This document shows positions 1 to 64,000 of a stretch of DNA of 64,000 nucleotides, in pieces (position 1 is the stretch's first letter; the number at the start of each line of letters is the position of its first letter). Source of the stretch: Prosopocoilus inquinatus (Eukaryota; Arthropoda; Insecta; Coleoptera; Lucanidae); the NCBI GenBank assembly GCA_036172665.1, contig CM069873.1, positions 40,146,001 through 40,210,000 on the forward strand, given 5' to 3'. The notes beneath the pieces were generated by a model. It had not been told where the DNA came from, made no database searches, and saw nothing but the letters and a program-made list of their open reading frames with translations. Made by a program: the position numbers and the translations under genes.

Positions 1-600
1 GGTATGAAGAGGAAGGAGAAAATTTATTGCACCGAATATTCACCACAGATGAGACTTGGGTACACCACTATACTCCGGAGAGTAAACGCGCGTCTATGGA
101 GTGGAGGAAGAAAGACGAAGGCGCGCCAGTTAAAGCAAAGGTTACAGTGTCAGCGGGGAAGGTGTTGTGTACCGTGTTTTGGGACATGAGAGGAGTAATT
201 GCGGTTGATTTTCTTACTGAACAACGAACTGTGAACGCGCAGTATTATAGTAACCTCCTAAAAAACACGGTGAAACTTGCCTACAGATTAAAACGACGCG
301 ATATGCCAATCCGCAGTGCGATATTGCTCACGATGGAAACATTGAACGAATTGGGTTGAGAAACACTGGAACACCCTCCTTATAGTCCTGATTTGTCGCC
401 ATGCGACTATTATTTATTTGGTCCATTGGAAGAAGCATTTGGCGGACTGCGATTCGAAAGCAATGTGGCGGTAGAATCCTTCGTGCGCGAATGGTTACGT
501 GACAAGCTGAGAGATTTTTACGAAAAAGGCGTGCGAAAGCTTCCGGAGAGGTGGAAAAAGTGTGTAGAGTGTGACAGAGACTATCTAGAAAAACAGTAAA
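1..600 (+). pseudogene. mariner transposase remnant, 5' truncated by the window edge
   Basis: A Tc1/mariner-superfamily DDD transposase that would cut and paste its own element at TA sites. Two pieces are visible in different frames: 27-359 holds the first catalytic block (DETWVHHYTPESK, first Asp), and 393-599 holds the last block (SPCDYYLFGPL, third Asp, then a typical C-terminal tail ending in DYLEKQ). The middle catalytic block, normally an HDNA-like motif, is scrambled by a frameshift near 300-392. The 3' non-coding end runs AT-rich to about 675. The 5' end and its inverted repeat lie outside the window. Family identity is secure from the two motifs. The copy is inactive because of the frameshift. 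Confidence 0.9.
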
Positions 601-665
601 AAAAAATTCAGCTTTGTAATTTCATAATAAATTTTTTTATAGCAAAATTCCGGTTTATATTTGAA

Positions 666-1920
666 CCACCCTCGTAGCAATTGAGAAAAGTGATCACGTG
701 ATTTGGTTTGACCACTTCGACCGTTCACTTACCGCAGCCTCAGAGTAACTCAGCGGCACTCAGTAACCATGGAAATTTTGTTGTTTTGTTTTTTTTTTAC
801 ACGCTCGTTGGTGAGATTTTGAAAGGTTCCTCGGCATTAATCAAATAGAGATTTAGGTTAGAATGCATATTTATACGTTGTTCACAAATTAGAAAACACC
901 ACCTGTTGCATTACGTTGGTATAAAACAAAAGTCCCCTATAGAATAGATAAGGTAAAAACCATGAATCTATCATAATTATTAAATTTAGAATCAGGGATT
1001 TTGTTCTAAACCGTGTTCTGAACGTATAACCTTATTGTTTATTTCATTTTATAACATTACCAATTTTGTTACTCATTTTTTAACTAGGACACTGTTGCCG
1101 GTTGTATTTTTCACAAGGCAACACCGCCAGTGGTCTTTAATTTGTGAACAAATTATATGTAATGGCGGAATGTCTCGTTTGACATTTCCGCGATGTCAGT
1201 GGAATTAATTTGTTTTTTTAGGAACGTTTTAACTCAGCAAAACACCTCAGACTAGCTGTAATTATGAACTGTCATTTACGAATGACAAACAAATTAACTT
1301 TTCTAAAGATAAATTCATATTCAATTTTTGTCTTACCTATGTATATGGCTAATATGAACCAATATTTTTCAAAATGAAATAATGACTGACCTTCATTAAT
1401 ATAAGACATCCGTAAGTGCCAATTCATAATTACAGCCACCCAGTAAAGTTCTAAGCATTATTAAATTTACTCCAAAAAATCTTCAAAATATGTAGTTTGT
1501 ATTTTACTTCTATCTCTAATTTAGGCCCTACCGGATTCCTTGGAAATTACCTCTACTTTAATTATTATCTTATTAATATAGGCTGTACTGTTAAAAAAAA
1601 TGTCGATGACGTCATCACTCTTATACAGGGTACACAAAAAAATATTATACTTCACTGTCAAGCGAACAACGTCCCATTCAAGAATATAATTAATTTATTG
1701 AATGTTTGAACAAAAATAATTACAGTTGCTTGGGCCTTTATACTCAAACAGACGGTATACAGATTTGTGAATTTTCAACAGTCAATGCTACTTATCTAAA
1801 CGATTTTATTTCCAATTTGCACTACGATGCATCTTCCAAATTGAAATACGGTGCATTATCCAACCTACTATCCAACTTGTAGTATGATTAATCGTACAAC
1901 AACAGCTAAGTGCATACACA
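666..1920. other. intergenic, no recognised gene
   Basis: AT-rich sequence without a recognisable coding region. A 70-codon open frame at 1497-1709 has AG-type acceptor-like sequences in front of it (near 1523 and 1581) and could be a relic exon. I do not recognise its product and see no supporting neighbour. Confidence 0.4.
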
Positions 1921-2211
1921 CAGAGAAAAATGAGTAGTAAAAAGTAACACAATTGTAATCAGAATGAAGACAGGACCAAATTCTAGCAGATATTCGCACA
2001 ATTGTAGAACAAAACGTTATTCTTATAAACATATAAAATAGCGACATCTTACTATCGCTTTTTGACCTAACATTGCAGTAGGATAGACAAATTGAAGCGG
2101 GATTTGCTCCTAATGAGTCCCCCATGCAAGGCGGCCATGCTTGCTGTCAAAGCATAATGAAAGATTTTAGAAAAATTTTGTGCAAATCGTTTTTGATTGC
2201 AGTGAGAACCT

Positions 2212-2274
2212 CGAGCAGCCTCTGGACAGCTGTTTCAGCCCTGCTTGGGGCTTCTTCAGCAGAAACGTAGCTCG
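2212..2274 (-). ncRNA. hammerhead ribozyme, type I
   Basis: Reads on the minus strand as stem I, core CUGAAGA, a stem II hairpin (AGCCC paired with GGGCU), core GAAA, the short stem III ACA/UGU, cleavage triplet GUC, then the other side of stem I. Predicted cleavage lies between 2225 and 2224. Full base pairing is described for the plus-strand copy at 3726-3788. Confidence 0.88.
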
Positions 2275-2523
2275 ACATTCCCACTGCAGACCAAAAACGA
2301 CTTGCCCAATTTATTTGCAAATGCGATGTAAGAATGATGAACATATAAAATAGCGACATCTTACTATCGCTTTTTGACCTAACATTGCAGTAGGATAGAC
2401 AAATTGAAGCGGGATTTGCTCCTAATGAGTCCCCCATGCAAGGCGGCCATGCTTGCTGTCAAAGCATAATGAAAGATTTTAGAAAAAATTTGTGCAAATC
2501 GTTTTTGATTGCAGTGAGAACCT

Positions 2524-2586
2524 CGAGCAGCCTCTGGACAGCTGTTTCAGCCCTGCTTGGGGCTTCTTCAGCAGAAACGTAGCTCG
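2524..2586 (-). ncRNA. hammerhead ribozyme, type I (second unit)
   Basis: Exact 312-bp repeat of the previous ribozyme, with all core positions, stem II and the GUC cleavage triplet unchanged. Confidence 0.88.
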
Positions 2587-2835
2587 ACATTCCCACTGCA
2601 GACCAAAAACGACTTGCCCAATTTATTCGCAAATGCGATGTAAGAATGATGAACATATAAAATAGCGACATCTTACTATCGCTTTTTGACCTAACATTGC
2701 AGTAGGATAGACAAATTGAAGCGGGATTTGCTCCTAATGAGTCCCCCATGCAAGGCGGCCATGCTTGCTGTCAAAGCATAATGAAAGATTTTAGAAAAAT
2801 TTTGTGCAAATCGTTTTTGATTGCAGTGAGAACCT

Positions 2836-2898
2836 CGAGCAGCCTCTGGACAGGTGTTTCAGCCCTGCTTGGGGCTTCTTCAGCAGAAACGTAGCTCG
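2836..2898 (-). ncRNA. hammerhead ribozyme, type I (third unit)
   Basis: Same core. The two-base stem III loop differs (ACA-CC-UGU instead of ACA-GC-UGU) while the three stem III pairs are kept, which is what a paired stem with a free loop predicts. Confidence 0.87.
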
Positions 2899-3147
2899 AC
2901 ATTCCCACTGCAGACCAAAAACGACTTGCCCAATTTTTTCGCAAATGCGATGTAAGAATGATGAACATAGAAAATAGCGACATCTTACTATCGCTTTTTG
3001 ACCTAACATTGCAGTAGGATAGACAAATTGAAGCGGGATTTGCTCCTAATGAGTCCCCCATGCAAGGCGGCCATGCTTGCTGTCAAAGCATAATGAAAGA
3101 TTTTAGAAAAATTTTGTGCAAATCGTTTTTGATTGCAGTGAGAACCT

Positions 3148-3210
3148 CGAGCAGCCTCTGGACAGCTGTTTCAGCTCTGCTTGGGGCTTCTTCAGCAGAA
3201 GCGTAGCTCG
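3148..3210 (-). ncRNA. hammerhead ribozyme, type I (fourth unit)
   Basis: Core and cleavage triplet intact. A single change in stem II creates one mismatch in the hairpin, and one stem I wobble pair becomes a Watson-Crick pair. It may be weaker than the other units. Confidence 0.8.
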
Positions 3211-3725
3211 ACATTCCCACTGCAGACCAAAAACGACTTGCCCAATTTATTCGCAAATGCGATGTAAGAATGATGAACATATAAAATAGCGACATCTTAC
3301 TATCGCTTTTTGACCTAACATTGCAGTAGGATAGACAAATTGAAGCGGGATTTGCTCCTAATGAGTCCCCCATGCAAGGTGGCCATGCTTGCTGTCAAAG
3401 CATAATGAAAGATTTTAGAAAAATTTTGTGCAAGAAGCCCCAAGCAGGGCTGAAACAGCTGTCCAGAGGCTGCTCGAGGTTCTCACTGCAATCAAAAACG
3501 ATTTGCACAAAATTTTTCTAAAATCTTTCATTATGCTTTGACAGCAAGCATGGCCGCCTTGCATGGGGGACTCATTAGGAGCAAATCCCGCTTCAATTTG
3601 TCTATCCTACTGCAATGTTAGGTCAAAAGGCGATAGTAAGATGTCGCTATTTTATATGTTCATCATTCTTACATCGCATTTGCGAATAAATTGGGCAAGT
3701 CGTTTTTGGTCTGCAGTGGGAATGT

Positions 3726-3788
3726 CGAGCTATGTTTCTGCTGAAGAAGCCCCAAGCAGGGCTGAAACAGCTGTCCAGAGGCTGCTCG
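3726..3788 (+). ncRNA. hammerhead ribozyme, type I (inverted unit)
   Basis: Best copy for reading the fold. Core C3-A9 is CTGAAGA at 3741-3747 and GAAA is at 3764-3767. Stem II pairs 3748-3752 with 3759-3763. Stem III pairs 3767-3769 with 3772-3774. Cleavage is after C3775 (GTC). Stem I pairs 3734-3740 with 3776-3782, including two G-U pairs, then after a small internal loop 3726-3730 with 3784-3788. All 15 core nucleotides that define active hammerheads are present; position 7 is A, which is tolerated. Confidence 0.9.
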
Positions 3789-4128
3789 AGGTTCTCACTG
3801 CAATCAAAAACGATTTGCACAAAATTTTTCTAAGTTATTCTTATAGTAATATTTATTACAATTTTGCTAATATTTGCTACAACCTGTTCCTATCTGCATT
3901 CTGACTACAGTTGTGTTACTTTTTACTATTCATTTTTTTCCTATCCTATAGAAACCAAAATTTTATCAAAAATAGTTTCACTTGGACTTCCATTATGAAC
4001 TGTACTGAAGTCACAGTAAGTTCACTGTAAACTCAGAATAAAGAAATAGGAGTATATTTTTTTAATTCCTTCATTTATAGCCCCCTAGATGGGATTATAG
4101 TTTAAATTTATACTAAATAAATCTTCAG

Positions 4129-4826
4129 ATTCACGATTAGGAGAAACTAAAAGCGCATTCTTCTCAAATGTAAATTTTAACGGTGGAGATGAAGATTATG
4201 AAGACGAGTACGAACATGACGAATATGAAGATGACGAATACGAAGATGATGATGATTCTGGTGAAGAAAACATATATTTTATTTAATTTTTTGTTAATAG
4301 TTTTATTATAGACCGCCAAATAAGTATAAGCCTAAGCTTCGATGACCAAAATGCAAGATCTACACATTCATACTATGATAAAAGCAGCAGTTACTATCAG
4401 GAATACCAATACAGTAATATTTGTGTTTAAAAATGCGTTGCTTTATGCGTTCTATCTCGAATTTTAGGATATTTACGATGCTACCAATGTTATCAATATT
4501 GTTCAAGCTACCAGGCTTATTACGAATGTAATGGTGGCAATAGTTGTTATTGCATTCCAACTCACAATCAACAAACTTCTACAAGTAAGTATTAATCTGT
4601 AAAATCGTTGAAATTCAGCAATTCATTCGTTTTAGCTTCATATGGACCTCAAAGACGTCCCGGAAATAGTTGTCAAGCATATTATATACAAGTAATAGGT
4701 AGTGGCTTAGGGTCTACTTGCGATGCTTTTTGTAAAACTATCGGCCTTGGGAAATTAATTGGAGTATGTCTTTATAATCAATGTGTTTGTGAAGCAATGC
4801 AACAATATTATTCTTATTTTGGGTAA
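4129..4826 (+). CDS. defensin-like (CS-alpha-beta) secreted peptide precursor, 3' four exons
   Basis: Four exons, 4129-4260, 4312-4413, 4468-4584 and 4636-4826 (stop TAA), join in one open frame through three introns of 51-54 bp. All introns are phase 1, with GT donors (the last is GTAAGT) and AG acceptors. The predicted chain has an acidic segment rich in D, E and Y, then a Ser/Tyr segment, then a Cys/Tyr segment (CYQCYQYC), then a C-terminal domain of about 50 residues. The final six cysteines are spaced C-x15-C-x3-C-x11-C-x4-C-x-C, the pattern of insect defensins, which act as secreted antimicrobial peptides that bind microbial membranes. The extra N-terminal cysteines are unusual. The signal-peptide exon was not found: a weak candidate exon lies at 3952-4014, and the hairpin and ribozyme insertion lies just upstream. 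Function is inferred from spacing only. Expression is unproven. Confidence 0.72.
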
Positions 4827-4917
4827 TGTCGGTTACGAGTCATAAAATAGATAACACAGAAGCATCGAATTGTCATATATAATACTGAAAATGTTGTGTA
4901 AAAACAAATAATAGAGT

Positions 4918-5036
4918 TAAGCCAAAACCAAGGCGATTGTGGGTTAAATCAGCGCCACGCATTTACACCGCCTATTTCGACCGTAGTTTTCTAGGTGGTG
5001 CGCCGATTTAACACAAGTGCTTAAGTTCTGGTCTAA
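4918..5036. repeat. imperfect hairpin, MITE-like
   Basis: Left arm GGTTAAATCAGCGCCACGC and the right arm around 4991-5018 are imperfect inverted complements. About 115 bp in all, just downstream of the defensin-like gene. No clear target duplication seen. Confidence 0.4.
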
Positions 5037-5102
5037 TTCTGGTAGTTAATAGCCAATAAACAATAATACACATATTCTCAAGAAATTACTTCGTGTTTTA
5101 AT

Positions 5103-5480
5103 TACATACATGATGAGTCGAAAAGAAAACACCACACGCCGAAAGTATACTCGTATCTTACATGTAAATATAAGACGAAAAACAAGATTATGCCGTTTGT
5201 AAATCTGCTTTTGAAGAATCGTCAACGTGATGGTTCTGTTAATTGGTCGCCAAGATCTTGAGTCTTACACCATTCACACCATTGGACTTTTATTTGTATG
5301 ACTATTTGACAAGAGAGTGTACAATGTCATCATAGATGCAGTGAATAAAAGGAAAAGAACAGAAAAAGGAAACACAAGAAAGACAATCAGGCGAGCGATG
5401 GACGATGTTCAAAAACACATCAAAGACTATGCACAAGAGAAGTATTTTTTGAAAATTAAAGTGTTGTAATTAAAAAGAAA
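5103..5480 (+). pseudogene. decayed Tc1/mariner-type transposase 3' end
   Basis: Conceptual translation around 5215-5330 gives RDGSVNWSPRS followed, after stops, by traces of the usual LDFYLYDYL block, then a KRTEKGNTRKTIRRAMDDVQ tail ending near 5467. This resembles the C-terminal catalytic block and tail of Tc3/mariner-like transposases (W-x-PRSPDL...). Stops at about 5260 and 5310 break the frame. The first catalytic block and both inverted repeats are not visible. Only the general superfamily is supported, and a more precise family cannot be given. Confidence 0.5.
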
Positions 5481-5528
5481 TATTATACAGGATATTAAAA
5501 AAAACAATTGTGTGCTATGGGTACGAAT

Positions 5529-5529
<1 letters not shown>

Positions 5530-5562
<33 letters not shown>
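5530..5562. repeat. (AAT)n microsatellite
   Basis: Eleven uninterrupted AAT triplets. Confidence 0.95.
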
Positions 5563-5566
<4 letters not shown>

Positions 5567-5910
5567 CGTCAATTTCGAAAGTGTCAATTTTCAATTACAT
5601 TTTTTGGTCCTTCGCTAGCCGAATTGAAGAAAAACAATTAATTAAGATTGGAGAAGCATACAAAACGACAATTGCAACGGGTCGAAGAGAAGTGTAACAA
5701 TCAAAGGAAAAATACATCAAATCAGTGTTTTATTTGGGTAAATACATTTTTACGAGCACAACGGGAAGCAAGCAATAATTTACTCGCTCTGCAATTAAAA
5801 TCAAGTAAGGAACTTACTATTTTCTATTCTGTTCTTAAAACTTGCGAAACGTAAATCCATTGAGCGAAATTAAAACGTTGATACGAAAACGTGGCGATAT
5901 AAAGTGTGGT
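5563..5910. other. unrecognised 68-codon open frame and flanks
   Basis: An open frame at 5648-5854 encodes a charged Lys/Gln-rich peptide (KHTKRQLQRVEEKCNNQRKN near its start) that I do not recognise. It may be a transposon relic. Nothing else is visible in the stretch. Confidence 0.3.
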
Positions 5911-5915
5911 ATATA

Positions 5916-6195
5916 CAGTCACTAAAACTAATAACTAAACATTAATAACTATCAACTAAGAAATTAAAAGGCCGTACTGATACGAAGCGGTTTATACAAC
6001 TTCACTAAAATTAAGAATTCCTTTATTTCAATTCTTAGTGGAAAAGGCGGGATGACCGTAAATTTTACTGTACTTTCTCTCCAGTTAATATTCCCTCCAC
6101 GGAATTTTCACAGCTAGGTGTGCAACGAACATGCGTAATTTTTGCTTGTATAAACGAAAACTTTTGCATAGTTTTAATTTTAGTTTTAGTGACTG
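5916..6195. mobile_element. MITE with CAGTCACTAA inverted ends (family A, copy 1)
   Basis: The ends CAGTCACTAAAACTAATAAC and its inverted near-copy are flanked by TA (TATA on both sides). The interior is non-coding. A second member of the same family lies at 55864-56074. The TA target and CAGT start point to mobilisation by a Tc1/mariner/pogo-type transposase; this is inference. Confidence 0.7.
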
Positions 6196-6798
6196 TATAA
6201 ACCGAGCATAAAAGGAAAATTAATTACATTTACGACGTATGTCAATAGTGTCACAAATACTATTGATGACAGAGAAAATTATATTCATCAGTTGAAATTA
6301 AGAATTAATGAATTTAGTTCAAATAGTATTCAAATTTTGGAGTTATGCGATGACAACAAGATTGAAAAACATAATGCAGAAGCAGATGTATTTGAGTTAG
6401 CTTACTATAACACAATTTCAATTTCAAATCAACTCACATCTTGCGATATACAAGTGTCAAATGGTGAAAGCGCAACTTATCAAACTTCCAATACCACTAA
6501 TCAATTATCAAAATCAATAAAATTGCCTACTATTGAGCTACCCAAATTTAATGGTAATTTTGGATCTTGGCTTGAGTTTAGAAATTATTTTGAGTTACTG
6601 ATTCATAATAATGAGTCATTAGGAAATGTACAGAAATTTCATTATCTACGAGCGTCATTGTCGGGTCCTGCAAAGCAGTTAATCTATTCATTAGAATTTT
6701 CTGCTACAAATTATGAGATTGCTTGGACTTCTTTACTAGAACGGTTCAACAATAAACGACTATTAGTACACAACCATTTAAATTCCATTTGTGATGGC

Positions 6799-6883
6799 TC
6801 AGCTTTCTAATTTGTGCTGCTGATTTTTTTGAAATAGATGTCACCTATTTCAAAAAAATCAGCAGCGCAAATTAGAAAGCTGA
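6799..6883. repeat. short palindromic duplication inside the BEL gag
   Basis: Left arm 6799-6837 and right arm 6845-6883 are 39-bp inverted copies with one mismatch and a 7-bp spacer. The right arm is the coding version of gag; the left arm is an inverted extra copy that terminates the upstream frame. Confidence 0.85.
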
Positions 6884-7119
6884 TCGATACAATTGATAAA
6901 AATTTGTGTTCTTTACAAATTTTGGGCGAACCTATTGAACACTGGGATACATTACTTATTCACACTGTGACAAAGAAATTAGGCTATCGCAGCTTACGTG
7001 ATTGGGAATTAGAAATGAATCAAAATAATTCACCTAAATATTAAAATTTTCTGAAGCTTGACATACCTGAAAAAAAAGCGGGTAGAACAATTGAAGTTAT
7101 GTGAGAATTGCTTACGCAC

Positions 7120-7799
7120 TAGAGTTGTGTCGTTCAGGAACGAATCGTTCATATTAGTAGTATGAACGACTTAAAAGATTCGTTCTTAAAATCCTTGAGA
7201 CGAACGAATCTTTGAGTCGGTGAACGATATGAACGACACGAACAAATTGGAATGGATCGGTCGTACGCCGTACATATATATTTATATCGATTCCTGCCGT
7301 ACTCACTTCGTTCGGGCAATAATTATATTTTCTTTTATTTATATCAGAAATACTAAAGCATTTTCAACCAACACTTCTTTTACGCTCAGATATTTTCCAA
7401 ATAATCTCACTGAGATTTGACAGAAAATTAAAATTGTTTAAAAATCTTCACTCACAGCCTACCTGAACATTGTAAATATTATTGAAATATCTCACAATCT
7501 TGTTGAATTAATATACTGTGCTATATTATTGATAAAGTAATTTTATTTTTTCTTCAAAAATGTAAAAATATACAAGATGATTCATTTAATATATTTTCAT
7601 TATTAAAATACATGAAAATCGAGGTAAAAATTGCACGAATAAAATTGAAAGCTACGGTGCAGAGTGATTCGTTCATTTCGTTCATCTGAATCAAATTGTT
7701 CGAAAAGATTCGTTCGTTCACGAACGAATGAAATGAACGAATCTTTACTCATAAGATTTGTTCGAAACAGCTCAATCGTTCGTGAACGACCCAACTCTA
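7120..7799. mobile_element. non-autonomous hAT-type element in the BEL zinc knuckle
   Basis: Inverted ends TAGAGTTG(T/G)GTCGTTCA and the perfect 8-bp target duplication TTACGCAC (7112-7119 and 7800-7807) identify a hAT-class insertion. The interior of 680 bp has subterminal GAACGA/TCGTTC motifs and no transposase. It splits the BEL zinc-knuckle codons. Confidence 0.85.
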
Positions 7800-7876
7800 T
7801 TACGCACCAACCATAACGCAAGCATTTGTCGCTATGGATCCTGTAAGAGATGTAATTTGAACCATAATTCTTTATC

Positions 7877-8123
7877 GTCGGTCTACAAGAGAATGCGACC
7901 AAGTCCACCGATAGTATTTTTGAATTATTAGAGTTTTAATATTTCTAAATCAATTATTTTACATCAGATTAGTTTATGTTGATTTTTATGAACAATAGAA
8001 TTTCTAGAATATGTATTTTAAATTAAAAAAGATTGAATGTAAGGTACATGGGCAAATATTGAAATTCTAATAACTCAAAACTACTATCGGTGGACTTGGT
8101 CACCTTCTCTTGTAGACCGACGT
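7877..8123. repeat. second inverted duplication inside the BEL element
   Basis: About 55 bp at 7877-7935 (GTCGGTCTACAAGAGAA...) recurs inverted at 8068-8123 with small differences, separated by about 130 bp of AT-rich sequence. Confidence 0.75.
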
Positions 8124-8957
8124 TATTACATATTGAATTAATACCTAAAAATCCAGTAACACTGTATTCAAACGTAAATAATAATACAAGTTTGCTTTCA
8201 ACCGCTGTAGTCAAGATCAAGTCAAGTGATGGTAGATTTATTTGATGTCGTGCATTACTGGACTATGGATCTCAGTCTAACTTTATAACCACTTAATTAT
8301 ATAATCGATTATGTATAAAATCAAAGGAAAATAAAATTTCGGTAGTAGGAATTGGTACAAAGTTATCTAATGTAACACATGGTTGCAAAATTAGCCCGAG
8401 TTCTCAAGGCAATACTCACCTGTGCAGTGTACCTTGTCTAATTATAAATTCAATTTGTGATTCTGTTCCGTCACATTCATTTGAGACGTATTAGATTAAT
8501 ATCCTAAATGATATTTGTTTGGCGGATCCAGAGCTCAATGTTGCTGGTCCTGTTGACATCTTAATTGGTGCAAGTTTATTCTGGAACATATTAAATACAA
8601 AAAGTATTATCTTAGGAAAAAAGCAGTCTGTACTTCAATCTAATAGCCGAAAATTCAACGACATAAATTTGACATACCGTTAATCTGGAATTAATTAAAT
8701 GCTGATAGTAGCATTTAAAAAATAATGGTTGATATGAACATGCTTACTTGACTGAACATCTTCCGTTACAAAAATCACAGCATATAGCAGTATTGGGCAG
8801 TAATTGAGTATAAAAAGTAATTGATTACAAAAGTACTCAATAATTATGAGAACAATGTACTGGATTACAAATTTACTCACAGTGGTTAAGTACAAAAGTA
8901 ATTGATTACGAAAATACTCAAAAATTATTAGTACAATGTAATCGATTACAAATTTAC

Positions 8958-9406
8958 TAGTGCTGTTGCAAACCGTATGTATTCGTTACTGACTAACGGG
9001 TATAACGTGAGATTCGAAGTACCGATTCGTTACTTGCGAAAGAGTGCGAGCTCCCGATCAGTTGGTAATTTAATAATTTCAATTATAAGTTGCTTACGTT
9101 TTTAACAGATTGTTAATCAACTGTTTATACTTCTAAGTACATTGTTTGTACGCACCGTCCACGGCTTATGTATGCATATTTAAGTAGTAAGTGTTTTTTT
9201 TTTGTAATAAACCAAATTATAATAAAAAGTAATCTTATTGGGTATTACGATTTTAAGTTGAAAATTATATTCACGCATATTATTTGATTATTTAATTATA
9301 GTATAGTAACGAAAGTAACGAGTAACGAATACTTTGTAACGGGTACTGAAATCTAAAGTAATGAATAGACGCGAGTACAAACTTTTTCGTTACTTTTACA
9401 GCACTA
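8958..9406. mobile_element. nested hAT-type MITE inside the 8788-11268 element
   Basis: Inverted ends TAGTGCTGTTGCAAA and TAGTGCTGTAAAAGTAACG, with the perfect 8-bp target duplication AAATTTAC (8950-8957 and 9407-9414). 449 bp, non-coding. Confidence 0.85.
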
Positions 9407-9977
9407 AAATTTACTCACAGTGCTTCAGTATAAAAGTAATTGAGTACAAAGTAGTAGAAGTAATTGAGTTTTTTATAATCTGAAATTATGAGTACAAACA
9501 TAATGACGTACCAATAGAAATCCGTTATTCACGTTTAATAATATTCAGCCTTTTCCAAATGCTGTTAATTATACGCTTACCACATGCTACCTACCTGCGA
9601 AGGTATCAATCTAATATCAGGTATCGGGGTGTCAATTTCTATACAACCTTCGTGGGAACGGAGACGCTGATTTCGAAATATGGTGCAATAATGCGTAAAT
9701 CTAAAATGCTTAATAAAGAATTTATTCGACCGAAAATTAACTTTCAAATCCTAATTTTCCCTTATCCTAATTTGTACAGGAAAACTAATAGCACTGTGGA
9801 ATCACTTTGGAAGCAAATTGGCGAAACGTAAAGAGTTCGCTGAGGCGGTCTGCGAAAATATTTCACGGGAAGCAATATACAGGGTGATTTGGGGTCGGGC
9901 AGAAATTGAACGGTAACACACGTGGTCTAAGCTTAAAACTGAACAGACTTAAATTTACTGTGAAAATTTTTATTTTA

Positions 9978-10030
9978 AAAAATTTTGTTGCAAATCGTTT
10001 TTGATTGCGTTGAATCGCTTGAGCATCCTT
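9978..10030. repeat. degenerate fragment of the ribozyme repeat
   Basis: The stretch GCAAATCGTTTTTGATTGCG followed by a GAATCGCTTGAGCATCC-like sequence matches the unit segment just beyond the ribozyme (GCAAATCGTTTTTGATTGCA...CTCGAGCAGCC) with several changes. No ribozyme core is retained. Confidence 0.5.
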
Positions 10031-11455
10031 AAGCTTAAGATTTTGATTTTATTTGTTTTGTCTAAGACGTGTGTATAGGTGTCCCATTTTCGATGGTATT
10101 GAACAGGTTTCTTCATGAGTAATGGAAACAGAAAAGAACCCGGAATCTAATATTGAGTTTTAACTTTTAATGCTAATTTAAATGGTTAAATAAATATTTC
10201 GCTGTTTCTTGTTGTTTTGCGGTGCGATTGAAAAATGTAAAATTTACCAACATTTTAAATGCAAATAACTATAAATGTAACTATAATAAATTATTCGAAT
10301 TGTAATATTTGACTATTTGAAAACTGAATGTCTAATATTTAAATTATGCAAAAAATTAAAAATCTTGGGCTTTATTTGATCCACCATATCAATTATTGGT
10401 TAATATTCAACTTTTTTTTTTTACTGGTTAGAGGCGTCTGGATTATAAGACTTGCGGCATATGTTAGTTTATATTGTTTGAAATTGTTTATATAATTTAT
10501 AACGAGTGTTCGATTAAAAAGTTCGATTTTTGATAAAAGAAAGACAGGAAAATAAGCAAGTGCGCTAACAGGTTTGCCTAAATCAAACATAAATAATACG
10601 GTTTTAAATAAGTTTACAATTTCCGAAATGTTCCTTTATTTAAAGAATTGTGTAAATCTTCATAATTTTAAACATTAGTATTAACATGTAGATGTTCATT
10701 TGAGAACTAGCGGATGCAGCGTAAATTTTTATCGTATTTTACCTTGGGGACATAAAATTCAATAATATTTTCCTGTAGCTCAGAAAAAAATGGCACTCAT
10801 AATATGCACAGTTGGGTTTTCCTGTGGACTATTACGAATTTTTAAGTGATTTAATGAAGAAATCATAATCTAGTTAAAAGTTGTCCTTATCATATTTAGA
10901 TATCGGAAATATCTATAGAATGCCAGCGAAGACGAGACACTGCACAGTACAGTTCGAACGATTTGAAAACGTACAAACACTGCGAATTGCGAGATCAAGC
11001 GGACCAGTATTGTGCCGCTAAGTAATGTCAAAGTGAAAGCAGACGAAAAATTGAAACAGCATGCCATTACTTTTTACCTGTACTCATACTCGTTTTATAT
11101 GATTACTGATTACATGTACTCATTATTTATGATTACTGATTACATGTACTTTACTCATTCTCACTTTGTATGATTACTGATTACATAGACTTTACTCATA
11201 ATAAAAATATGATTACATAGTACTCGTAATCAGTACTCATACTCATGAATACAATTTGCCTAACTCTGGCATACAGCTTCAAAAAAGAATTAGAAACAGT
11301 TTGAATTTAATTATTTTTTGAGTTAGGCATGTACGTTTAACACAACCGACTATCAAGGTGCTTTGATCCCTATGATGGTATTTTGTTCATGTAACCGAGG
11401 AAAAAAATAAGTTTACCCTCTTGATCCCTAAGTATTGTTCTATCTTAGATAATAG

Positions 11456-11764
11456 TGTGGCGCGCGACTTAGCTCACTACGTCACACTGAAGGCGTCAAG
11501 GAGTCGGTCGCCGGGCTGTCTGTACCGAACAAACTCGACTTTTCCAGCATGAAACAAACGAGAAGGCAGCGTAGAATATAAAATCGGCCGGGGTGGATTC
11601 AGGAGTCATTCGAATTCTAAATAGCGATCGTCGAAGTTAGATTTAGTGTGTAAATAAATTGTTACAAATAAATTAGATTGTAAGCATTATTAAATTACGG
11701 TTAAATTTGTTACCGAATATTTTATTCGATTAAATAAATTAATTTAAACCCTAGAAACGTAACA
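11456..11764 (+). mobile_element. solo LTR (left palindrome arm)
   Basis: 309 bp, beginning TGTGGCGCGCGACTTAGC and ending in ACGTAACA (TG...CA), with the 4-bp target duplication ATAG on both sides (11452-11455 and 11765-11768). It contains a TATA-like AATATAAAATC near 11575. Internal retroelement sequence is absent, as after LTR-LTR recombination. Confidence 0.8.
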
Positions 11765-11918
11765 ATAGTTATTGTAGTCAAATTCACGATTTTGTGTCAT
11801 TCGATTTTTGGCCAGCTTTTAGGGGCAAATACCCATACGTGCGCCGTTTTTATAAAAAAATAAAAAAGGAAGTGTTGGGTTAGAAAATATCTGTTGCTAA
11901 GAAACAAATTGTCTAACA

Positions 11919-13044
11919 TGAACATATTAAATATTTTGGAACCAGAAGATTTCAGGAATTATTTAAGACTAGATTCTACACAATTTGATCACTTATTAAA
12001 TTTAGTGACTGATTGTATTAAAAAACAAAATACAGTACTCAGAGATAGTGTCAGTGCCAAACAGAGATTAGCTGTCACATTGAGGTTTCTGGCAACAGGA
12101 AACTCATATCCTGAGCTAAAGTTTAGCTGTTTAATATCCGAGTCACTTTTGTCTCGACTGAAACCTGAAACATGTTGGGCTATCTACAGATATCTAAAAG
12201 ATTATACAGGCTGTTCTTTTACTGTGTGCAAATAAAAAAACCTCAGTATAAGCACATGAAATTTACCGTACTATAGCCAAACATTTTGGAAGTTCCACTT
12301 GTTTGGAACCGTTGATATGTGTGAGAGAGAAATACCTGCAAGGTCGCAACACCTTCCTACACACCGACCCGCGCTGAGTTCCGCAGTCAAATCGATTTCG
12401 TAGCGTTCCGTAATAATAATCACCGATATCGTTTATTAATTATTTTATTTAAAATTTTAAATCACTGAGCGAAGTAATACGTTTTACGATATCAACTATC
12501 GACGAATAAGTTTCAAATTTATGCACCAATTAGGCAAGCGCCTTATAAATGTTCTTCCTTCACCCTTTTACGTAAAGAAACTTTTACTGTAATCTCGCTG
12601 CTAGCTATGAAAGTATTACTACTTACGGTCCATGGAAAAAAAGTAAATTTTTATAAGTTTATTAAAAATAATATGGAATGAGAAATTGTTTGTACCTCGC
12701 TTTTAATTTGTTCGGCAATTACGAATCGCAGCTTCTTGAATTGCACTAGATTTTAATTTAAAAATACTTAAACTTGTAATTACTTGCAGTGAAGTTAATT
12801 TAAATTGTAAACGTTTTGACCGATCAGCTGTGATCGGAGCGGCTGAGTTACGTTGTTCGTCCTCAAGAGCAAGTAACGCACTGACCCTGGTCTACTTCGG
12901 CTGCAGGTCTTAACTGAAGCGGCGGCCGCGTTCGTGAAAATCTGCCACTGCATTTTTCTCGAAAAATATTAAATTTGTGTTAAAGAACATATGAGCTCAA
13001 TCGTTGCCATTTTTACAGAGTAAAAGAACACCCTGTATAAAGGT
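11919..13044 (+). pseudogene. PIF/Harbinger transposase, first exon (left arm)
   Basis: The chain from the ATG at 11919 reads as the N-terminal helical region of HARBI1-like nucleases: EPEDFRNYLRLDSTQFDHLL, then SAKQRLAVTLRFLATGNSYP and ETCWAIYRYLKDY. The family normally continues into a DDE nuclease that, with a Myb/MADF partner, moves Harbinger elements. A TIR element at 12207-13035 interrupts the last codons. Downstream of it, AAAG followed by GTAAGTG (from 13043) looks like the original donor splice site, so this was exon 1 of a spliced gene. The DDE exon is not on this arm. Only a separate C-terminal relic exists at 38022. Confidence 0.8.
12207..13035. mobile_element. TIR element inside the Harbinger exon (left arm)
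   Basis: Inverted ends CAGGCTGTTCTTTTACTGTG and CAGGGTGTTCTTTTACTCTG, flanked by TATA on both sides (TA or TATA target). 829 bp, no recognisable coding sequence. The TA target suggests Tc1/mariner-type mobilisation. Confidence 0.75.
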
Positions 13045-13129
13045 AAGTGAAAAAAAAAAATCAATACCTAGTACAATTTTTATTCTTTATTCTTAAAGAT
13101 TACAGATTATATTGAGAGCCAGTAGTGTC

Positions 13130-14067
13130 CTACGCAAGACGTGGGAATGTTGTATTTAGCAGGTGAATGAGGTCTTGATCTTGGTCTTGGTTATGTATTG
13201 ATGGATGAGGTGACTGAGCTTCGTCATGTAGTGATTGTTGAAGTGACTTGACCTGGTGATGTGGCGATGGATAAGGTGACTGAACTTGATGTTGTGGTGA
13301 TGGATGAAATGACTGGACTTGGTGATGTGCTGATTGATTAAATGACTGGACTTGGTGATGTGGCGATGAATTGGGTGACTGAACTTGGTGAGGTGATGGA
13401 TGAAATGACTGGATTTGGTGATGTGGTGATGGCAATGGTGATGGATAAGATGATTGGACTTGGTGATGTGACGATGAATTGGGTGACTGAACTTGGTGAT
13501 GTGATGGATGAAATGACTGGACTTGGTGATGTGACGATGGCGATGGATTGAGTGACTGAACTTGGTGATGTGACGGATGAAATGACTGGACTTGGTGATG
13601 TGTTGACGCATGAAGTGACTGGATTTGGTAAACTGACGATGGACGAGGTGACTGAATGCGGTCTGATAGTAGATGTGATTGAATCAGATCACGGGGCGAT
13701 GTTGAAAAGGAAGACGAATTGGAGGTGATGCAGTATGGAGATGATAGCGTATGGAATGTCAAAGTTGATTGGCTCTGGTGGTAATGATTTATAAGATGAA
13801 CCAGGTCTATTTTCATTTGTTGATCTCAAAGCTGAATCTTCGGTGAATCTCCCAATTTTAGCATAATAAATAGCATGGGAAATAATTTTTTGTGTTACTG
13901 TTAGTGCTCTCTGGTCCAAATCTTTCAACTGCAGCCCTATTGATTTATCTAGAACTTCCCATTCATCTTCCTTCATAGACATCAGTTTTTTAGCTGAATC
14001 GAGAATGTTTTCTTGTTTCTTTGATACCGAGACTCCCTTTTTCTTTCTTTTGTTAGATACTTCTCTA
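13130..14067 (-). pseudogene. Harbinger accessory protein, 3' exon (left arm)
   Basis: Mirror copy of 14701-15637 on the opposite arm; the residue-level description is given there. The gene points toward the Harbinger transposase exon on the same arm, so the two are convergent, the arrangement usual for PIF/Harbinger elements that encode a transposase and a Myb/MADF-type DNA-binding partner. The N-terminal DNA-binding exon is absent because the palindrome centre lies immediately upstream. Three minus-strand open frames cover it in shifted phases (13130-13816, 13156-13611 and 13689-13982). Confidence 0.6.
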
Positions 14068-14257
14068 AATTAGAATTAAATTTCCAAAATACTCAAAACG
14101 GAACTAAACATTTCAAATGAAAATTTCTACGCATCCTAAATAGTCAAAACAGCAGAGACTAAGTAAAATTGTTAAATAAAAATATATTACTTATGCTATT
14201 TATTTAAATTTACAAGCTTTGCTTTCTTTTATGGAAAAGTTAAATAATTGAAGCACT

Positions 14258-14510
14258 ATCTTGTCCGATGAAAATTATTATAATACATAAGTAGTAGGAA
14301 TAGGCCGATTCTGGAACCTCCTCCGACCTTGACCAATAAAAGTCAAGGTCAAATTGAAAATTATTATAATACATAAGTAGTAGGAATAGGCCGATTCTGG
14401 AACCTCCTCTGACCTTGACCTTGACTTTTATTGGTCAAGGTCGGAGGAGGTTCCAGAATCGGCCTATTCCTACTACTTATGTATTATAATAATTTTCATC
14501 GGACAAGATA
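14258..14510. repeat. palindrome centre with Polinton-terminal sequence
   Basis: Contains two direct and one inverted copy of AGTAGTAGGAATAGGCCGAT followed by a TCTGGAACCTCCTC tract and GACCTTGACC/GGTCAAGGTC blocks. The same sequence forms the outer 100 bp of the Polinton at 37922-38021. A 60-bp spacer at about 14353-14412 duplicates the left copy. Confidence 0.8.
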
Positions 14511-14700
14511 GTGCTTCAATTATTTAACTTTTCCATAAAAGAAAGCAAAGCTTGTAAATTTAAATAAATAGCATAAGTAATATATTTTTATTTAACAATT
14601 TTACTTAGTCTCTGCTGTTTTGACTATTTAGGATGCGTAGAAATTTTCATTTGAAATGTTTAGTTCCGTTTTGAGTATTTTGGAAATTTAATTCTAATTT

Positions 14701-15637
14701 AGAGAAGTATCTAACAAAAGAAAGAAAAAGGGAGTCTCGGTATCAAAGAAACAAGAAAACATTCACGATTCAGCTAAAAAACTGATGTCTATGAAGGAAG
14801 ATGAATGGGAAGTTCTAGATAAATCAATAGGGCTGCAGTTGAAAGATTTGGACCAGAGAGCACTAACAGTAACACAAAAAATTATTTCCCATGCTATTTA
14901 TTATGCTAAAATTGGGAGATTCACCGAAGATTCAGCTTTGAGATCAACAAATGAAAATAGACCTGGTTCATCTTATAAATCATTACCACCAGAGCCAATC
15001 AACTTTGACATTCCATACGCTATCATCTCCATACTGCATCACCTCCAATTCGTCTTCCTTTTCAACATCGCCCCGTGATCTGATTCAATCACATCTACTA
15101 TCAGACCGCATTCAGTCACCTCGTCCATCGTCAGTTTACCAAATCCAGTCACTTCATGCGTCAACACATCACCAAGTCCAGTCATTTCATCCGTCACATC
15201 ACCAAGTTCAGTCACTCAATCCATCGCCATCGTCACATCACCAAGTCCAGTCATTTCATCCATCACATCACCAAGTTCAGTCACCCAATTCATCGTCACA
15301 TCACCAAGTCCAATCATCTTATCCATCACCATTGCCATCACCACATCACCAAATCCAGTCATTTCATCCATCACCTCACCAAGTTCAGTCACCCAATTCA
15401 TCGCCACATCACCAAGTCCAGTCATTTAATCAATCAGCACATCACCAAGTCCAGTCATTTCATCCATCACCACAACATCAAGTTCAGTCACCTTATCCAT
15501 CGCCACATCACCAGGTCAAGTCACTTCAACAATCACTACATGACGAAGCTCAGTCACCTCATCCATCAATACATAACCAAGACCAAGATCAAGACCTCAT
15601 TCACCTGCTAAATACAACATTCCCACGTCTTGCGTAG
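14701..15637 (+). pseudogene. Harbinger accessory (MADF/BESS-type) protein, 3' exon (right arm)
   Basis: Begins after an acceptor-like CTAATTTAG at about 14700. A lysine-rich segment precedes SMKEDEWEVLDKSIGLQLKD and TVTQKIISHAIYYAKIG, which look like the C-terminal protein-interaction region of the MADF/Myb-type partner of Harbinger transposases; such partners bind element ends and bring the nuclease to DNA. After about residue 60 the frame that continues is the overlapping one (14951-15637), built of a 10-12-residue repeat of the kind HHQVQSFHPS. A frameshift near 14960-15000 therefore probably separates the two parts. The N-terminal DNA-binding exon is missing because the palindrome centre cuts it off. 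Confidence 0.6.
15160..15560. repeat. coding minisatellite, about 30-36-bp unit
   Basis: Repeats of CATCACCAAGTCCAGTCATT and variants encode the HHQVQS-rich tail of the Harbinger accessory protein. The mirror copy is at about 13208-13608. Long open frames in other phases and on the other strand are by-products of this periodicity. Confidence 0.85.
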
Positions 15638-15723
15638 GACACTACTGGCTCTTAATATAATCTGTAATCTTTAAGAATAAAGAATAAAAATTGTACTAGG
15701 TATTGATTTTTTTTTTTTCACTT

Positions 15724-16849
15724 ACCTTTATACAGGGTGTTCTTTTACTCTGTAAAAATGGCAACGATTGAGCTCATATGTTCTTTAACACAAATTTAAT
15801 ATTTTTCGAGAAAAATGCAGTGGCAGATTTTCACGAACGCGGCCGCCGCTTCAGTTAAGACCTGCAGCCGAAGTAGACCAGGGTCAGTGCGTTACTTGCT
15901 CTTGAGGACGAACAACGTAACTCAGCCGCTCCGATCACAGCTGATCGGTCAAAACGTTTACAATTTAAATTAACTTCACTGCAAGTAATTACAAGTTTAA
16001 GTATTTTTAAATTAAAATCTAGTGCAATTCAAGAAGCTGCGATTCGTAATTGCCGAACAAATTAAAAGCGAGGTACAAACAATTTCTCATTCCATATTAT
16101 TTTTAATAAACTTATAAAAATTTACTTTTTTTCCATGGACCGTAAGTAGTAATACTTTCATAGCTAGCAGCGAGATTACAGTAAAAGTTTCTTTACGTAA
16201 AAGGGTGAAGGAAGAACATTTATAAGGCGCTTGCCTAATTGGTGCATAAATTTGAAACTTATTCGTCGATAGTTGATATCGTAAAACGTATTACTTCGCT
16301 CAGTGATTTAAAATTTTAAATAAAATAATTAATAAACGATATCGGTGATTATTATTACGGAACGCTACGAAATCGATTTGACTGCGGAACTCAGCGCGGG
16401 TCGGTGTGTAGGAAGGTGTTGCGACCTTGCAGGTATTTCTCTCTCACACATATCAACGGTTCCAAACAAGTGGAACTTCCAAAATGTTTGGCTATAGTAC
16501 GGTAAATTTCATGTGCTTATACTGAGGTTTTTTTATTTGCACACAGTAAAAGAACAGCCTGTATAATCTTTTAGATATCTGTAGATAGCCCAACATGTTT
16601 CAGGTTTCAGTCGAGACAAAAGTGACTCGGATATTAAACAGCTAAACTTTAGCTCAGGATATGAGTTTCCTGTTGCCAGAAACCTCAGTGTGACAGCTAA
16701 TCTCTGTTTGGCACTGACACTATCTTTGAGTACTGTATTTTGTTTTTTAATACAATCAGTCACTAAATTTAATAAGTGATCAAATTGTGTAGAATCTAGT
16801 CTTAAATAATTCCTGAAATCTTCTGGTTCCAAAATATTTAATATGTTCA
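15724..16849 (-). pseudogene. PIF/Harbinger transposase, first exon (right arm)
   Basis: Mirror image of 11919-13044. The coding part runs leftward from about 16849 to 16563 and is then broken by the mirrored TIR element at 15733-16561. One residue differs from the left copy (Lys for Arg after VL in the NTVL-DSVSAKQRL segment). The identical breakpoint of the TIR element in both arms shows that the insertion predates the palindrome duplication. The arm carries the same donor-like splice sequence. No DDE catalytic exon is present, so the copy cannot make a nuclease. Confidence 0.78.
15733..16561. mobile_element. TIR element inside the Harbinger exon (right arm)
   Basis: Mirror copy of 12207-13035, again 829 bp with CAGG(G/C)TGTTCTTTTACT ends and TATA flanks. 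Confidence 0.75.
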
Positions 16850-17003
16850 TGTTAGACAATTTGTTTCTTAGCAACAGATATTTTCTAACCCAACACTTCC
16901 TTTTTTATTTTTTTATAAAAACGGCGCACGTATGGGTATTTGCCCCTAAAAGCTGGCCAAAAATCGAATGACACAAAATCGTGAATTTGACTACAATAAC
17001 TAT

Positions 17004-17312
17004 TGTTACGTTTCTAGGGTTTAAATTAATTTATTTAATCGAATAAAATATTCGGTAACAAATTTAACCGTAATTTAATAATGCTTACAATCTAATTTAT
17101 TTGTAACAATTTATTTACACACTAAATCTAACTTCGACGATCGCTATTTAGAATTCGAATGACTCCTGAATCCACCCCGGCCGATTTTATATTCTACGCT
17201 GCCTTCTCGTTTGTTTCATGCTGGAAAAGTCGAGTTTGTTCGGTACAGACAGCCCGGCGACCGACTCCTTGACGCCTTCAGTGTGACGTAGTGAGCTAAG
17301 TCGCGCGCCACA
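17004..17312 (-). mobile_element. solo LTR (right palindrome arm)
   Basis: Mirror copy of 11456-11764, 309 bp, with the same CTAT/ATAG target duplication on each side. Confidence 0.8.
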
Positions 17313-17886
17313 CTATTATCTAAGATAGAACAATACTTAGGGATCAAGAGGGTAAACTTATTTTTTTCCTCGGTTACATGAACAAAATACCATCATAGGG
17401 ATCAAAGCACCTTGATAGTCGGTTGTGTTAAACGTACATGCCTAACTCAAAAAATAATTAAATTCAAACTGTTTCTAATTCTTTTTTGACGTGACCTCAC
17501 CATGACCTTAAACTTTAAGGCCATGACCTTGAGGTGACCTCGATCAAGGTCAAGATTGGAGGAGGTTCCAGAATCGACCTGTTCCTAACGTAACCGAGAG
17601 GTAACTTTGAAATGACCTTGAGGGTTCAAGGTTAAGATCGGAGAAGGTTCTAAAATTTGCTCTGTACCGATGTAACTACAAGGTTAAGGATCAAGTCAGA
17701 GGAGGTTGCAAAATCTTAATGTCATTGACGTGACCTCATCATTACCTCTAAAAGCGAGGTCAGAGGAGGGTTCCAAAAATTATCTATCCTTGACGTGACC
17801 TTAACTTGACGGAGGATCCAAAAACGGTTTATCTTGAATACGACCGTAAGGTTGGAGGAGGTAGGGACCCCCACCTAAAATCTTGT

Positions 17887-17894
17887 TATATAAG
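17887..17894 (+). promoter_or_regulatory. TATA box, left terminal repeat
   Basis: TATATAAG lies about 50-90 bp upstream of a likely 5' untranslated exon that ends at a GTAAGT donor near 17973. The same arrangement is mirrored at 37499-37506. Confidence 0.6.
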
Positions 17895-18046
17895 GTTCTT
17901 CATTTGGGAATAGATTCAGTTGTTACAGAACTGTGAGTTGTGTTGTTAAGTTAACACCTACCTACATACATAAAAGTAAGTTTAAATCATCTTATTGTAA
18001 TAATTTATAATTTGTATATTTTTTCCTGAAACAAAAGAGAAGGCAC

Positions 18047-18559
18047 GTGAACGATCCTTGTGACGAGGTACAGAAGAAAAGACTTCTGACTGAAAACGTT
18101 GACAAACCAAAAGAAGAAAAGCCGGATGAGCACGGTTTGAATATGCCCTCAGTTCGAAACGAGTTTCAATTTGAAATACTCTCCCAACCTTACTTCACAG
18201 ATGAAGATTTTCGTCAATGTGATACGAATGAGACAGCACCTTCCGAGATTTCAGAAGCAAGGGAGGTGACTGACGTAGATCAGTTGCCACTTTTAGCTCA
18301 AAGTGTATATTTTCTAAATAAGAGCCGTACGAAGTGGATTTGTGTCGGACTGTGTACCGAAACATTTTTTGATCCGATAATACGTATTATGGGTTCCAAA
18401 AGGCAGAGCATATCGTTTTTAGAAGAGGAATGGAAAGAATTTTGTTCTTATAACTACACTTTGAAGTCGTATTTTACTGAGAAGAAAACTATTTATCCGG
18501 TAATGAAAATCAGCTCAGTAAAGGCGTCTTTCGAACGCATCGAAGGACGAAAATACTGA
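18047..18559 (+). CDS. conserved Polinton ORF of unknown function (left copy)
   Basis: Open frame of about 170 codons; a mirrored copy of 190 codons lies at 36802-37374. The N-terminal half is charged and looks disordered. The C-terminal half has a compact motif with KWICVGLCTETFFDP and SISFLEEEWKEFC. I have no family name for it. Its position, first gene behind the terminal-repeat promoter in both repeats, suggests a transcribed early or regulatory gene; this is inference. No ATG opens the frame at its 5' end. In the right copy the frame continues upstream through an acceptor-like TATTTAACAG, so translation probably starts in a spliced leader. The left copy has a deletion of about 37 bp that removes this acceptor and may be unable to splice. 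Confidence 0.55.
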   Translation: MNDPCDEVQKKRLLTENVDKPKEEKPDEHGLNMPSVRNEFQFEILSQPYFTDEDFRQCDTNETAPSEISEAREVTDVDQLPLLAQSVYFLNKSRTKWICVGLCTETFFDPIIRIMGSKRQSISFLEEEWKEFCSYNYTLKSYFTEKKTIYPVMKISSVKASFERIEGRKY

Positions 18560-18574
18560 AATTAGAAAGAGGAG

Positions 18575-18870
18575 TGGAGACATTATATATATCTTATAAA
18601 GGTCTATTGGAACTCTGGAAATTGTGTGATATTATATTATATCGTTTAGAAGTTTTGAAAAAATTGAACTATAAATCTTGAGTGTTATGGAAAGTGATAT
18701 GAAGACAAACGTTAGGTGTGGAGACATTATTAAAGATCTATTGGAACTCTGGAAATTGTGTGATATTATATTATATCGTTTAGAAGTTTTGAAACAATTG
18801 AACTATAAATCATTCTATAGCAACATGATTCCATGCTTGAGTGTTATGGAAAGTGATATGAAGACAAACA
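18575..18870 (+). repeat. tandem duplication of about 145 bp, left repeat only
   Basis: The segment containing TCTATTGGAACTCTGGAAAT and ending in AGTGATATGAAGACAAAC occurs twice head-to-tail. The right terminal repeat (about 36650-36790) has it once. A small open frame at 18678-18920 spans the second copy; I do not recognise it. Confidence 0.85.
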
Positions 18871-19058
18871 ATTTCTTAATAATGAAATATCTGAGAAAGG
18901 AGCAATTACAAATGAATTAATGATGTTTGGAATTAGTAAATTAATTTTTGATATAAGTATGCATAAAGCTGTTAATATGTAAATGTTATGTGATTTAATA
19001 TGTTTATATTTCTAGAAAAAATTTTTGTGCAAATCGTTTTTGATTGCAGTGAGAACCT

Positions 19059-19121
19059 CGAGCAGCCTCTGGACAGCTGTTTCAGCCCTGCTTGGGGCTT
19101 CTTCAGCAGAAACGTAGCTCG
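19059..19121 (-). ncRNA. hammerhead ribozyme, type I
   Basis: Same 63-nt fold as in block 1: core CUGAAGA/GAAA, stems I-III and GUC cleavage triplet all intact on the minus strand. Confidence 0.87.
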
Positions 19122-19671
19122 ACATTCCCACTGCAGACCAAAAACGACTTGCCCAATTTATTCGCAATTGCGAACATATAAAATAGCGACATCTTACTAT
19201 CGCTTTTTGACCTAACATTGCAGTAGGATAGACAAATTGAAGCGGGATTTGCTCCTAATGAGTCCCACATGCAAGGCGGCCATGCTTGCTGTCAAAGCAT
19301 AATGAAAGATTTTAGAAAAAATTTGTGCAAATCGTTTTTGATTGCAGTGAGAACCTCGAGCAGCCTCTGGACAGCTGTTTCAGCCCTGCTGAAGAAGCCC
19401 CAAGCAGGGCTGAAACAGCTGTCCAGAGGCTGCTCGAGGTTCTCACTGCAATCAAAAACGATTTGCACAAATTTTTTCTAAAATCTTTCATTATGCTTTG
19501 ACAGCAAGCATGGCCGCCTTGCATGGGGGACTCATTAGGAGCAAATCCCGCTTCAATTTGTCTATCCTACTGCAATGTTAGGTCAAAAAGCGATAGTAAG
19601 ATGTCGCTATTTTATATGTTCGCAATTGCGAATAAATTGGGCAAGTCGTTTTTGGTCTGCAGTGGGAATGT

Positions 19672-19734
19672 CGAGCTACGTTTCTGCTGAAGAAGCCCCA
19701 AGCAGGGCTGAAACAGCTGTCCAGAGGCTGCTCG
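19672..19734 (+). ncRNA. hammerhead ribozyme, type I
   Basis: Complete plus-strand copy. A further plus-strand copy at about 19388-19450 lacks the 5' side of stem I because of the inversion junction. Confidence 0.87.
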
Positions 19735-20108
19735 AGGTTCTCACTGCAATCAAAAACGATTTGCACAAATTTTTTCTAAAATCTTTCATTATGCTTTGAC
19801 AGCAAGCATGGCCGCCTTGCATGGGGGACTCATTAGGAGCAAATCCCGCTTCAATTTGTCTATCCTACTGCAATGTTAGGTCAAAAAGCGATAGTAAGAT
19901 GTCGCTATTTTATATGTTTATATTTCTAGATATGACACTGTCAGTTATAAATAAAATTTTCTAAGAACATTGTTTGATCCTTTATTTAATAAACTAACGA
20001 TACTTAACCAAAAAATTAAGAGAAATTTTTACGCTATATAAAGATAAGCAGTTAGTATCGAAGTAGTACACATGTAACATCGTTGACTGTTAGAAAGAAA
20101 AGCCATAA

Positions 20109-20930
20109 ATGCGACGTCGTGTCAAAACAGATTACACTGCGAGAAGCACCTTAAAACGAAAAGGTCGTGGTTTACTTAATACGTTAATTAATAAACTACC
20201 AGTAGAGTTACACTTACCAGGTTACAATTACTGCGGTCCGGGCACAAAATTAGACGTTCGACTTAAAAGAGGAGACAGAGGTGTGAATGCGTTGGATGAG
20301 GTGTGCAAGCAACACGATATCGCATATTCTGTAAGTAGCGATTTAGAAAAACGTCACGAAGCAGATAAAAAATTGTATCAAGCGGCAGTGAAAAGAGTGA
20401 AGAGTACAGAAGCGGGATTTGGTGAAAAAGCATCTGCGTTATCTGTAGCCGCCTTAATGAAAGCTAAGACAAAGCTTGGAATGGGAAACGGAGTGAAGAG
20501 AAAGCGTAGTAAACGGAAGAAGCGTGGTGGTAAATTATCACTTCGACAAGCTGTAAGGAAAGCTCAACATGCAATTTCACGTAATGGTAACAAGAGTCTG
20601 TTAGAAAATGTGAAATTGGCGCAGGCTGTTTTAAAGAAGGACCACAAGAAAATAAGACCTCCACGTCAAAGAGTGATACCAATTCCTAAGAGATGAGGGT
20701 TTTTACCTTTAATTCCATTATTTGCGGCTTTGGGCGCAATAGAATCGCTCGGCGGCGGTGCAGCTGCAATTGCTAAGGCGGTAAACGATGCAAAAGCTGC
20801 GAAAGAGCAACTGAAAGAGGCAGAGCGACATAATCGCGCTATGGAAACAAAAGCAGTGGGAAGCGGATTCTATATAAAACCTTACAAAACCGGGTGTGGG
20901 TTATATTTACGATCCAATCCAAAAAACTGA
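20109..20930 (+). pseudogene. PLA2-domain capsid protein (left copy, one premature stop)
   Basis: Homologue of the PLA2-type proteins of Polintons and adintoviruses, thought to help virions breach membranes. The calcium-loop motif YNYCGPGT is at residues 39-46 and the catalytic His-Asp pair, in CKQHDIAYS, at residues 69-70. A very basic segment (KRKRSKRKKRGG) follows at about residue 135. In this copy a TGA at 20694-20696 ends the frame. The Gly-rich hydrophobic segment and the GSGFYIKPYKTG tail follow in the same frame to 20930. The right-hand copy at 35495-36316 has a Gly codon at that position and is open. The residue before NALDE is Val here and Gly in the right copy. Confidence 0.82.
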
Positions 20931-21301
20931 AATATTTGCCTCGGCGACCGTTGACTAACATTGACATACTGAAATATGCTAAAATATGGAAATTACCTTT
21001 CTTTCGAGGTGTGTTTATGAGAGATACTTTATCTAAAAAGATATGGAAGCATGAAAGTGGAGTAGTGAATTTAGATAGCGATTCTGGTGAAGGAACGCAT
21101 TGGGTAGCATATTATAAGAGAAGAGGAATCGTAAAATATTTTGACAGCTATGGACATCTACGACCTCCAGTTGAAGTAGAGAAATATCTTTTGTCGAACG
21201 GATTGGGAGTTATTAATTATAATTATGAAAGGTATCAGAAACAAAATACACAAAATTGTGGACACTTATGTCTACAGTTTTTAAAGTCCTTTACAAGTTA
21301 A
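20894..21301 (+). CDS. adenain-like cysteine protease, capsid maturation (left copy)
   Basis: Adenovirus-type protease of Polintons, which cleaves capsid precursor proteins during assembly. Visible catalytic residues: His69 in GTHWVAYYK, Asp84 in YFDSYG, Cys122 in TQNCGHLC, with a Gln just before as oxyanion residue. LTNIDILKYAK at about 20-30 is the usual N-terminal start of the conserved part, so the first 15 or so residues, which overlap the end of the PLA2 frame, may not be native. 135 codons, unbroken. A second copy with a few substitutions lies in the right repeat. It sits directly between the PLA2 and penton genes on the same strand. Confidence 0.85.
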   Translation: MWVIFTIQSKKLKYLPRRPLTNIDILKYAKIWKLPFFRGVFMRDTLSKKIWKHESGVVNLDSDSGEGTHWVAYYKRRGIVKYFDSYGHLRPPVEVEKYLLSNGLGVINYNYERYQKQNTQNCGHLCLQFLKSFTS

Positions 21302-21323
21302 GTAAGGATGTAGTACTTGAAAG

Positions 21324-22058
21324 ATGGTCAACATGGAATCTTCACCCGTTGCGTGTACGTTCACTCTTACGGGAACTGAATCAGTTTTATTTTGTGAATT
21401 GAATCCACCACTATACCTCGATGAAGACGCAACATATGAAATGTGCTTGTTAAATTTTGAAACGTTTAATGCAATACCTAACATAGATGAAAGTAATAAT
21501 TTGATACATTATGAAGAAACAGGAAAAACGACGGTTTGGAAAACTGTCGTTATACCTACAGGTACATATGAACTAGACGATATCAACCAATATCTGAAAG
21601 ATTATTTTCAAAATAACAATATCCCTGATTATATAAACATTAAAGGAAATAATAATACTTTAAAGGCAACCATACACAGTTCGGTTAAGCTCGATTTTAG
21701 TAAACCAAATTCATTGGGAAAATTGTTGGGTTTTAAACCGAGAACGTTGAAAGTAAACGATAATAACATTGGTGATTTTCCGATGGAAACAAATAAAGTA
21801 AATGCTATAAGAATAGAATGTAATCTAATCGGTGGATCTTATGACAACGGAGAACCCGGTCATGTTTTGTATCATTTCTTTCCAAATGTACCTCCAGGGT
21901 TTAAAATAATAGAATCCCCTCTTCAAGCTATTTATCTTCCAGTGAACGTGAACGTGATTACGAGAATAGTTATTCGACTATTAGATCAAGAGAATCGGTT
22001 AGTTAATTTTAGAAACGAAGTAATTACTCTAAGACTTCATTTGAGAAGATTCACATAA
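21324..22058 (+). CDS. penton-like minor capsid protein
   Basis: 244-codon intact frame starting 23 bp after the protease stop. The sequence has beta-rich composition, with NPPLYLDEDATYEMCLLNF near the start and repeated aromatic/Asn segments, and occupies the place of the single-jelly-roll penton gene of Polintons and adintoviruses, which forms the capsid vertices. Identification rests on position, size and general likeness and not on a catalytic motif. The first 30 or so codons are duplicated at 35007-35101 because the terminal repeat ends inside this gene. The ATG at 21324 matches the repeat copy. Confidence 0.75.
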   Translation: MVNMESSPVACTFTLTGTESVLFCELNPPLYLDEDATYEMCLLNFETFNAIPNIDESNNLIHYEETGKTTVWKTVVIPTGTYELDDINQYLKDYFQNNNIPDYINIKGNNNTLKATIHSSVKLDFSKPNSLGKLLGFKPRTLKVNDNNIGDFPMETNKVNAIRIECNLIGGSYDNGEPGHVLYHFFPNVPPGFKIIESPLQAIYLPVNVNVITRIVIRLLDQENRLVNFRNEVITLRLHLRRFT

Positions 22059-22184
22059 TGATTATTTACGATAGCAATTATTCGAAACAGAAAGAGTGTA
22101 GCAGAATTAGACGTAATGTATTATTTAAACCACGGAAACAGATACTGAACTATTGTCGACAAAAAAAACTGCGTAGAGGGAAGA

Positions 22185-23225
22185 TTGCGTTTGGTTAGTG
22201 ATAATACTAAACACAGTGCGACGGCACAATTGATAAATAATCCGGTAGCTTATATGTTTAGCGAGATTAGATATCTTCTGAACGGAGTACAGGTGGATTC
22301 GGTAAGATATGTTGGCATAACATCAACAATGAAAGGGTATTTTTCTTTTACTCGCAACGATACAGTAAAATTGGAAAATGCAGGATGGATCCAGGAGAAT
22401 GATAAAATGAGCGATATACTCAATGTTAAGGGAGATTTCTCAGCAAGTGTATCTTTAAAGACACTATTAGGTTTTGGGGAAGATTATAAAAAGATCGTCT
22501 TGAATATGAGGCAAGAATTAGTATTGATCAGAGCAAATGATGACGTTGATGCAGTTGTGGAAACAAACAAGACGGAAAAGATTAAATTAATAATTGACAA
22601 AATTGTATGCCGTATACCTCATATTTCTGTTGGACTACGTGAGCAATTGGCTTTAACGAGAGTGACAGACAGAGATGTTGAAATACAAATTCCTTTCAGA
22701 AGCTGGGAGTTGCACGAGTATCCGTCGCTCCCAACTACGACAAGTCATTCTTGGACAGTAAAAACGGCTCCGCAGTTGGAAACGCCAAGGTACATAATCA
22801 TCGGTTTTCAAACTAAGCGAAAGGGTGTCGTCGATGCAAACATGAGTCTGTTTGATGACGTTAAGTTAAAATCATTAACGGTATTTCTAAATGGCGAACG
22901 CTATCCGTACGACAATATTGAAATTGATATTGAAAATAACAAATACGCCGTTATATACGACATGTATTCTAGATTTCAGGAAAATTATTATCATCGTGAA
23001 AGCAGTCAACCCTGGTCCAATCCAAAAGGACTAGCTAGTTGCCCATTAATAGGAATCGACTGCACTTTTCAGAGAGATGTAATGCATAAAAGTGCAGTAG
23101 AAATAAGAATTGAGTTTACAACTAAAGAAAATATTAAAGCTGATACTATTGCTTACTGTTTAATTCTGCATGACAAAGCGTTCTCTTATTCACCTCTCAC
23201 CAAAATTGTCCGTCAGTTGATGTAA
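22185..23225 (+). CDS. major capsid protein, double-jelly-roll type
   Basis: 346-codon open frame with the order and character of the Polinton/adintovirus hexon-like protein, which builds the capsid shell (for example AYMFSEIRYLLNGVQVDSV near the N-terminus and a late YSRFQENYYHRES segment). The reading frame continues upstream of the annotated start: codons from about 22098 (SVAELDVMYYLNHGNRY) look like the natural N-terminal strand and are cut off by a TGA at 22146-22148. The native start is therefore probably lost to a point mutation, and possibly a frameshift, in 22059-22148. The ORF as listed begins at an internal TTG and has no ATG at that point. The rest is unbroken. Confidence 0.75.
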   Translation: MRLVSDNTKHSATAQLINNPVAYMFSEIRYLLNGVQVDSVRYVGITSTMKGYFSFTRNDTVKLENAGWIQENDKMSDILNVKGDFSASVSLKTLLGFGEDYKKIVLNMRQELVLIRANDDVDAVVETNKTEKIKLIIDKIVCRIPHISVGLREQLALTRVTDRDVEIQIPFRSWELHEYPSLPTTTSHSWTVKTAPQLETPRYIIIGFQTKRKGVVDANMSLFDDVKLKSLTVFLNGERYPYDNIEIDIENNKYAVIYDMYSRFQENYYHRESSQPWSNPKGLASCPLIGIDCTFQRDVMHKSAVEIRIEFTTKENIKADTIAYCLILHDKAFSYSPLTKIVRQLM

Positions 23226-23263
23226 ACCGTGAATGGCAGTATTAACAGAGAAGCTAAAGCTAT

Positions 23264-23803
23264 TTGATTTCATTTGATTTTATAAGAAGCAACATCAACC
23301 GAACCATGAAAAAACGATTTATTGTCATTGACATTCAAGGATTTAAAGTGGAAAATAATCAATTTATACCAAAAGAGTTGGCTTCTTACGATAGTGAAAG
23401 AAAAGTGAGTCATTTTTTATTTCAACCACCCACAAGTTTGTCAATGGTCCCCAGAAAATTTCAAAATGTTGCAAACTGGTTAATGACCAATCACCATTGC
23501 ATTGATTGGAATAGAGGATTCGTCCCCTTATCTGAGTTTGACGCAATCATCACCTTTTTATGTTGTACAGCCAAAGTCGTTTACGTTAAAGGAGTGGAGA
23601 AGTCTCGATTTCTATGTGAAATTCTAGCGAAAAGCAATGGTGAAAGTGTACCTGTATTAGATTTGGGTGAAATTTACGAAGTTGTACAAAAATTGCAAAA
23701 ATCCGAACCCAAGTGTCCATTTCACTCAAGAAAAAATTGCATGTGTGCTTTAACGAACGTGTTTGATTTACATAAATTTATTCAAACAAAGTTATATGTA
23801 TAA
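23264..23803 (+). CDS. conserved Polinton ORF of unknown function
   Basis: Intact frame. The likely start is the internal ATG at 23306 (MKKRFIVIDIQGF). The N-terminal FIVIDIQGF resembles the first strand and acidic residue of RNase-H-fold exonucleases, and a later cysteine/histidine cluster (CPFHSRKNCMC) could bind zinc. I know no named family for it. It follows the major capsid gene on the same strand by about 80 bp. A nuclease role is only a guess, because further catalytic acids are not obvious. Confidence 0.5.
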   Translation: MISFDFIRSNINRTMKKRFIVIDIQGFKVENNQFIPKELASYDSERKVSHFLFQPPTSLSMVPRKFQNVANWLMTNHHCIDWNRGFVPLSEFDAIITFLCCTAKVVYVKGVEKSRFLCEILAKSNGESVPVLDLGEIYEVVQKLQKSEPKCPFHSRKNCMCALTNVFDLHKFIQTKLYV

Positions 23804-25465
23804 TATATTATTATACAATAAACTATAATCAGAAAGGAGTTGCTATTTTATTCGTTATTAATTTTAATAAATCAATTTAAGGATTTAAGAAAGAATTTAG
23901 AAATACATTGCGTTATTAAATTATTTAGATTAACTCTTGATGAGAAATTTAGCTTGACAGATTTTTATTGTCTTTGAAAGTATCGCTTTATTCGATTGAA
24001 ATTTCGAAAGTTGTCAAATTTGCGAATTTTCTACGATGTAAAAGTCACAAAAATGGTTTTCACTGTGCAGCGTTAAAAATTTCATAGCAAGAAGTGATCT
24101 GTATAAAAATTATAATAAACTAAATCAGAAAGGAGACGTTATTAATTTTAATCAATCAACTTAAAATTTAAGGATTTAGATTCACACATCGTCGTATAAT
24201 AAATTAACTGGCATAGAAAAAATAAACATGTTTGAAGGCGAACGTCGATTAAATATACAAACACTATAAAATTTACATATGTATTCCGAGTTGTGAATGA
24301 ATATAAATACCGTTTTAAATAAATAAAAACAAGCACGTTTTAAAGCGAGCCATACTAGCAAAAATTGCATAATAGTAAATTAACATATTTACGAGCATTC
24401 ACCGTCGATTTAAAATTCAAATTCAATTTGCATAGAAATCGTTTAACTAATATATTATTATTACACACCAGTCTTAATCGGTCTTTCACAGAGCTTAGTG
24501 CGTGTTTACTAAGAGAATATAAGTAAGAGAATATTTTTAAAAATGTAATTTAAATTTACACGATTCTTACAAATAAAGATTAGGGGTTGACTGTTCGATG
24601 AAATCATGGTTTCTAGGAGATAAGTTTGATAAGTTTGATTTAGGAAGAGATTATTATTCGACAGATACACTTTTTCCTTACATTCATTTGAATAAAGATT
24701 ATTATAAACTTGGTAATAATAAGATTAGAATTACTATTCAACTTGGTTATAATAAGATTATTATTAAACTTAGTAAATGTTATTCAAATTCTAATGTCGT
24801 TAGAGAGAATAATTAGTTATTCAATTTTTTTCAAAATAACTGCAAGTAAGAATAAAAAAGAGAAGGAAAGAAAAGAAGGAGAGAAAGGAAAGAAAAAAAG
24901 GAGAGAAGGAAAGAAAAAAAGAAGAGAAAGGATGGAAAAAAGGAGGAAAGAAAGGAAAGAAGAAAAGAGGAACGGTTAGTTCCAGTGGGCCGTGGTTACG
25001 CCTTCGTTACGCCTTCGTGACGCCCAGAAAATGGAAAGGAAGGAGTAGGGATGGGAGTGGGGAGAGGGCTTTCTTCCCCCCGCCACCCCGGTTGACCCAG
25101 ATTCCGCGGAAACAGAAAGTTACCCCCACCAAACGCCGCCCACCGCCCACTAAGTCCCGCCCAGTCTCCTCCCATTCATCCTCTTTTACTGCTACTGCAA
25201 ATGGAAACAGGATAAAATAAATAATAAAAAAAATTATTATGCGCGTTCGGTTTGACCTTATACAACTTTAATTTTGAATAACATTATGTTCAGGATGTGT
25301 AATACAAAATACGTATTGCATCATTTCTGGGCAAGGTGTTCTTTCACTTTTCGATGTTCCGGTTACGCGTGTTTGTTATGTGATCTTTTATAATGTTAAT
25401 TTTGAACAACATATTACATAATTTCTTACGTGCAGTTTTAGAAGGTTTACCTTCAACTTTTCGAC
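23804..25465. other. non-coding Polinton interior with direct repeats and polypurine tract
   Basis: Two direct copies of an ATCAGAAAGGAG...AATCAATTTAAGGATTTA segment lie at 23826-23890 and 24123-24180. A polypurine run (AAGGAAAGAAAAGAAGG and similar) spans 24846-24975, followed by a G+C-richer patch at 25000-25160 that stands out from the AT-rich surroundings. Open frames here are low complexity and not convincing genes. Confidence 0.6.
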
Positions 25466-25473
25466 TATAAAAG
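25466..25473 (+). promoter_or_regulatory. TATA box of the Ser/Thr/Pro-rich gene
   Basis: TATAAAAG about 30 bp upstream of TCGAATAAACTCACA. A GTAAGTGC donor follows at about 25526 and an acceptor-like GCATGCTAG at about 25689, next to the ATG at 25693. This suggests a spliced leader. Confidence 0.6.
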
Positions 25474-25692
25474 GAGGCATTTAGTTCGAATAAACTCACA
25501 AGTTATTTGTACAGTTAATCTACTGGTAAGTGCTTTTAATTCTTAATTCATTGATAGATCTATAGTATTGTACTCTATTTTTTCCAGATATATTGTTATA
25601 TATTCGTTTCTTTAACAATTTAACTGTAAGTATTATTAAGTAAGATTTAAGTTTTAATGTTTTAATATACTCCGTATTTTTGCATGCTAGTA

Positions 25693-27306
25693 ATGTCCTT
25701 TGGAAATGAACGCCCAATTTTACAGCAATATTTACAAGGAAATCCTTCTTCAACAGTAACTACTAACGTGGAATCTACATTTAGAGAAATACAGACAGGA
25801 GTGGCAAGTACTGCTCAAGTATGTGTTGTCAATGTTTCTTAGAGTGCATTTACCACTCAAGCAAATGTGCCGCCTTCATGGTGGAATGAAATTGATAATT
25901 CCTCTTTCCTGTTGCAAGACGGAATTATCAATGATTCTGCACTGAACGCAGTTGGTGACGTAATAGATCGTGTGGATTCTCGAGACATTCATTCCAGTCA
26001 ACCAATTGTTAGCCAATTGCTGGTTCCTAGCCCTTTTATTCTTAATCAGCAATCTACCCAACCTCCTTTTATTATTCCACAACAATTAATCGTTACTTCT
26101 TCTTTAATGACACCACCAAATAAAACTTCGAAACCACCAAATAAACCAGTTTCCCCATCAAATAAATCAGTTGCCATTCTTAAACAACCCACTCAACCCC
26201 TTATTTCTTCTTTCCTTACGCAAACCAAACCTACTCAACCCCTCATTTCTCAACAGTCAATAGTTACTCCTATTGCTACATCCACATCAGCCTCTACTAC
26301 TTTGGTTGCTGTTACATCCGTTCCTATTGCTACATCGGAAACTGTTCCTGTTGTTACATCCGTCTTTACAACTCCGAGTGCCATTTCTAGATCTGTTATT
26401 TCTAAATCAAAAACTCCGAGTTCCATTTCTAAATCTGTTGTTTCTAAATCCGTTTCTAATACTCGTGAACCCACATAATATTTACGCATCCTACATGGCA
26501 ACCAATATTCTCGTCTAAGGACCGTTAGCGACAAGTATGAAAGAGTGTGGTTGCTTAAAGCAGAGTATTCGCAACGCACAAGGGAACGCACAATGGAACG
26601 TAGAATGGAAAGAATTGCTAATGAAAGAGTTTTTCTTTCTTCTTTGCGTTCAAATGATGACTTGATGCATAGTGCGGAGTTGCAAGGTCAACTGAGTCAG
26701 TCGCAACCCCGCGTTGTTGCAGATAATATCCCGATAAATCCTAATGACTCAGTTTCTGAAATAATTGATATATCAGACCGTTCAATGGAGATATCTCAAT
26801 TATCACCAATTGGGAATAATAATAACACGAACTCATCAATTAATATTAATCCAGTAATGATTAATAATTCTCCTTCTGTTCGTCGACCGAGGACTATTAA
26901 TTTACCGAGGACTAATGTTAGTGAATCTGCTAATATTATATCCAATATTCAGAATTTGTCATCTTCACAATCACAACCGGAACTACATATCCCACCCTCT
27001 CAAATTCCACCTTCTCGACTTCAGATTTCACCTTCTCGGCTTGAAATTTCCTCTCCTAGTGTCCGAACCTCTACACCTATTCGATCCCTTTCCTCAGGAA
27101 CAAATTTAATAGGAATTTCATCACAACATGTTATACCCCTTCCTTCACCCTCTCTTCTTCTTAGAAAAGTCACGGATGAGTTGCAATCTTGTGAAATTTT
27201 ACGTACAGTTCGCTTAAGGTCTCCGACTGACCAGGCTTTAAACGAACAATGTGACAAAATTTCCCTTTCACAACCGTCTGAGCCTGATCCAAGATTTGTT
27301 TCATAA
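25693..27306 (+). pseudogene. long Ser/Thr/Pro-rich Polinton protein, two in-frame stops
   Basis: One continuous phase from the ATG at 25693 to the stop at 27304-27306, broken by TAG (25840-25842) and TAA (26476-26478). The product would be low complexity: runs of Ser, Thr, Pro and Val with repeated SKSVVSKS-like segments, then a basic helix (RTRERTMERRMERIANERV) and an Asn/Ser/Pro-rich tail. Such disordered proteins may be virion-associated, but I recognise no domain. It has its own TATA box and leader intron, between the capsid and packaging modules. The rest of the frame staying open despite two stops suggests recent loss. Confidence 0.6.
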
Positions 27307-27526
27307 TCTTGTCGCAGATATACCTATTTAAAAGATTAAGTTTGATTTAGTGTCTTAAGATTTAACTTCTTCTCTTAAGTAGATATGTCTGTGAATTATA
27401 TTGTTGTTAAATGATTTGTTCCTCACATGAAGTTGGAAATGTTGTCGAGGTATTAGGTATGTTTTCGAGGATATAAAAAATTATTTTTCTTTGTACAATT
27501 TTTTATAATTGTTATTCGTTTTACAG

Positions 27527-27954
27527 ATGAGTTCTTCACCAAACACCACACCTCTTGTGAAATCAATTTTCATGAGGCAAGTGGAACTGAAAGTGAGTAA
27601 TCTAATTTGTATTTTACGGTTTACATTTTTGATTATTTACTTTTTCAGTTAATGGACGGAACTCTGATTAATGCAGAAACGGCGGTAATTAATTATCGAG
27701 TGGTTCATCCACGACCCGAACGGTCACCTTCACCCAGCTACACTCCAACGCCGCTAGCGGCGGCCACACCTGAACGACGGCCGCCGGTGCAGCAAGTGGC
27801 GGCGCCTCAACGCATCCGCCTAAAAAGGAGGGTGTTTGCGCCGCCAGTGTTGGAGCCTCCTCTACCAAGACCTTTACCACTAAAGGTGGAGGTGGAGGAG
27901 GAAAGGGCAGAGGTGGAAGCCGAATCCACGATATTGATAACTACAACACAGTAA
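27527..27954 (+). CDS. spliced Polinton ORF, Pro/Arg-rich, unknown function
   Basis: Two exons, 27527-27592 and 27649-27954, join in frame across a 56-bp intron (GTGAGTAA donor, TTTTTCAG acceptor), giving 123 codons plus stop. The ATG follows an acceptor-like TTCGTTTTACAG, so another leader exon may exist upstream. The product has MSSSPNTTPLVKSIFMRQ, then GTLINAETAVINYRVVHPRP, then a Pro/Arg-rich and an acidic tail. I do not recognise it. It ends about 70 bp before the ATPase gene on the same strand. Splicing inside the element implies nuclear transcription by the host polymerase. Confidence 0.55.
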
Positions 27955-28022
27955 TAGAGTATTGCGTTTGGTAAAGAGGAAATTTATAACGTGTTGTAAG
28001 GAGCAAAAATATTATTTTAAAT

Positions 28023-28737
28023 ATGAAGTTTCAACAACAGTCTTTAAAGTTACCCGTACAAAATTTCGACGATGCAATCGCAAATGAAACCTTTAAACGT
28101 CACAGTGTTCTCTTCAGAGGATCAAGTAAACGCGTTATCATTAGCGGAAGCTCAGGGGCTGGTAAAAGTAATTCCTTAGTGACATTAACCTATCCGAACG
28201 GATTACGTTTCAAAAATTTATACATCTGCTGTAAGACCTTATCTCAGGGGAAGTATAAATTTCTCCGACATTTGCTATCAACAGTGCCCGAAATAGGTTA
28301 CTTTGAAATTTCCGATATTGAAAAAATGATATCACCTACAAATGTAAAAGAATATTCAGTCGTTGTTTTTGATGATGTTCAGTGTACTACACAAAATTTA
28401 ATTAAAGAATATTTCTCCTTTGGACGTCATAGAAATGTTGACTGCTTTTATTTAAGTCAAATTAAGTCAAACTTACAGTGCAGTACCCAAACAAATGATT
28501 CGTGATAATTGTAATTTCTTAATACTATTTCGTCAAGATTTCACACATTTGAAACACGTTTACGATGATTACGTCAGCGGAGATATGACTATGGACCAGT
28601 TTCGTAATATCTGTTACGCTTGTTGGAAGGAACCGTTTGGTTTCTTAGTTATTGATACCGATTGTTCCATAAACGCAGGGAGATATCGTAAAGGATTCGA
28701 CACGTATATATCTTTAAAACCACTACATTTTACATAG
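28023..28737 (+). pseudogene. FtsK/HerA-type genome-packaging ATPase, frameshifted
   Basis: Packaging ATPase that pumps DNA into the capsid. Walker A GSSGAGKS is at about residues 41-48 of the first frame, and the Walker B-like VVVFDDV at about 111-117. The frame is lost at about 28460, where a 10-bp tandem duplication (TTAAGTCAAA repeated) shifts the phase. The C-terminal part continues in another frame to 28737 with SGDMTMDQFRNIC and IDTDC segments typical of the family's end. Apart from this single break the gene looks complete, about 235 codons, the normal length. Confidence 0.85.
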
Positions 28738-28806
28738 TTCTTTCATTTTTACATAGTTCTACAGTTCTTCAGTACTGTAACAGACGTTAAAGGATGCGGA
28801 TGCACC

Positions 28807-30030
28807 ATGAGTAACAAACTTAAAGCAGAATTAGCCACTGCGCGCGAAAGTTTGCGTACTAAATTAAAAACACTTAAATCCGATATTGCACAAGCAAAAC
28901 ATCATGCGGAGCAATCAAAAAAGTATCTGCAGACAACTTATTCACCTATTGTAGAGCCACTCCGAGATATTGTCAATAAGCTAGGTCTTGTTCGCAGCGT
29001 ATTACCTATGAAAGAGGAGCAAGAGTCATACTAAGCCAGTGAAAAGAGATTGAAAGAGGAGCCAAAGAGTTCTTTCCTACGAAAAAGACCGATTTATAAA
29101 TTGAGATCTGATCCTTCTTTCATACGAAGAAGACCGAGTTATAAATTAAAATCCGATCCTTCGTCGCGATTTGGATTGTCAGAGGAGCATAATGTGAGTA
29201 CTTCAACACCACTTGGACGTGAAATTAAACAACCTTCCATCTTAGAAGATGAAGAAATTCTTGAGGTTCCTTATGAAAAGTCCACATCTCCAACTTCAAA
29301 ATCTGTTTATGAAGAAGCAGAAGAATATGACACCGAAAGCAGTAACCCCCCTGCGGACGAATCCCTGGCTCATGCTCGTACACTTCTAGAAGAACGAAAA
29401 TTATTACTTCAGACTAGATTAGAATCACCGCTGGTAGAAGCTGCCTTAGAATCGTATCATAGCACGTGATTATGTTACACGATTTGAAACTGATGTAGAA
29501 AATGAATTCGATACAAAATACGGTATAAGAGAAGAAGATGAGAGATTGTTTGTTGGGAACCAGGAGCTTAAGTTTGACGGTCCCGATCTTGTAATTGGAG
29601 ACTTGGCGTATAAGGGTACTAAAGGTTTATACGAGCTGGTTTTTAAGAAAAATCCAGAGAAATTTACGTTTCACGATGTGCGAGACTATAGAGATATATT
29701 GAGAAGAACTAGTGCGTTTAAAGTTAATTATAATCCCTCAGGGCGAATATCTGCAAGCAGATGATTTAAATATGTCAATATTATAAAACCAATAATTCAG
29801 GGAAAACCACCAAACGTTTGGTGGGTGCGAAGCTGAAAACAGGTGGAGCTTTGGAGAAAAAGCTTGTACCTAACAAATGTTTGCAGTATCAATACTGGGA
29901 TGATCCTAACGAACTAGTAGAACGATTGCGTTTATTGAACGCATCGAAATCAGCAGGTCACTCCGCACATAACAATGAAATCATAGCGATCATTGAAGAA
30001 TTAAAAGAGGCTAAAATTATTTTGGAAATT
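28807..30030 (+). pseudogene. DUF8207-type Polinton protein, broken
   Basis: Pieces in changing frames: 28807-29034 is an alpha-helical coiled-coil-like start (ELATARESLRTKLKTLKSDI); after an in-frame TAA, 29050-29469 is a charged linker with repeated RPIYKLRSDPS units; 29546-29764 and 29818-30030 contain the conserved block (LVIGDLAYKGTKGLYELV, then YWDDPNELVERLRLL). This protein is common in insect Polintons next to the integrase and has no known function. One nonsense codon and two frameshifts are visible. The likeness is from memory of the family and no search was run. Confidence 0.65.
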
Positions 30031-30092
30031 GTAGTATTTAGTGGAGTGCAAGCGAGCACACATTTCAGTTTCACATAGTTGATTGATTCACA

Positions 30093-30782
30093 ATGACTAT
30101 TGATAAGTTTGGAAGACACGTTCATAAACACACAGTTTTCAAACACATAGCTGCTACACAATTTTACAATGCAGAGTTCCAAAATTTAATGAAGAAATAT
30201 AGAATTAATCACTATAGCGCATACTCTAATTTAAAAAGTTCGATAGTCGAAAGATTTAATAGAACCCTAAAACAAAAAATGTGGAAAGAATTTAGCATGC
30301 AAGGAAATTTCAGATGGTTCAATTTATTACCAAGGCTAATTGAAGAATACAATAACACTGTTCACAGTACGACGGGTTACAAGCCCAGCAAGATAAATCA
30401 AAGAAATGCGTAAAGTATTTTACAGTCCGTCTACGGCAACCTTAAAATTGTGGATCCAAGAATTGCAAAATTTGAAATTGGAGATCATGTGCGCATCAGT
30501 AAATACAGACAAACATTTTCGAAGATGTACACTCCGAATTGGTCCAACGAAATATTTACCATTTCGTCGGTGCAGAATACTAATCCCAGAACATATCTAA
30601 TTAAAGACGCTGATGGTGAAGCCATTCTTGGTGGGTTTTATGAGTACGAGTTACAAAAAGTAAAACATCCAGATATATATTTAATTAATGTATTGAGAGA
30701 AAAAGGTAATAAAGCGCTGGTAAGTTATTTAGGATTGAGTTCTAAACATGATTCATGGATACCAAAACGCAATATTTTATAA
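30093..30782 (+). pseudogene. retroviral-type integrase, N-terminus and core deleted
   Basis: Only the end of the rve catalytic domain and the C-terminal domain remain. 30093-30413 has KSSIVERFNRTLKQKMWKEF, including the Glu of the DDE triad; the segment with the first two Asp residues is missing, as is the zinc-binding N-terminus. An in-frame TAA at 30411-30413 separates it from 30450-30782, which has FEIGDHVRISKYRQTF and a chromodomain-like end (GNKALVSYLGL...DSWIP). The deletion lies at the junction with the DUF8207 gene near 30035-30090. The enzyme would insert the element into host DNA; this copy cannot. Confidence 0.88.
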
Positions 30783-30892
30783 TAAATATTTATTAACTAC
30801 AACTGTAAACATACAATACTCACAATACACAATAAATGAATTTTACAAATTAATTTATTTACTTTCTAACAGAACTTATAAATAAAAATACT

Positions 30893-33800
30893 TTATTTAT
30901 TTTCTAATTCTTTTTCCAGTTTTTCAATTAGTTTTTTTAGTTTTTTATCTCTTTCTATATCAGCAATTTTATGGTGACCCCACGCCAGAGTATGAATTTT
31001 GTCATCCGAAATATAACGTTTATCGTCTTTAGATGATAAGGCAATTTTATTTTTCAACTCTGTATACACTGTATGAAAATCCGAGTGAAACACGTACATC
31101 TTTTTAAAAATAAAACCATCTCGTTCAATGATTTCTTTGTAGTCACCTACAGATAAGTATTTATCTCTAACGTATTTTTTAACACCTTTTGCTTTCTTAG
31201 TACATTTTGAAATAAGCTTTACACAGTAGGCTTTCGCACCGGTCCCGATAAAAGATTCTATAACCTGTCCTGCGTATTCGTCTTTAAATCGTCCAATAAC
31301 TGATTCAATTCGAGGCATTTCATGTATATTATTCGGTGGGTAATTTGAAGTATCAAATTTATCTAATTAACGGTCAGTATTAAACTATCCGTATCAGTAC
31401 TGTTTTTGATATTTCCAAAACACAAAACCCTACGTATAAAGGTTTATTATAATTTACTTGTACTTTGCATAATTCTATTGCGGCCAGGTGATCACTAAAA
31501 ATTTTACTCGATTTATAGTTTGGTTTAGCTATCAATGATTCAGCTCCCGGTCTTCGATTATGGGTTTCCCAGCTGGTGGCCAACTTAATGTCGACGCGAT
31601 TCTCAACATTTTCCATAGTTTTACCGAAAACACTATTTAATAATTTGTAAAAAAATTTTCGAATTCGTTTTTAGCTTCAGCTCGTTTTTGTGAATTAAAG
31701 TCTACGTATATTTTTAGCCAACGAGATTGCTTAAATTTAATTGCCCTATGAATTTGGTTTAATATTAAACCATTTTCCAAACATTGTTTCAGATTTAAGT
31801 AGTGAATTATGTATTTCCTTTTGTTGTACAGATTTGGAATAAGTTTACCATATTTCGAATTTGGTGGAATTATGTTTTCCGGGCAAAATGGTAATTCGTT
31901 GTGGTTGTCATGTAAATGAGTCGGGTATTCCAAATCTACTTCGAATATGTACCCGACATCTGAATTTTCTTCTAACTCTGAAATGTTAAGATTGTTAATA
32001 TCTTCTGTACACAACCAAGTAAATTCTCCCCACGGAAATCTGAAACACATTGCGTGACCGTACAGATTTGTAGCATCAAGATATAGTAAATATTTAGTTG
32101 CCTTCTTAGAGTCAAAACCGTGCACAAATTTATTATTAGCGTTTTCGATTCTTTTAGTGCACATACTCACTCCACCGCGTATACCCATTCTAAAAAAATG
32201 TAGCATATCAACATCTTGCAGTAACTCTAATTTAATTTTTGTCATTCTTAACATTGCATCCCAACTTAATCCTGGAGCGGTGAAAAAATGGCAAGAATCT
32301 AGTTTGTAATTATCAATACAAAGGTCTCTGAAATTTTCAAATACGTTTGCCAACAGTAAAACATCAGATGTTACGTATACATCACTGTAATCACCCATAG
32401 TTTTACAGTTAAATAAATTCCAAACGCGCTGTGCTCTCTCATAATCTTCATCACTTACACATCATCATACAGCACATCATAAAACTCTTTCTTAGAAGGT
32501 AAAGTGGGAAAATCTAATTTCATGAGTGAGTCAATAAAACAATACGGGAAAATTCCTTTTTGACGTATTTATTTAAACATCTCCTCATCGTTAAAATATT
32601 TTCTAATTTCCCTACATTGCCAATCTTCCAAGTATGAGCTTAATTTCTCTAAAGACGATTGCATTAAACGAAAAGAATCTACAAATCTTATTTTGAAATA
32701 TACTTTACGCTTTTTACCTTTACAGTCTGTCTTATCCCCCACGTGTATTAATTTCGAAAAGGATATATATTTTTCCTTATTTTGTGCGATCACGTCCACA
32801 TCTTCACCTTTTAATGCCATTGTCTTTACAAACAAGTGACTGTCATAATTAGAAAGATTATGAAAAAACACTGGAATAAATTTTGGTATTTTAAAATTGA
32901 TGTTGCACATAGAATGAGCAGCACCTCTAAACGCTCCCGATAAATGTTCGTGATCACGCACCTTCTCCTTAACATCTAATATTGGTTTTTCACAAATATG
33001 ACACATTGTTGCACGGTCGTATGCCTCTTTTTCTTCTCGTGTTAAATCAGTCATCGGCTCAATTTTACTTAAATATTTATCGTAAATTTCTTTAATATCT
33101 TTTTCTAACCATTTTATAAACTCAGTGGCGGCATTCTCTCCGCGATATAACTTTAACATTGACAAATTAGCATTGAAACTGCACTTAATGTAATATGCAA
33201 ATAAATGAGGTTCGTGTTCATAACACTTAACAGTGAAAGATTTATCTGGATTTGGTTCTACTGTGTCCAGTGGTTTTAGCAATGCTTCGAAATCGGCATA
33301 TATAACAAAAGGAAGTTTTAACTGTTTTTCAAAATTTTCAAATTGTAATATATTCTCTGGCAAAGATTCACCATACTTATTTATTTTTAACTCTGTCGAT
33401 GGTAAAACTGTTTTGATAACTTTACAGTCTTCCCTCTCATGTCGTTCCAATTTTTCAATACATGGAAAATACACTAAACATCCTTCATAAATATATTTCT
33501 CGTGACCGTGATGTGAAGTCTGTTTTGACACTAAACGTGATAAATTTTTAATCCAACAATAGTGAGTATTTCCGTTGTTGTCATCAATTAATAATAAGTT
33601 TATATGAATATTTTTTCTATTTTTAGTAAAATGTAACGGTCCTACAACTTCATCAACCGTAACCTTACCATTATAATGGGAACCTAGTCCGTAGACATTT
33701 ATAGAAATATTGTTCTTGCTTTCAAATTTCTTCACGTCACAAACTTTCAGTGGAAATTCCTCGTTATTTCTAACATTTATGACAGCTTTCTTCGCACTTA

Positions 33801-34497
33801 TTGAAGACGGTAATGGCATGAAGCTGGATGCTTTCAGTGGATTGTATTTATTAATGTTGACTTCCATATATAAAATTCTGCACAAAGTCCATCCTGTAAC
33901 AATATTTGCAACTTTAAGTTTTATTCTAAACGATTGCACCTATTTTTTTTTTTACCTGAATCTCGCTCCTGAAATTCCGACATTTTTACATGTATTTCGT
34001 TTACAAAATCACGATATATATTGTATATATCAGTTCCAAAACAAGTTATTTTATTCTTGGTGTTAAAAGATTTTATCTCAGAACTTTCTTTAGAATCTAA
34101 GAATAGACTCCGAAAATTTCCACATTCCACTTTAATGCTTTATGGATGTCTAATATACTTTGAACCAAAGTTAGTATTTTTTCTTGAATATTGTACATAA
34201 AATCCTCGACATCAACATAATTGTAAGGTTCCGTTATACGGTACGTTACGATTTTGTCTCCGAATGCACCAGCTATCTTCTCCACGCCGTTATCGACGAC
34301 CACAAAAGCATTACTTTTATGTGAATTACTACGCAAATGTGCTGAGAAACAGTTTCTGCTGACGTATATTTCACACACATCACATTTCATAACGTTCACC
34401 TGGTCAACAGCTTTGGACGGTCCGGCAATGTACGCAAATGACGATTCATATTATCGATTCGCGTAAATTGTTTGCCACACTGATTGCAATCAAACAT
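30893..34497 (-). pseudogene. protein-primed family B DNA polymerase (PolB), multiply broken
   Basis: Replicates the element from its ends. Reading leftward from 34497: a C2H2 zinc finger (CNQCGKQF...H) and a second CDVCEIYV...H finger; then 33939-32569 with the exonuclease motif VIYADFEALL, a CHICEKPI zinc-binding block and HNLSNYDSHLF; then 32398-31637 with YVTSDVLLLANVFENFR and polymerase motif A LDATNLYG; then 31616-31380 with NKPLYVGF; motif C TDTDSL, visible in another frame at 31384-31398; and finally 31318-30893 with KKAKGVKKYV and DDKRYI. At least five frameshifts or stops. It converges on the integrase with only about 110 bp between, AT-rich and with AATAAA-like signals for both strands. 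Confidence 0.9.
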
Positions 34498-34667
34498 GTT
34501 TTATAATTTTAATAAGCACTATCACGTTCACTACGTTCAAGAAGTTGGTAAACTCAATCTGAAGGTCAACCGTCGTCTGCGGGTATCAAATTAAACACCT
34601 CCTTAAATAGGTACATATTCAAAAACTGGTTGCGTCAGGGTTATTTCAAAACAATTACATTTGAGTC

Positions 34668-34992
34668 ACCGCGCTTCAAGGTCCGTTACGAGGTCATCTC
34701 AGTCATTTCAAGGTCGCCTCAAGGTCATCCCAAGGTCACCTCAAGGTCATTTCAAGGTCACCTCAGGGTCATTTCAAGGTCACCTCGAGGTAATTTCAAG
34801 GTAACCTCAAGGTCATTTCAAGGTCACCTCAAGGTCACTACAAGGTCATTTCAAGGTCACCTCAAGGTCACTACAAGGTCACCTCACGGTCATCTCAAGG
34901 TCACCTCGAGGTCATTTCAAGGTCATCTGAAGGGCACCTCAAGGTCACTTCAAGGTCACCTCAAGGTCATTTCAAGGTCACCTCAATATCAT
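34668..34992 (+). repeat. TCAAGGTCA minisatellite at the inner edge of the right repeat
   Basis: About 320 bp built of 10-11-bp units alternating TCAAGGTCATT and TCAAGGTCACC, with about fifteen exact TCAAGGTCA copies on the plus strand. Related but looser GGTCA/TGACC runs occur in both outer repeats (17484-17860, 37540-37990). The unit equals the known binding site of the nuclear receptors FTZ-F1/SF-1 and ERR; whether it works as one is unknown. A 142-codon open frame across it is a by-product. Confidence 0.9.
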
Positions 34993-35006
34993 GGCCTTGA
35001 CCTTGA

Positions 35007-35101
35007 AGGTATAGTGGTGGATTCAATTCACAAAATAAAACTGATTCAGTTCCCGTAAGAGTGAATGTACACGCAACGGGTGAAGATTCCATGTTGACCA
35101 T
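35007..35101 (-). pseudogene. penton gene 5' fragment
   Basis: Start codon at 35101-35099 and about 31 codons of the penton-like capsid gene, identical in phase to 21324-21418. The fragment ends at the inner boundary of the terminal repeat, where the TCAAGGTCA minisatellite begins. It is a by-product of the repeat boundary and cannot make a capsid protein. Confidence 0.85.
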
Positions 35102-35123
35102 CTTTCAAGTACTACATTCTTAC

Positions 35124-35531
35124 TTAACTTGTAAAGGACTTTAAAAACTGTAGACATAAGTGTCCACAATTTTGTGTATTTTGTTTCTGATACCTTTCAT
35201 AATTATAGTTAATAACTCCCAATCCGTTCGACAAAAGATATTTCTCTACTTCAACTGGAGGTCGTAGATCTCCATAGCTGTCAAAATATTTTACGATTCC
35301 TCCTCTCTTATAATATGCCACCCAATGCGTTCCTTCACCAGAATCGCTATCTAAATTCACTACTCCACTTTCATGCTTCCATATCTTTTTAGGTAAAGTA
35401 TCTCTCATAAACACACCTCGAAGGAAAGGTAATTTCCATATTTTAGCATATTTCAGTATGTCAATGTTAGTCAACGGTCGCCGAGGCAAATATTTCAGTT
35501 TTTTGGATTGGATCGTAAATATAACCCACAC
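35124..35531 (-). CDS. adenain-like cysteine protease (right copy)
   Basis: 135 codons, unbroken, with the same His69-Asp84-Cys122 triad (GTHWVAYYK, YFDSYG, TQNCGHLC) as the left copy. A few substitutions separate the copies, for example FLRGVF for FFRGVF, DTLPKK for DTLSKK and KRGG for KRRG. Role: processing of capsid precursors. It lies immediately downstream of the PLA2 gene on the minus strand and overlaps its last codons, as in the left repeat. Confidence 0.85.
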   Translation of the reverse strand: MWVIFTIQSKKLKYLPRRPLTNIDILKYAKIWKLPFLRGVFMRDTLPKKIWKHESGVVNLDSDSGEGTHWVAYYKRGGIVKYFDSYGDLRPPVEVEKYLLSNGLGVINYNYERYQKQNTQNCGHLCLQFLKSFTS

Positions 35532-36316
35532 CCGGTTTTGTAAGGTTTTATATAGAATCCGCTTCCCACTGCTTTTGTTTCCATAGCGCGATTATGTCGC
35601 TCTGCCTCTTTCAGTTGCTCTTTCGCAGCTTTTGCATCGTTTACCGCCTTAGCAATTGCAGTTGCACCGCCGCCGAGCGATCCTATTGCGCCCAAAGCCG
35701 CAAATAATGGAATTAAAGGTAAAAACCCTCCTCTCTTAGGAATTGGTATCACTCTTTGACGTGGAGGTCTTATTTTCTTGTGGTCCTTCTTTAAAACAGC
35801 CTGCGCCAATTTCACATTTTCTAACAGACTCTTGTTACCATTACGTGAAATTGCATGTTGTGCTTTCCTTACAGCTTGTCGAAATGATAATTTACCACCA
35901 CGCTTCTTCCTTTTACTACGCTTTCTCTTCACTCCGTTTCCCATTCCAAGCTTTGTCTTAGCTTTCATTAAGGCGGCTACAGATAACGCAGATGCTTTTT
36001 CACCAAATCCCGCTTCTGTACTCTTCACTCTTTTCACTGCCGCTTGATACAATTTTTTATCTGCTTCGTGACGTTTTTCTAAATCGCTACTTACAGAATA
36101 TGCGATATCGTGTTGCTTGCACACCTCATCCAACGCATTCCCACCTCTGTCTCCTCTTTTAAGTCGAACGTCTAATTTTGTGCCCGGACCGCAGTAATTG
36201 TAACCTGGTAAGTGTAACTCTACTGGTAGTTTATTAATTAACGTATTAAGTAAACCACGACCTTTTCGTTTTAAGGTGCTTCTCGCAGTGTAATCTGTTT
36301 TGACACGACGTCGCAT
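35495..36316 (-). CDS. PLA2-domain capsid protein (right copy, intact)
   Basis: 273 codons, full length. Order: basic N-terminus; PLA2 calcium loop YNYCGPGT (39-46); catalytic CKQHDIAYS (66-74); a lysine/arginine-rich stretch KRKRSKRKKRGG; a second basic linker; a Gly/Ala-rich hydrophobic segment (FLPLIPLFAALGAIGSLGGG, about 198-217); then a GSGFYIKPYKTGCGLYL tail. The hydrophobic segment and tail resemble membrane-active minor capsid proteins of adenovirus-like elements. This copy lacks the premature stop seen at 20694 in the left repeat. Start ATG at 36316-36314. Confidence 0.85.
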   Translation of the reverse strand: MRRRVKTDYTARSTLKRKGRGLLNTLINKLPVELHLPGYNYCGPGTKLDVRLKRGDRGGNALDEVCKQHDIAYSVSSDLEKRHEADKKLYQAAVKRVKSTEAGFGEKASALSVAALMKAKTKLGMGNGVKRKRSKRKKRGGKLSFRQAVRKAQHAISRNGNKSLLENVKLAQAVLKKDHKKIRPPRQRVIPIPKRGGFLPLIPLFAALGAIGSLGGGATAIAKAVNDAKAAKEQLKEAERHNRAMETKAVGSGFYIKPYKTGCGLYLRSNPKN

Positions 36317-36801
36317 TTATGGCTTTTCTTTCTAACAGTCAACGATGTTACATGTGTAGTACTTCAATACTCACTGCTTATCTTTATATAGCGTAAAAAT
36401 TTCTCTTAATTTTCTGGTTAAGTATCGTTAGTTTATTAAATAAAGGATCAAACAGTGTTCTTAGAAAATTTTATTTATAACTGACAGTGTCATATCTAGA
36501 AATTTATATACATATTAAATCACATAACATTTACATATTAACAGCTTTATGCATACTTATATCAAAAATTAATTTGCTAATTCCAAACATCATTAATTCA
36601 TTTGTAATTGCTCCTTTCTCAGATATTTCATTATTAAGAAATGATTTAACGTTTGTCTTCATATCACTTTCCATAACACTCAAGATTTATAGTTCAATTT
36701 TTTCAAAACTTCTAAACGATATAATATAATATCACACAATTTCCAGAGTTCCAATAGACCTTTATAAGATATATGTAATGTCTCCACTCCTCTTTCTAAT
36801 T

Positions 36802-37374
36802 TCAGTATTTTCGTCCTTCGATGCGTTCGAAAGACGCCTTTACTGAGCTGATTTTCATTACCGGATAAATAGTTTTCTTCTCAGTAAAATACGACTTCAA
36901 AGTGTAGTTATAAGAACAAAATTCTTTCCATTCCTCTTCTAAAAACGATATGCTCTGCCTTTTGGAACCCATAATACGTATTATCGGATCAAAAAATGTT
37001 TCGGTACACAGTCCGACACAAATCCACTTCGTACGGCTCTTATTTAGAAAATATACACTTTGAGCTAAAAGTGGCAACTGATCAACGTCAGTCACCTCTC
37101 TTGCTTCTGAAATCTCGGAAGGTGCTGTCTCATTAGTATCACATTGACGAAAATCTTCATCTGTGAAGTAAGGCTGGGAGAGTATTTCAAATTGAAACTC
37201 GTTTCGAACTGAGGGCTTATTCAAACCGTGCTCATCCGGCTTTTCTTCTTTTGGTTTGTCAACGTTTTCAGTCAGAAGTCTTTTCTTCTGTACGTCATCA
37301 CAAGGATCGTTCACGTGCCTTCTCTTTTGTTTCAGGAAAAAATCCAATTGTTTAGATGTCACTGTTAAATACAA
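36802..37374 (-). CDS. conserved Polinton ORF of unknown function (right copy)
   Basis: Counterpart of 18047-18559 with the same KWICVGLCTETFFDP and SISFLEEEWKEFC core. The open frame reaches 190 codons because the acceptor region (TATTTAACAG, then codons for SKQLDFFLKQKRRH) is present here. Residues upstream of that acceptor are probably intron. A TATA box at 37499-37506 and a donor GTAAGT near 37420 complete a plausible spliced transcript. The left copy has Met where this one has Lys before PSVRN. Confidence 0.55.
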   Translation of the reverse strand: MYLTVTSKQLDFFLKQKRRHVNDPCDDVQKKRLLTENVDKPKEEKPDEHGLNKPSVRNEFQFEILSQPYFTDEDFRQCDTNETAPSEISEAREVTDVDQLPLLAQSVYFLNKSRTKWICVGLCTETFFDPIIRIMGSKRQSISFLEEEWKEFCSYNYTLKSYFTEKKTIYPVMKISSVKASFERIEGRKY

Positions 37375-37498
37375 TAAAAATATACAAATTATAAATTATT
37401 ACAATAAGATGATTTAAACTTACTTTTATGTTAGGTGATTAACTTAACAACACAACTCACAGTTCTGTAACAACTGAATCTATTCCCAAATGAAGAAC

Positions 37499-37506
37499 CT
37501 TATATA
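37499..37506 (-). promoter_or_regulatory. TATA box, right terminal repeat
   Basis: TATATAAG on the minus strand, mirror of 17887-17894 and in the same relation to a leader intron. Confidence 0.6.
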
Positions 37507-37921
37507 ACAAGATTTTAGGTGGGGGTCCCTACCTCCTCCAATCTTACGGTCGTATTCAAGATAAACCGTTTTTGGATCCTCCGTCAAGTTAAGGTCACGT
37601 CAAGGATAGATAATTTTTGGAACCCTCCTCTGACCTCGCTTTTAGAGGTAATGATGAGGTCACGTCAATGACATTGAGATTTTGCAACCTCCTCTGACTT
37701 GATCCTTAACCTTGTAGTTACATCGGCACAAAGCAAATTTTAGAACCTCCTCCGATCTTAACCTTGAACCCTCAAGGTCATTTCAAAGTTACCTCTCGGT
37801 TACGTTAGGAACAGGTCGATTCTGGAACCTCCTCCTTCTGGAACCACCTCCAATCTTGACCTTGATCGAGGTCACCTCAAGGTCATGGCCTTGAAGTTTA
37901 AAGTCATGGTAAGGTCACGTC

Positions 37922-38021
37922 AGGAATGGGCCGATTCTGGAACCTCCTCCGACCTTGACCTTGACTTTTATTGGTCAAGGTCGGAGGAGATTCCAGAATC
38001 GGCCTATTCCTACTACTCATA
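37922..38021. repeat. terminal hairpin of the Polinton
   Basis: About 100-bp palindrome: GGCCGATTCTGGAACCTCCT with GACCTTGACC, short AAGTC-type loop, then the complement, ending ACTACT. Its relatives form the centre of the 11.28-17.49-kb palindrome. Confidence 0.85.
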
Positions 38022-38313
38022 TGTAATCGTGGCGGATAATGCTTTTGCTTTAAAGCCTTATTTAATGAAACGTTATCCCTCCAGAAACCAGCCAGGTGTT
38101 CATCGTGTATTTAACCATCGGCTTTCAAGAGCAAGACGTATAGTCAAAAACGTATTTGGCATTATGGCCAACCGATTTAGAATTCTAAGAAAAACTATAA
38201 ATCTATCACCAGCAAAAGTTACTCTTATCGTGCCTATAAATTTTGGATTTGATATTCCACAATTCAGAAAATTGTTCGCACATTTCGATCAAAGCAAACG
38301 TTTCATCTTTTGA
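38022..38313 (+). pseudogene. PIF/Harbinger nuclease C-terminal fragment
   Basis: Begins flush with the Polinton end. VIVADNAFALKPYLMKRYP corresponds to the second catalytic Asp block of Harbinger nucleases, and FNHRLSRARRIVKNVFGIM to the third block; the usual Glu of that block is replaced by Lys (RRIVKNVFG), so it is inactive. MANRFRILRK follows. The upstream half of the gene is absent on the left side of the Polinton at this site. The N-terminal exon in the palindrome may come from the same or another copy. The Polinton probably inserted into this Harbinger gene. Confidence 0.8.
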
Positions 38314-39109
38314 CCAGGACCAGTAGTGTTTTGTTCGATACATGCATACTTCGTGAGCTACAAATTAGTGGTGTATCACACGACGCCAAAGGATATTCGT
38401 TACTGACGATTAGGGCACATGCTCCCTTGGTAAAGAAAGGACTACAAGGTTCTGAGTAGAGCAGTTCGCTTTTATTGTTCTTTCTTTGTTACTTTGTTAT
38501 TGGATACCGCACGTTCGCGTTGCACATGGATATTTGCTACGTCAAATGTTGATTATTTTTGGCTAGCGACATAATTGTTCACAAAATAAAATAATAATAT
38601 GGAGCGACGTAGCAGAAGTCCGATGCGAAGAAATCGAGAGAGCCGTCAGCGATCTCGCTCGCGCGTCATCATGATAAAAATTTCCGCAATCTTGAAAACC
38701 AAATGGAAAATGATTTAAGCAATTGGAAGAGTCAATTCGTAGCAACTCAAATAATCCTTCGGTACGCGAAAGATCAAGAACGCCGCCCCTCTCTATCACC
38801 CGGCGGTCACAATCCCATAGTTTAGATCAGCAAATCGCAACTGAGAGTAATTTACAAATGCGCCAGTAGTATAGCTAGCGGGATCCTAGACCACTTTGAC
38901 CTTGAACAAAATTGCGGATGGCATGTGTCCATCCGAAGTGACCATCGTTGAAGGTCATCCCCTAAGTTGGGGAGTGGTTTAAGAGGTGAAGAAGTTACCC
39001 CTTTAGTTCTTGAGCCGAAGAGGCCGTTGTAGAAAAATCTTTACTTGCAGCTCTGAAGTATGTTGGCAATGAAGTCATAATACCAGAAGAGGTCGTTGAG
39101 AAAAAAAAT

Positions 39110-39111
<2 letters not shown>
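38314..39111. other. unassigned, with RS-rich frame
   Basis: A short frame at 38599-38718 begins MERRSRSPMRRNRESRQRSR, and a shifted frame continues with an ERSRTPP segment to about 38870. It resembles Arg/Ser-rich starts of retroelement gag-like proteins, but nothing firmer. The rest shows no gene. Possible LTR-like sequence near 38930-39050 is not supported by a second copy. Confidence 0.35.
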
Positions 39112-39199
<88 letters not shown>

Positions 39200-39257
39200 G
39201 CGTGTGCGTGTGCGTGTGCGTGTGCGTGTGGGTGTGCGTGTGCGTGTGCGTGTGCGT
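39112..39257. repeat. (GT)n microsatellite, 146 bp
   Basis: About 40 pure GT units to 39193, then GTGTGC-type hexamers to 39257. Open frames of Cys-Val or His-Thr repeats across it are not genes. Confidence 0.97.
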
Positions 39258-39560
39258 GGAACTTTCTGAAATATCGATTCCTTCTCCTGCAACATCAACA
39301 AATGCAGCCGTTTCTTTGCCAAGCACCTCAACTAAACAACCAATAAACTTTGTAAGCCCACTGCAGTTCCGTGGAGTACCAAAAGCAGGACCTAGAAAAA
39401 ATAACAGAGCACCAAGACGGAAAGGCAAATCAATGATTGCCACTGATACGCCAAACAAATTGGAAATTGAAAAGCGTGCAACAGAAAAGAAACGAATAAA
39501 AATAAAAGCAACATCCAAAAAGAGAAAAATTTTCCAAAGTTCTGACGAAGAAGATGAAAT
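39258..39560 (+). pseudogene. duplicated fragment of the pogo-type transposase tail
   Basis: About 300 bp nearly identical to the complement of 41092-41405 in the pogo transposase gene (ELSEISIPSPATSTNAAVSL and on to KKRKIFQSS), starting directly at the GT tract. The two copies point in opposite directions. No catalytic residues are included. It may be the remains of a second pogo element or a local duplication. Confidence 0.85.
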
Positions 39561-39582
39561 TGTGTGTGTGCATTCTAAGTAA

Positions 39583-40706
39583 TTTTACGGTTCTCTCGTA
39601 ATATCGAAAATTCGTAGCTTTCCATTCAATCGTAAGTAACGCTGTTACGGATTAACGAGAACTGCAATTCTGTGTTGGATCTATTATCATAAAACGTTAC
39701 GGTTCCTACCTTACGATATGCACCTATCTTCATTGATATTGTGTATTATGAAATTGAGGTTGGTTTACAGATATGCTGTCGAAATCAATTTATTTCTATT
39801 AGTAAGTGGATTACTTAAAAATGACTTGAATCGAAAGCGTAAATTCTTTTTTAATCAATTTAGATCGATCAAAAATAAATTAAGGGATTGAATGCAAGTG
39901 ATAAGTGTTTACTAAAATTTCTACTAGAGAACAAATTTATCTTTAAATTTTAACTTTAAATAATTAAAAAGTGGAAATACGATACCGGGTACGTGACAAT
40001 TGTCAATTTTACGTAAGATTTTCGGGGAAATGGTTAAGAGAAAACCGTATATATTATGAAGAATTATAAATGCTACAGTTAATTATTAAACAAAGCTAGA
40101 CTTTGTAATTCTTTACAATTCCAGCTAAAACACTTACGACCATTTTTAAGTAAAAAATATCATTTTTTGCAAAATTAGCACCTATCCCCTTTCGTAGTTT
40201 CACCCTTTAATTATTCTATTTCTCTAAGTCGTTTTCATAAAAGGATTAGGGGAACATGGGTAACAGTGAATCATTTTTTTTTCTTCATGGCGTAGCTCCC
40301 ATGATTTTGACTTATAAAAATTAATAAACTTAGGTTTCATAGGAGTGTTCCTTAAGTACGAAAATGCGTAACGATTTTTAGAATTAACAGCATGCTTTAC
40401 CATTTACAATTTTTTTCTTCTTAATTGCGGAATGATCCAGTGTACACCGTACTTGGGTTACACTGGATCTTAATACCGGGGCGTTATGGATCAGTGTGGG
40501 GTGCAATGAGTAACTCGGAATTAAAAGGCAATAAAGTACAATTTCTCTGTGTTCAAACTTTTTATTGCAAAATAAAGTAAAAAATTATAATAATTTAAGT
40601 AGAAAAAAACATTTCATTCAAAAAATATATAAATATTTTTCAACTTTAGGAACTATTGCTTTGGTATCAAGAATACTTACAAATAACTAAGAAAAATTAG
40701 AAATAT
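39583..40706. other. 3' non-coding region, probably pogo element end
   Basis: A TTACG-rich inverted-repeat patch (39590-39720) looks like a small MITE. Sequence at 40254-40275 (GGGGAACATGGGTAACAGTG) and ACACTGG/GGGTTACACTGG-like runs at 40437-40500 could be the terminal region of the pogo element whose transposase follows. The matching opposite end was not found. Confidence 0.35.
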
Positions 40707-42423
40707 TTAACGAAGATCAATATTCGAAAAATCAACGTCAAATGAATAAAGTCCTTGCTGTCGTTTTGTACTTCCTGAATAGCCTGGCTCAGGCAAAATA
40801 AGTTTAATATCATGTAATGAAACAGTTGCAATATCTGGGACATGAGGAATGTAAAATTTATTTAGACTTTTAGCAGAACTCCTAAAAAAAGATACTTCCA
40901 CATCTTTATCTCGCTCTCCAATTACTTTACCTACATAGTATATATTCTTCTTATTAACTTTAAATTCTACTAGAATACAATTTCCTTCTTTCGGCGAACA
41001 TTTCAGTGGCTGAAAGTTGTCAGGATATACTACCATAGTATGATATGTCTCTTCTTCACTTTCAAATATATCTTCTTCAGAATAAATGCTTATGTTGTCA
41101 TCTTCTTCGCCAGAACTTTGGAAAATTTTTCTCTTTTTGGATGTTGCTTTTATTTTTATTCGTTTCTTTTCTGTTGCACGCTTTTCAATTTCCAATTTGT
41201 TTGGCGTATCAGTGGCAATCATTGATTTGCCTTTCCGTCTTGGTGCTCTGTTATTTTTTCTAGGTCCTGCTTTTGGTACTCCACGGAACTGCAGTGGGCT
41301 TACAAAGTTTATTGGTTGTTTAGTTGAGGTGCTTGGCAAAGAAACGGCTGCATTTGTTGATGTTGCAGGAGAAGGAATCGATATTTCAGAAAGTTCCACA
41401 GCTTGAGCTGGAGCAGGCAGTGATGTATTAGGCAGGCTATTTTTTCCAAATTCAGGAGTTCTTAGCAAAGTGTTAGCCGATTTAGTTAAAGCATTTGGCA
41501 GTAGAACAGATGGTGACGGAGTCCTGGTTCTATCTTCATCATCCGATTGTTCTGGGCGGTTTTCCTGGACTCTGTTGGTAATGTCTCTTGCAATCGCTTC
41601 TGGAGGTGGAACATTTTCTTCATTCTCAGGTCTGTCTGTTAATTCGCTTGGCGCAAAATCCAGATCGGTGAATATATTTCTATTAAAAGGAAATATTCCT
41701 GTTGCTCGAAAAGCGGAACAAATGTTAGCTGGACTCATTGATTTCATGTGCGCTTCTCTAACAAATCCAGCAACTTCGTATATTGAAACAGTTTTGCCCG
41801 GGTTTCTCATCATCCAGTTGTCAAGTGCTGCATTGTAAGCTACTTTGAATGGTTTAAAAACAGCGACATCTAATGGCTGCATTTTTCCTGTAGAATGGGG
41901 TGGCACGGTAAGTATATTAACACCATTTGCTTTTGCTAAATTAATAGCTTCTACGCAGATATGCGCTTCGTAATTGTCCATTATCAGTAATGTAGGATTT
42001 TCTTTTGAACTATTAGTGAGATCAATGAAATGTTGCATTGTTTTAACAAACAATTCTGAATGCATCCAGCCTGGTGGTCTGGCTAGTCCTAGAGTGCCTG
42101 CTGGAGCTTCAAGAACCATATGCTGCTTGAAATGCACCCGGGGAAAGGTCATTACTGGTGGTAAAGCATATCCTAAAGCATTAATAATGTAACATGTCGT
42201 AACCAAAATACCTTTCTCCCCGCTTGTCACTTTACTGACTTGCTTCTGACCTCTAACTGCTAGAACTTTTGCAGATTTTTGAACGGTCATTGTATTAGTC
42301 GCATCTAAATTATACACTCTTGTACCGTTTCCAAACGACTCATGTTTAGACATCACGTTTTCCAAATTGTCAAAAAATAAGTTCACATTATATCGGTTAA
42401 AAGACGTAGCTCGACTGAGCCCA
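40707..42423 (-). CDS. pogo/Tigger-type transposase, 5' truncated
   Basis: DDE_1-superfamily transposase (pogo/Tigger/jerky group). Catalytic blocks: YNLDATNTMTVQ (first Asp), LLIMDNYEAH (second Asp), GKMQPLDVAVF (third Asp). A Ser/Pro-rich linker with KKRIKIKATSKKRK-type basic clusters and a conserved C-terminal domain (ILVEFKVNKKNIYYVGKVIG) follow. The open frame is continuous over about 570 codons. Homology starts after an acceptor-like TTTTTGCTTAG at 42424, so the region to 42423 is probably the last exon. The open frame extends to 42686 only through intron and an inserted ribozyme repeat. The N-terminal helix-turn-helix DNA-binding exon is not found upstream. Confidence 0.85.
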
Positions 42424-42471
42424 CTAAGCAAAAAGATGTTATATAAACATTGTGTGAACGTTATTTTGTTA

Positions 42472-42718
42472 AACAGATAAAATAGCGACATCTTACTATC
42501 GCTTTTTGACCTGACATTGCAGTAGGATAATAAATAATAAATTAATAAAGAATAAATTGGGCAAGTCGTTTTTGGTCTGCAGTGGGAATGTCGAGCTACG
42601 TCTCTGCTGAAGAAGCCCCAAGCAGGGCTGAAACAGCTGTCCAGAGGCTGCTCGAGGTTTTCACTGCAATCAAGAACGATTTGCACAAAATTTTTCTAAA
42701 AAAAAAAATTTTTCTATA
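42472..42718 (+). mobile_element. retrozyme-like insertion, single unit (block 3)
   Basis: 247 bp, one incomplete unit, flanked by the perfect 12-bp direct repeat GTTATTTTGTTA (42460-42471 and 42719-42730). Starts AACAGATAAAATAGCGAC and ends in A-rich TTTTTCTA-type sequence, as in block 1. It lacks the middle of the unit (GCGGGATTTGCTCC to ATTATGC) but keeps the ribozyme. It lies in the putative intron of the pogo transposase gene. Confidence 0.85.
42592..42654 (+). ncRNA. hammerhead ribozyme, type I
   Basis: Full core CTGAAGA/GAAA and GTC triplet. One stem I base differs (GTCTCTG instead of GTTTCTG), replacing a G-U by a C-G pair, so pairing is kept or improved. Confidence 0.88.
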
Positions 42719-42730
42719 GTTATTTTGTTA

Positions 42731-43751
42731 GATGTAATGTTTACGGTTAAACGTTTTTAATGTAGAAAGTAACGTTACGCCAATAGTTCTATGTCCTAGT
42801 AAGCGATGTTGCAGAATAATGTTACAAAAAAAAATGTTGACCCGACGTCTCTTTATTAACGCTGCATAAATATAAATTGCAATGTTTTATTAATGTTTAC
42901 ATATAATATTATCTTTATGTTTCCTATACTTGTTTCATGAACGTTCCTTTAGGAATGTGTCATTGACGTTCCTTTAGAAATATTGCACTACTGTTGCAGT
43001 ACAACAAATTGTGTTTCACTTCTCAACTGCACACCCCTCCATTTTTTTATTTTATTAACGCGTCGATTTTAAATTTTCGCCTTGTCTAATCATGAAAGGT
43101 TATTAAGTTGTTTAAAATTAGGAAATAACCTCAATTCCCAAATTTCAGGGAACATTTTTGATTTTTAATTATTTGATTAAGGCTGTATGCTCGCTTACAG
43201 CTGAACTCGATTTCAAATGGGCGTATCACTATTTTTCGCATATATTTAGAAGAAACATACGTTCAACATGTGTTCCTGCATTTTTACACACAAACGAAAA
43301 GAACAGAGAACAGAATTACCACCTAAACGTTTTCCTTGTAATTTATTTATGTCGAGCGCACACTCAGATGAGTAAAATTTTTTATGTAAAAGTGATGTAA
43401 ATAAAAACGGCGACCTAATCTAACACAGAAACTACGTAAGACTCGGAAAATAAAACTACGTCTGTCGGAAAGTGAAAGTTTATCAGAATTGAAACACAAA
43501 AAAAACGCATAGCATGTTCCTCTGTAAATCAATAACGTCATTTTGTTGTTTCATTACCGTTATTATTATCCCTAAAAAATTGTTTTTTTTTTTAATTTTA
43601 CGTGGATTGCTTTTTTATCTAGACTACACTTCCGTGCACTAAAATTAGGCACAATGATGTATTGCAGTTTAAAGTGGACGTAAAGAAAAAATATACATTA
43701 TACAGAATAATTGTGCTTATGATTATTGGAATAGGAATTAATACTGCTCTA
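42731..43751. other. intergenic with dispersed repeat
   Basis: No gene recognised. 43007-43086 (GTGTTTCACTTCTCAACTGC ... TCGATTTTAAATTTTCGCC) belongs to a dispersed repeat also found at 54705-54775 and 58636-58712. Confidence 0.5.
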
Positions 43752-44171
43752 ATGTACCGACGCTCATAGAGCAAGTTAATGCGTTAAAAAAGGACATTAT
43801 TCATTGCCCTAAGCACGTAATCGGCGATCATTCTGATTGTGACGTTTATTTTTGCACCAGGTTCAAAGATAATGAAATTAATTCAGTTCCAGACTTAGTA
43901 GAATGTGGATGACTTCATGATATTATTGCTTGCTGCAATCATTTGACGCATAATGCACAGTTTACTTTTAAATATGAACATTAATGCAGCGGAGACGTAC
44001 ATTTGAATTGTTTCAAAATTTGTTGGTGGAAAAAGAGTTAACTTCTCTTTGAAAAATAGCTACGAAGTGAAGTGCCACGCTGCGAGCCTTTCTTAAAATT
44101 TCAGTGAGCAATATCACCACCGCATTTATAAGAGAATGATCGGGAAAAGTCCAGGCAAATATACCAAAGTA

Positions 44172-45936
44172 TACAGTGTGCCCGGATACGTAGGGACAGC
44201 ATGGGTAACTTCTGTCTTTGAAGAGATAGAGAGATGATTAAATTAGCAAAAAGATGCAGGTTCGAGAGCTCATTAAGAATCCATTTTCAAACTTACTTGT
44301 CATGGCCAACTTGGTTAAAATTTTACTAAAACCAAAATCTCCTCATTTCTTTTATTTGCCGTAACTTTTTTGTTATTTAAGATATTGAGATGCGGTTTGA
44401 ACTAGTTTGCATGATAATTTAAGTACTTTTATGGGCACTTAATAAAACTAATCTCATTTTTACAAATTTTCAATAATCTAACCTAACCTTAAAATTTTAA
44501 ATTGGTACTCCCTAATTTTCTTGGCCTTTTTAAGAGAAAATTTATTTCCGAATGCAATGATGTAGCACACGATATGGAGACTTCTTCAAAATTTTGAAAA
44601 ACCGAACTTATTCTTTTTACGAACAGAAATCGCTAGTGCCATGATCACAGAAATTTTGCTTTTTGTTTATCAAGTTATTCTGCAGTGGCACTGATCGATT
44701 GCAGCTAATGGTGAGCGAGCCATTAAAATTTTAAACCAATATCACATCAGCTAGGGGTATGATGTGCCAAAAAGATAAGAATTTTATTGGTCTAAAATTT
44801 TAATCGCTTGTACACGATTGTCCACGAACGATCAGTGGCACTGCAGCTTCATCTGTGTAGCCTTTTCTGGATACTGAGTTTCGTATATTTCACGAGTAAG
44901 TTCTACGTTCTTGTAGCACTTGGTATACGTATAGTCGCGATCAAGTTGAATCGAGACCTATTTAAAGTTCTGCAATCCTTAAGGAGTGCTTACATTACAT
45001 ACATGTCTTCAATAAATTCAAAAACAAATCTTTACAAAACTGTCGACTTGTCGCATACAAATCCTGATGAATCTTTAGCACAAGTCTTCGACAAATACTA
45101 GCACAGGACATCGTTTACACTATGTGACCTGTTCGCTACATATCTAGTATTTAATAATAAAAAAAAGTATCGCTCGTGAAAGATGACAATCAATTTTTGT
45201 TTTTGGCCGCGGCAGCATAATATTACTATGCTCTTTTTGGATCACTCCATCGTCACAAACCATCAGATCGCTTAATAGTTTAAAACAGCTAACTATTCTG
45301 CAGATGCGTAAGTACCTTTGTATGGTCTTCGATCGCTGTGTTTTCCATTAATTTGGAATACAAATCTGTGCTGTAAAACATGTCGAATACATGTCAAATA
45401 TATGAAAAATGTAGTAGTAGTACGAGACAAATTTCAGATTCATTACAGACTTGTTAAATAACACGTAGAGCACATGTATAATACAAATATGTATGTAATG
45501 TAAACGCCCGTTTATTACCAACGTTAACAAGGGCGCGGTTAGCTTGCAACAGTCTCGATAACAAAGTTTTGTGACCATGGCACTAGCGATTTCTATTCAT
45601 AAAAAGAATAAATTCTGTTTCCCAAAATCTTGAAGAAGTTTCCATATCATGTGATACATCATTGCATTTAGAAAAAAAGTCTCTCTTAAAAGGGCCAACA
45701 AAATCACCAATTTAAAATTTTAAGGTTAGGTTAGATTATTGAAAATTTGTAAAAATGGGATTAGTTTTATTAAGTGCCCATAAAAGTACTTAAATTATCG
45801 TGCAAACTAGTTCAAACCGCATCTCAATATAATCAAGTTGGCCATGACAAGTAATATTTGAAAATGGATTCTTAATAAGCTCTCGAACCTGCACCTTTTT
45901 GCTAATTTAATCATCTTTCTATCCGGGTACACTGTA
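44172..45936. mobile_element. long-TIR transposon, about 1.77 kb, TA target
   Basis: Inverted ends TACAGTGT(G/A)CCCGGATA continue as inverted repeats of about 370-490 bp (44172-44660 with 45565-45936), with TA on both sides. The interior has a 97-codon frame at 44808-45101 that I cannot assign, so the element is probably non-autonomous. It splits the YqaJ-type gene. It contains a hairpin at 44680-44846. Confidence 0.8.
44680..44846. repeat. hairpin with CTGCAGTGGCACTGATCG ends
   Basis: Inverted ends of 18 bp (perfect) with further inner pairing (ATTAAAATTTTA). 167 bp. Probably a MITE nested in the long-TIR element. Confidence 0.75.
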
Positions 45937-47211
45937 TACGTCAAAGTTGCGTAGGAGACGTTTTTACCGAAAATGCAGAGCACGACTATTTCTTGGGCAA
46001 GGCAGAAAAGAAAACAGGCAGCCGAAGCTGAGGGTGACTACGGACTAATAGAAGAGGTGATCCCTCTTAAAAACTTAGAAGAAAAGAAATCATCTTTAAT
46101 GGACTACTTGAGAAGGACCCAGGTAGACTTAGAATCGTTAGAGAGAAACACTGTTGGCCAAAACACCAAAGTGAAATGGCATAAAGAGCGAAGACTAACA
46201 GCAACGAAATTTGGTATTGTCTGTAAAAGGCGTCAAACAACTGATGCATGCCAAAAAATTGGCGTAAAAATTAATTTCCTCTAATTTTTCGAAAGTATAG
46301 TTACAAATTGGTGCCGTAACCATGAAGAAATTGCGAGAAAACAATTTTCACAGGAATTTGGACATAAAGTTGAACGGCGGATTATTTATATCTAAAGAAA
46401 TGCCGTATCTTGGAGCTAGTCCTGATGGACTAGTTGCTGAGGATGCTATAATTGAGATCAAGTGTCCCTATAAGTTAGCGAAGTTCAAAATAACTCCTCA
46501 GGAAGCAGTAAAGATGAAAGTTATGCCCTATTTCTTTTTGGATGGCAATACTGTGAAACTGAAGAAAACACATATCTACTATTATCAGATTCAAGGGCAG
46601 TTGGCTTTAACGAATAGTTGTATTCGTTGTATGGACACCTTTGGGAATGATATGTGAACAAGTAATGTTATTTACATAAACGTCAAGAAAGTTCTGAATT
46701 CATCATAATACATTATTTTTTTCTGAAATCTTATAAGATTATTTTTCTAATAGTTTCAACTTTTAAGCACACGAAAGCTATAATTTTGACAATAAAAATA
46801 AGTAAAACCGATTTGGTTTTGAAGACTAGTGTATAAAATAGAAATTATAGACGATTTTAGAAAAAATAACAAGCAATTTACATTTACAACACACCTGTAA
46901 TACGTTTTCTTTTTCAGATTAAAAAATATGACAATTTTTGGCACAACATGAAGCCGAAGTTAAAATATTTTCATTTAGAACATATGCTGCCTATACTGGC
47001 TTTAAAAGAAAATTAAAATAACGATCCTGATCGATCTGGACAGTTGAAACCTCTTTCTGATAATCAGGTGACAATTCTGAAATAGATCTGTATTTGAAAT
47101 CTGCTCTGCAAGATTCCATATTATATAATGCCATATAATATCTAACTGTACTGTGTCCACTAAAAAAAATTGAGACAATTGTTGTGCATACATATTTGAG
47201 TTATTTTATTA

Positions 47212-47334
47212 TAGCGTTTTCCGCTGGCTGCACCGGTATGCACAGAGTGCATCTCCATCTCGTTTTATTACATAAAGCTGAACCGAGTTGGAAATACACT
47301 CAGTGCGCACTAGTGCAGCCAGTGGAAAACGCTA
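47212..47334. mobile_element. 123-bp hairpin MITE
   Basis: TAGCGTTTTCC(G/A)CTGGCTGCAC ends in inverted orientation with TTA on both sides (47209-47211, 47335-47337), the 3-bp target type of PIF/Harbinger elements. Confidence 0.75.
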
Positions 47335-47337
47335 TTA

Positions 47338-48091
47338 GTTTGAATGCAATTTTAAACTTGTTTCTACAGAAACTTAAAAAACACGGAAATAAACAAACAG
47401 ACGAATACATGATAGCAACAATAATTAACTCCTCGTATTTACAACAGAACGTATTACGTGTTCCAGATTCTTTTGGTGTGTAGTACAATATGATTCAAAA
47501 TGGCCGCACTATTATCACCAGAATGTTAATATTAACAGGATCAAAAACAAGCAAAAACCGTGGTTGTAGATTAGGTTACAGTTTATGAGATCTGAATCCT
47601 CGTATTCATCAAGTATTTATATTTTATTCAATTAGTTGTGTAGAAACAAAAATTATTTGACGCAGTTCCGTTTCACTATTTGGGTGAACTTGATATTCCA
47701 AATGTTACACCACCGACCCATTTTACTCATTGTTTATTCCTGTGTTATCACATAATATTAATTACATGCATTAACAGGCATTTTTAATGATGTCAAGGTA
47801 AATGTGTACACAAATAAATAACAAAATATTGAGCAAAATGTTGAACATTCCCTTTTTAAAACTAATTAAGTGCATGACTACCAGATTTGCAGAAGTTTAT
47901 TATGACAAAAATGTTTCTTTCAATGTAGCGTAAAAAAATTTACCAAAAAGCAGGACTCTGAAAAGAGAAATCTTTGTAGAATTATTTTCTGGCAGCGCTC
48001 GGTAGCGTTCGTGTGTTTACGGTGCGTGTATTCTGTGTTTCACTCATACACGCACTGAAACATATTCGCTCTCACTCACACTCTTCATCTG
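47338..48091. other. intergenic, nothing recognised
   Basis: AT-rich, no convincing coding region or repeat boundary. Tandem-like CACTCACAC sequence near 48060-48085 borders the next repeat. Confidence 0.4.
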
Positions 48092-48440
48092 TCACTAAAT
48101 CGGGAGAATGAATGTGCGAATTCGCCCCTCTTGCACTAGGCCCGAAGGCGGACCTAGCGTGTATCACATACCACATTTGATTTCAGCGATTTCATTCCGA
48201 AAATTTCAAATTTGTTTCCCATTTCCTGACCTTATTTTTAAAAATAAAAAAAAAACTAAACGGTTTATTATTATTGAATACTGCGAAATTTCGGCTAAAG
48301 GCTTACATTTTCGAATTTTTTTAATTTTAATTTTTTTTTCAGGCCTTTTTGGCAATTCTCGAAAAACGAGCCTTTAGCCGCCTAACAGAATGTATTTAAA
48401 AATTTTTCGCGAAAAATTGGTACTGTCGGGAATTTGGGAC
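48092..48440 (+). repeat. element-flank repeat, left copy
   Basis: GTCACTAAATCGGGAGAATG, then a CTAGGCCCGAAGGCGG block, then TTTCAAATTTGTTTCCCATT recur in the same order and orientation at 59735-59875. The left copy has about 190 extra bases, including an inverted pair GGCTAAAGGC/GCCTTTAGCC. The pair frames the two genes of the putative CACTA-like element. Confidence 0.8.
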
Positions 48441-48456
48441 GTACAGAGCTTTTAAT

Positions 48457-50592
48457 ATGCATAAATATAGGAATCATCACGAAATAAATGTCACATCTGT
48501 GTCATTTAGTTGTAGTATATTTCATTGTGAATTTAAAACACATTTAAAAAATCTATTACATTTTCATATGTACGGCCACATTAAAAAAGATGTAATTGTG
48601 AAGTGTCCGTATGCTGATTGCTCTACTAGAGATCATTTGTACAGTACTGTTTCAAGTTTGAAATCCCATTTTTATAGAAAACATTTCACGAAAAATAATT
48701 TAACGGAACAAAATTGTAATCTTGATAATACAGATTTAGTGAATTGTGAAATAAGTATTACAAATGAATACGAAGAAATTTGTAATGCATTAACTTTAGA
48801 TGAAAATAACATTAATCAATTAGAATGTGAATTGGAAGAAAATTATATAAAAATGCTAGCTGGTACTTTTCTTACTTTGCAAGCAAAACATTGTCTGCCA
48901 GATAGTGTACTGCAAACTATTATGGAAGGTTTAAATGACATTAATGATATTACTGTTCAGAATTTTACTAACATTTTACAACAATTTAATGTTGTAGTAC
49001 CACAAGAATTATTAGAAAAGAAAAATTTATTTAAATTAGCCTGTAATACTTTAAGATCACAGTATATTCGTAAAAAATACTACAAAAATAATTTCAACTA
49101 TGTTAGTACTATTAATATCACATTAGGAAATGAAAAAGAATACTTTGTGTATGTACCTATTATTGAAACTATTAAAGTTCTTATGAAAAACAATAACGTT
49201 TATGATCAGTGGAAAGAAAATTTTACATCAAATGCTGAAATATTTGAAAATTTAACTGATGGAGAATGTTGGAAAAATAATGAATTTTATAATATGAATC
49301 CTCAAGCTCTGCAAATAATATTATACCAAGATTCTTTCGAGGTGTGTAATCCATTAGGATCTTCACGTAAGATTCATAAGTTGGTTGGAATTTATATGAC
49401 TTTAGGTAATTTATCATCGTTCAATCGATCAAAGGTCGACCATATTCAATTAGTAGCTTTGTGTCTTCAAAGGCATGTAAAGAAGTACGGTTTCAAAAAG
49501 TTATGTGAAGTTATTGTTAATAACATAAACATTCTAGAATCTACTGGAATTGTGGTGAGAGAAAATGAAATATTAAAAGGAACTGTAATTGCTTTTGTTG
49601 GTGATAACTTGGGATGTCATGAAATTGGTGGTTTATCGGAAAATTTTAGCACCAATTCATACTTTTGTCGTTTCTGTTATGTAGAGAAGAAATGCTTCGA
49701 AAGAGATCACACTGCTACTTTTCCTTATAGAACGGTTGAGACTTATGAGCAAGATCTGTTCTTGACGTTAGCAAAAGGTGGAATTGTCCGCGGAACAAAA
49801 CACGACTCCGTACTTAATAAATGTCATTTTTTTCATATTTTTAACCCTGGACTGGCACCATGCATTGCACATGATATTTATGAAGGAGTATTGCAATTCG
49901 ATTTTATGTTGTGTATAAACGAGCTAGTCCGGAAAAAGTACTTTACATATGATTCATTGAATGATCGTTTGCAGAAGCTCCGGTTGAAAGGTGAAACTAA
50001 ATACGACAAAGTACCCTTGCTAAAGAAAGCAGACAAATTACAAGGAAGCGCTTCTGAAAATATGCACATTTTACTTATATTTCCTTTTGCAGTTTATGAT
50101 GTTATTAATAATAACAGTTGTTGGGAGATGTTGTTACTGCTTAGGGAAATTTGTTGTATTTTAACTTCTGTAAAAATTTCACTTGGGCAGGTTGCATATT
50201 TAAAAACATTAATTGAGGAATATATAAATCTAAGAGTAACATTATTTCCAAATACAAAACTACGTCCTAAGCACCATTTCTTAAGTCATTATCCTTTCCT
50301 AATACGAAAATTTGGACCACTCAAACATTTGTGGACATTACGTTTCGAAAGTAAGCATCAGTATTTTAAAAAAATTCTCAAACATTGTTTTAATTATAAA
50401 AACATTTTACACAAATTAAGTGAAAAACATCAGCTATTACAAGCATTACATTCAACAAACAGTAACTTGTTTTCCGATAAAGTTATATGTGATGAAGGGA
50501 TTGAATTGGTAAATGATTTTTTGAAAAAAAAAGCATTGGGATCATATAGTAAACTTCTGTTCTTTTACTGGAATAAAATTCTTGTCTTCTAA
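48457..50592 (+). CDS. CACTA/EnSpm-like transposase-related protein with C2H2 fingers
   Basis: 711 codons, unbroken. Two zinc-finger-like units near the N-terminus (CSIFHCEFKTHLKNLLHFH and CPYADCSTRDHLYS...H). Conserved blocks in the second half: FVGDNLGCHEIGGLSENF, CRFCYVEKKC, PGLAPCIAHDIYEGVLQFD, LRPKHHFLSHYPFLIRKFG and LWTLRFESKHQYFK. Candidate acidic catalytic residues are the Asp of VGDNLG, the Asp of AHDIYEG and the Glu of RFESKH. These blocks recur in arthropod proteins related to tnp2/EnSpm transposases; the assignment is from memory. It may continue past 50592, where the next bases in another frame give FRGIQYVAGMHVCFSKSEYG. It is the most complete transposase in the window. Confidence 0.65.
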   Translation: MHKYRNHHEINVTSVSFSCSIFHCEFKTHLKNLLHFHMYGHIKKDVIVKCPYADCSTRDHLYSTVSSLKSHFYRKHFTKNNLTEQNCNLDNTDLVNCEISITNEYEEICNALTLDENNINQLECELEENYIKMLAGTFLTLQAKHCLPDSVLQTIMEGLNDINDITVQNFTNILQQFNVVVPQELLEKKNLFKLACNTLRSQYIRKKYYKNNFNYVSTINITLGNEKEYFVYVPIIETIKVLMKNNNVYDQWKENFTSNAEIFENLTDGECWKNNEFYNMNPQALQIILYQDSFEVCNPLGSSRKIHKLVGIYMTLGNLSSFNRSKVDHIQLVALCLQRHVKKYGFKKLCEVIVNNINILESTGIVVRENEILKGTVIAFVGDNLGCHEIGGLSENFSTNSYFCRFCYVEKKCFERDHTATFPYRTVETYEQDLFLTLAKGGIVRGTKHDSVLNKCHFFHIFNPGLAPCIAHDIYEGVLQFDFMLCINELVRKKYFTYDSLNDRLQKLRLKGETKYDKVPLLKKADKLQGSASENMHILLIFPFAVYDVINNNSCWEMLLLLREICCILTSVKISLGQVAYLKTLIEEYINLRVTLFPNTKLRPKHHFLSHYPFLIRKFGPLKHLWTLRFESKHQYFKKILKHCFNYKNILHKLSEKHQLLQALHSTNSNLFSDKVICDEGIELVNDFLKKKALGSYSKLLFFYWNKILVF

Positions 50593-51837
50593 AGCACTCT
50601 TTAGGGGAATACAGTATGTTGCAGGAATGCACGTTTGTTTTAGCAAATCGGAATACGGTAGCTTTATTTTATGTCTAATAAAACATAATTGTTAATAATA
50701 CGTATGATAATATTTATTTTATGGGAACTCCAGTATATATACGTTTCAATAAATCAGTAGGGCTTTATGAAACTGTGGATAAAGAACCAGAGACAAATAC
50801 AGACATTATAGGATGCCGCTTCAAAGGATTACTTTTACATGAACCCGTATTACATTTTGTCTCAACTATAAATAACTCGTTTTTTTACTTTAAGTCAGCG
50901 CCTCTAGATTTTTTGTAACATATTACTTAGTGAAATATTATTATTAATTGAATATAATATATATCTAAACACTTTGTGTCACATAACAGTTATATGATCG
51001 GAAAGTCAAAACAGGAAACGTATTATCACCTTTACGTATTATCTAGTTGCTGTAACCTAACTTTTTGCTACATTTTCTCCAATATAGACAGGTGTTCACA
51101 AAACATGAAGCTAAATTTCAACAGCGCGTTGGTTTTGGAGGACCCAGTCCGTCAAAAACATTCCAATGAACAAAGTGTAAAAAAATTTGAAAATTTCACC
51201 GTTTTTAAAGAATGGCCTGTATTCTTTCTACTTTCTACTAAAAATAAACGTCCTCATTCAAAAATTCCTCAAATGTTCCGAATAACTATCAATGCATTGT
51301 CCGAATTCATCCTCAATTTCTATTTTCAGCTCATAAGCGACAGTATTTACATACCACAGCTTGCGGAAATCTGGAAACTGAGAATGAGCTCTAGACGCAT
51401 TTATACGTATTCAACGCTTGCAAGACGCATATATACGTATTCGAAACATTCAGAAAGTATTCGAGAGTCTTTTCTGAGCCTATATTCTCTCAGAAGGAAT
51501 AAATAATGAAAATTCAGTATAATAGTTTGAAAATTTATTATAACTTATATTTTGTTTAGTTTTTCGCTCTTAAGTTTTTAACTAAGCCTTTTCATTTTCA
51601 CGTACTGGGTCTCCTAACATACTAGATCATTTGTTTTTGAACAGCCCGTATCTTCTTTATTCCTGTGAACTGCGATGCCACACAAATGTGTTTACGCAGG
51701 GTATGTATGTGTACAGAATAACTTTATATACAATTATTATACATTTGTGTATTATATGTATATTTTATAAATTAAATATGTGCAGAAATATATGCTTTTA
51801 TAACATATAATAATATTCAGTCACATATACATACATA
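50593..51837. other. downstream of transposase, small frames of unclear status
   Basis: 50721-50918 (GTPVYIRFNKSVGLYETVD ... FFYFKSAPLDF) is a plausible small protein or exon of the same element. 51060-51506 holds an unassigned frame with VKKFENFTVFKEWPVFFL. Neither is recognised with confidence. Confidence 0.35.
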
Positions 51838-51939
51838 GTGAGTCAGGCAACTAGGTAGACGGTATAGTCATGGCGATTGGAGCGGTAACATACGCGAGGA
51901 CTTCACGCCTATCTACCTACTTACTTTCCTGACTCATTC
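51838..51939. mobile_element. 102-bp MITE, TA target
   Basis: Ends GTGAGTCAGGCAACTAGGTA and inverted GAATGAGTCAGGAAAGTAAG, with TA on both sides. Non-coding. Confidence 0.6.
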
Positions 51940-51958
51940 TATATGGTATATACAAAGA

Positions 51959-52010
51959 CGCTCAACTTAAATGATATCACTTGACAGTTTCGTATCATTT
52001 AAGTTGAACG
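51959..52010. repeat. 52-bp hairpin
   Basis: CGCTCAACTTAAATGATA pairs with TATCATTTAAGTTGAACG across a 14-16-bp loop, one or two mismatches. Confidence 0.8.
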
Positions 52011-52550
52011 ACGTAGTACATAGTCTGTATACGCACTGGTTAATTCATATTTCAGACCGGAAAATAGTACATCCAATGAAATATTTACAAAGACTAACAC
52101 TTCTGGACATTTTTGAGAAAAAACAGTAAAGAAATAATTTGTTTAGAATGTAAAAGCTACCTAAAGCTGCATTTATTTCTTGAAATGGCGTTATAGTTTT
52201 ACGTAAAGGTATACAGAAAGTTACCGAGGGTCTGAAAAATGAATAAATATATGGTATTTATACAATAGAAACGAAAGGCTCTTACTTTTCTAATATTTGT
52301 AACTGTTTAATAAGCTTATCAAAAATTCAGTTTTTGTATCACTGTCAAAAGATATCACATTTAAATTATTTATTTTTTGCATTGATGTGCTTATATTTTC
52401 TCCTGTAGAAGTAAATCAAAAAAGATGACACTATCGTTTAAAGTTTTAGACGTGACACGCTCCAAAAAGTATTTTATTTTGATAAAAGATGACGATCTCT
52501 ACGTATCACTTATGTTGAAAGGTAAGTTTTCTAATTCTATATCTCATTAC

Positions 52551-54666
52551 TAAAGACCGGATTTATATGTGCTAAAAAAGTGGAAAATAAGTTTTTTTTT
52601 ATGCGATTAAAACAGATCAAAATATGGATATTATATGCGATAAAAATTTTATTTTACTTATACTTTAGAATAATAAAAACATAAATTGTTTCATATAAGT
52701 AATTTTAACACTTAACACTTAAATAGTAGGATTACAAAATATAATCAACAGTTGATTTAATTATTTGGGGTAAAATTTTGTTGTCTGTCTGTCAAAATAT
52801 TTTTATAAGAGGAAAACGAACGCTCGACATCGCATGAAGTAATGGGCGCAAATTTCATGGATGCTACATCTTTGGGGTCCATGTCCAAATCCTCTTCACT
52901 TTGACCTTTTAAAACTAAACAGATTTTCCTCATTTTATTGTAGTCAGGATTACGTAATAGAACTTTGTCTAATTTTGCCATTAACTTCTCTCCTATCTCC
53001 CCTGGAATTGATTTTACACTTTCAATTGCATCATCGACCACTTCAAAAGAATCTAATAGAGCCGTCTGGTATGATTCCAACTTTTTAATGGTGGATATTA
53101 AAACCGAAAAATGAGTCTTAATGAATGCTAATTGATTCCCGATGTTTGTGTTCGACATGCATTCCTTACAAATTCTTAAAGCCGCTGAATTGGAATCATC
53201 CAATTCTAAGAAAATTTCCTTTAATTGTCAGGTCAGCAGCTAATTCTTTATAGTGTTGTATACGCAGTGGGGCTTTAAGAAACGCCTTTTTTCCGTTATT
53301 GATCAACTTATTTACTGTTGGGTATTCTAGTCGCACCAATTCAGCGAGCCTATTCATTGCGTGAGCCATACAAGTGAAGTGCATCAAATTTGGGTAAAAC
53401 ACCTGTAAAGCCTGTCCTGCTTTTATCATGTAGGCTGCTGCATCAGACACCATTAGTAATATATTTTCCGATTTAACTTTATTAGGTGCATATAAAAGTG
53501 TCAAGCTGTCGTTAATAAAACGTGCGATCGTTGAATGATTTGTTTTTTCCAAAACTGCACTATTTACCAAATAAGATATTGGTGCAACTGTGTTGCTTAA
53601 TACTCCTGCTAACATATTTGCTACATAACGACCGCAGGCATCTGTCGTTTCATCAACTACTATATTAATATTGTTGTCGTTAAGCTTCTCTCTTATTTTC
53701 TTCATCCGTTGCTGGTAGCATACACTTAGATAGTTTTTCCGCAAAGTCGATTCATTTGGAATATGACGATTGCAGTGTTTTTCCAAAAAAGTTCGAAAAC
53801 TTGGTTGCTCAAGTTTATGCCAAGGAATGTTTGACTCTGCCATAGCACTGCACAAGTCTAAAAAGAATTCATTTCCTGTGTCACTGCCTTGTGAGTTACT
53901 AGCTGTTGAAGAAATAAAAGACTGCCTAAAGTTAGACACACATCTTTTCTCCGATTCCTTATGGAGGTTTGTAGCCAAATGTTGATCAATTTGGTACTTT
54001 TGGTCTGACGACACCTTAAAATATTGTCAAAATGAAAATGTGATTTTTAAGAGAATTTGTAAGGTATCTATCTACCTGTTTTGAGCATACGTTGCAAAAA
54101 ATAACTTTTCCATGTGTAGTTAGATGTTTAGATGCTTTAATCCATTTTTTTTTCAATAGCTCGGATCAAGAGGATGCTACTTTCGGCATTTTGAAAGGAT
54201 AAGCACTGAATTTATTTCGTCTTTAAATTAAGTAAGAAAATAACAACTAATTCGCGTTGATAAATACACTAGTCACTAGTCACACGCATTCACGGAGTTC
54301 TTATCTCAAACTGAAATGCAAAACATAAGTGCAAAATGCAAGTGCGAGTGCCTGAGTCGCTACAGATTCCGAGAAAATCACATTCCGGGAAATCGTAAAA
54401 TAAAGTGGACAGACGTTGAGGAGAATATATTACTTCTTGGAAAAGCTGCAGACTTGAATATTGACCGTATATGGAATTATAATGTTATTTATATCAATAT
54501 ATGGATAAATAAATAAATATGCGCTAAAAGTCTAAAATATTAAGTTATATGCGAAATAAAACTACCATTTTTGGGCTTCTCTAATCGACAAACATATAAA
54601 TAAAAAACGCCAAGTTTAGGTATGTTAGCGTAAAAAACTTGTAAAAACTTATAAATCCGGTCTCTA
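52551..54666 (-). mobile_element. hAT element in the CIDE-N gene intron
   Basis: Inverted ends TA(A/G)AGACCGGATTTATA and the perfect 8-bp target duplication CTCATTAC (52543-52550 and 54667-54674). 2116 bp, carrying a hAT transposase gene on the minus strand. It inserted about 20 bp downstream of the exon 1 donor site. Confidence 0.9.
52757..54190 (-). pseudogene. hAT transposase (CGGBP1-like group)
   Basis: Reading leftward: exon at 54190-54077 with a BED-type zinc-finger start (VIFCNVCSKQ) and an in-frame TGA after MPKVASS. After a short intron comes 54014-53196 with VVDETTDACGRYVANMLAG (first Asp) and LMVSDAAAYMIKAGQ (second Asp) and CMAHAMNRL. Then 53203-52757 in a shifted frame with APITSCDVERSFSSYKNIL, the conserved hAT C-terminal dimerisation block with the catalytic Glu. 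One frameshift near 53200 and one nonsense codon near the N-terminus. It closely resembles the CGGBP1-like hAT proteins of insects. Apart from the two lesions the gene is full length. Confidence 0.85.
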
Positions 54667-54699
54667 CTCATTACCTATCGCAAAGGAGTTTATGTGTTA

Positions 54700-54870
54700 T
54701 TTATATAGTTTCATTTCACAACTGCATTTTTTATTTTTTGCAAGGATTGATTTTAAATTTTTGCTAATTGTACGTGAACTACAAAACAATTCCTGTTCAG
54801 TAATCCATACAAAAATTAAAACGAATAACAAATAACCTGTAGTTGTGAAGTGGAACACAGTCTATTTATA
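54700..54870. repeat. hairpin member of the dispersed GTTTCACTTC repeat
   Basis: GTTTCATTTCACAACTGCA at the left and the complement TGTAGTTGTGAAGTGGAAC at the right form an inverted pair of about 160 bp. The left half is related to 43007-43086 and 58636-58712. Confidence 0.6.
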
Positions 54871-55235
54871 AAATATTAATCAATTAATTTTCACAATCAC
54901 GTATGATAATTTCTTTTTAATTTGGCCGATACCTTTCATAAAAACTAAGTATTCATTAATATCTTCAAGGATAATTAAGAACATCGATAAAATAACCAAA
55001 TATTTTCTCAATTACTCTCACTAAACAGCGAATAGAGATCAAATCCACATATGCAAACTTTCTCCTTTCCTATTCGCTCTTTAGTGTGACTGCCATGAAA
55101 AGCTATTCAAACCAATTTAGTCTCTTATCGATGTTCTTAGGATGTTTTGATGATGTTGAGTGAATATTTAGTTTTACATTAAAGGTATACCTGTCAATTT
55201 AGTGAAATTCATCAATAAATAACGAAGATATTAAG

Positions 55236-55725
55236 TGATCAATAGATTAAACAGCGACATTTTACGATCGCTTTTCGACCTGACTTTGCCGTGAAATAAA
55301 CAAATTGAAGCCAGTTTGCAACATAAGCTATTCCATGCAAGGTGGCCATGCTTGCTGTAAAAGCATAATGAAAATTTCGAAAATTGTGTGGTAAATCGTT
55401 TTTGATTGCAGTGGATCTCATTATGCTGTGACAGCAAGCATGGCCGCCTTACATGGAATAGCTTATTATGTTGCAAACTGGCTTCAATTTGTTTATTCCA
55501 CTTCAAAGTCAGGTCGATAAGCGATCGTAGGATGTCACTGTTTAATCTATTGATCACTATCACATCCCAATTGCGAATATACTTGGACAAGTCGTTTCGG
55601 TTTGCAATGGAGCTCTCGTCTTGAGCTGCGCTTCCGCTGATGAAGCCCCAAGTAGGGCTGAAACAGCTATACGGAGGCTGCTCGGGAGATCCACTGCAAT
55701 CAAAAACGATTTGCCACACAATTTT
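55236..55725. mobile_element. retrozyme-like insertion, diverged subfamily (block 4)
   Basis: 490 bp, about 20-25 percent diverged from blocks 1-3 by eye. Minus-strand partial unit, inversion near 55417, then a nearly complete plus-strand unit. Direct repeat CGAAGATATTAAG at 55223-55235 and 55726-55738 (9-13 bp depending on where the unit ends). Starts and ends correspond to those of the other blocks (AACAGCGAC; GCCACACAATTTTC). It lies in the large intron of the CIDE-N gene. Confidence 0.82.
55623..55683 (+). ncRNA. hammerhead ribozyme, diverged copy
   Basis: Core CTGATGA (55637-55643) and GAAA (55660-55663), with the same stem II. Stem I is GCTTCCG paired with CGGAGGC, compared with GTTTCTG/CAGAGGC elsewhere, so both sides changed together. 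Stem III is ACA/UAU with one mismatch and the cleavage triplet is ATA, so activity may be reduced. Confidence 0.85.
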
Positions 55726-55863
55726 CGAAGATATTAAGGGTAAAAGTCTTGACCGGAAAACTTTGTAAAATAAAGAAATAAAAAAATAGTAATTCTTAAA
55801 GTGACTTTAAATTAAGATTTCCTTAAATAATATTATGAAACGCATTGTATTGATAGGTTTATA

Positions 55864-56074
55864 CAGTAACTAACACTAACAACTAACGTTTAGTAATTAA
55901 TCTCTAAAGGGCCATGTTCTCGGTCGCAGTTTAATCTTAGTCTAATTTATTACCACAGTAACAATTATGAGAACAGTTCTTTGTATAGAAATAAACTGTA
56001 GATGAAAGTTAAACTGTTAAACTGAGAAAAAGACCCTAAAAGATTAATTACCAAACGTTAGTTGTTAGTCACTG
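55864..56074. mobile_element. MITE, family A copy 2
   Basis: Ends CAGTAACTAACACTAACAAC and inverted CAGTGACTAACAACTAACG, TA on both sides, about 210 bp. Same family as 5916-6195 (shared TTTATACAGTNACTAA end). Inner arms also pair (AGTAATTAATCTCTAAAGGG with its near complement). Confidence 0.75.
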
Positions 56075-57864
56075 TATAAACCCACCATAATAATGTTTAA
56101 AAATTATAATAAAAATTTTGAATAGCTTTGGTCCTAAAATATGTATTTACAGCTTCTCAAAAAATGAATATAAACGGCAGTTCTAGTTTTGGAATCGGAC
56201 GGCACAGTAGTAGATGAGAATGATTTGTTGAAGCATTTAAAAGATGAAACATTCATCATACTGCAGCCTGGTGAAATTTGAAAACCCGAACACTTGTACA
56301 ACAGCACAATTGGCAACTTATTACACTAGTGACAGTTACACAGCAGACTTGGAATAAATTTGTTATACCGTGGCATAAAATAAGTACATTATCGACAGAA
56401 AATTTTGCCAACAACGTACGTGAAAAAAGAAATATAACGGAAGTTATACATACTGTAGTAGATGAAATAAGAATCCTAAAGGAAAATGTGCCGGCAAAGG
56501 CTTTAAAAATAATTGCGCATAAAATTATTTCCAAGTATCCCAACATTTTTCAAGACATCGACGAAGATGGAATTATGTTAGGAGATGGAAGCCATACGGT
56601 ATTTGCCAAATTGCAAGACCGAATGAACTATTTAAACAGAACACATAAAAGAAATTCTTGTTCAGATGAACAGACTATTCACGTAAAACAAAAGAGGAAA
56701 ATGCTGTCCTTAAAAGCTGGTTGCTCAAATTGGCAACCAAAACTCTCCATTACTTTAGGAGCAAATAAGCAATCGGATTTAGAAGAAGCAAAAGAGAAAT
56801 TGAAAGAAAGTACCTCATTTTGTTTAAGCGATACAGAATCTTTAAACTTGTTTAAAGCGACCTTTCCTGAACAACGCAAATTTTTAAATAAGAATAACCC
56901 GCCGAGCATAATTGAAATTGAACAAGAATGGCCTATATTACTTCAACCTGAAGGAATTTTTATTCACTACAAGTTGTTAATGAATCATGAAATAAGTTTG
57001 TTAAATGATGGTCTATTATCTAAAGCAGATAAAATTTTGGAATTTGGATTTCAGAAAAGATATATATCGGCGATCCCAGTTGAAGAAACGTATAAATTAA
57101 TTGCAATTTTGGAAATCTTTACAGCGTACTTCAAAGAAAATTTTAACGGGTTATTTTTAAAATTACAGGTAAGCTGATGAACCGTTAATTAACAGTTTTT
57201 TGTCTGTTAAAAACGGAATGGTAACCGAAACCGACTCACCAGAACATACTAAAGTAAGGTTTATTTGGAATGGGAGGCTCAATCTGCCACTCCCAGATAG
57301 AGCTGTTTTTTCATTCCAAACCTGGCCTGTCTTTCTAGATAGCATTCATTGAATTGGAGCGTTTCTGGTTGCGAAAATGTTATAAAGTTGTCTAAATACT
57401 ATTCTTTTGTGTGTTAAAATTATTTAACATCTCTTATGACATTAATACTTATGTTTAATTTAATATATTTAATATTTGATGTTTTCAGAAGGAGTCTGAT
57501 GTTCGGGATTTAAATTATAAGCATCCTTTCATAGTATGTTTCGGTATGTGATATATGCATGTGTATATACTATTTTAAGTTTTACGAGTATTTTATATTT
57601 TTAGAAGGCGTTAAGGAATATTATGGCGTAGTGGTCGAAAAAACACTTATTAATAAAGGTTCTACCTGCTTCAGCTATATATTTCAGCAGTACTTCGCCA
57701 TTTTCTATATTTTCAACTTAGAATATCCCTCTGAGGTGGCTTCGACGTTGGAAATGATCCAAATGTATATAATGAAAATCCACCCGGATATTGGAAGCAG
57801 GAGTAAAAAATCAAAATTAAAAGTCCTTAATTTAATTAGCAAATTGGCGAATGTAAAGAAATAA

Positions 57865-58705
57865 ACTTTAGGGCATGCAGTTGATTGAAAGACTGCAAGA
57901 ACACATAATATTGATTTGAGAAGAGATTGTTCCTTATGTAATAAGCGTTCTGTTTATTATTGAGTTCCCAATTAAATAATCATTAATATTTTTTTTGTTT
58001 CAAAAAGTTATTTAGTTCTAAAATAAATCTAAGAAATGGTTTGTTGGTTTCATAAAGTTATTTAATTCTAAAATAATAAACATTTTGTTTCTTTGAAAAA
58101 GATTTAGTTTTAAATCAAAAAATAATAAATGCTTTGTTACTTCAAAAAGTTATTTAGTTCTAAATCGATAAACATAAATATTTTATTTGTTTCAAAAAGT
58201 TATTTAGTGAGCAAGGAATGTTACACAATGTGTAAAATTTTTAATAAAAATTTTGATACAATACTATTTTTTTTTAGTTTTCTATATGTTTTTCTCCCTT
58301 AGCTTACTAAACCATCACCTTTTCCAAATGTAATTAACAACTCTTAACTTAATTATACTTCAGAATATATTATTTCTTATTCGGGTTAATGGATTTAATT
58401 TCAAAATTCGTGAAATGTTATTTAGATGCATTAAATGAATTTAAAATTAATTATAATTAAGAATAACAACACTTTTAATTACGACACAAATTATTTCAAA
58501 ATTCTTTAAATATGTATAATTCAGTATATAGTCTGAAAATTCTGTAATACTTTTTGAATTACAATTGACTTTTCTGAAATTAAATTGACTAAAACAAAAA
58601 AGACAAATATCTTTCAAATACTCATTAAATTTGCACTGTGTTTCACTTCTCATCTTCACACCTCTGTACTTTTTTATTTATTGATGAATCGATTTTAAAT
58701 TTTCG
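57865..58705. other. 3' flank with AGTTATTTAGTTCTAAA repeats
   Basis: At least four imperfect copies of TTTCAAAAAGTTATTTAGTT at 57990-58220, about 55-65 bp apart, possibly CACTA subterminal repeats. Repeat of the dispersed GTGTTTCACTTCTC family at 58636-58712. No gene seen. Confidence 0.5.
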
Positions 58706-59306
58706 CCACTTGTACGTCTTTTTAAACCTGACATTTTCTGATTTTAAAAAGTTGCATGACAAACCACTGCAAACAAAAACAAATTGCAAAAAATGAAGAA
58801 AATATATTAGACCCTATTTAATCACGAAAACTTATTAGGAAAGATTGTTTAGAATTAGTATTTGCTATTTTTGCTAATAATAATCCCAGTGCCCAAATTT
58901 GGGCGAAAATTTTTAATTTTTATTTATACAAAAAAACTGAAATAATGCATTTGCTGTAAATATTTTTTTGTAAGTTTTCCGTCCTATGGAGAGCAAAATC
59001 TAGGAAACCTAAGGAAAAATGGATACCACATGATAGAGGCTTGGTAGAACATTTAGATGATGATTTGGTTCTGTGTTTTCAGCTGGCTAAATTTTGCTGT
59101 TATCACGTAATTAAATTTTAAAACTTCGCCCAAATTTGGGAATTTGGGGTTATTTCCCCATTCTATACATCTTTTCCTAATAACTTTTCGTGAATAAACA
59201 AGGCCTAATATGCTTTCTTCATTTTTTGCAATTGGTTTTTGATCGCAGTAGGCCATGCAAAAAAATTTAAAATTAGAATGTCTGTTTTAAAAGGACGTGT
59301 ATGTAG
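58706..59306. mobile_element. 600-bp inverted-repeat element
   Basis: Arms of about 200 bp: left ACTTGTACGTCTTTTTAAAC ... AATTGCAAAAAATGAAGAAA, right its diverged complement ending AAAAGGACGTGTATGTAG. A CCCAAATTTGGG motif lies on each inner arm. Segments resemble the ribozyme repeat's TTTTTGATTGCAGT motif, but no ribozyme core is present. A 67-codon minus-strand frame inside is unassigned. Confidence 0.6.
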
Positions 59307-59339
59307 CGAAAAAAATCGGTCCGTCAATAAATACAAGTG

Positions 59340-59734
59340 TATGTAAGAATACATAAAATTAACTTAAAATTACAGGCGTAATTTTAATAAAATAGTGTTA
59401 TTTTCCACAGTAAAATTATTGTGGAATGTAATTTTTGTATGTAAATATACACTTCCTTTGAAATTTGCAGGTGTAAATTTTCAGAAACTTGTAATGAAAT
59501 AATGTAATTTTCTATGAGAGTTGAAATTTACTAATGTAATTTTCTACCAGATTTGAAATTTACTAATGTAATTTTCAACCAGATTTGAAATTTACTAATG
59601 TAAATTTACTGCATTCTTATAAAAATATTTGATAAAGTAAAATTACATTTCACTGTAAAATTTCATTAAAAATAGCAGGTAGAAAAGTTGCCTGCTATTT
59701 TTAATGTAATTTTACAGGAATATTTTTTAGAGTG
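59340..59734. repeat. subterminal AATGTAATTTT repeats with CACTCTAAAAAATATTCC end
   Basis: Multiple copies of TAATGTAATTTTC/ATTTACTAATGTAATTTTC, and an inverted pair around 59650-59720. The tract ends ...AATATTTTTTAGAGTG, which reads CACTCTAAAAAATATT from outside. CACTA elements have such CACT ends and subterminal repeats, so this may be the right end of the 48-59-kb element or a CACTA MITE. The other end was not found. Confidence 0.45.
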
Positions 59735-59875
59735 TGTCACTAAATCGGGAGAATGAATGTGCAAATTCGCACCTCTTGCGCTAGGCCCGAAGGCGGAGCT
59801 AGCGTGTAAAATTTCAAATTTGTTTCCCATTTCCTGCTATCTATTTAAAAATTTTTCGTGAAAAGTTGGTACGAT
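59735..59875 (+). repeat. element-flank repeat, right copy
   Basis: Direct repeat of 48092-48440 with the internal section deleted: GTCACTAAATCGGGAGAATG to AAAAATTTTTCGTGAAAAG. Confidence 0.8.
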
Positions 59876-59890
59876 TTTAATGAAAAATAA

Positions 59891-61423
59891 GCCCAGGAAA
59901 TGGGTAAAACAATTTTAAATTCAGTTTCATTTGCTCGTTCTATTCTTCTGTGCAGATGTATAATTGTATTTGAATATTTCTTGAAAGTAGTTCATTTTTA
60001 TATTTGTTTAATAACACAACAAAACAATACTTATATCGTAACGCTTACAGACAATCATCAGCCAACTGTAAGATCTACGATAATTCGTAAGAAACTTACA
60101 ATCAAACCGTAAATAAAATTTGCTTAAAATTGCAATGTCTCTCGTTGTCACTCGTAAATGATTCGATAATCCCTTACGATACCCACGGTCGCGCTTAGAA
60201 TTGCAGCGTTAGTTTGTGTGTCACGAGTCATAAAGTTTTCAAAATTCTAAATTCTTTATTTTAATCAGTCAATTCTCCAAATTTATTTTAATTTAAAAGT
60301 GTACCTAAGAAGCATCCACGATCAGCGAGGTTAAGTTTAAATAACAAAGATCTAACAAAGGTTCTTAGATATAAACTGACTTTTGTTAATCTTTCCTTCT
60401 CTCTTTCATACTGTAGTTTTAATTTTATGTCAATTGTTAAATTTTACTTAGTTAATTAATTTAATTAAGTTCACATATTATTTCGTTTGTAATTTTTTGT
60501 TATTGTGCTAAAGTTTCTTTTTTTGTTTGAATATATTTTGTAATTTAAAGTTAGATTTTTTATTTAAATGGTAATAAGACAGGATTATTAAGAGAACATA
60601 GAAAGAGATAAGGAGTGGGCAGTTTTCAACAATCCCAAAAACAAATATTACTAGACACCATTCGAGCTATTCGGGGAAAACGATTTGGAAATCGATTTCT
60701 AGCTTTCAATGCTAAAACCAGGGCGCTACTAACAAAGAAATCGAAATTCAATATCGTATGGATTGCTAAAAGAATTGGGGACAAAAGGGGATGAAAGGCG
60801 ATTTTCCAACCTCCGTCCGGACGTGCGTTCTACAAGAGCAACAGTTTTTATGTACGTTTGTACATACAGAAACATGTCACGTGCCCAACCGCTTTCCGGT
60901 TTGATTTGCTCTTTTCTTCTTTTTATGGCACATGCAAAGTATTGCGGGGGCTAAACTCCGCGTTTTAAGTAAATCGGTAAGCTAGGCCAAGGTTTCAACA
61001 GCAATAACAAAAAAAAAAACATTCATAAAATTTAATTAGAAAAATTATTTCAATTTTAACAAAATTCTGAATTCACCTTATCATTTTCTTTTTTTTTAGC
61101 TAAATCATCCTAAAAACTAACATTTGATAAGATGATGCTTGCGTAAGTATGTTAGATTAAATCTAAACTAATTAGCTAGTCTAAGATTATCAGTTCCAGA
61201 TGAAGACGGTTTGTAAGGTCGACGAAGAAGGAAAAGCATAATAGGAAGAAATACACTCATTGCGTTGCTTCCTGGGCTACTGGACAGTTGTGTGTCTCGT
61301 GGCTTGCGATAAAACGCTCTTAAAAAATTAGACGACCACCAACTCATCTTAAGTTAGTTTATACATTTTTATGATTTTATTAGGATGATTAAGTTGTTTT
61401 TAGATCTTTTTAAGTGCTTTTAA
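59891..61423. other. intergenic, nothing recognised
   Basis: AT-rich with short open frames (59900-60112 and 60763-60954) that show no motif I recognise. A TTACGATA/TCGTAA-rich patch near 60060-60180 resembles that at 39590-39720. Confidence 0.4.
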
Positions 61424-61469
61424 GTAGTGTACTGAAGATGGCAGTTTAGCTGCCGAAATATGTACCTAC
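61424..61469 (+). ncRNA. hammerhead-like motif, Penelope-type, probably inactive
   Basis: CTGAAGA (61432-61438), a hairpin GGCAG/CTGCC (61440-61444 with 61450-61454), GAAA (61455-61458), and a bulged stem pairing GTAG-GTA with TAC-CTAC around it. The CTGAAGATGGC...GCCGAAA pattern recalls the ribozymes in Penelope-like elements. The predicted cleavage nucleotide is G, which active hammerheads do not have, so this copy should be dead. Confidence 0.4.
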
Positions 61470-61617
61470 GGATATAAAATTATTGTGAGCGTAGGTTTCA
61501 ATTTCAATTATTTCTTAAACCACAGTCTCCTTTACTGCTTTAGTAATAGAGTATGGAATAAAAATGAAGAGAAAATTACTTACATTTTATAATTTTTAAC
61601 CACGAGGACTATCAGGC

Positions 61618-64000
61618 GAACGGTCTGTGCAAGAGCAATGAAAAAGCAGAAAGAGCGCGGACTCGCCGAAACTGATAAAGACCTGTTTTCGACAGTCAAA
61701 ATTGTTCATCATTCAAATTGGGGTTTGAAGGATAAATTATTAGTCGCTTAAGAAGTGGCCTAATGCGAAAGGGGTAGAAAATTCAATAATATGTACAGAA
61801 GTTTCGGAAAAAGAATGTCACTGAGAAAATATTGTGTAAGTCGAATTACTGGGGTGAAAAAAGAAAACCTCAACTGGAACATCAGTACTTATAATTAACT
61901 TAACTAATATGATCAAAAGTAAAATGATAAGGTAGCGAATTCGTCACAAACAATTGAAACTTAAAAGTTTAAATTTCTCAAAAAATTTAAATGGAACGCC
62001 TATATATTTTAACACATTCGAACATAAAATGAATTTGTATAAGAAAGCACAATTAATACCCAAGAAAAGAAAATTATATGGACTGACAAAGGAATATTTG
62101 ACTCAGGCAAGGCGGATTGAGAAAGAGAGCATGACAAATGCTGAAAAATTAAAAAATATTCTTGAAATGGTAGAATCTGGTGAAATGTTTAAATCAAAAG
62201 TTAATACTGTAACATACAATTTTTTGCGAAGTCAGCTGACACAACAATGTAAGAAAAGAAGAGGGTGTCGTTTTACTTTAGACGACAAATTATTGGGCTT
62301 AATATTATTGAAACAAAGCCCTAAAGGCTACAAATTACTACAAAAGCTATTTGCCTTACCATTACGTAAGACGTTAATCGCTTTATTGAAAAGAATTCCT
62401 TTTAATTGTGTATTAAACACCACTATTTTAAACAGTTTGCAACAATGTGTAGCAAAATTAGATGATCGGGATAAAAATTGCATACTGTTATTAGATGAAA
62501 TTGCACTGCACCAATCCTTATTTTATAATAAATCCGAAGATTGCTTTGAAAGATTCGGAGATGATGGACAAAGACGTCCCTGTAGAATAGCTGACCACGC
62601 TATGGTATTTCTAATAAAAGGAATTGCAAAAAAATGGAAACAACCACCAACATATTATTTTTGTGAAAACGGCATGAAATCTGCAGATATTGCAAGACAT
62701 ATTAAAGAAGTTATAATGGTTTTACAAGAAATTGGTTTAAGAGTTGGAAGTACAGTTTGTGATCAATATAATAAAGCAGGAATTAATATATTGGTGCAAG
62801 AAACTAAAACCAATTTGGCTAGAATGGGTCGGTTACACAATTCATACAGTTTTTTCATAAATGATCAAGAAATAATGGCATTATTTGATCCACCTCATCT
62901 TATCAAGGGTATACGGAATAATTTACTGTCGTGTGACCTAAAATTCAAATGGAAAGATGATTTAGAAATAGCCAAGTGGGAACATATTCAGACACTACAT
63001 GAAATTGATGGTGATAGTACTATTTCGATAGATGATTCAAATGTCAGTGATTATAGAATGTTGAATCGTTTAACATAATTTCATATATACCCAGACAAAA
63101 TAAAAAAGATAAAGGTAAAGAATGCTGCATAAATGTTCTCACAAAGATAATTCTTTACCAAAAGAAGCTGAAGGAACTACAAATTTCTTATTATTTATAG
63201 ATCGTTTATTCGATCAAGTCTTATGAATGTAAATTGTTTAGATGTGCAGTAACTTCAGATTCACCACATATTGGCTTTTGCACTGAAGCCGAACGAGTTT
63301 TGGAAAGTATCACATTTTAAAAAAAAGATAAAAATGAAACCATTGTCGAATTTATATCTCGAACAGTAAAAATTGGATTTTAACAATTGATGGTTTTTAT
63401 TAATCTGTGGCGAAATTTGAACAAAAATGGTTTCTCTTTTCTGTTAACTAGACATTTCAATCAAGATGCTTTGGAAATTTTTTTGTGTGCATCAGGAATT
63501 ACGGAGCTCGAAATGTTAATCCCACTTGTACAAGTTTTCGATCATCTTTTAAAAGCTTAATAATTAACAACTTTATTTCAACACACGCTCCAGGTTTCAA
63601 TTGTGAAGACGATGATTCTGATGGAGTGTTGGACTCTTTAAAATCTTTCATTACACCTTTTGCCACCGAATTTGACCAAATACAATTACTTGCTGTGACT
63701 GATGATACGGAATTTACATACAGTGTTAGCATTAATGAAAAAATTTTGGAAATCGAGTCATACTTAACAGGCTATCTGGCAAAAAGAATATTAAAAGTAA
63801 CTGGTAAGTGCAAACTTTGTCAAGCCATATTAATTACCGATATAAATTCCTCTGAACTGAATCTAATTACTTATCGTTCATGAACATTAAAATCTTTGTT
63901 CACGCCAAGGACAAAATTTGCAACTCTGTTGAACATATGTTTTTAAGTGGCACATCACTATGTAGTTAAATTTGCTACAGATAAACACATTAAGAGTAAA
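61618..64000 (+). pseudogene. P-element/THAP9-like transposase, decayed and cut by the window end
   Basis: The main open part 61954-63078 has KRRGCRFTLDDKLLGLILLK, LLLDEIALHQSLFY (first catalytic Asp) and TVCDQYNKAG, then FDPPHLIKGIRNNLL, the typical P-transposase blocks. Broken coding continues (63160-63480: EAEGTTNFLLFIDRLFDQ and WILTIDGF-like pieces) into 63485-63883 with NPTCTSFRSSFKSLIINNF and a CKLC motif near the end. Upstream, 61618-61900 has traces of a THAP-type zinc-finger domain (ICTEVSEKECH). Stops and shifts at 63079-63484 make it a pseudogene. The 3' end lies outside. Confidence 0.88.

Follow-up and report, generated by a model that had tools for sequence, protein, structure and literature searches.

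How does a 312-bp repeat that carries a hammerhead ribozyme motif move through a genome? The question is raised by positions 2028–3433 of the window—the whole 64-kb stretch of DNA analysed here, C5:40146001-40210000 in a 650-Mb, 173-contig assembly, which was the one assembly analysed—where such a repeat lies in tandem with a period of 312, 4.5 copies, and 98% matches. The original prediction was of a retrozyme-like element rather than an inert satellite, and this is supported by target duplications, fixed starts, shared template letters, and the many dispersed places at which the repeat is found. The reading put forward, at a probability of roughly 75%, is that the repeat is a non-autonomous retrozyme of the non-LTR kind and that Penelope-type machinery reverse-transcribes its ribozyme-strand RNA, which is probably circular, priming on both strands of the cut target and starting each at a different RNA site. 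The evidence for how the repeat moves lies in its inverted arrays, which have two fixed and different ends. Phase 1 of the unit is set at window position 2028 on the + strand, and all phases are counted from there.

The ribozyme occupies the minus strand of the direct copies, opposite the direct array, and the ribozyme-strand unit reads GAGC-UAC-GUUUCUG-CUGAAGA-AGCCC-CAAGCA-GGGCU-GAAA-CAGCU-GUC-CAGAGGC-U-GCUC. Under a strict descriptor, the type I core (CUGANGA / GAAA / NUH, three helices, open at stem I) is complete in eight of the nine window copies listed in Table 1, and the same descriptor finds no match in 60 first-order resampled 64-kb windows against the eight in the real one. The prediction of nine full cores therefore holds for eight; the ninth retains CUGAUGA and GAAA (core at 55636-55671, +) but is damaged at its triplet and beside the cut. 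Two extra partial copies lack the 5′ part, that at 3428 being without CTG and that at 19388 without the stem I strand. Stem I, as predicted, has 7 bp, which a UAC/U internal loop separates from the outer helix, and loop II consists of six bases. Stem III closes on the self-complementary palindrome ACAGCUGU, for which only two pairs and an AGCU tetraloop are judged sterically reasonable, not the 3-bp stem with a 2-nt loop that had been proposed. This short palindromic stem suggests that the ribozyme perhaps acts as a dimer. In the predicted circular folding, the outer helix continues as a long rod, and predicted folding is better on the ribozyme strand than on the other strand (z of −4.3 versus −1.9).

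Table 1. Coordinates of the repeat insertions and hammerhead copies in the window.
Feature	Position	Strand	Remarks
Left target-site duplication GTTATTCTTATA	2016..2027	.	direct reading and scoring; present also at duplicate locus L043
Direct arm, phases 1-312 four times then 1-158	2028..3433	+	
Hammerhead copy 1	2213..2273	-	RF00163, 23.8 bits; expected cut between 2225 and 2224
Hammerhead copy 2	2525..2585	-	RF00163, 23.8 bits
Hammerhead copy 3, stem III loop variant ACACCUGU	2837..2897	-	RF00163, 18.9 bits
Hammerhead copy 4	3149..3209	-	only RF02275, 14.2 bits
Inverted arm, phases 229-1 then 312-140	3434..3833	-	2-bp overlap at junction
Hammerhead copy 5, in inverted arm	3727..3787	+	only RF02275, 16.4 bits
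Right target-site duplication GTTATTCTTATA	3834..3845	.	direct reading and scoring
Second insertion, +138-299, +1-218 / -289-1, -299-1	19010..19918	.	
Hammerhead copy 6	19060..19120	-	strict descriptor
Hammerhead copy 7	19673..19733	+	strict descriptor
Third insertion, +1-58 / -288-138	42472..42701	.	AT-rich filler at junction
Hammerhead copy 8	42593..42653	+	strict descriptor
Fourth insertion, +6-177 / -133-6, -311-145	55246..55725	.	older, 80% identity
Hammerhead copy 9, damaged	55623..55683	+	AUA triplet, C-A mismatch adjoining cut
Fourth-insertion duplication CGAAGATATTAAG	55223-55235 and 55726-55738		

At gathering thresholds, Rfam returns no match in the whole 64-kb window. Relaxed scoring covered 1900–4000, so that the best window score seen, 23.8 bits, refers to that part; all five copies there lie below the cut-offs, which are 34 for RF00163 (matching three of them) and 52 for the related model RF02275 (matching the other two). 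The same scan yielded matches to MIR8742, MIR172, and mir-210, all below gathering scores and all sitting in the inverted-arm hairpin at 3359–3577; these were rejected and are taken as artefacts of the inversion. Across the whole genome, there are 27 RF00163 matches, seven of them above the cut-off, although L048 and L049, both among the seven, are apparently a single place that has been duplicated. Resemblance to the unit at the ribozyme is seen in 25 of the 27, mostly over short stretches in the best-scoring ones, and one match above the cut-off (L046, 36.3 bits) clearly belongs to the same family as the repeat. Two hammerheads lying 502 bp apart (L065 and L066, at C11:6366955 and 6367457) apparently belong to another, longer repeat family that is partly similar to the unit.

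Among 30 related hammerheads (29 distinct), pairing covaries with a score of 0.287, versus 0.180 ± 0.015 when shuffled; none of 500 shuffles scored as high, and slid controls reached at most 0.129. Two of five covariation measures are not above shuffles (111/500 and 83/500), the first of these being the pairs changed on both sides, which number 9 of 19 with none in stem III. In the alignment used, 11 of the 30 rows have one core base fewer and the gap was placed at A9, which causes the first pair of stem II to be misread in them. A covariance-model search had been proposed as the check on the hammerhead, with sub-threshold scores for all copies as the outcome that would count against it. That outcome is literally what the window copies give, but same-genome relatives pass and the pairing covaries.

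The four repeat blocks that had been predicted are all present (Table 1), and each joins arms of opposite orientation. In the second, a 19-bp word is common to 18998–19016 and 19912–19930, overlapping each element end by 7 bp; the third has no clear duplication, the longest word common to its flanks being 5. Window bases 1–5312 and the copy at 55246–55725 recur, 100% identical and at about the same offset, ~8.40 Mb further on C5, and this recurrence is either a very recent segmental duplication or an assembly duplicate.

Beyond the window, two genome scans gave 277 and 5249 candidate places, of which 40 in each scan were scored. Matches at 43 loci with the best unit matches, 27 hammerhead loci, and the window were chained into 116 clusters; 54 shorter than 200 bp, seven touching a locus end, and five duplicates were dropped, leaving 50 insertions. 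Inverted array pairs make up 47 of the 50, with phases rising inward and the 3′ ends of the ribozyme-strand RNA pointing outward, and the opposite inverted sense occurs in none of the 50. In 39 insertions, one outer end falls no more than 12 from phase 1 and the opposite one close to phase 138 (125–156). Where both ends could be classed (41 insertions), only two have matching ends, and one of these (L035) has three arm switches; the other nine of the 50 have an end outside both classes or no inverted arm. Target duplications of 12–13 bp, taken as the longest shared flank word, flank 26 of the 50. A shared word of at least 10 bp is found in 33 (versus 10 of 981 shuffled flank pairs) and is missing from 17. 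Divergence exceeds 5% in ten insertions, and six of these ten keep the two-end rule. The original description of a dispersed tandem repeat is correct as to the 312 period and the many places, but it missed that the arrays are inverted and that their two outer ends are fixed and unlike each other.

The best-match loci were found with one unit read from phase 1, a procedure that favours phase-1 ends and arms reaching about phase 289. A retrieval-neutral recount was therefore made of 17 insertions that contain a full inner unit together with 14 at which that search had not been aimed (30 in total, one being in both), and here 21 have one of each end, two have two alike, and seven have an unclassed end. 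The pattern resembles that of fresh DNA copies, with synthesis starting at two fixed sites on a single kind of RNA strand, once from each side of the target. No LTR pair is found in their architecture, the targets are AT-rich as judged by eye, and an A or T run stands at the outer end in a few (such as L013, L015, and L041) but not generally.

Two individual insertions share a site. Both are young (L007 778–1812 and L011 1355–1795) and differ in internal structure, yet they occupy the same TAATTTATTACC in two host-repeat copies with 7–11% divergence between them; either the site was hit twice independently or conversion took place. A separate insertion of the repeat (L072 2006–2467), with a TAGTAACTTTTACC duplication, adjoins a host gene for a GIY-YIG protein, presumably SLX1.

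This anatomy bears directly on two readings in which no RNA is copied. An inert satellite amplified by recombination, with the hammerhead as a relic, would suit the tandem direct copies and the sub-threshold Rfam scores of the window copies, but it is contradicted by target duplications around dispersed single insertions, as well as by the fixed outer ends and the shared template letters; it was rejected and is scarcely credible. Foldback-type DNA transposons, in which long inverted repeats made of subrepeats are moved by a transposase, are likewise inverted arrays with target duplications, and the insertions resemble them to that extent. The two ends of the insertions are, however, unequal (phase 1 and ~138), and their exact positions vary by several bases, while arm length, laps, and junction vary so widely between insertions that most look newly made from a 312-nt template. 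A foldback origin is accordingly rejected as highly improbable.

What, then, is the template? Young insertions (at least 95% identity, n = 40) include 37 with one arm junction, which provide 74 inner arm ends. None of the 74 lies within 6 nt of the ribozyme cut and 113 unit pieces cross it, and hence a linear ribozyme-cut monomer was rejected as the template on account of these inner ends. Arms longer than one lap account for 28 of the 74, the longest extending to 7.9 laps. Inner ends fall at phases 285–296 in 29 of the 74, near the palindrome ATTTGCAAAT (286–295) and often with TTTA-like filler; in the less biased 17 insertions the figure is 8 of 30. These phases appear to be a stopping and joining place, with the pile-up being partly a retrieval effect.

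Subfamily letters were compared at seven sites, with 137, 289, 294, and 307 dropped from a first 11 as lying at starts or junction ends. In 154 of 197 site groups, the common letter is present throughout, and in 23 a minor letter is (1.8 expected); only 20 groups are mixed, against 66.9 expected and a minimum of 56 in 1000 shuffles. Between plus and minus arms, compared at 11 sites, letters agree in 223 of 256 cases (shuffled mean 190, maximum 203), and where the arms include a minor letter they agree in 26 of 59, more often than in shuffles (13%) but by no means consistently. Such uniformity within an insertion is what repeated copying of one small template would give, and a small circle explains the laps and the shared letters most simply.

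The same dual-priming insertion could instead use an uncut or partly cut multimeric transcript as its template, with the ribozyme a by-product or serving another step. Multi-lap arms would arise from an uncut multimer too, and one array (L020) is a mixture of two subfamilies, with one foreign-subfamily unit inside it. In addition, an anole Penelope element with an inactive hammerhead was inserted unaffected in vitro, unprocessed RNA being the main substrate in the accessible account (PMC11167929), and for this reason both circle and cleavage may be dispensable for insertion. Against the multimer stand the 177 of 197 site groups with a single letter throughout, as well as the covariation of the ribozyme pairing, and a multimeric template is considered possible but doubtful.

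Which enzyme performs the copying is suggested by a second element of the same genome. GIY-YIG domains (PF01541) give at least 150 genome matches above the cut-off (150 of 2232 candidates were scored), many of them arranged as minus-then-plus pairs. A common score of 33.4 is shared by 130 of the 150, open frames extend up to 788 aa, and one frame holds both RVT_1 (52.4 bits) and GIY-YIG (29.9 bits). This abundant element is, by its domain content, a Penelope-like element; its fetched copies are near-identical (mostly 97–100%), and it carries its own small hammerhead motif before the open reading frame (CTGAAGATGGTAACTTCGTTACCGAAATACGTATT). A few of the 150 matches are not this element, namely the host-like gene at L072 and another Penelope family at L073, L075, and L076, giving at least two Penelope families in the genome. 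In the second family, two of the three loci bear a different small hammerhead-like motif, CTGATGAAGCAATAAATACATTGCGAAA.

From approximately 39 inverted Penelope pairs visible among the matches listed, 30 were picked before their ends had been seen, and 29 were usable. All 29 have one short end, 80–89 nt after the start of the hammerhead core, and one long end, 116–129 nt after it; were each end chosen freely, such a result would have a chance of ~2 in 10^9 by the authors' arithmetic. Three earlier pairs agree or nearly so, with L080 (79, 123) and L083 (82, 128) fitting and L071 (92, 123) coming close. Flank words of 11–16 bp are common to both sides in 29/29 pairs, a length overstated where some words overlap the element ends, and only 1 of 830 shuffled pairs reaches 10. 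The short and long starts lie either side of a predicted hairpin.

The repeat obeys the same one-of-each rule with its own two starts. Sequence kinship with the Penelope 5′ region was rejected: a suggestive gapped match was equalled by 141 of 300 shuffles, and no significant similarity was found. As no shared start-site sequence was found, the link between the two is one of insertion anatomy only, and with at least two Penelope families present the Penelope partner is a candidate. In the predicted RNA fold of the repeat, phase 138 falls where the strand is unpaired (rank 6 of 312 windows), while phase 1 is less clearly unpaired (rank 44) and lies 2–3 nt after a hairpin in some subfamilies. A stem of phases 17–32 with 296–309 was dropped from consideration, many subfamilies folding another hairpin instead.

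Another conceivable mover is a LINE-type enzyme with twin priming. Twin priming by L1 also produces inverted junctions, with a 3′ end that is fixed and an opposite end that varies, whereas both outer ends here are fixed start sites. With an A/T run at the outer end only in few insertions, and the Penelope element of the same genome showing the same rule in 29/29 usable pairs, a LINE-type mover is quite improbable.

Under the preferred reading of Penelope-type copying of a retrozyme RNA, five steps can be envisaged. The motif and the literature suggest that arrays would be transcribed on the ribozyme strand, that the type I hammerhead would cut at the 198/197 phase boundary, possibly acting as a dimer, and that a host ligase would close the 312-nt monomer to a circle. 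From the insertion anatomy, a Penelope-type RT/GIY-YIG enzyme would then cut AT-rich-looking DNA with a stagger of ~12 bp, and both target strands would prime on RNA of one and the same kind, one strand from the internal site at phase 1, the other from ~138, with copying running for part of a lap, one lap, or several. Two cDNAs of the same polarity would finally meet head to head and be joined at short palindromes or AT filler, the outcome being an inverted array between target duplications.

Animal non-LTR retrozymes are described in the available text of Cervera and de la Pena (2020; PMC7229834) as type I hammerhead repeats of 170–400 bp, with insects among their hosts; Penelope or LINE enzymes are proposed for them, and Penelope-like elements are called only a 'strong candidate' helper. 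The repeat is like them in unit size (312), type I hammerhead, tandem copies, target duplications of more than 4 bp, and co-existence with Penelope-like elements. It departs from the direct tandem repeats of that description in forming inverted arrays with two fixed, different starts. By description only, newt and salamander hammerhead repeats (330–350 bp) in the same source also share its weak stem III and palindromic tetraloop; dimeric action is a feature of those repeats and for the present one is only inferred. As excerpted, a guide (PMC8969392) suggests that animal retrozymes could be a new type of SINE, possibly dependent on Penelope elements. Plant LTR retrozymes, in the portions available (PMC4918200, PMC7761336), are similarly non-autonomous ribozyme-bearing retroelements thought to use RNA circles, but they differ in having a type III ribozyme, LTRs, and 4-bp duplications.

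For Penelope elements themselves, the accessible part of PMC11167929 reports that the purified protein of Poseidon from the anole cuts and extends both target strands, prefers AT-rich DNA, and starts internally at two RNA sites that are not homologous to the cut DNA. No start-site difference between the two strands was seen there for the anole enzyme, a result that neither contradicts nor states a rule of one of each per insertion. In Adineta vaga, Penelope copies lie head to head with palindromic junctions, their duplications measure 8–10 bp or are absent, and the 'tail' carried by one of the inverted repeats was explained in 2013 by self-priming on an antisense template (PMC3846280, in the extracts available). 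The repeat matches the elements of these two sources in its head-to-head inverted copies, palindromic junctions, AT-rich-looking targets, two internal reverse transcription starts ('tail' present or absent), and hammerhead near the starts. Its starts are 137 nt apart, against ~40 in the Penelope elements, and its duplications are 12–13 bp long, against the 8–10 bp or absence in Adineta. Unlike them, it has no RT or GIY-YIG gene that could be seen and no sequence similarity was found. For the Penelope head-to-head structure, the strict pairing of short and long ends in 29/29 usable pairs fits separate priming of both target strands on sense RNA better than the self-priming of 2013.

Animal retrozymes and the proposal that Penelope elements help them are thus already known, and the two-end rule adds structural support for that help while giving a hint of the enzyme by which such animal repeats are moved. 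In the portions of the literature available, which was thin on subscription papers, no report was found of inverted retrozyme insertions or of strict end pairing. A wider proposal, held at slightly better than even odds, is that Penelope enzymes insert by an obligate two-site rule, with each cut target strand starting at a different internal RNA site (a short and a long end per inverted insertion), and that animal retrozymes are SINEs of Penelope, an idea that PMC8969392 had already raised, imitating the two-site layout by RNA shape, not sequence, as minimal ribozyme-bearing circles.

The window holds other mobile or duplicated DNA. Several genes in the stretch 18011–37395 look virus-like and are taken to be of the Maverick/adintovirus type, and the end regions of this stretch are inverted with respect to each other (19907–21418 versus 35007–36520, 98%). 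There are also a fragment presumed to be of a mariner-like transposase and other open reading frames assumed to derive from transposons, which together suggest an insect genome. A near-perfect 3-kb inverted duplication (99.8%), containing open reading frames, is located at 11279–17489 with its centre at ~14.4 kb.
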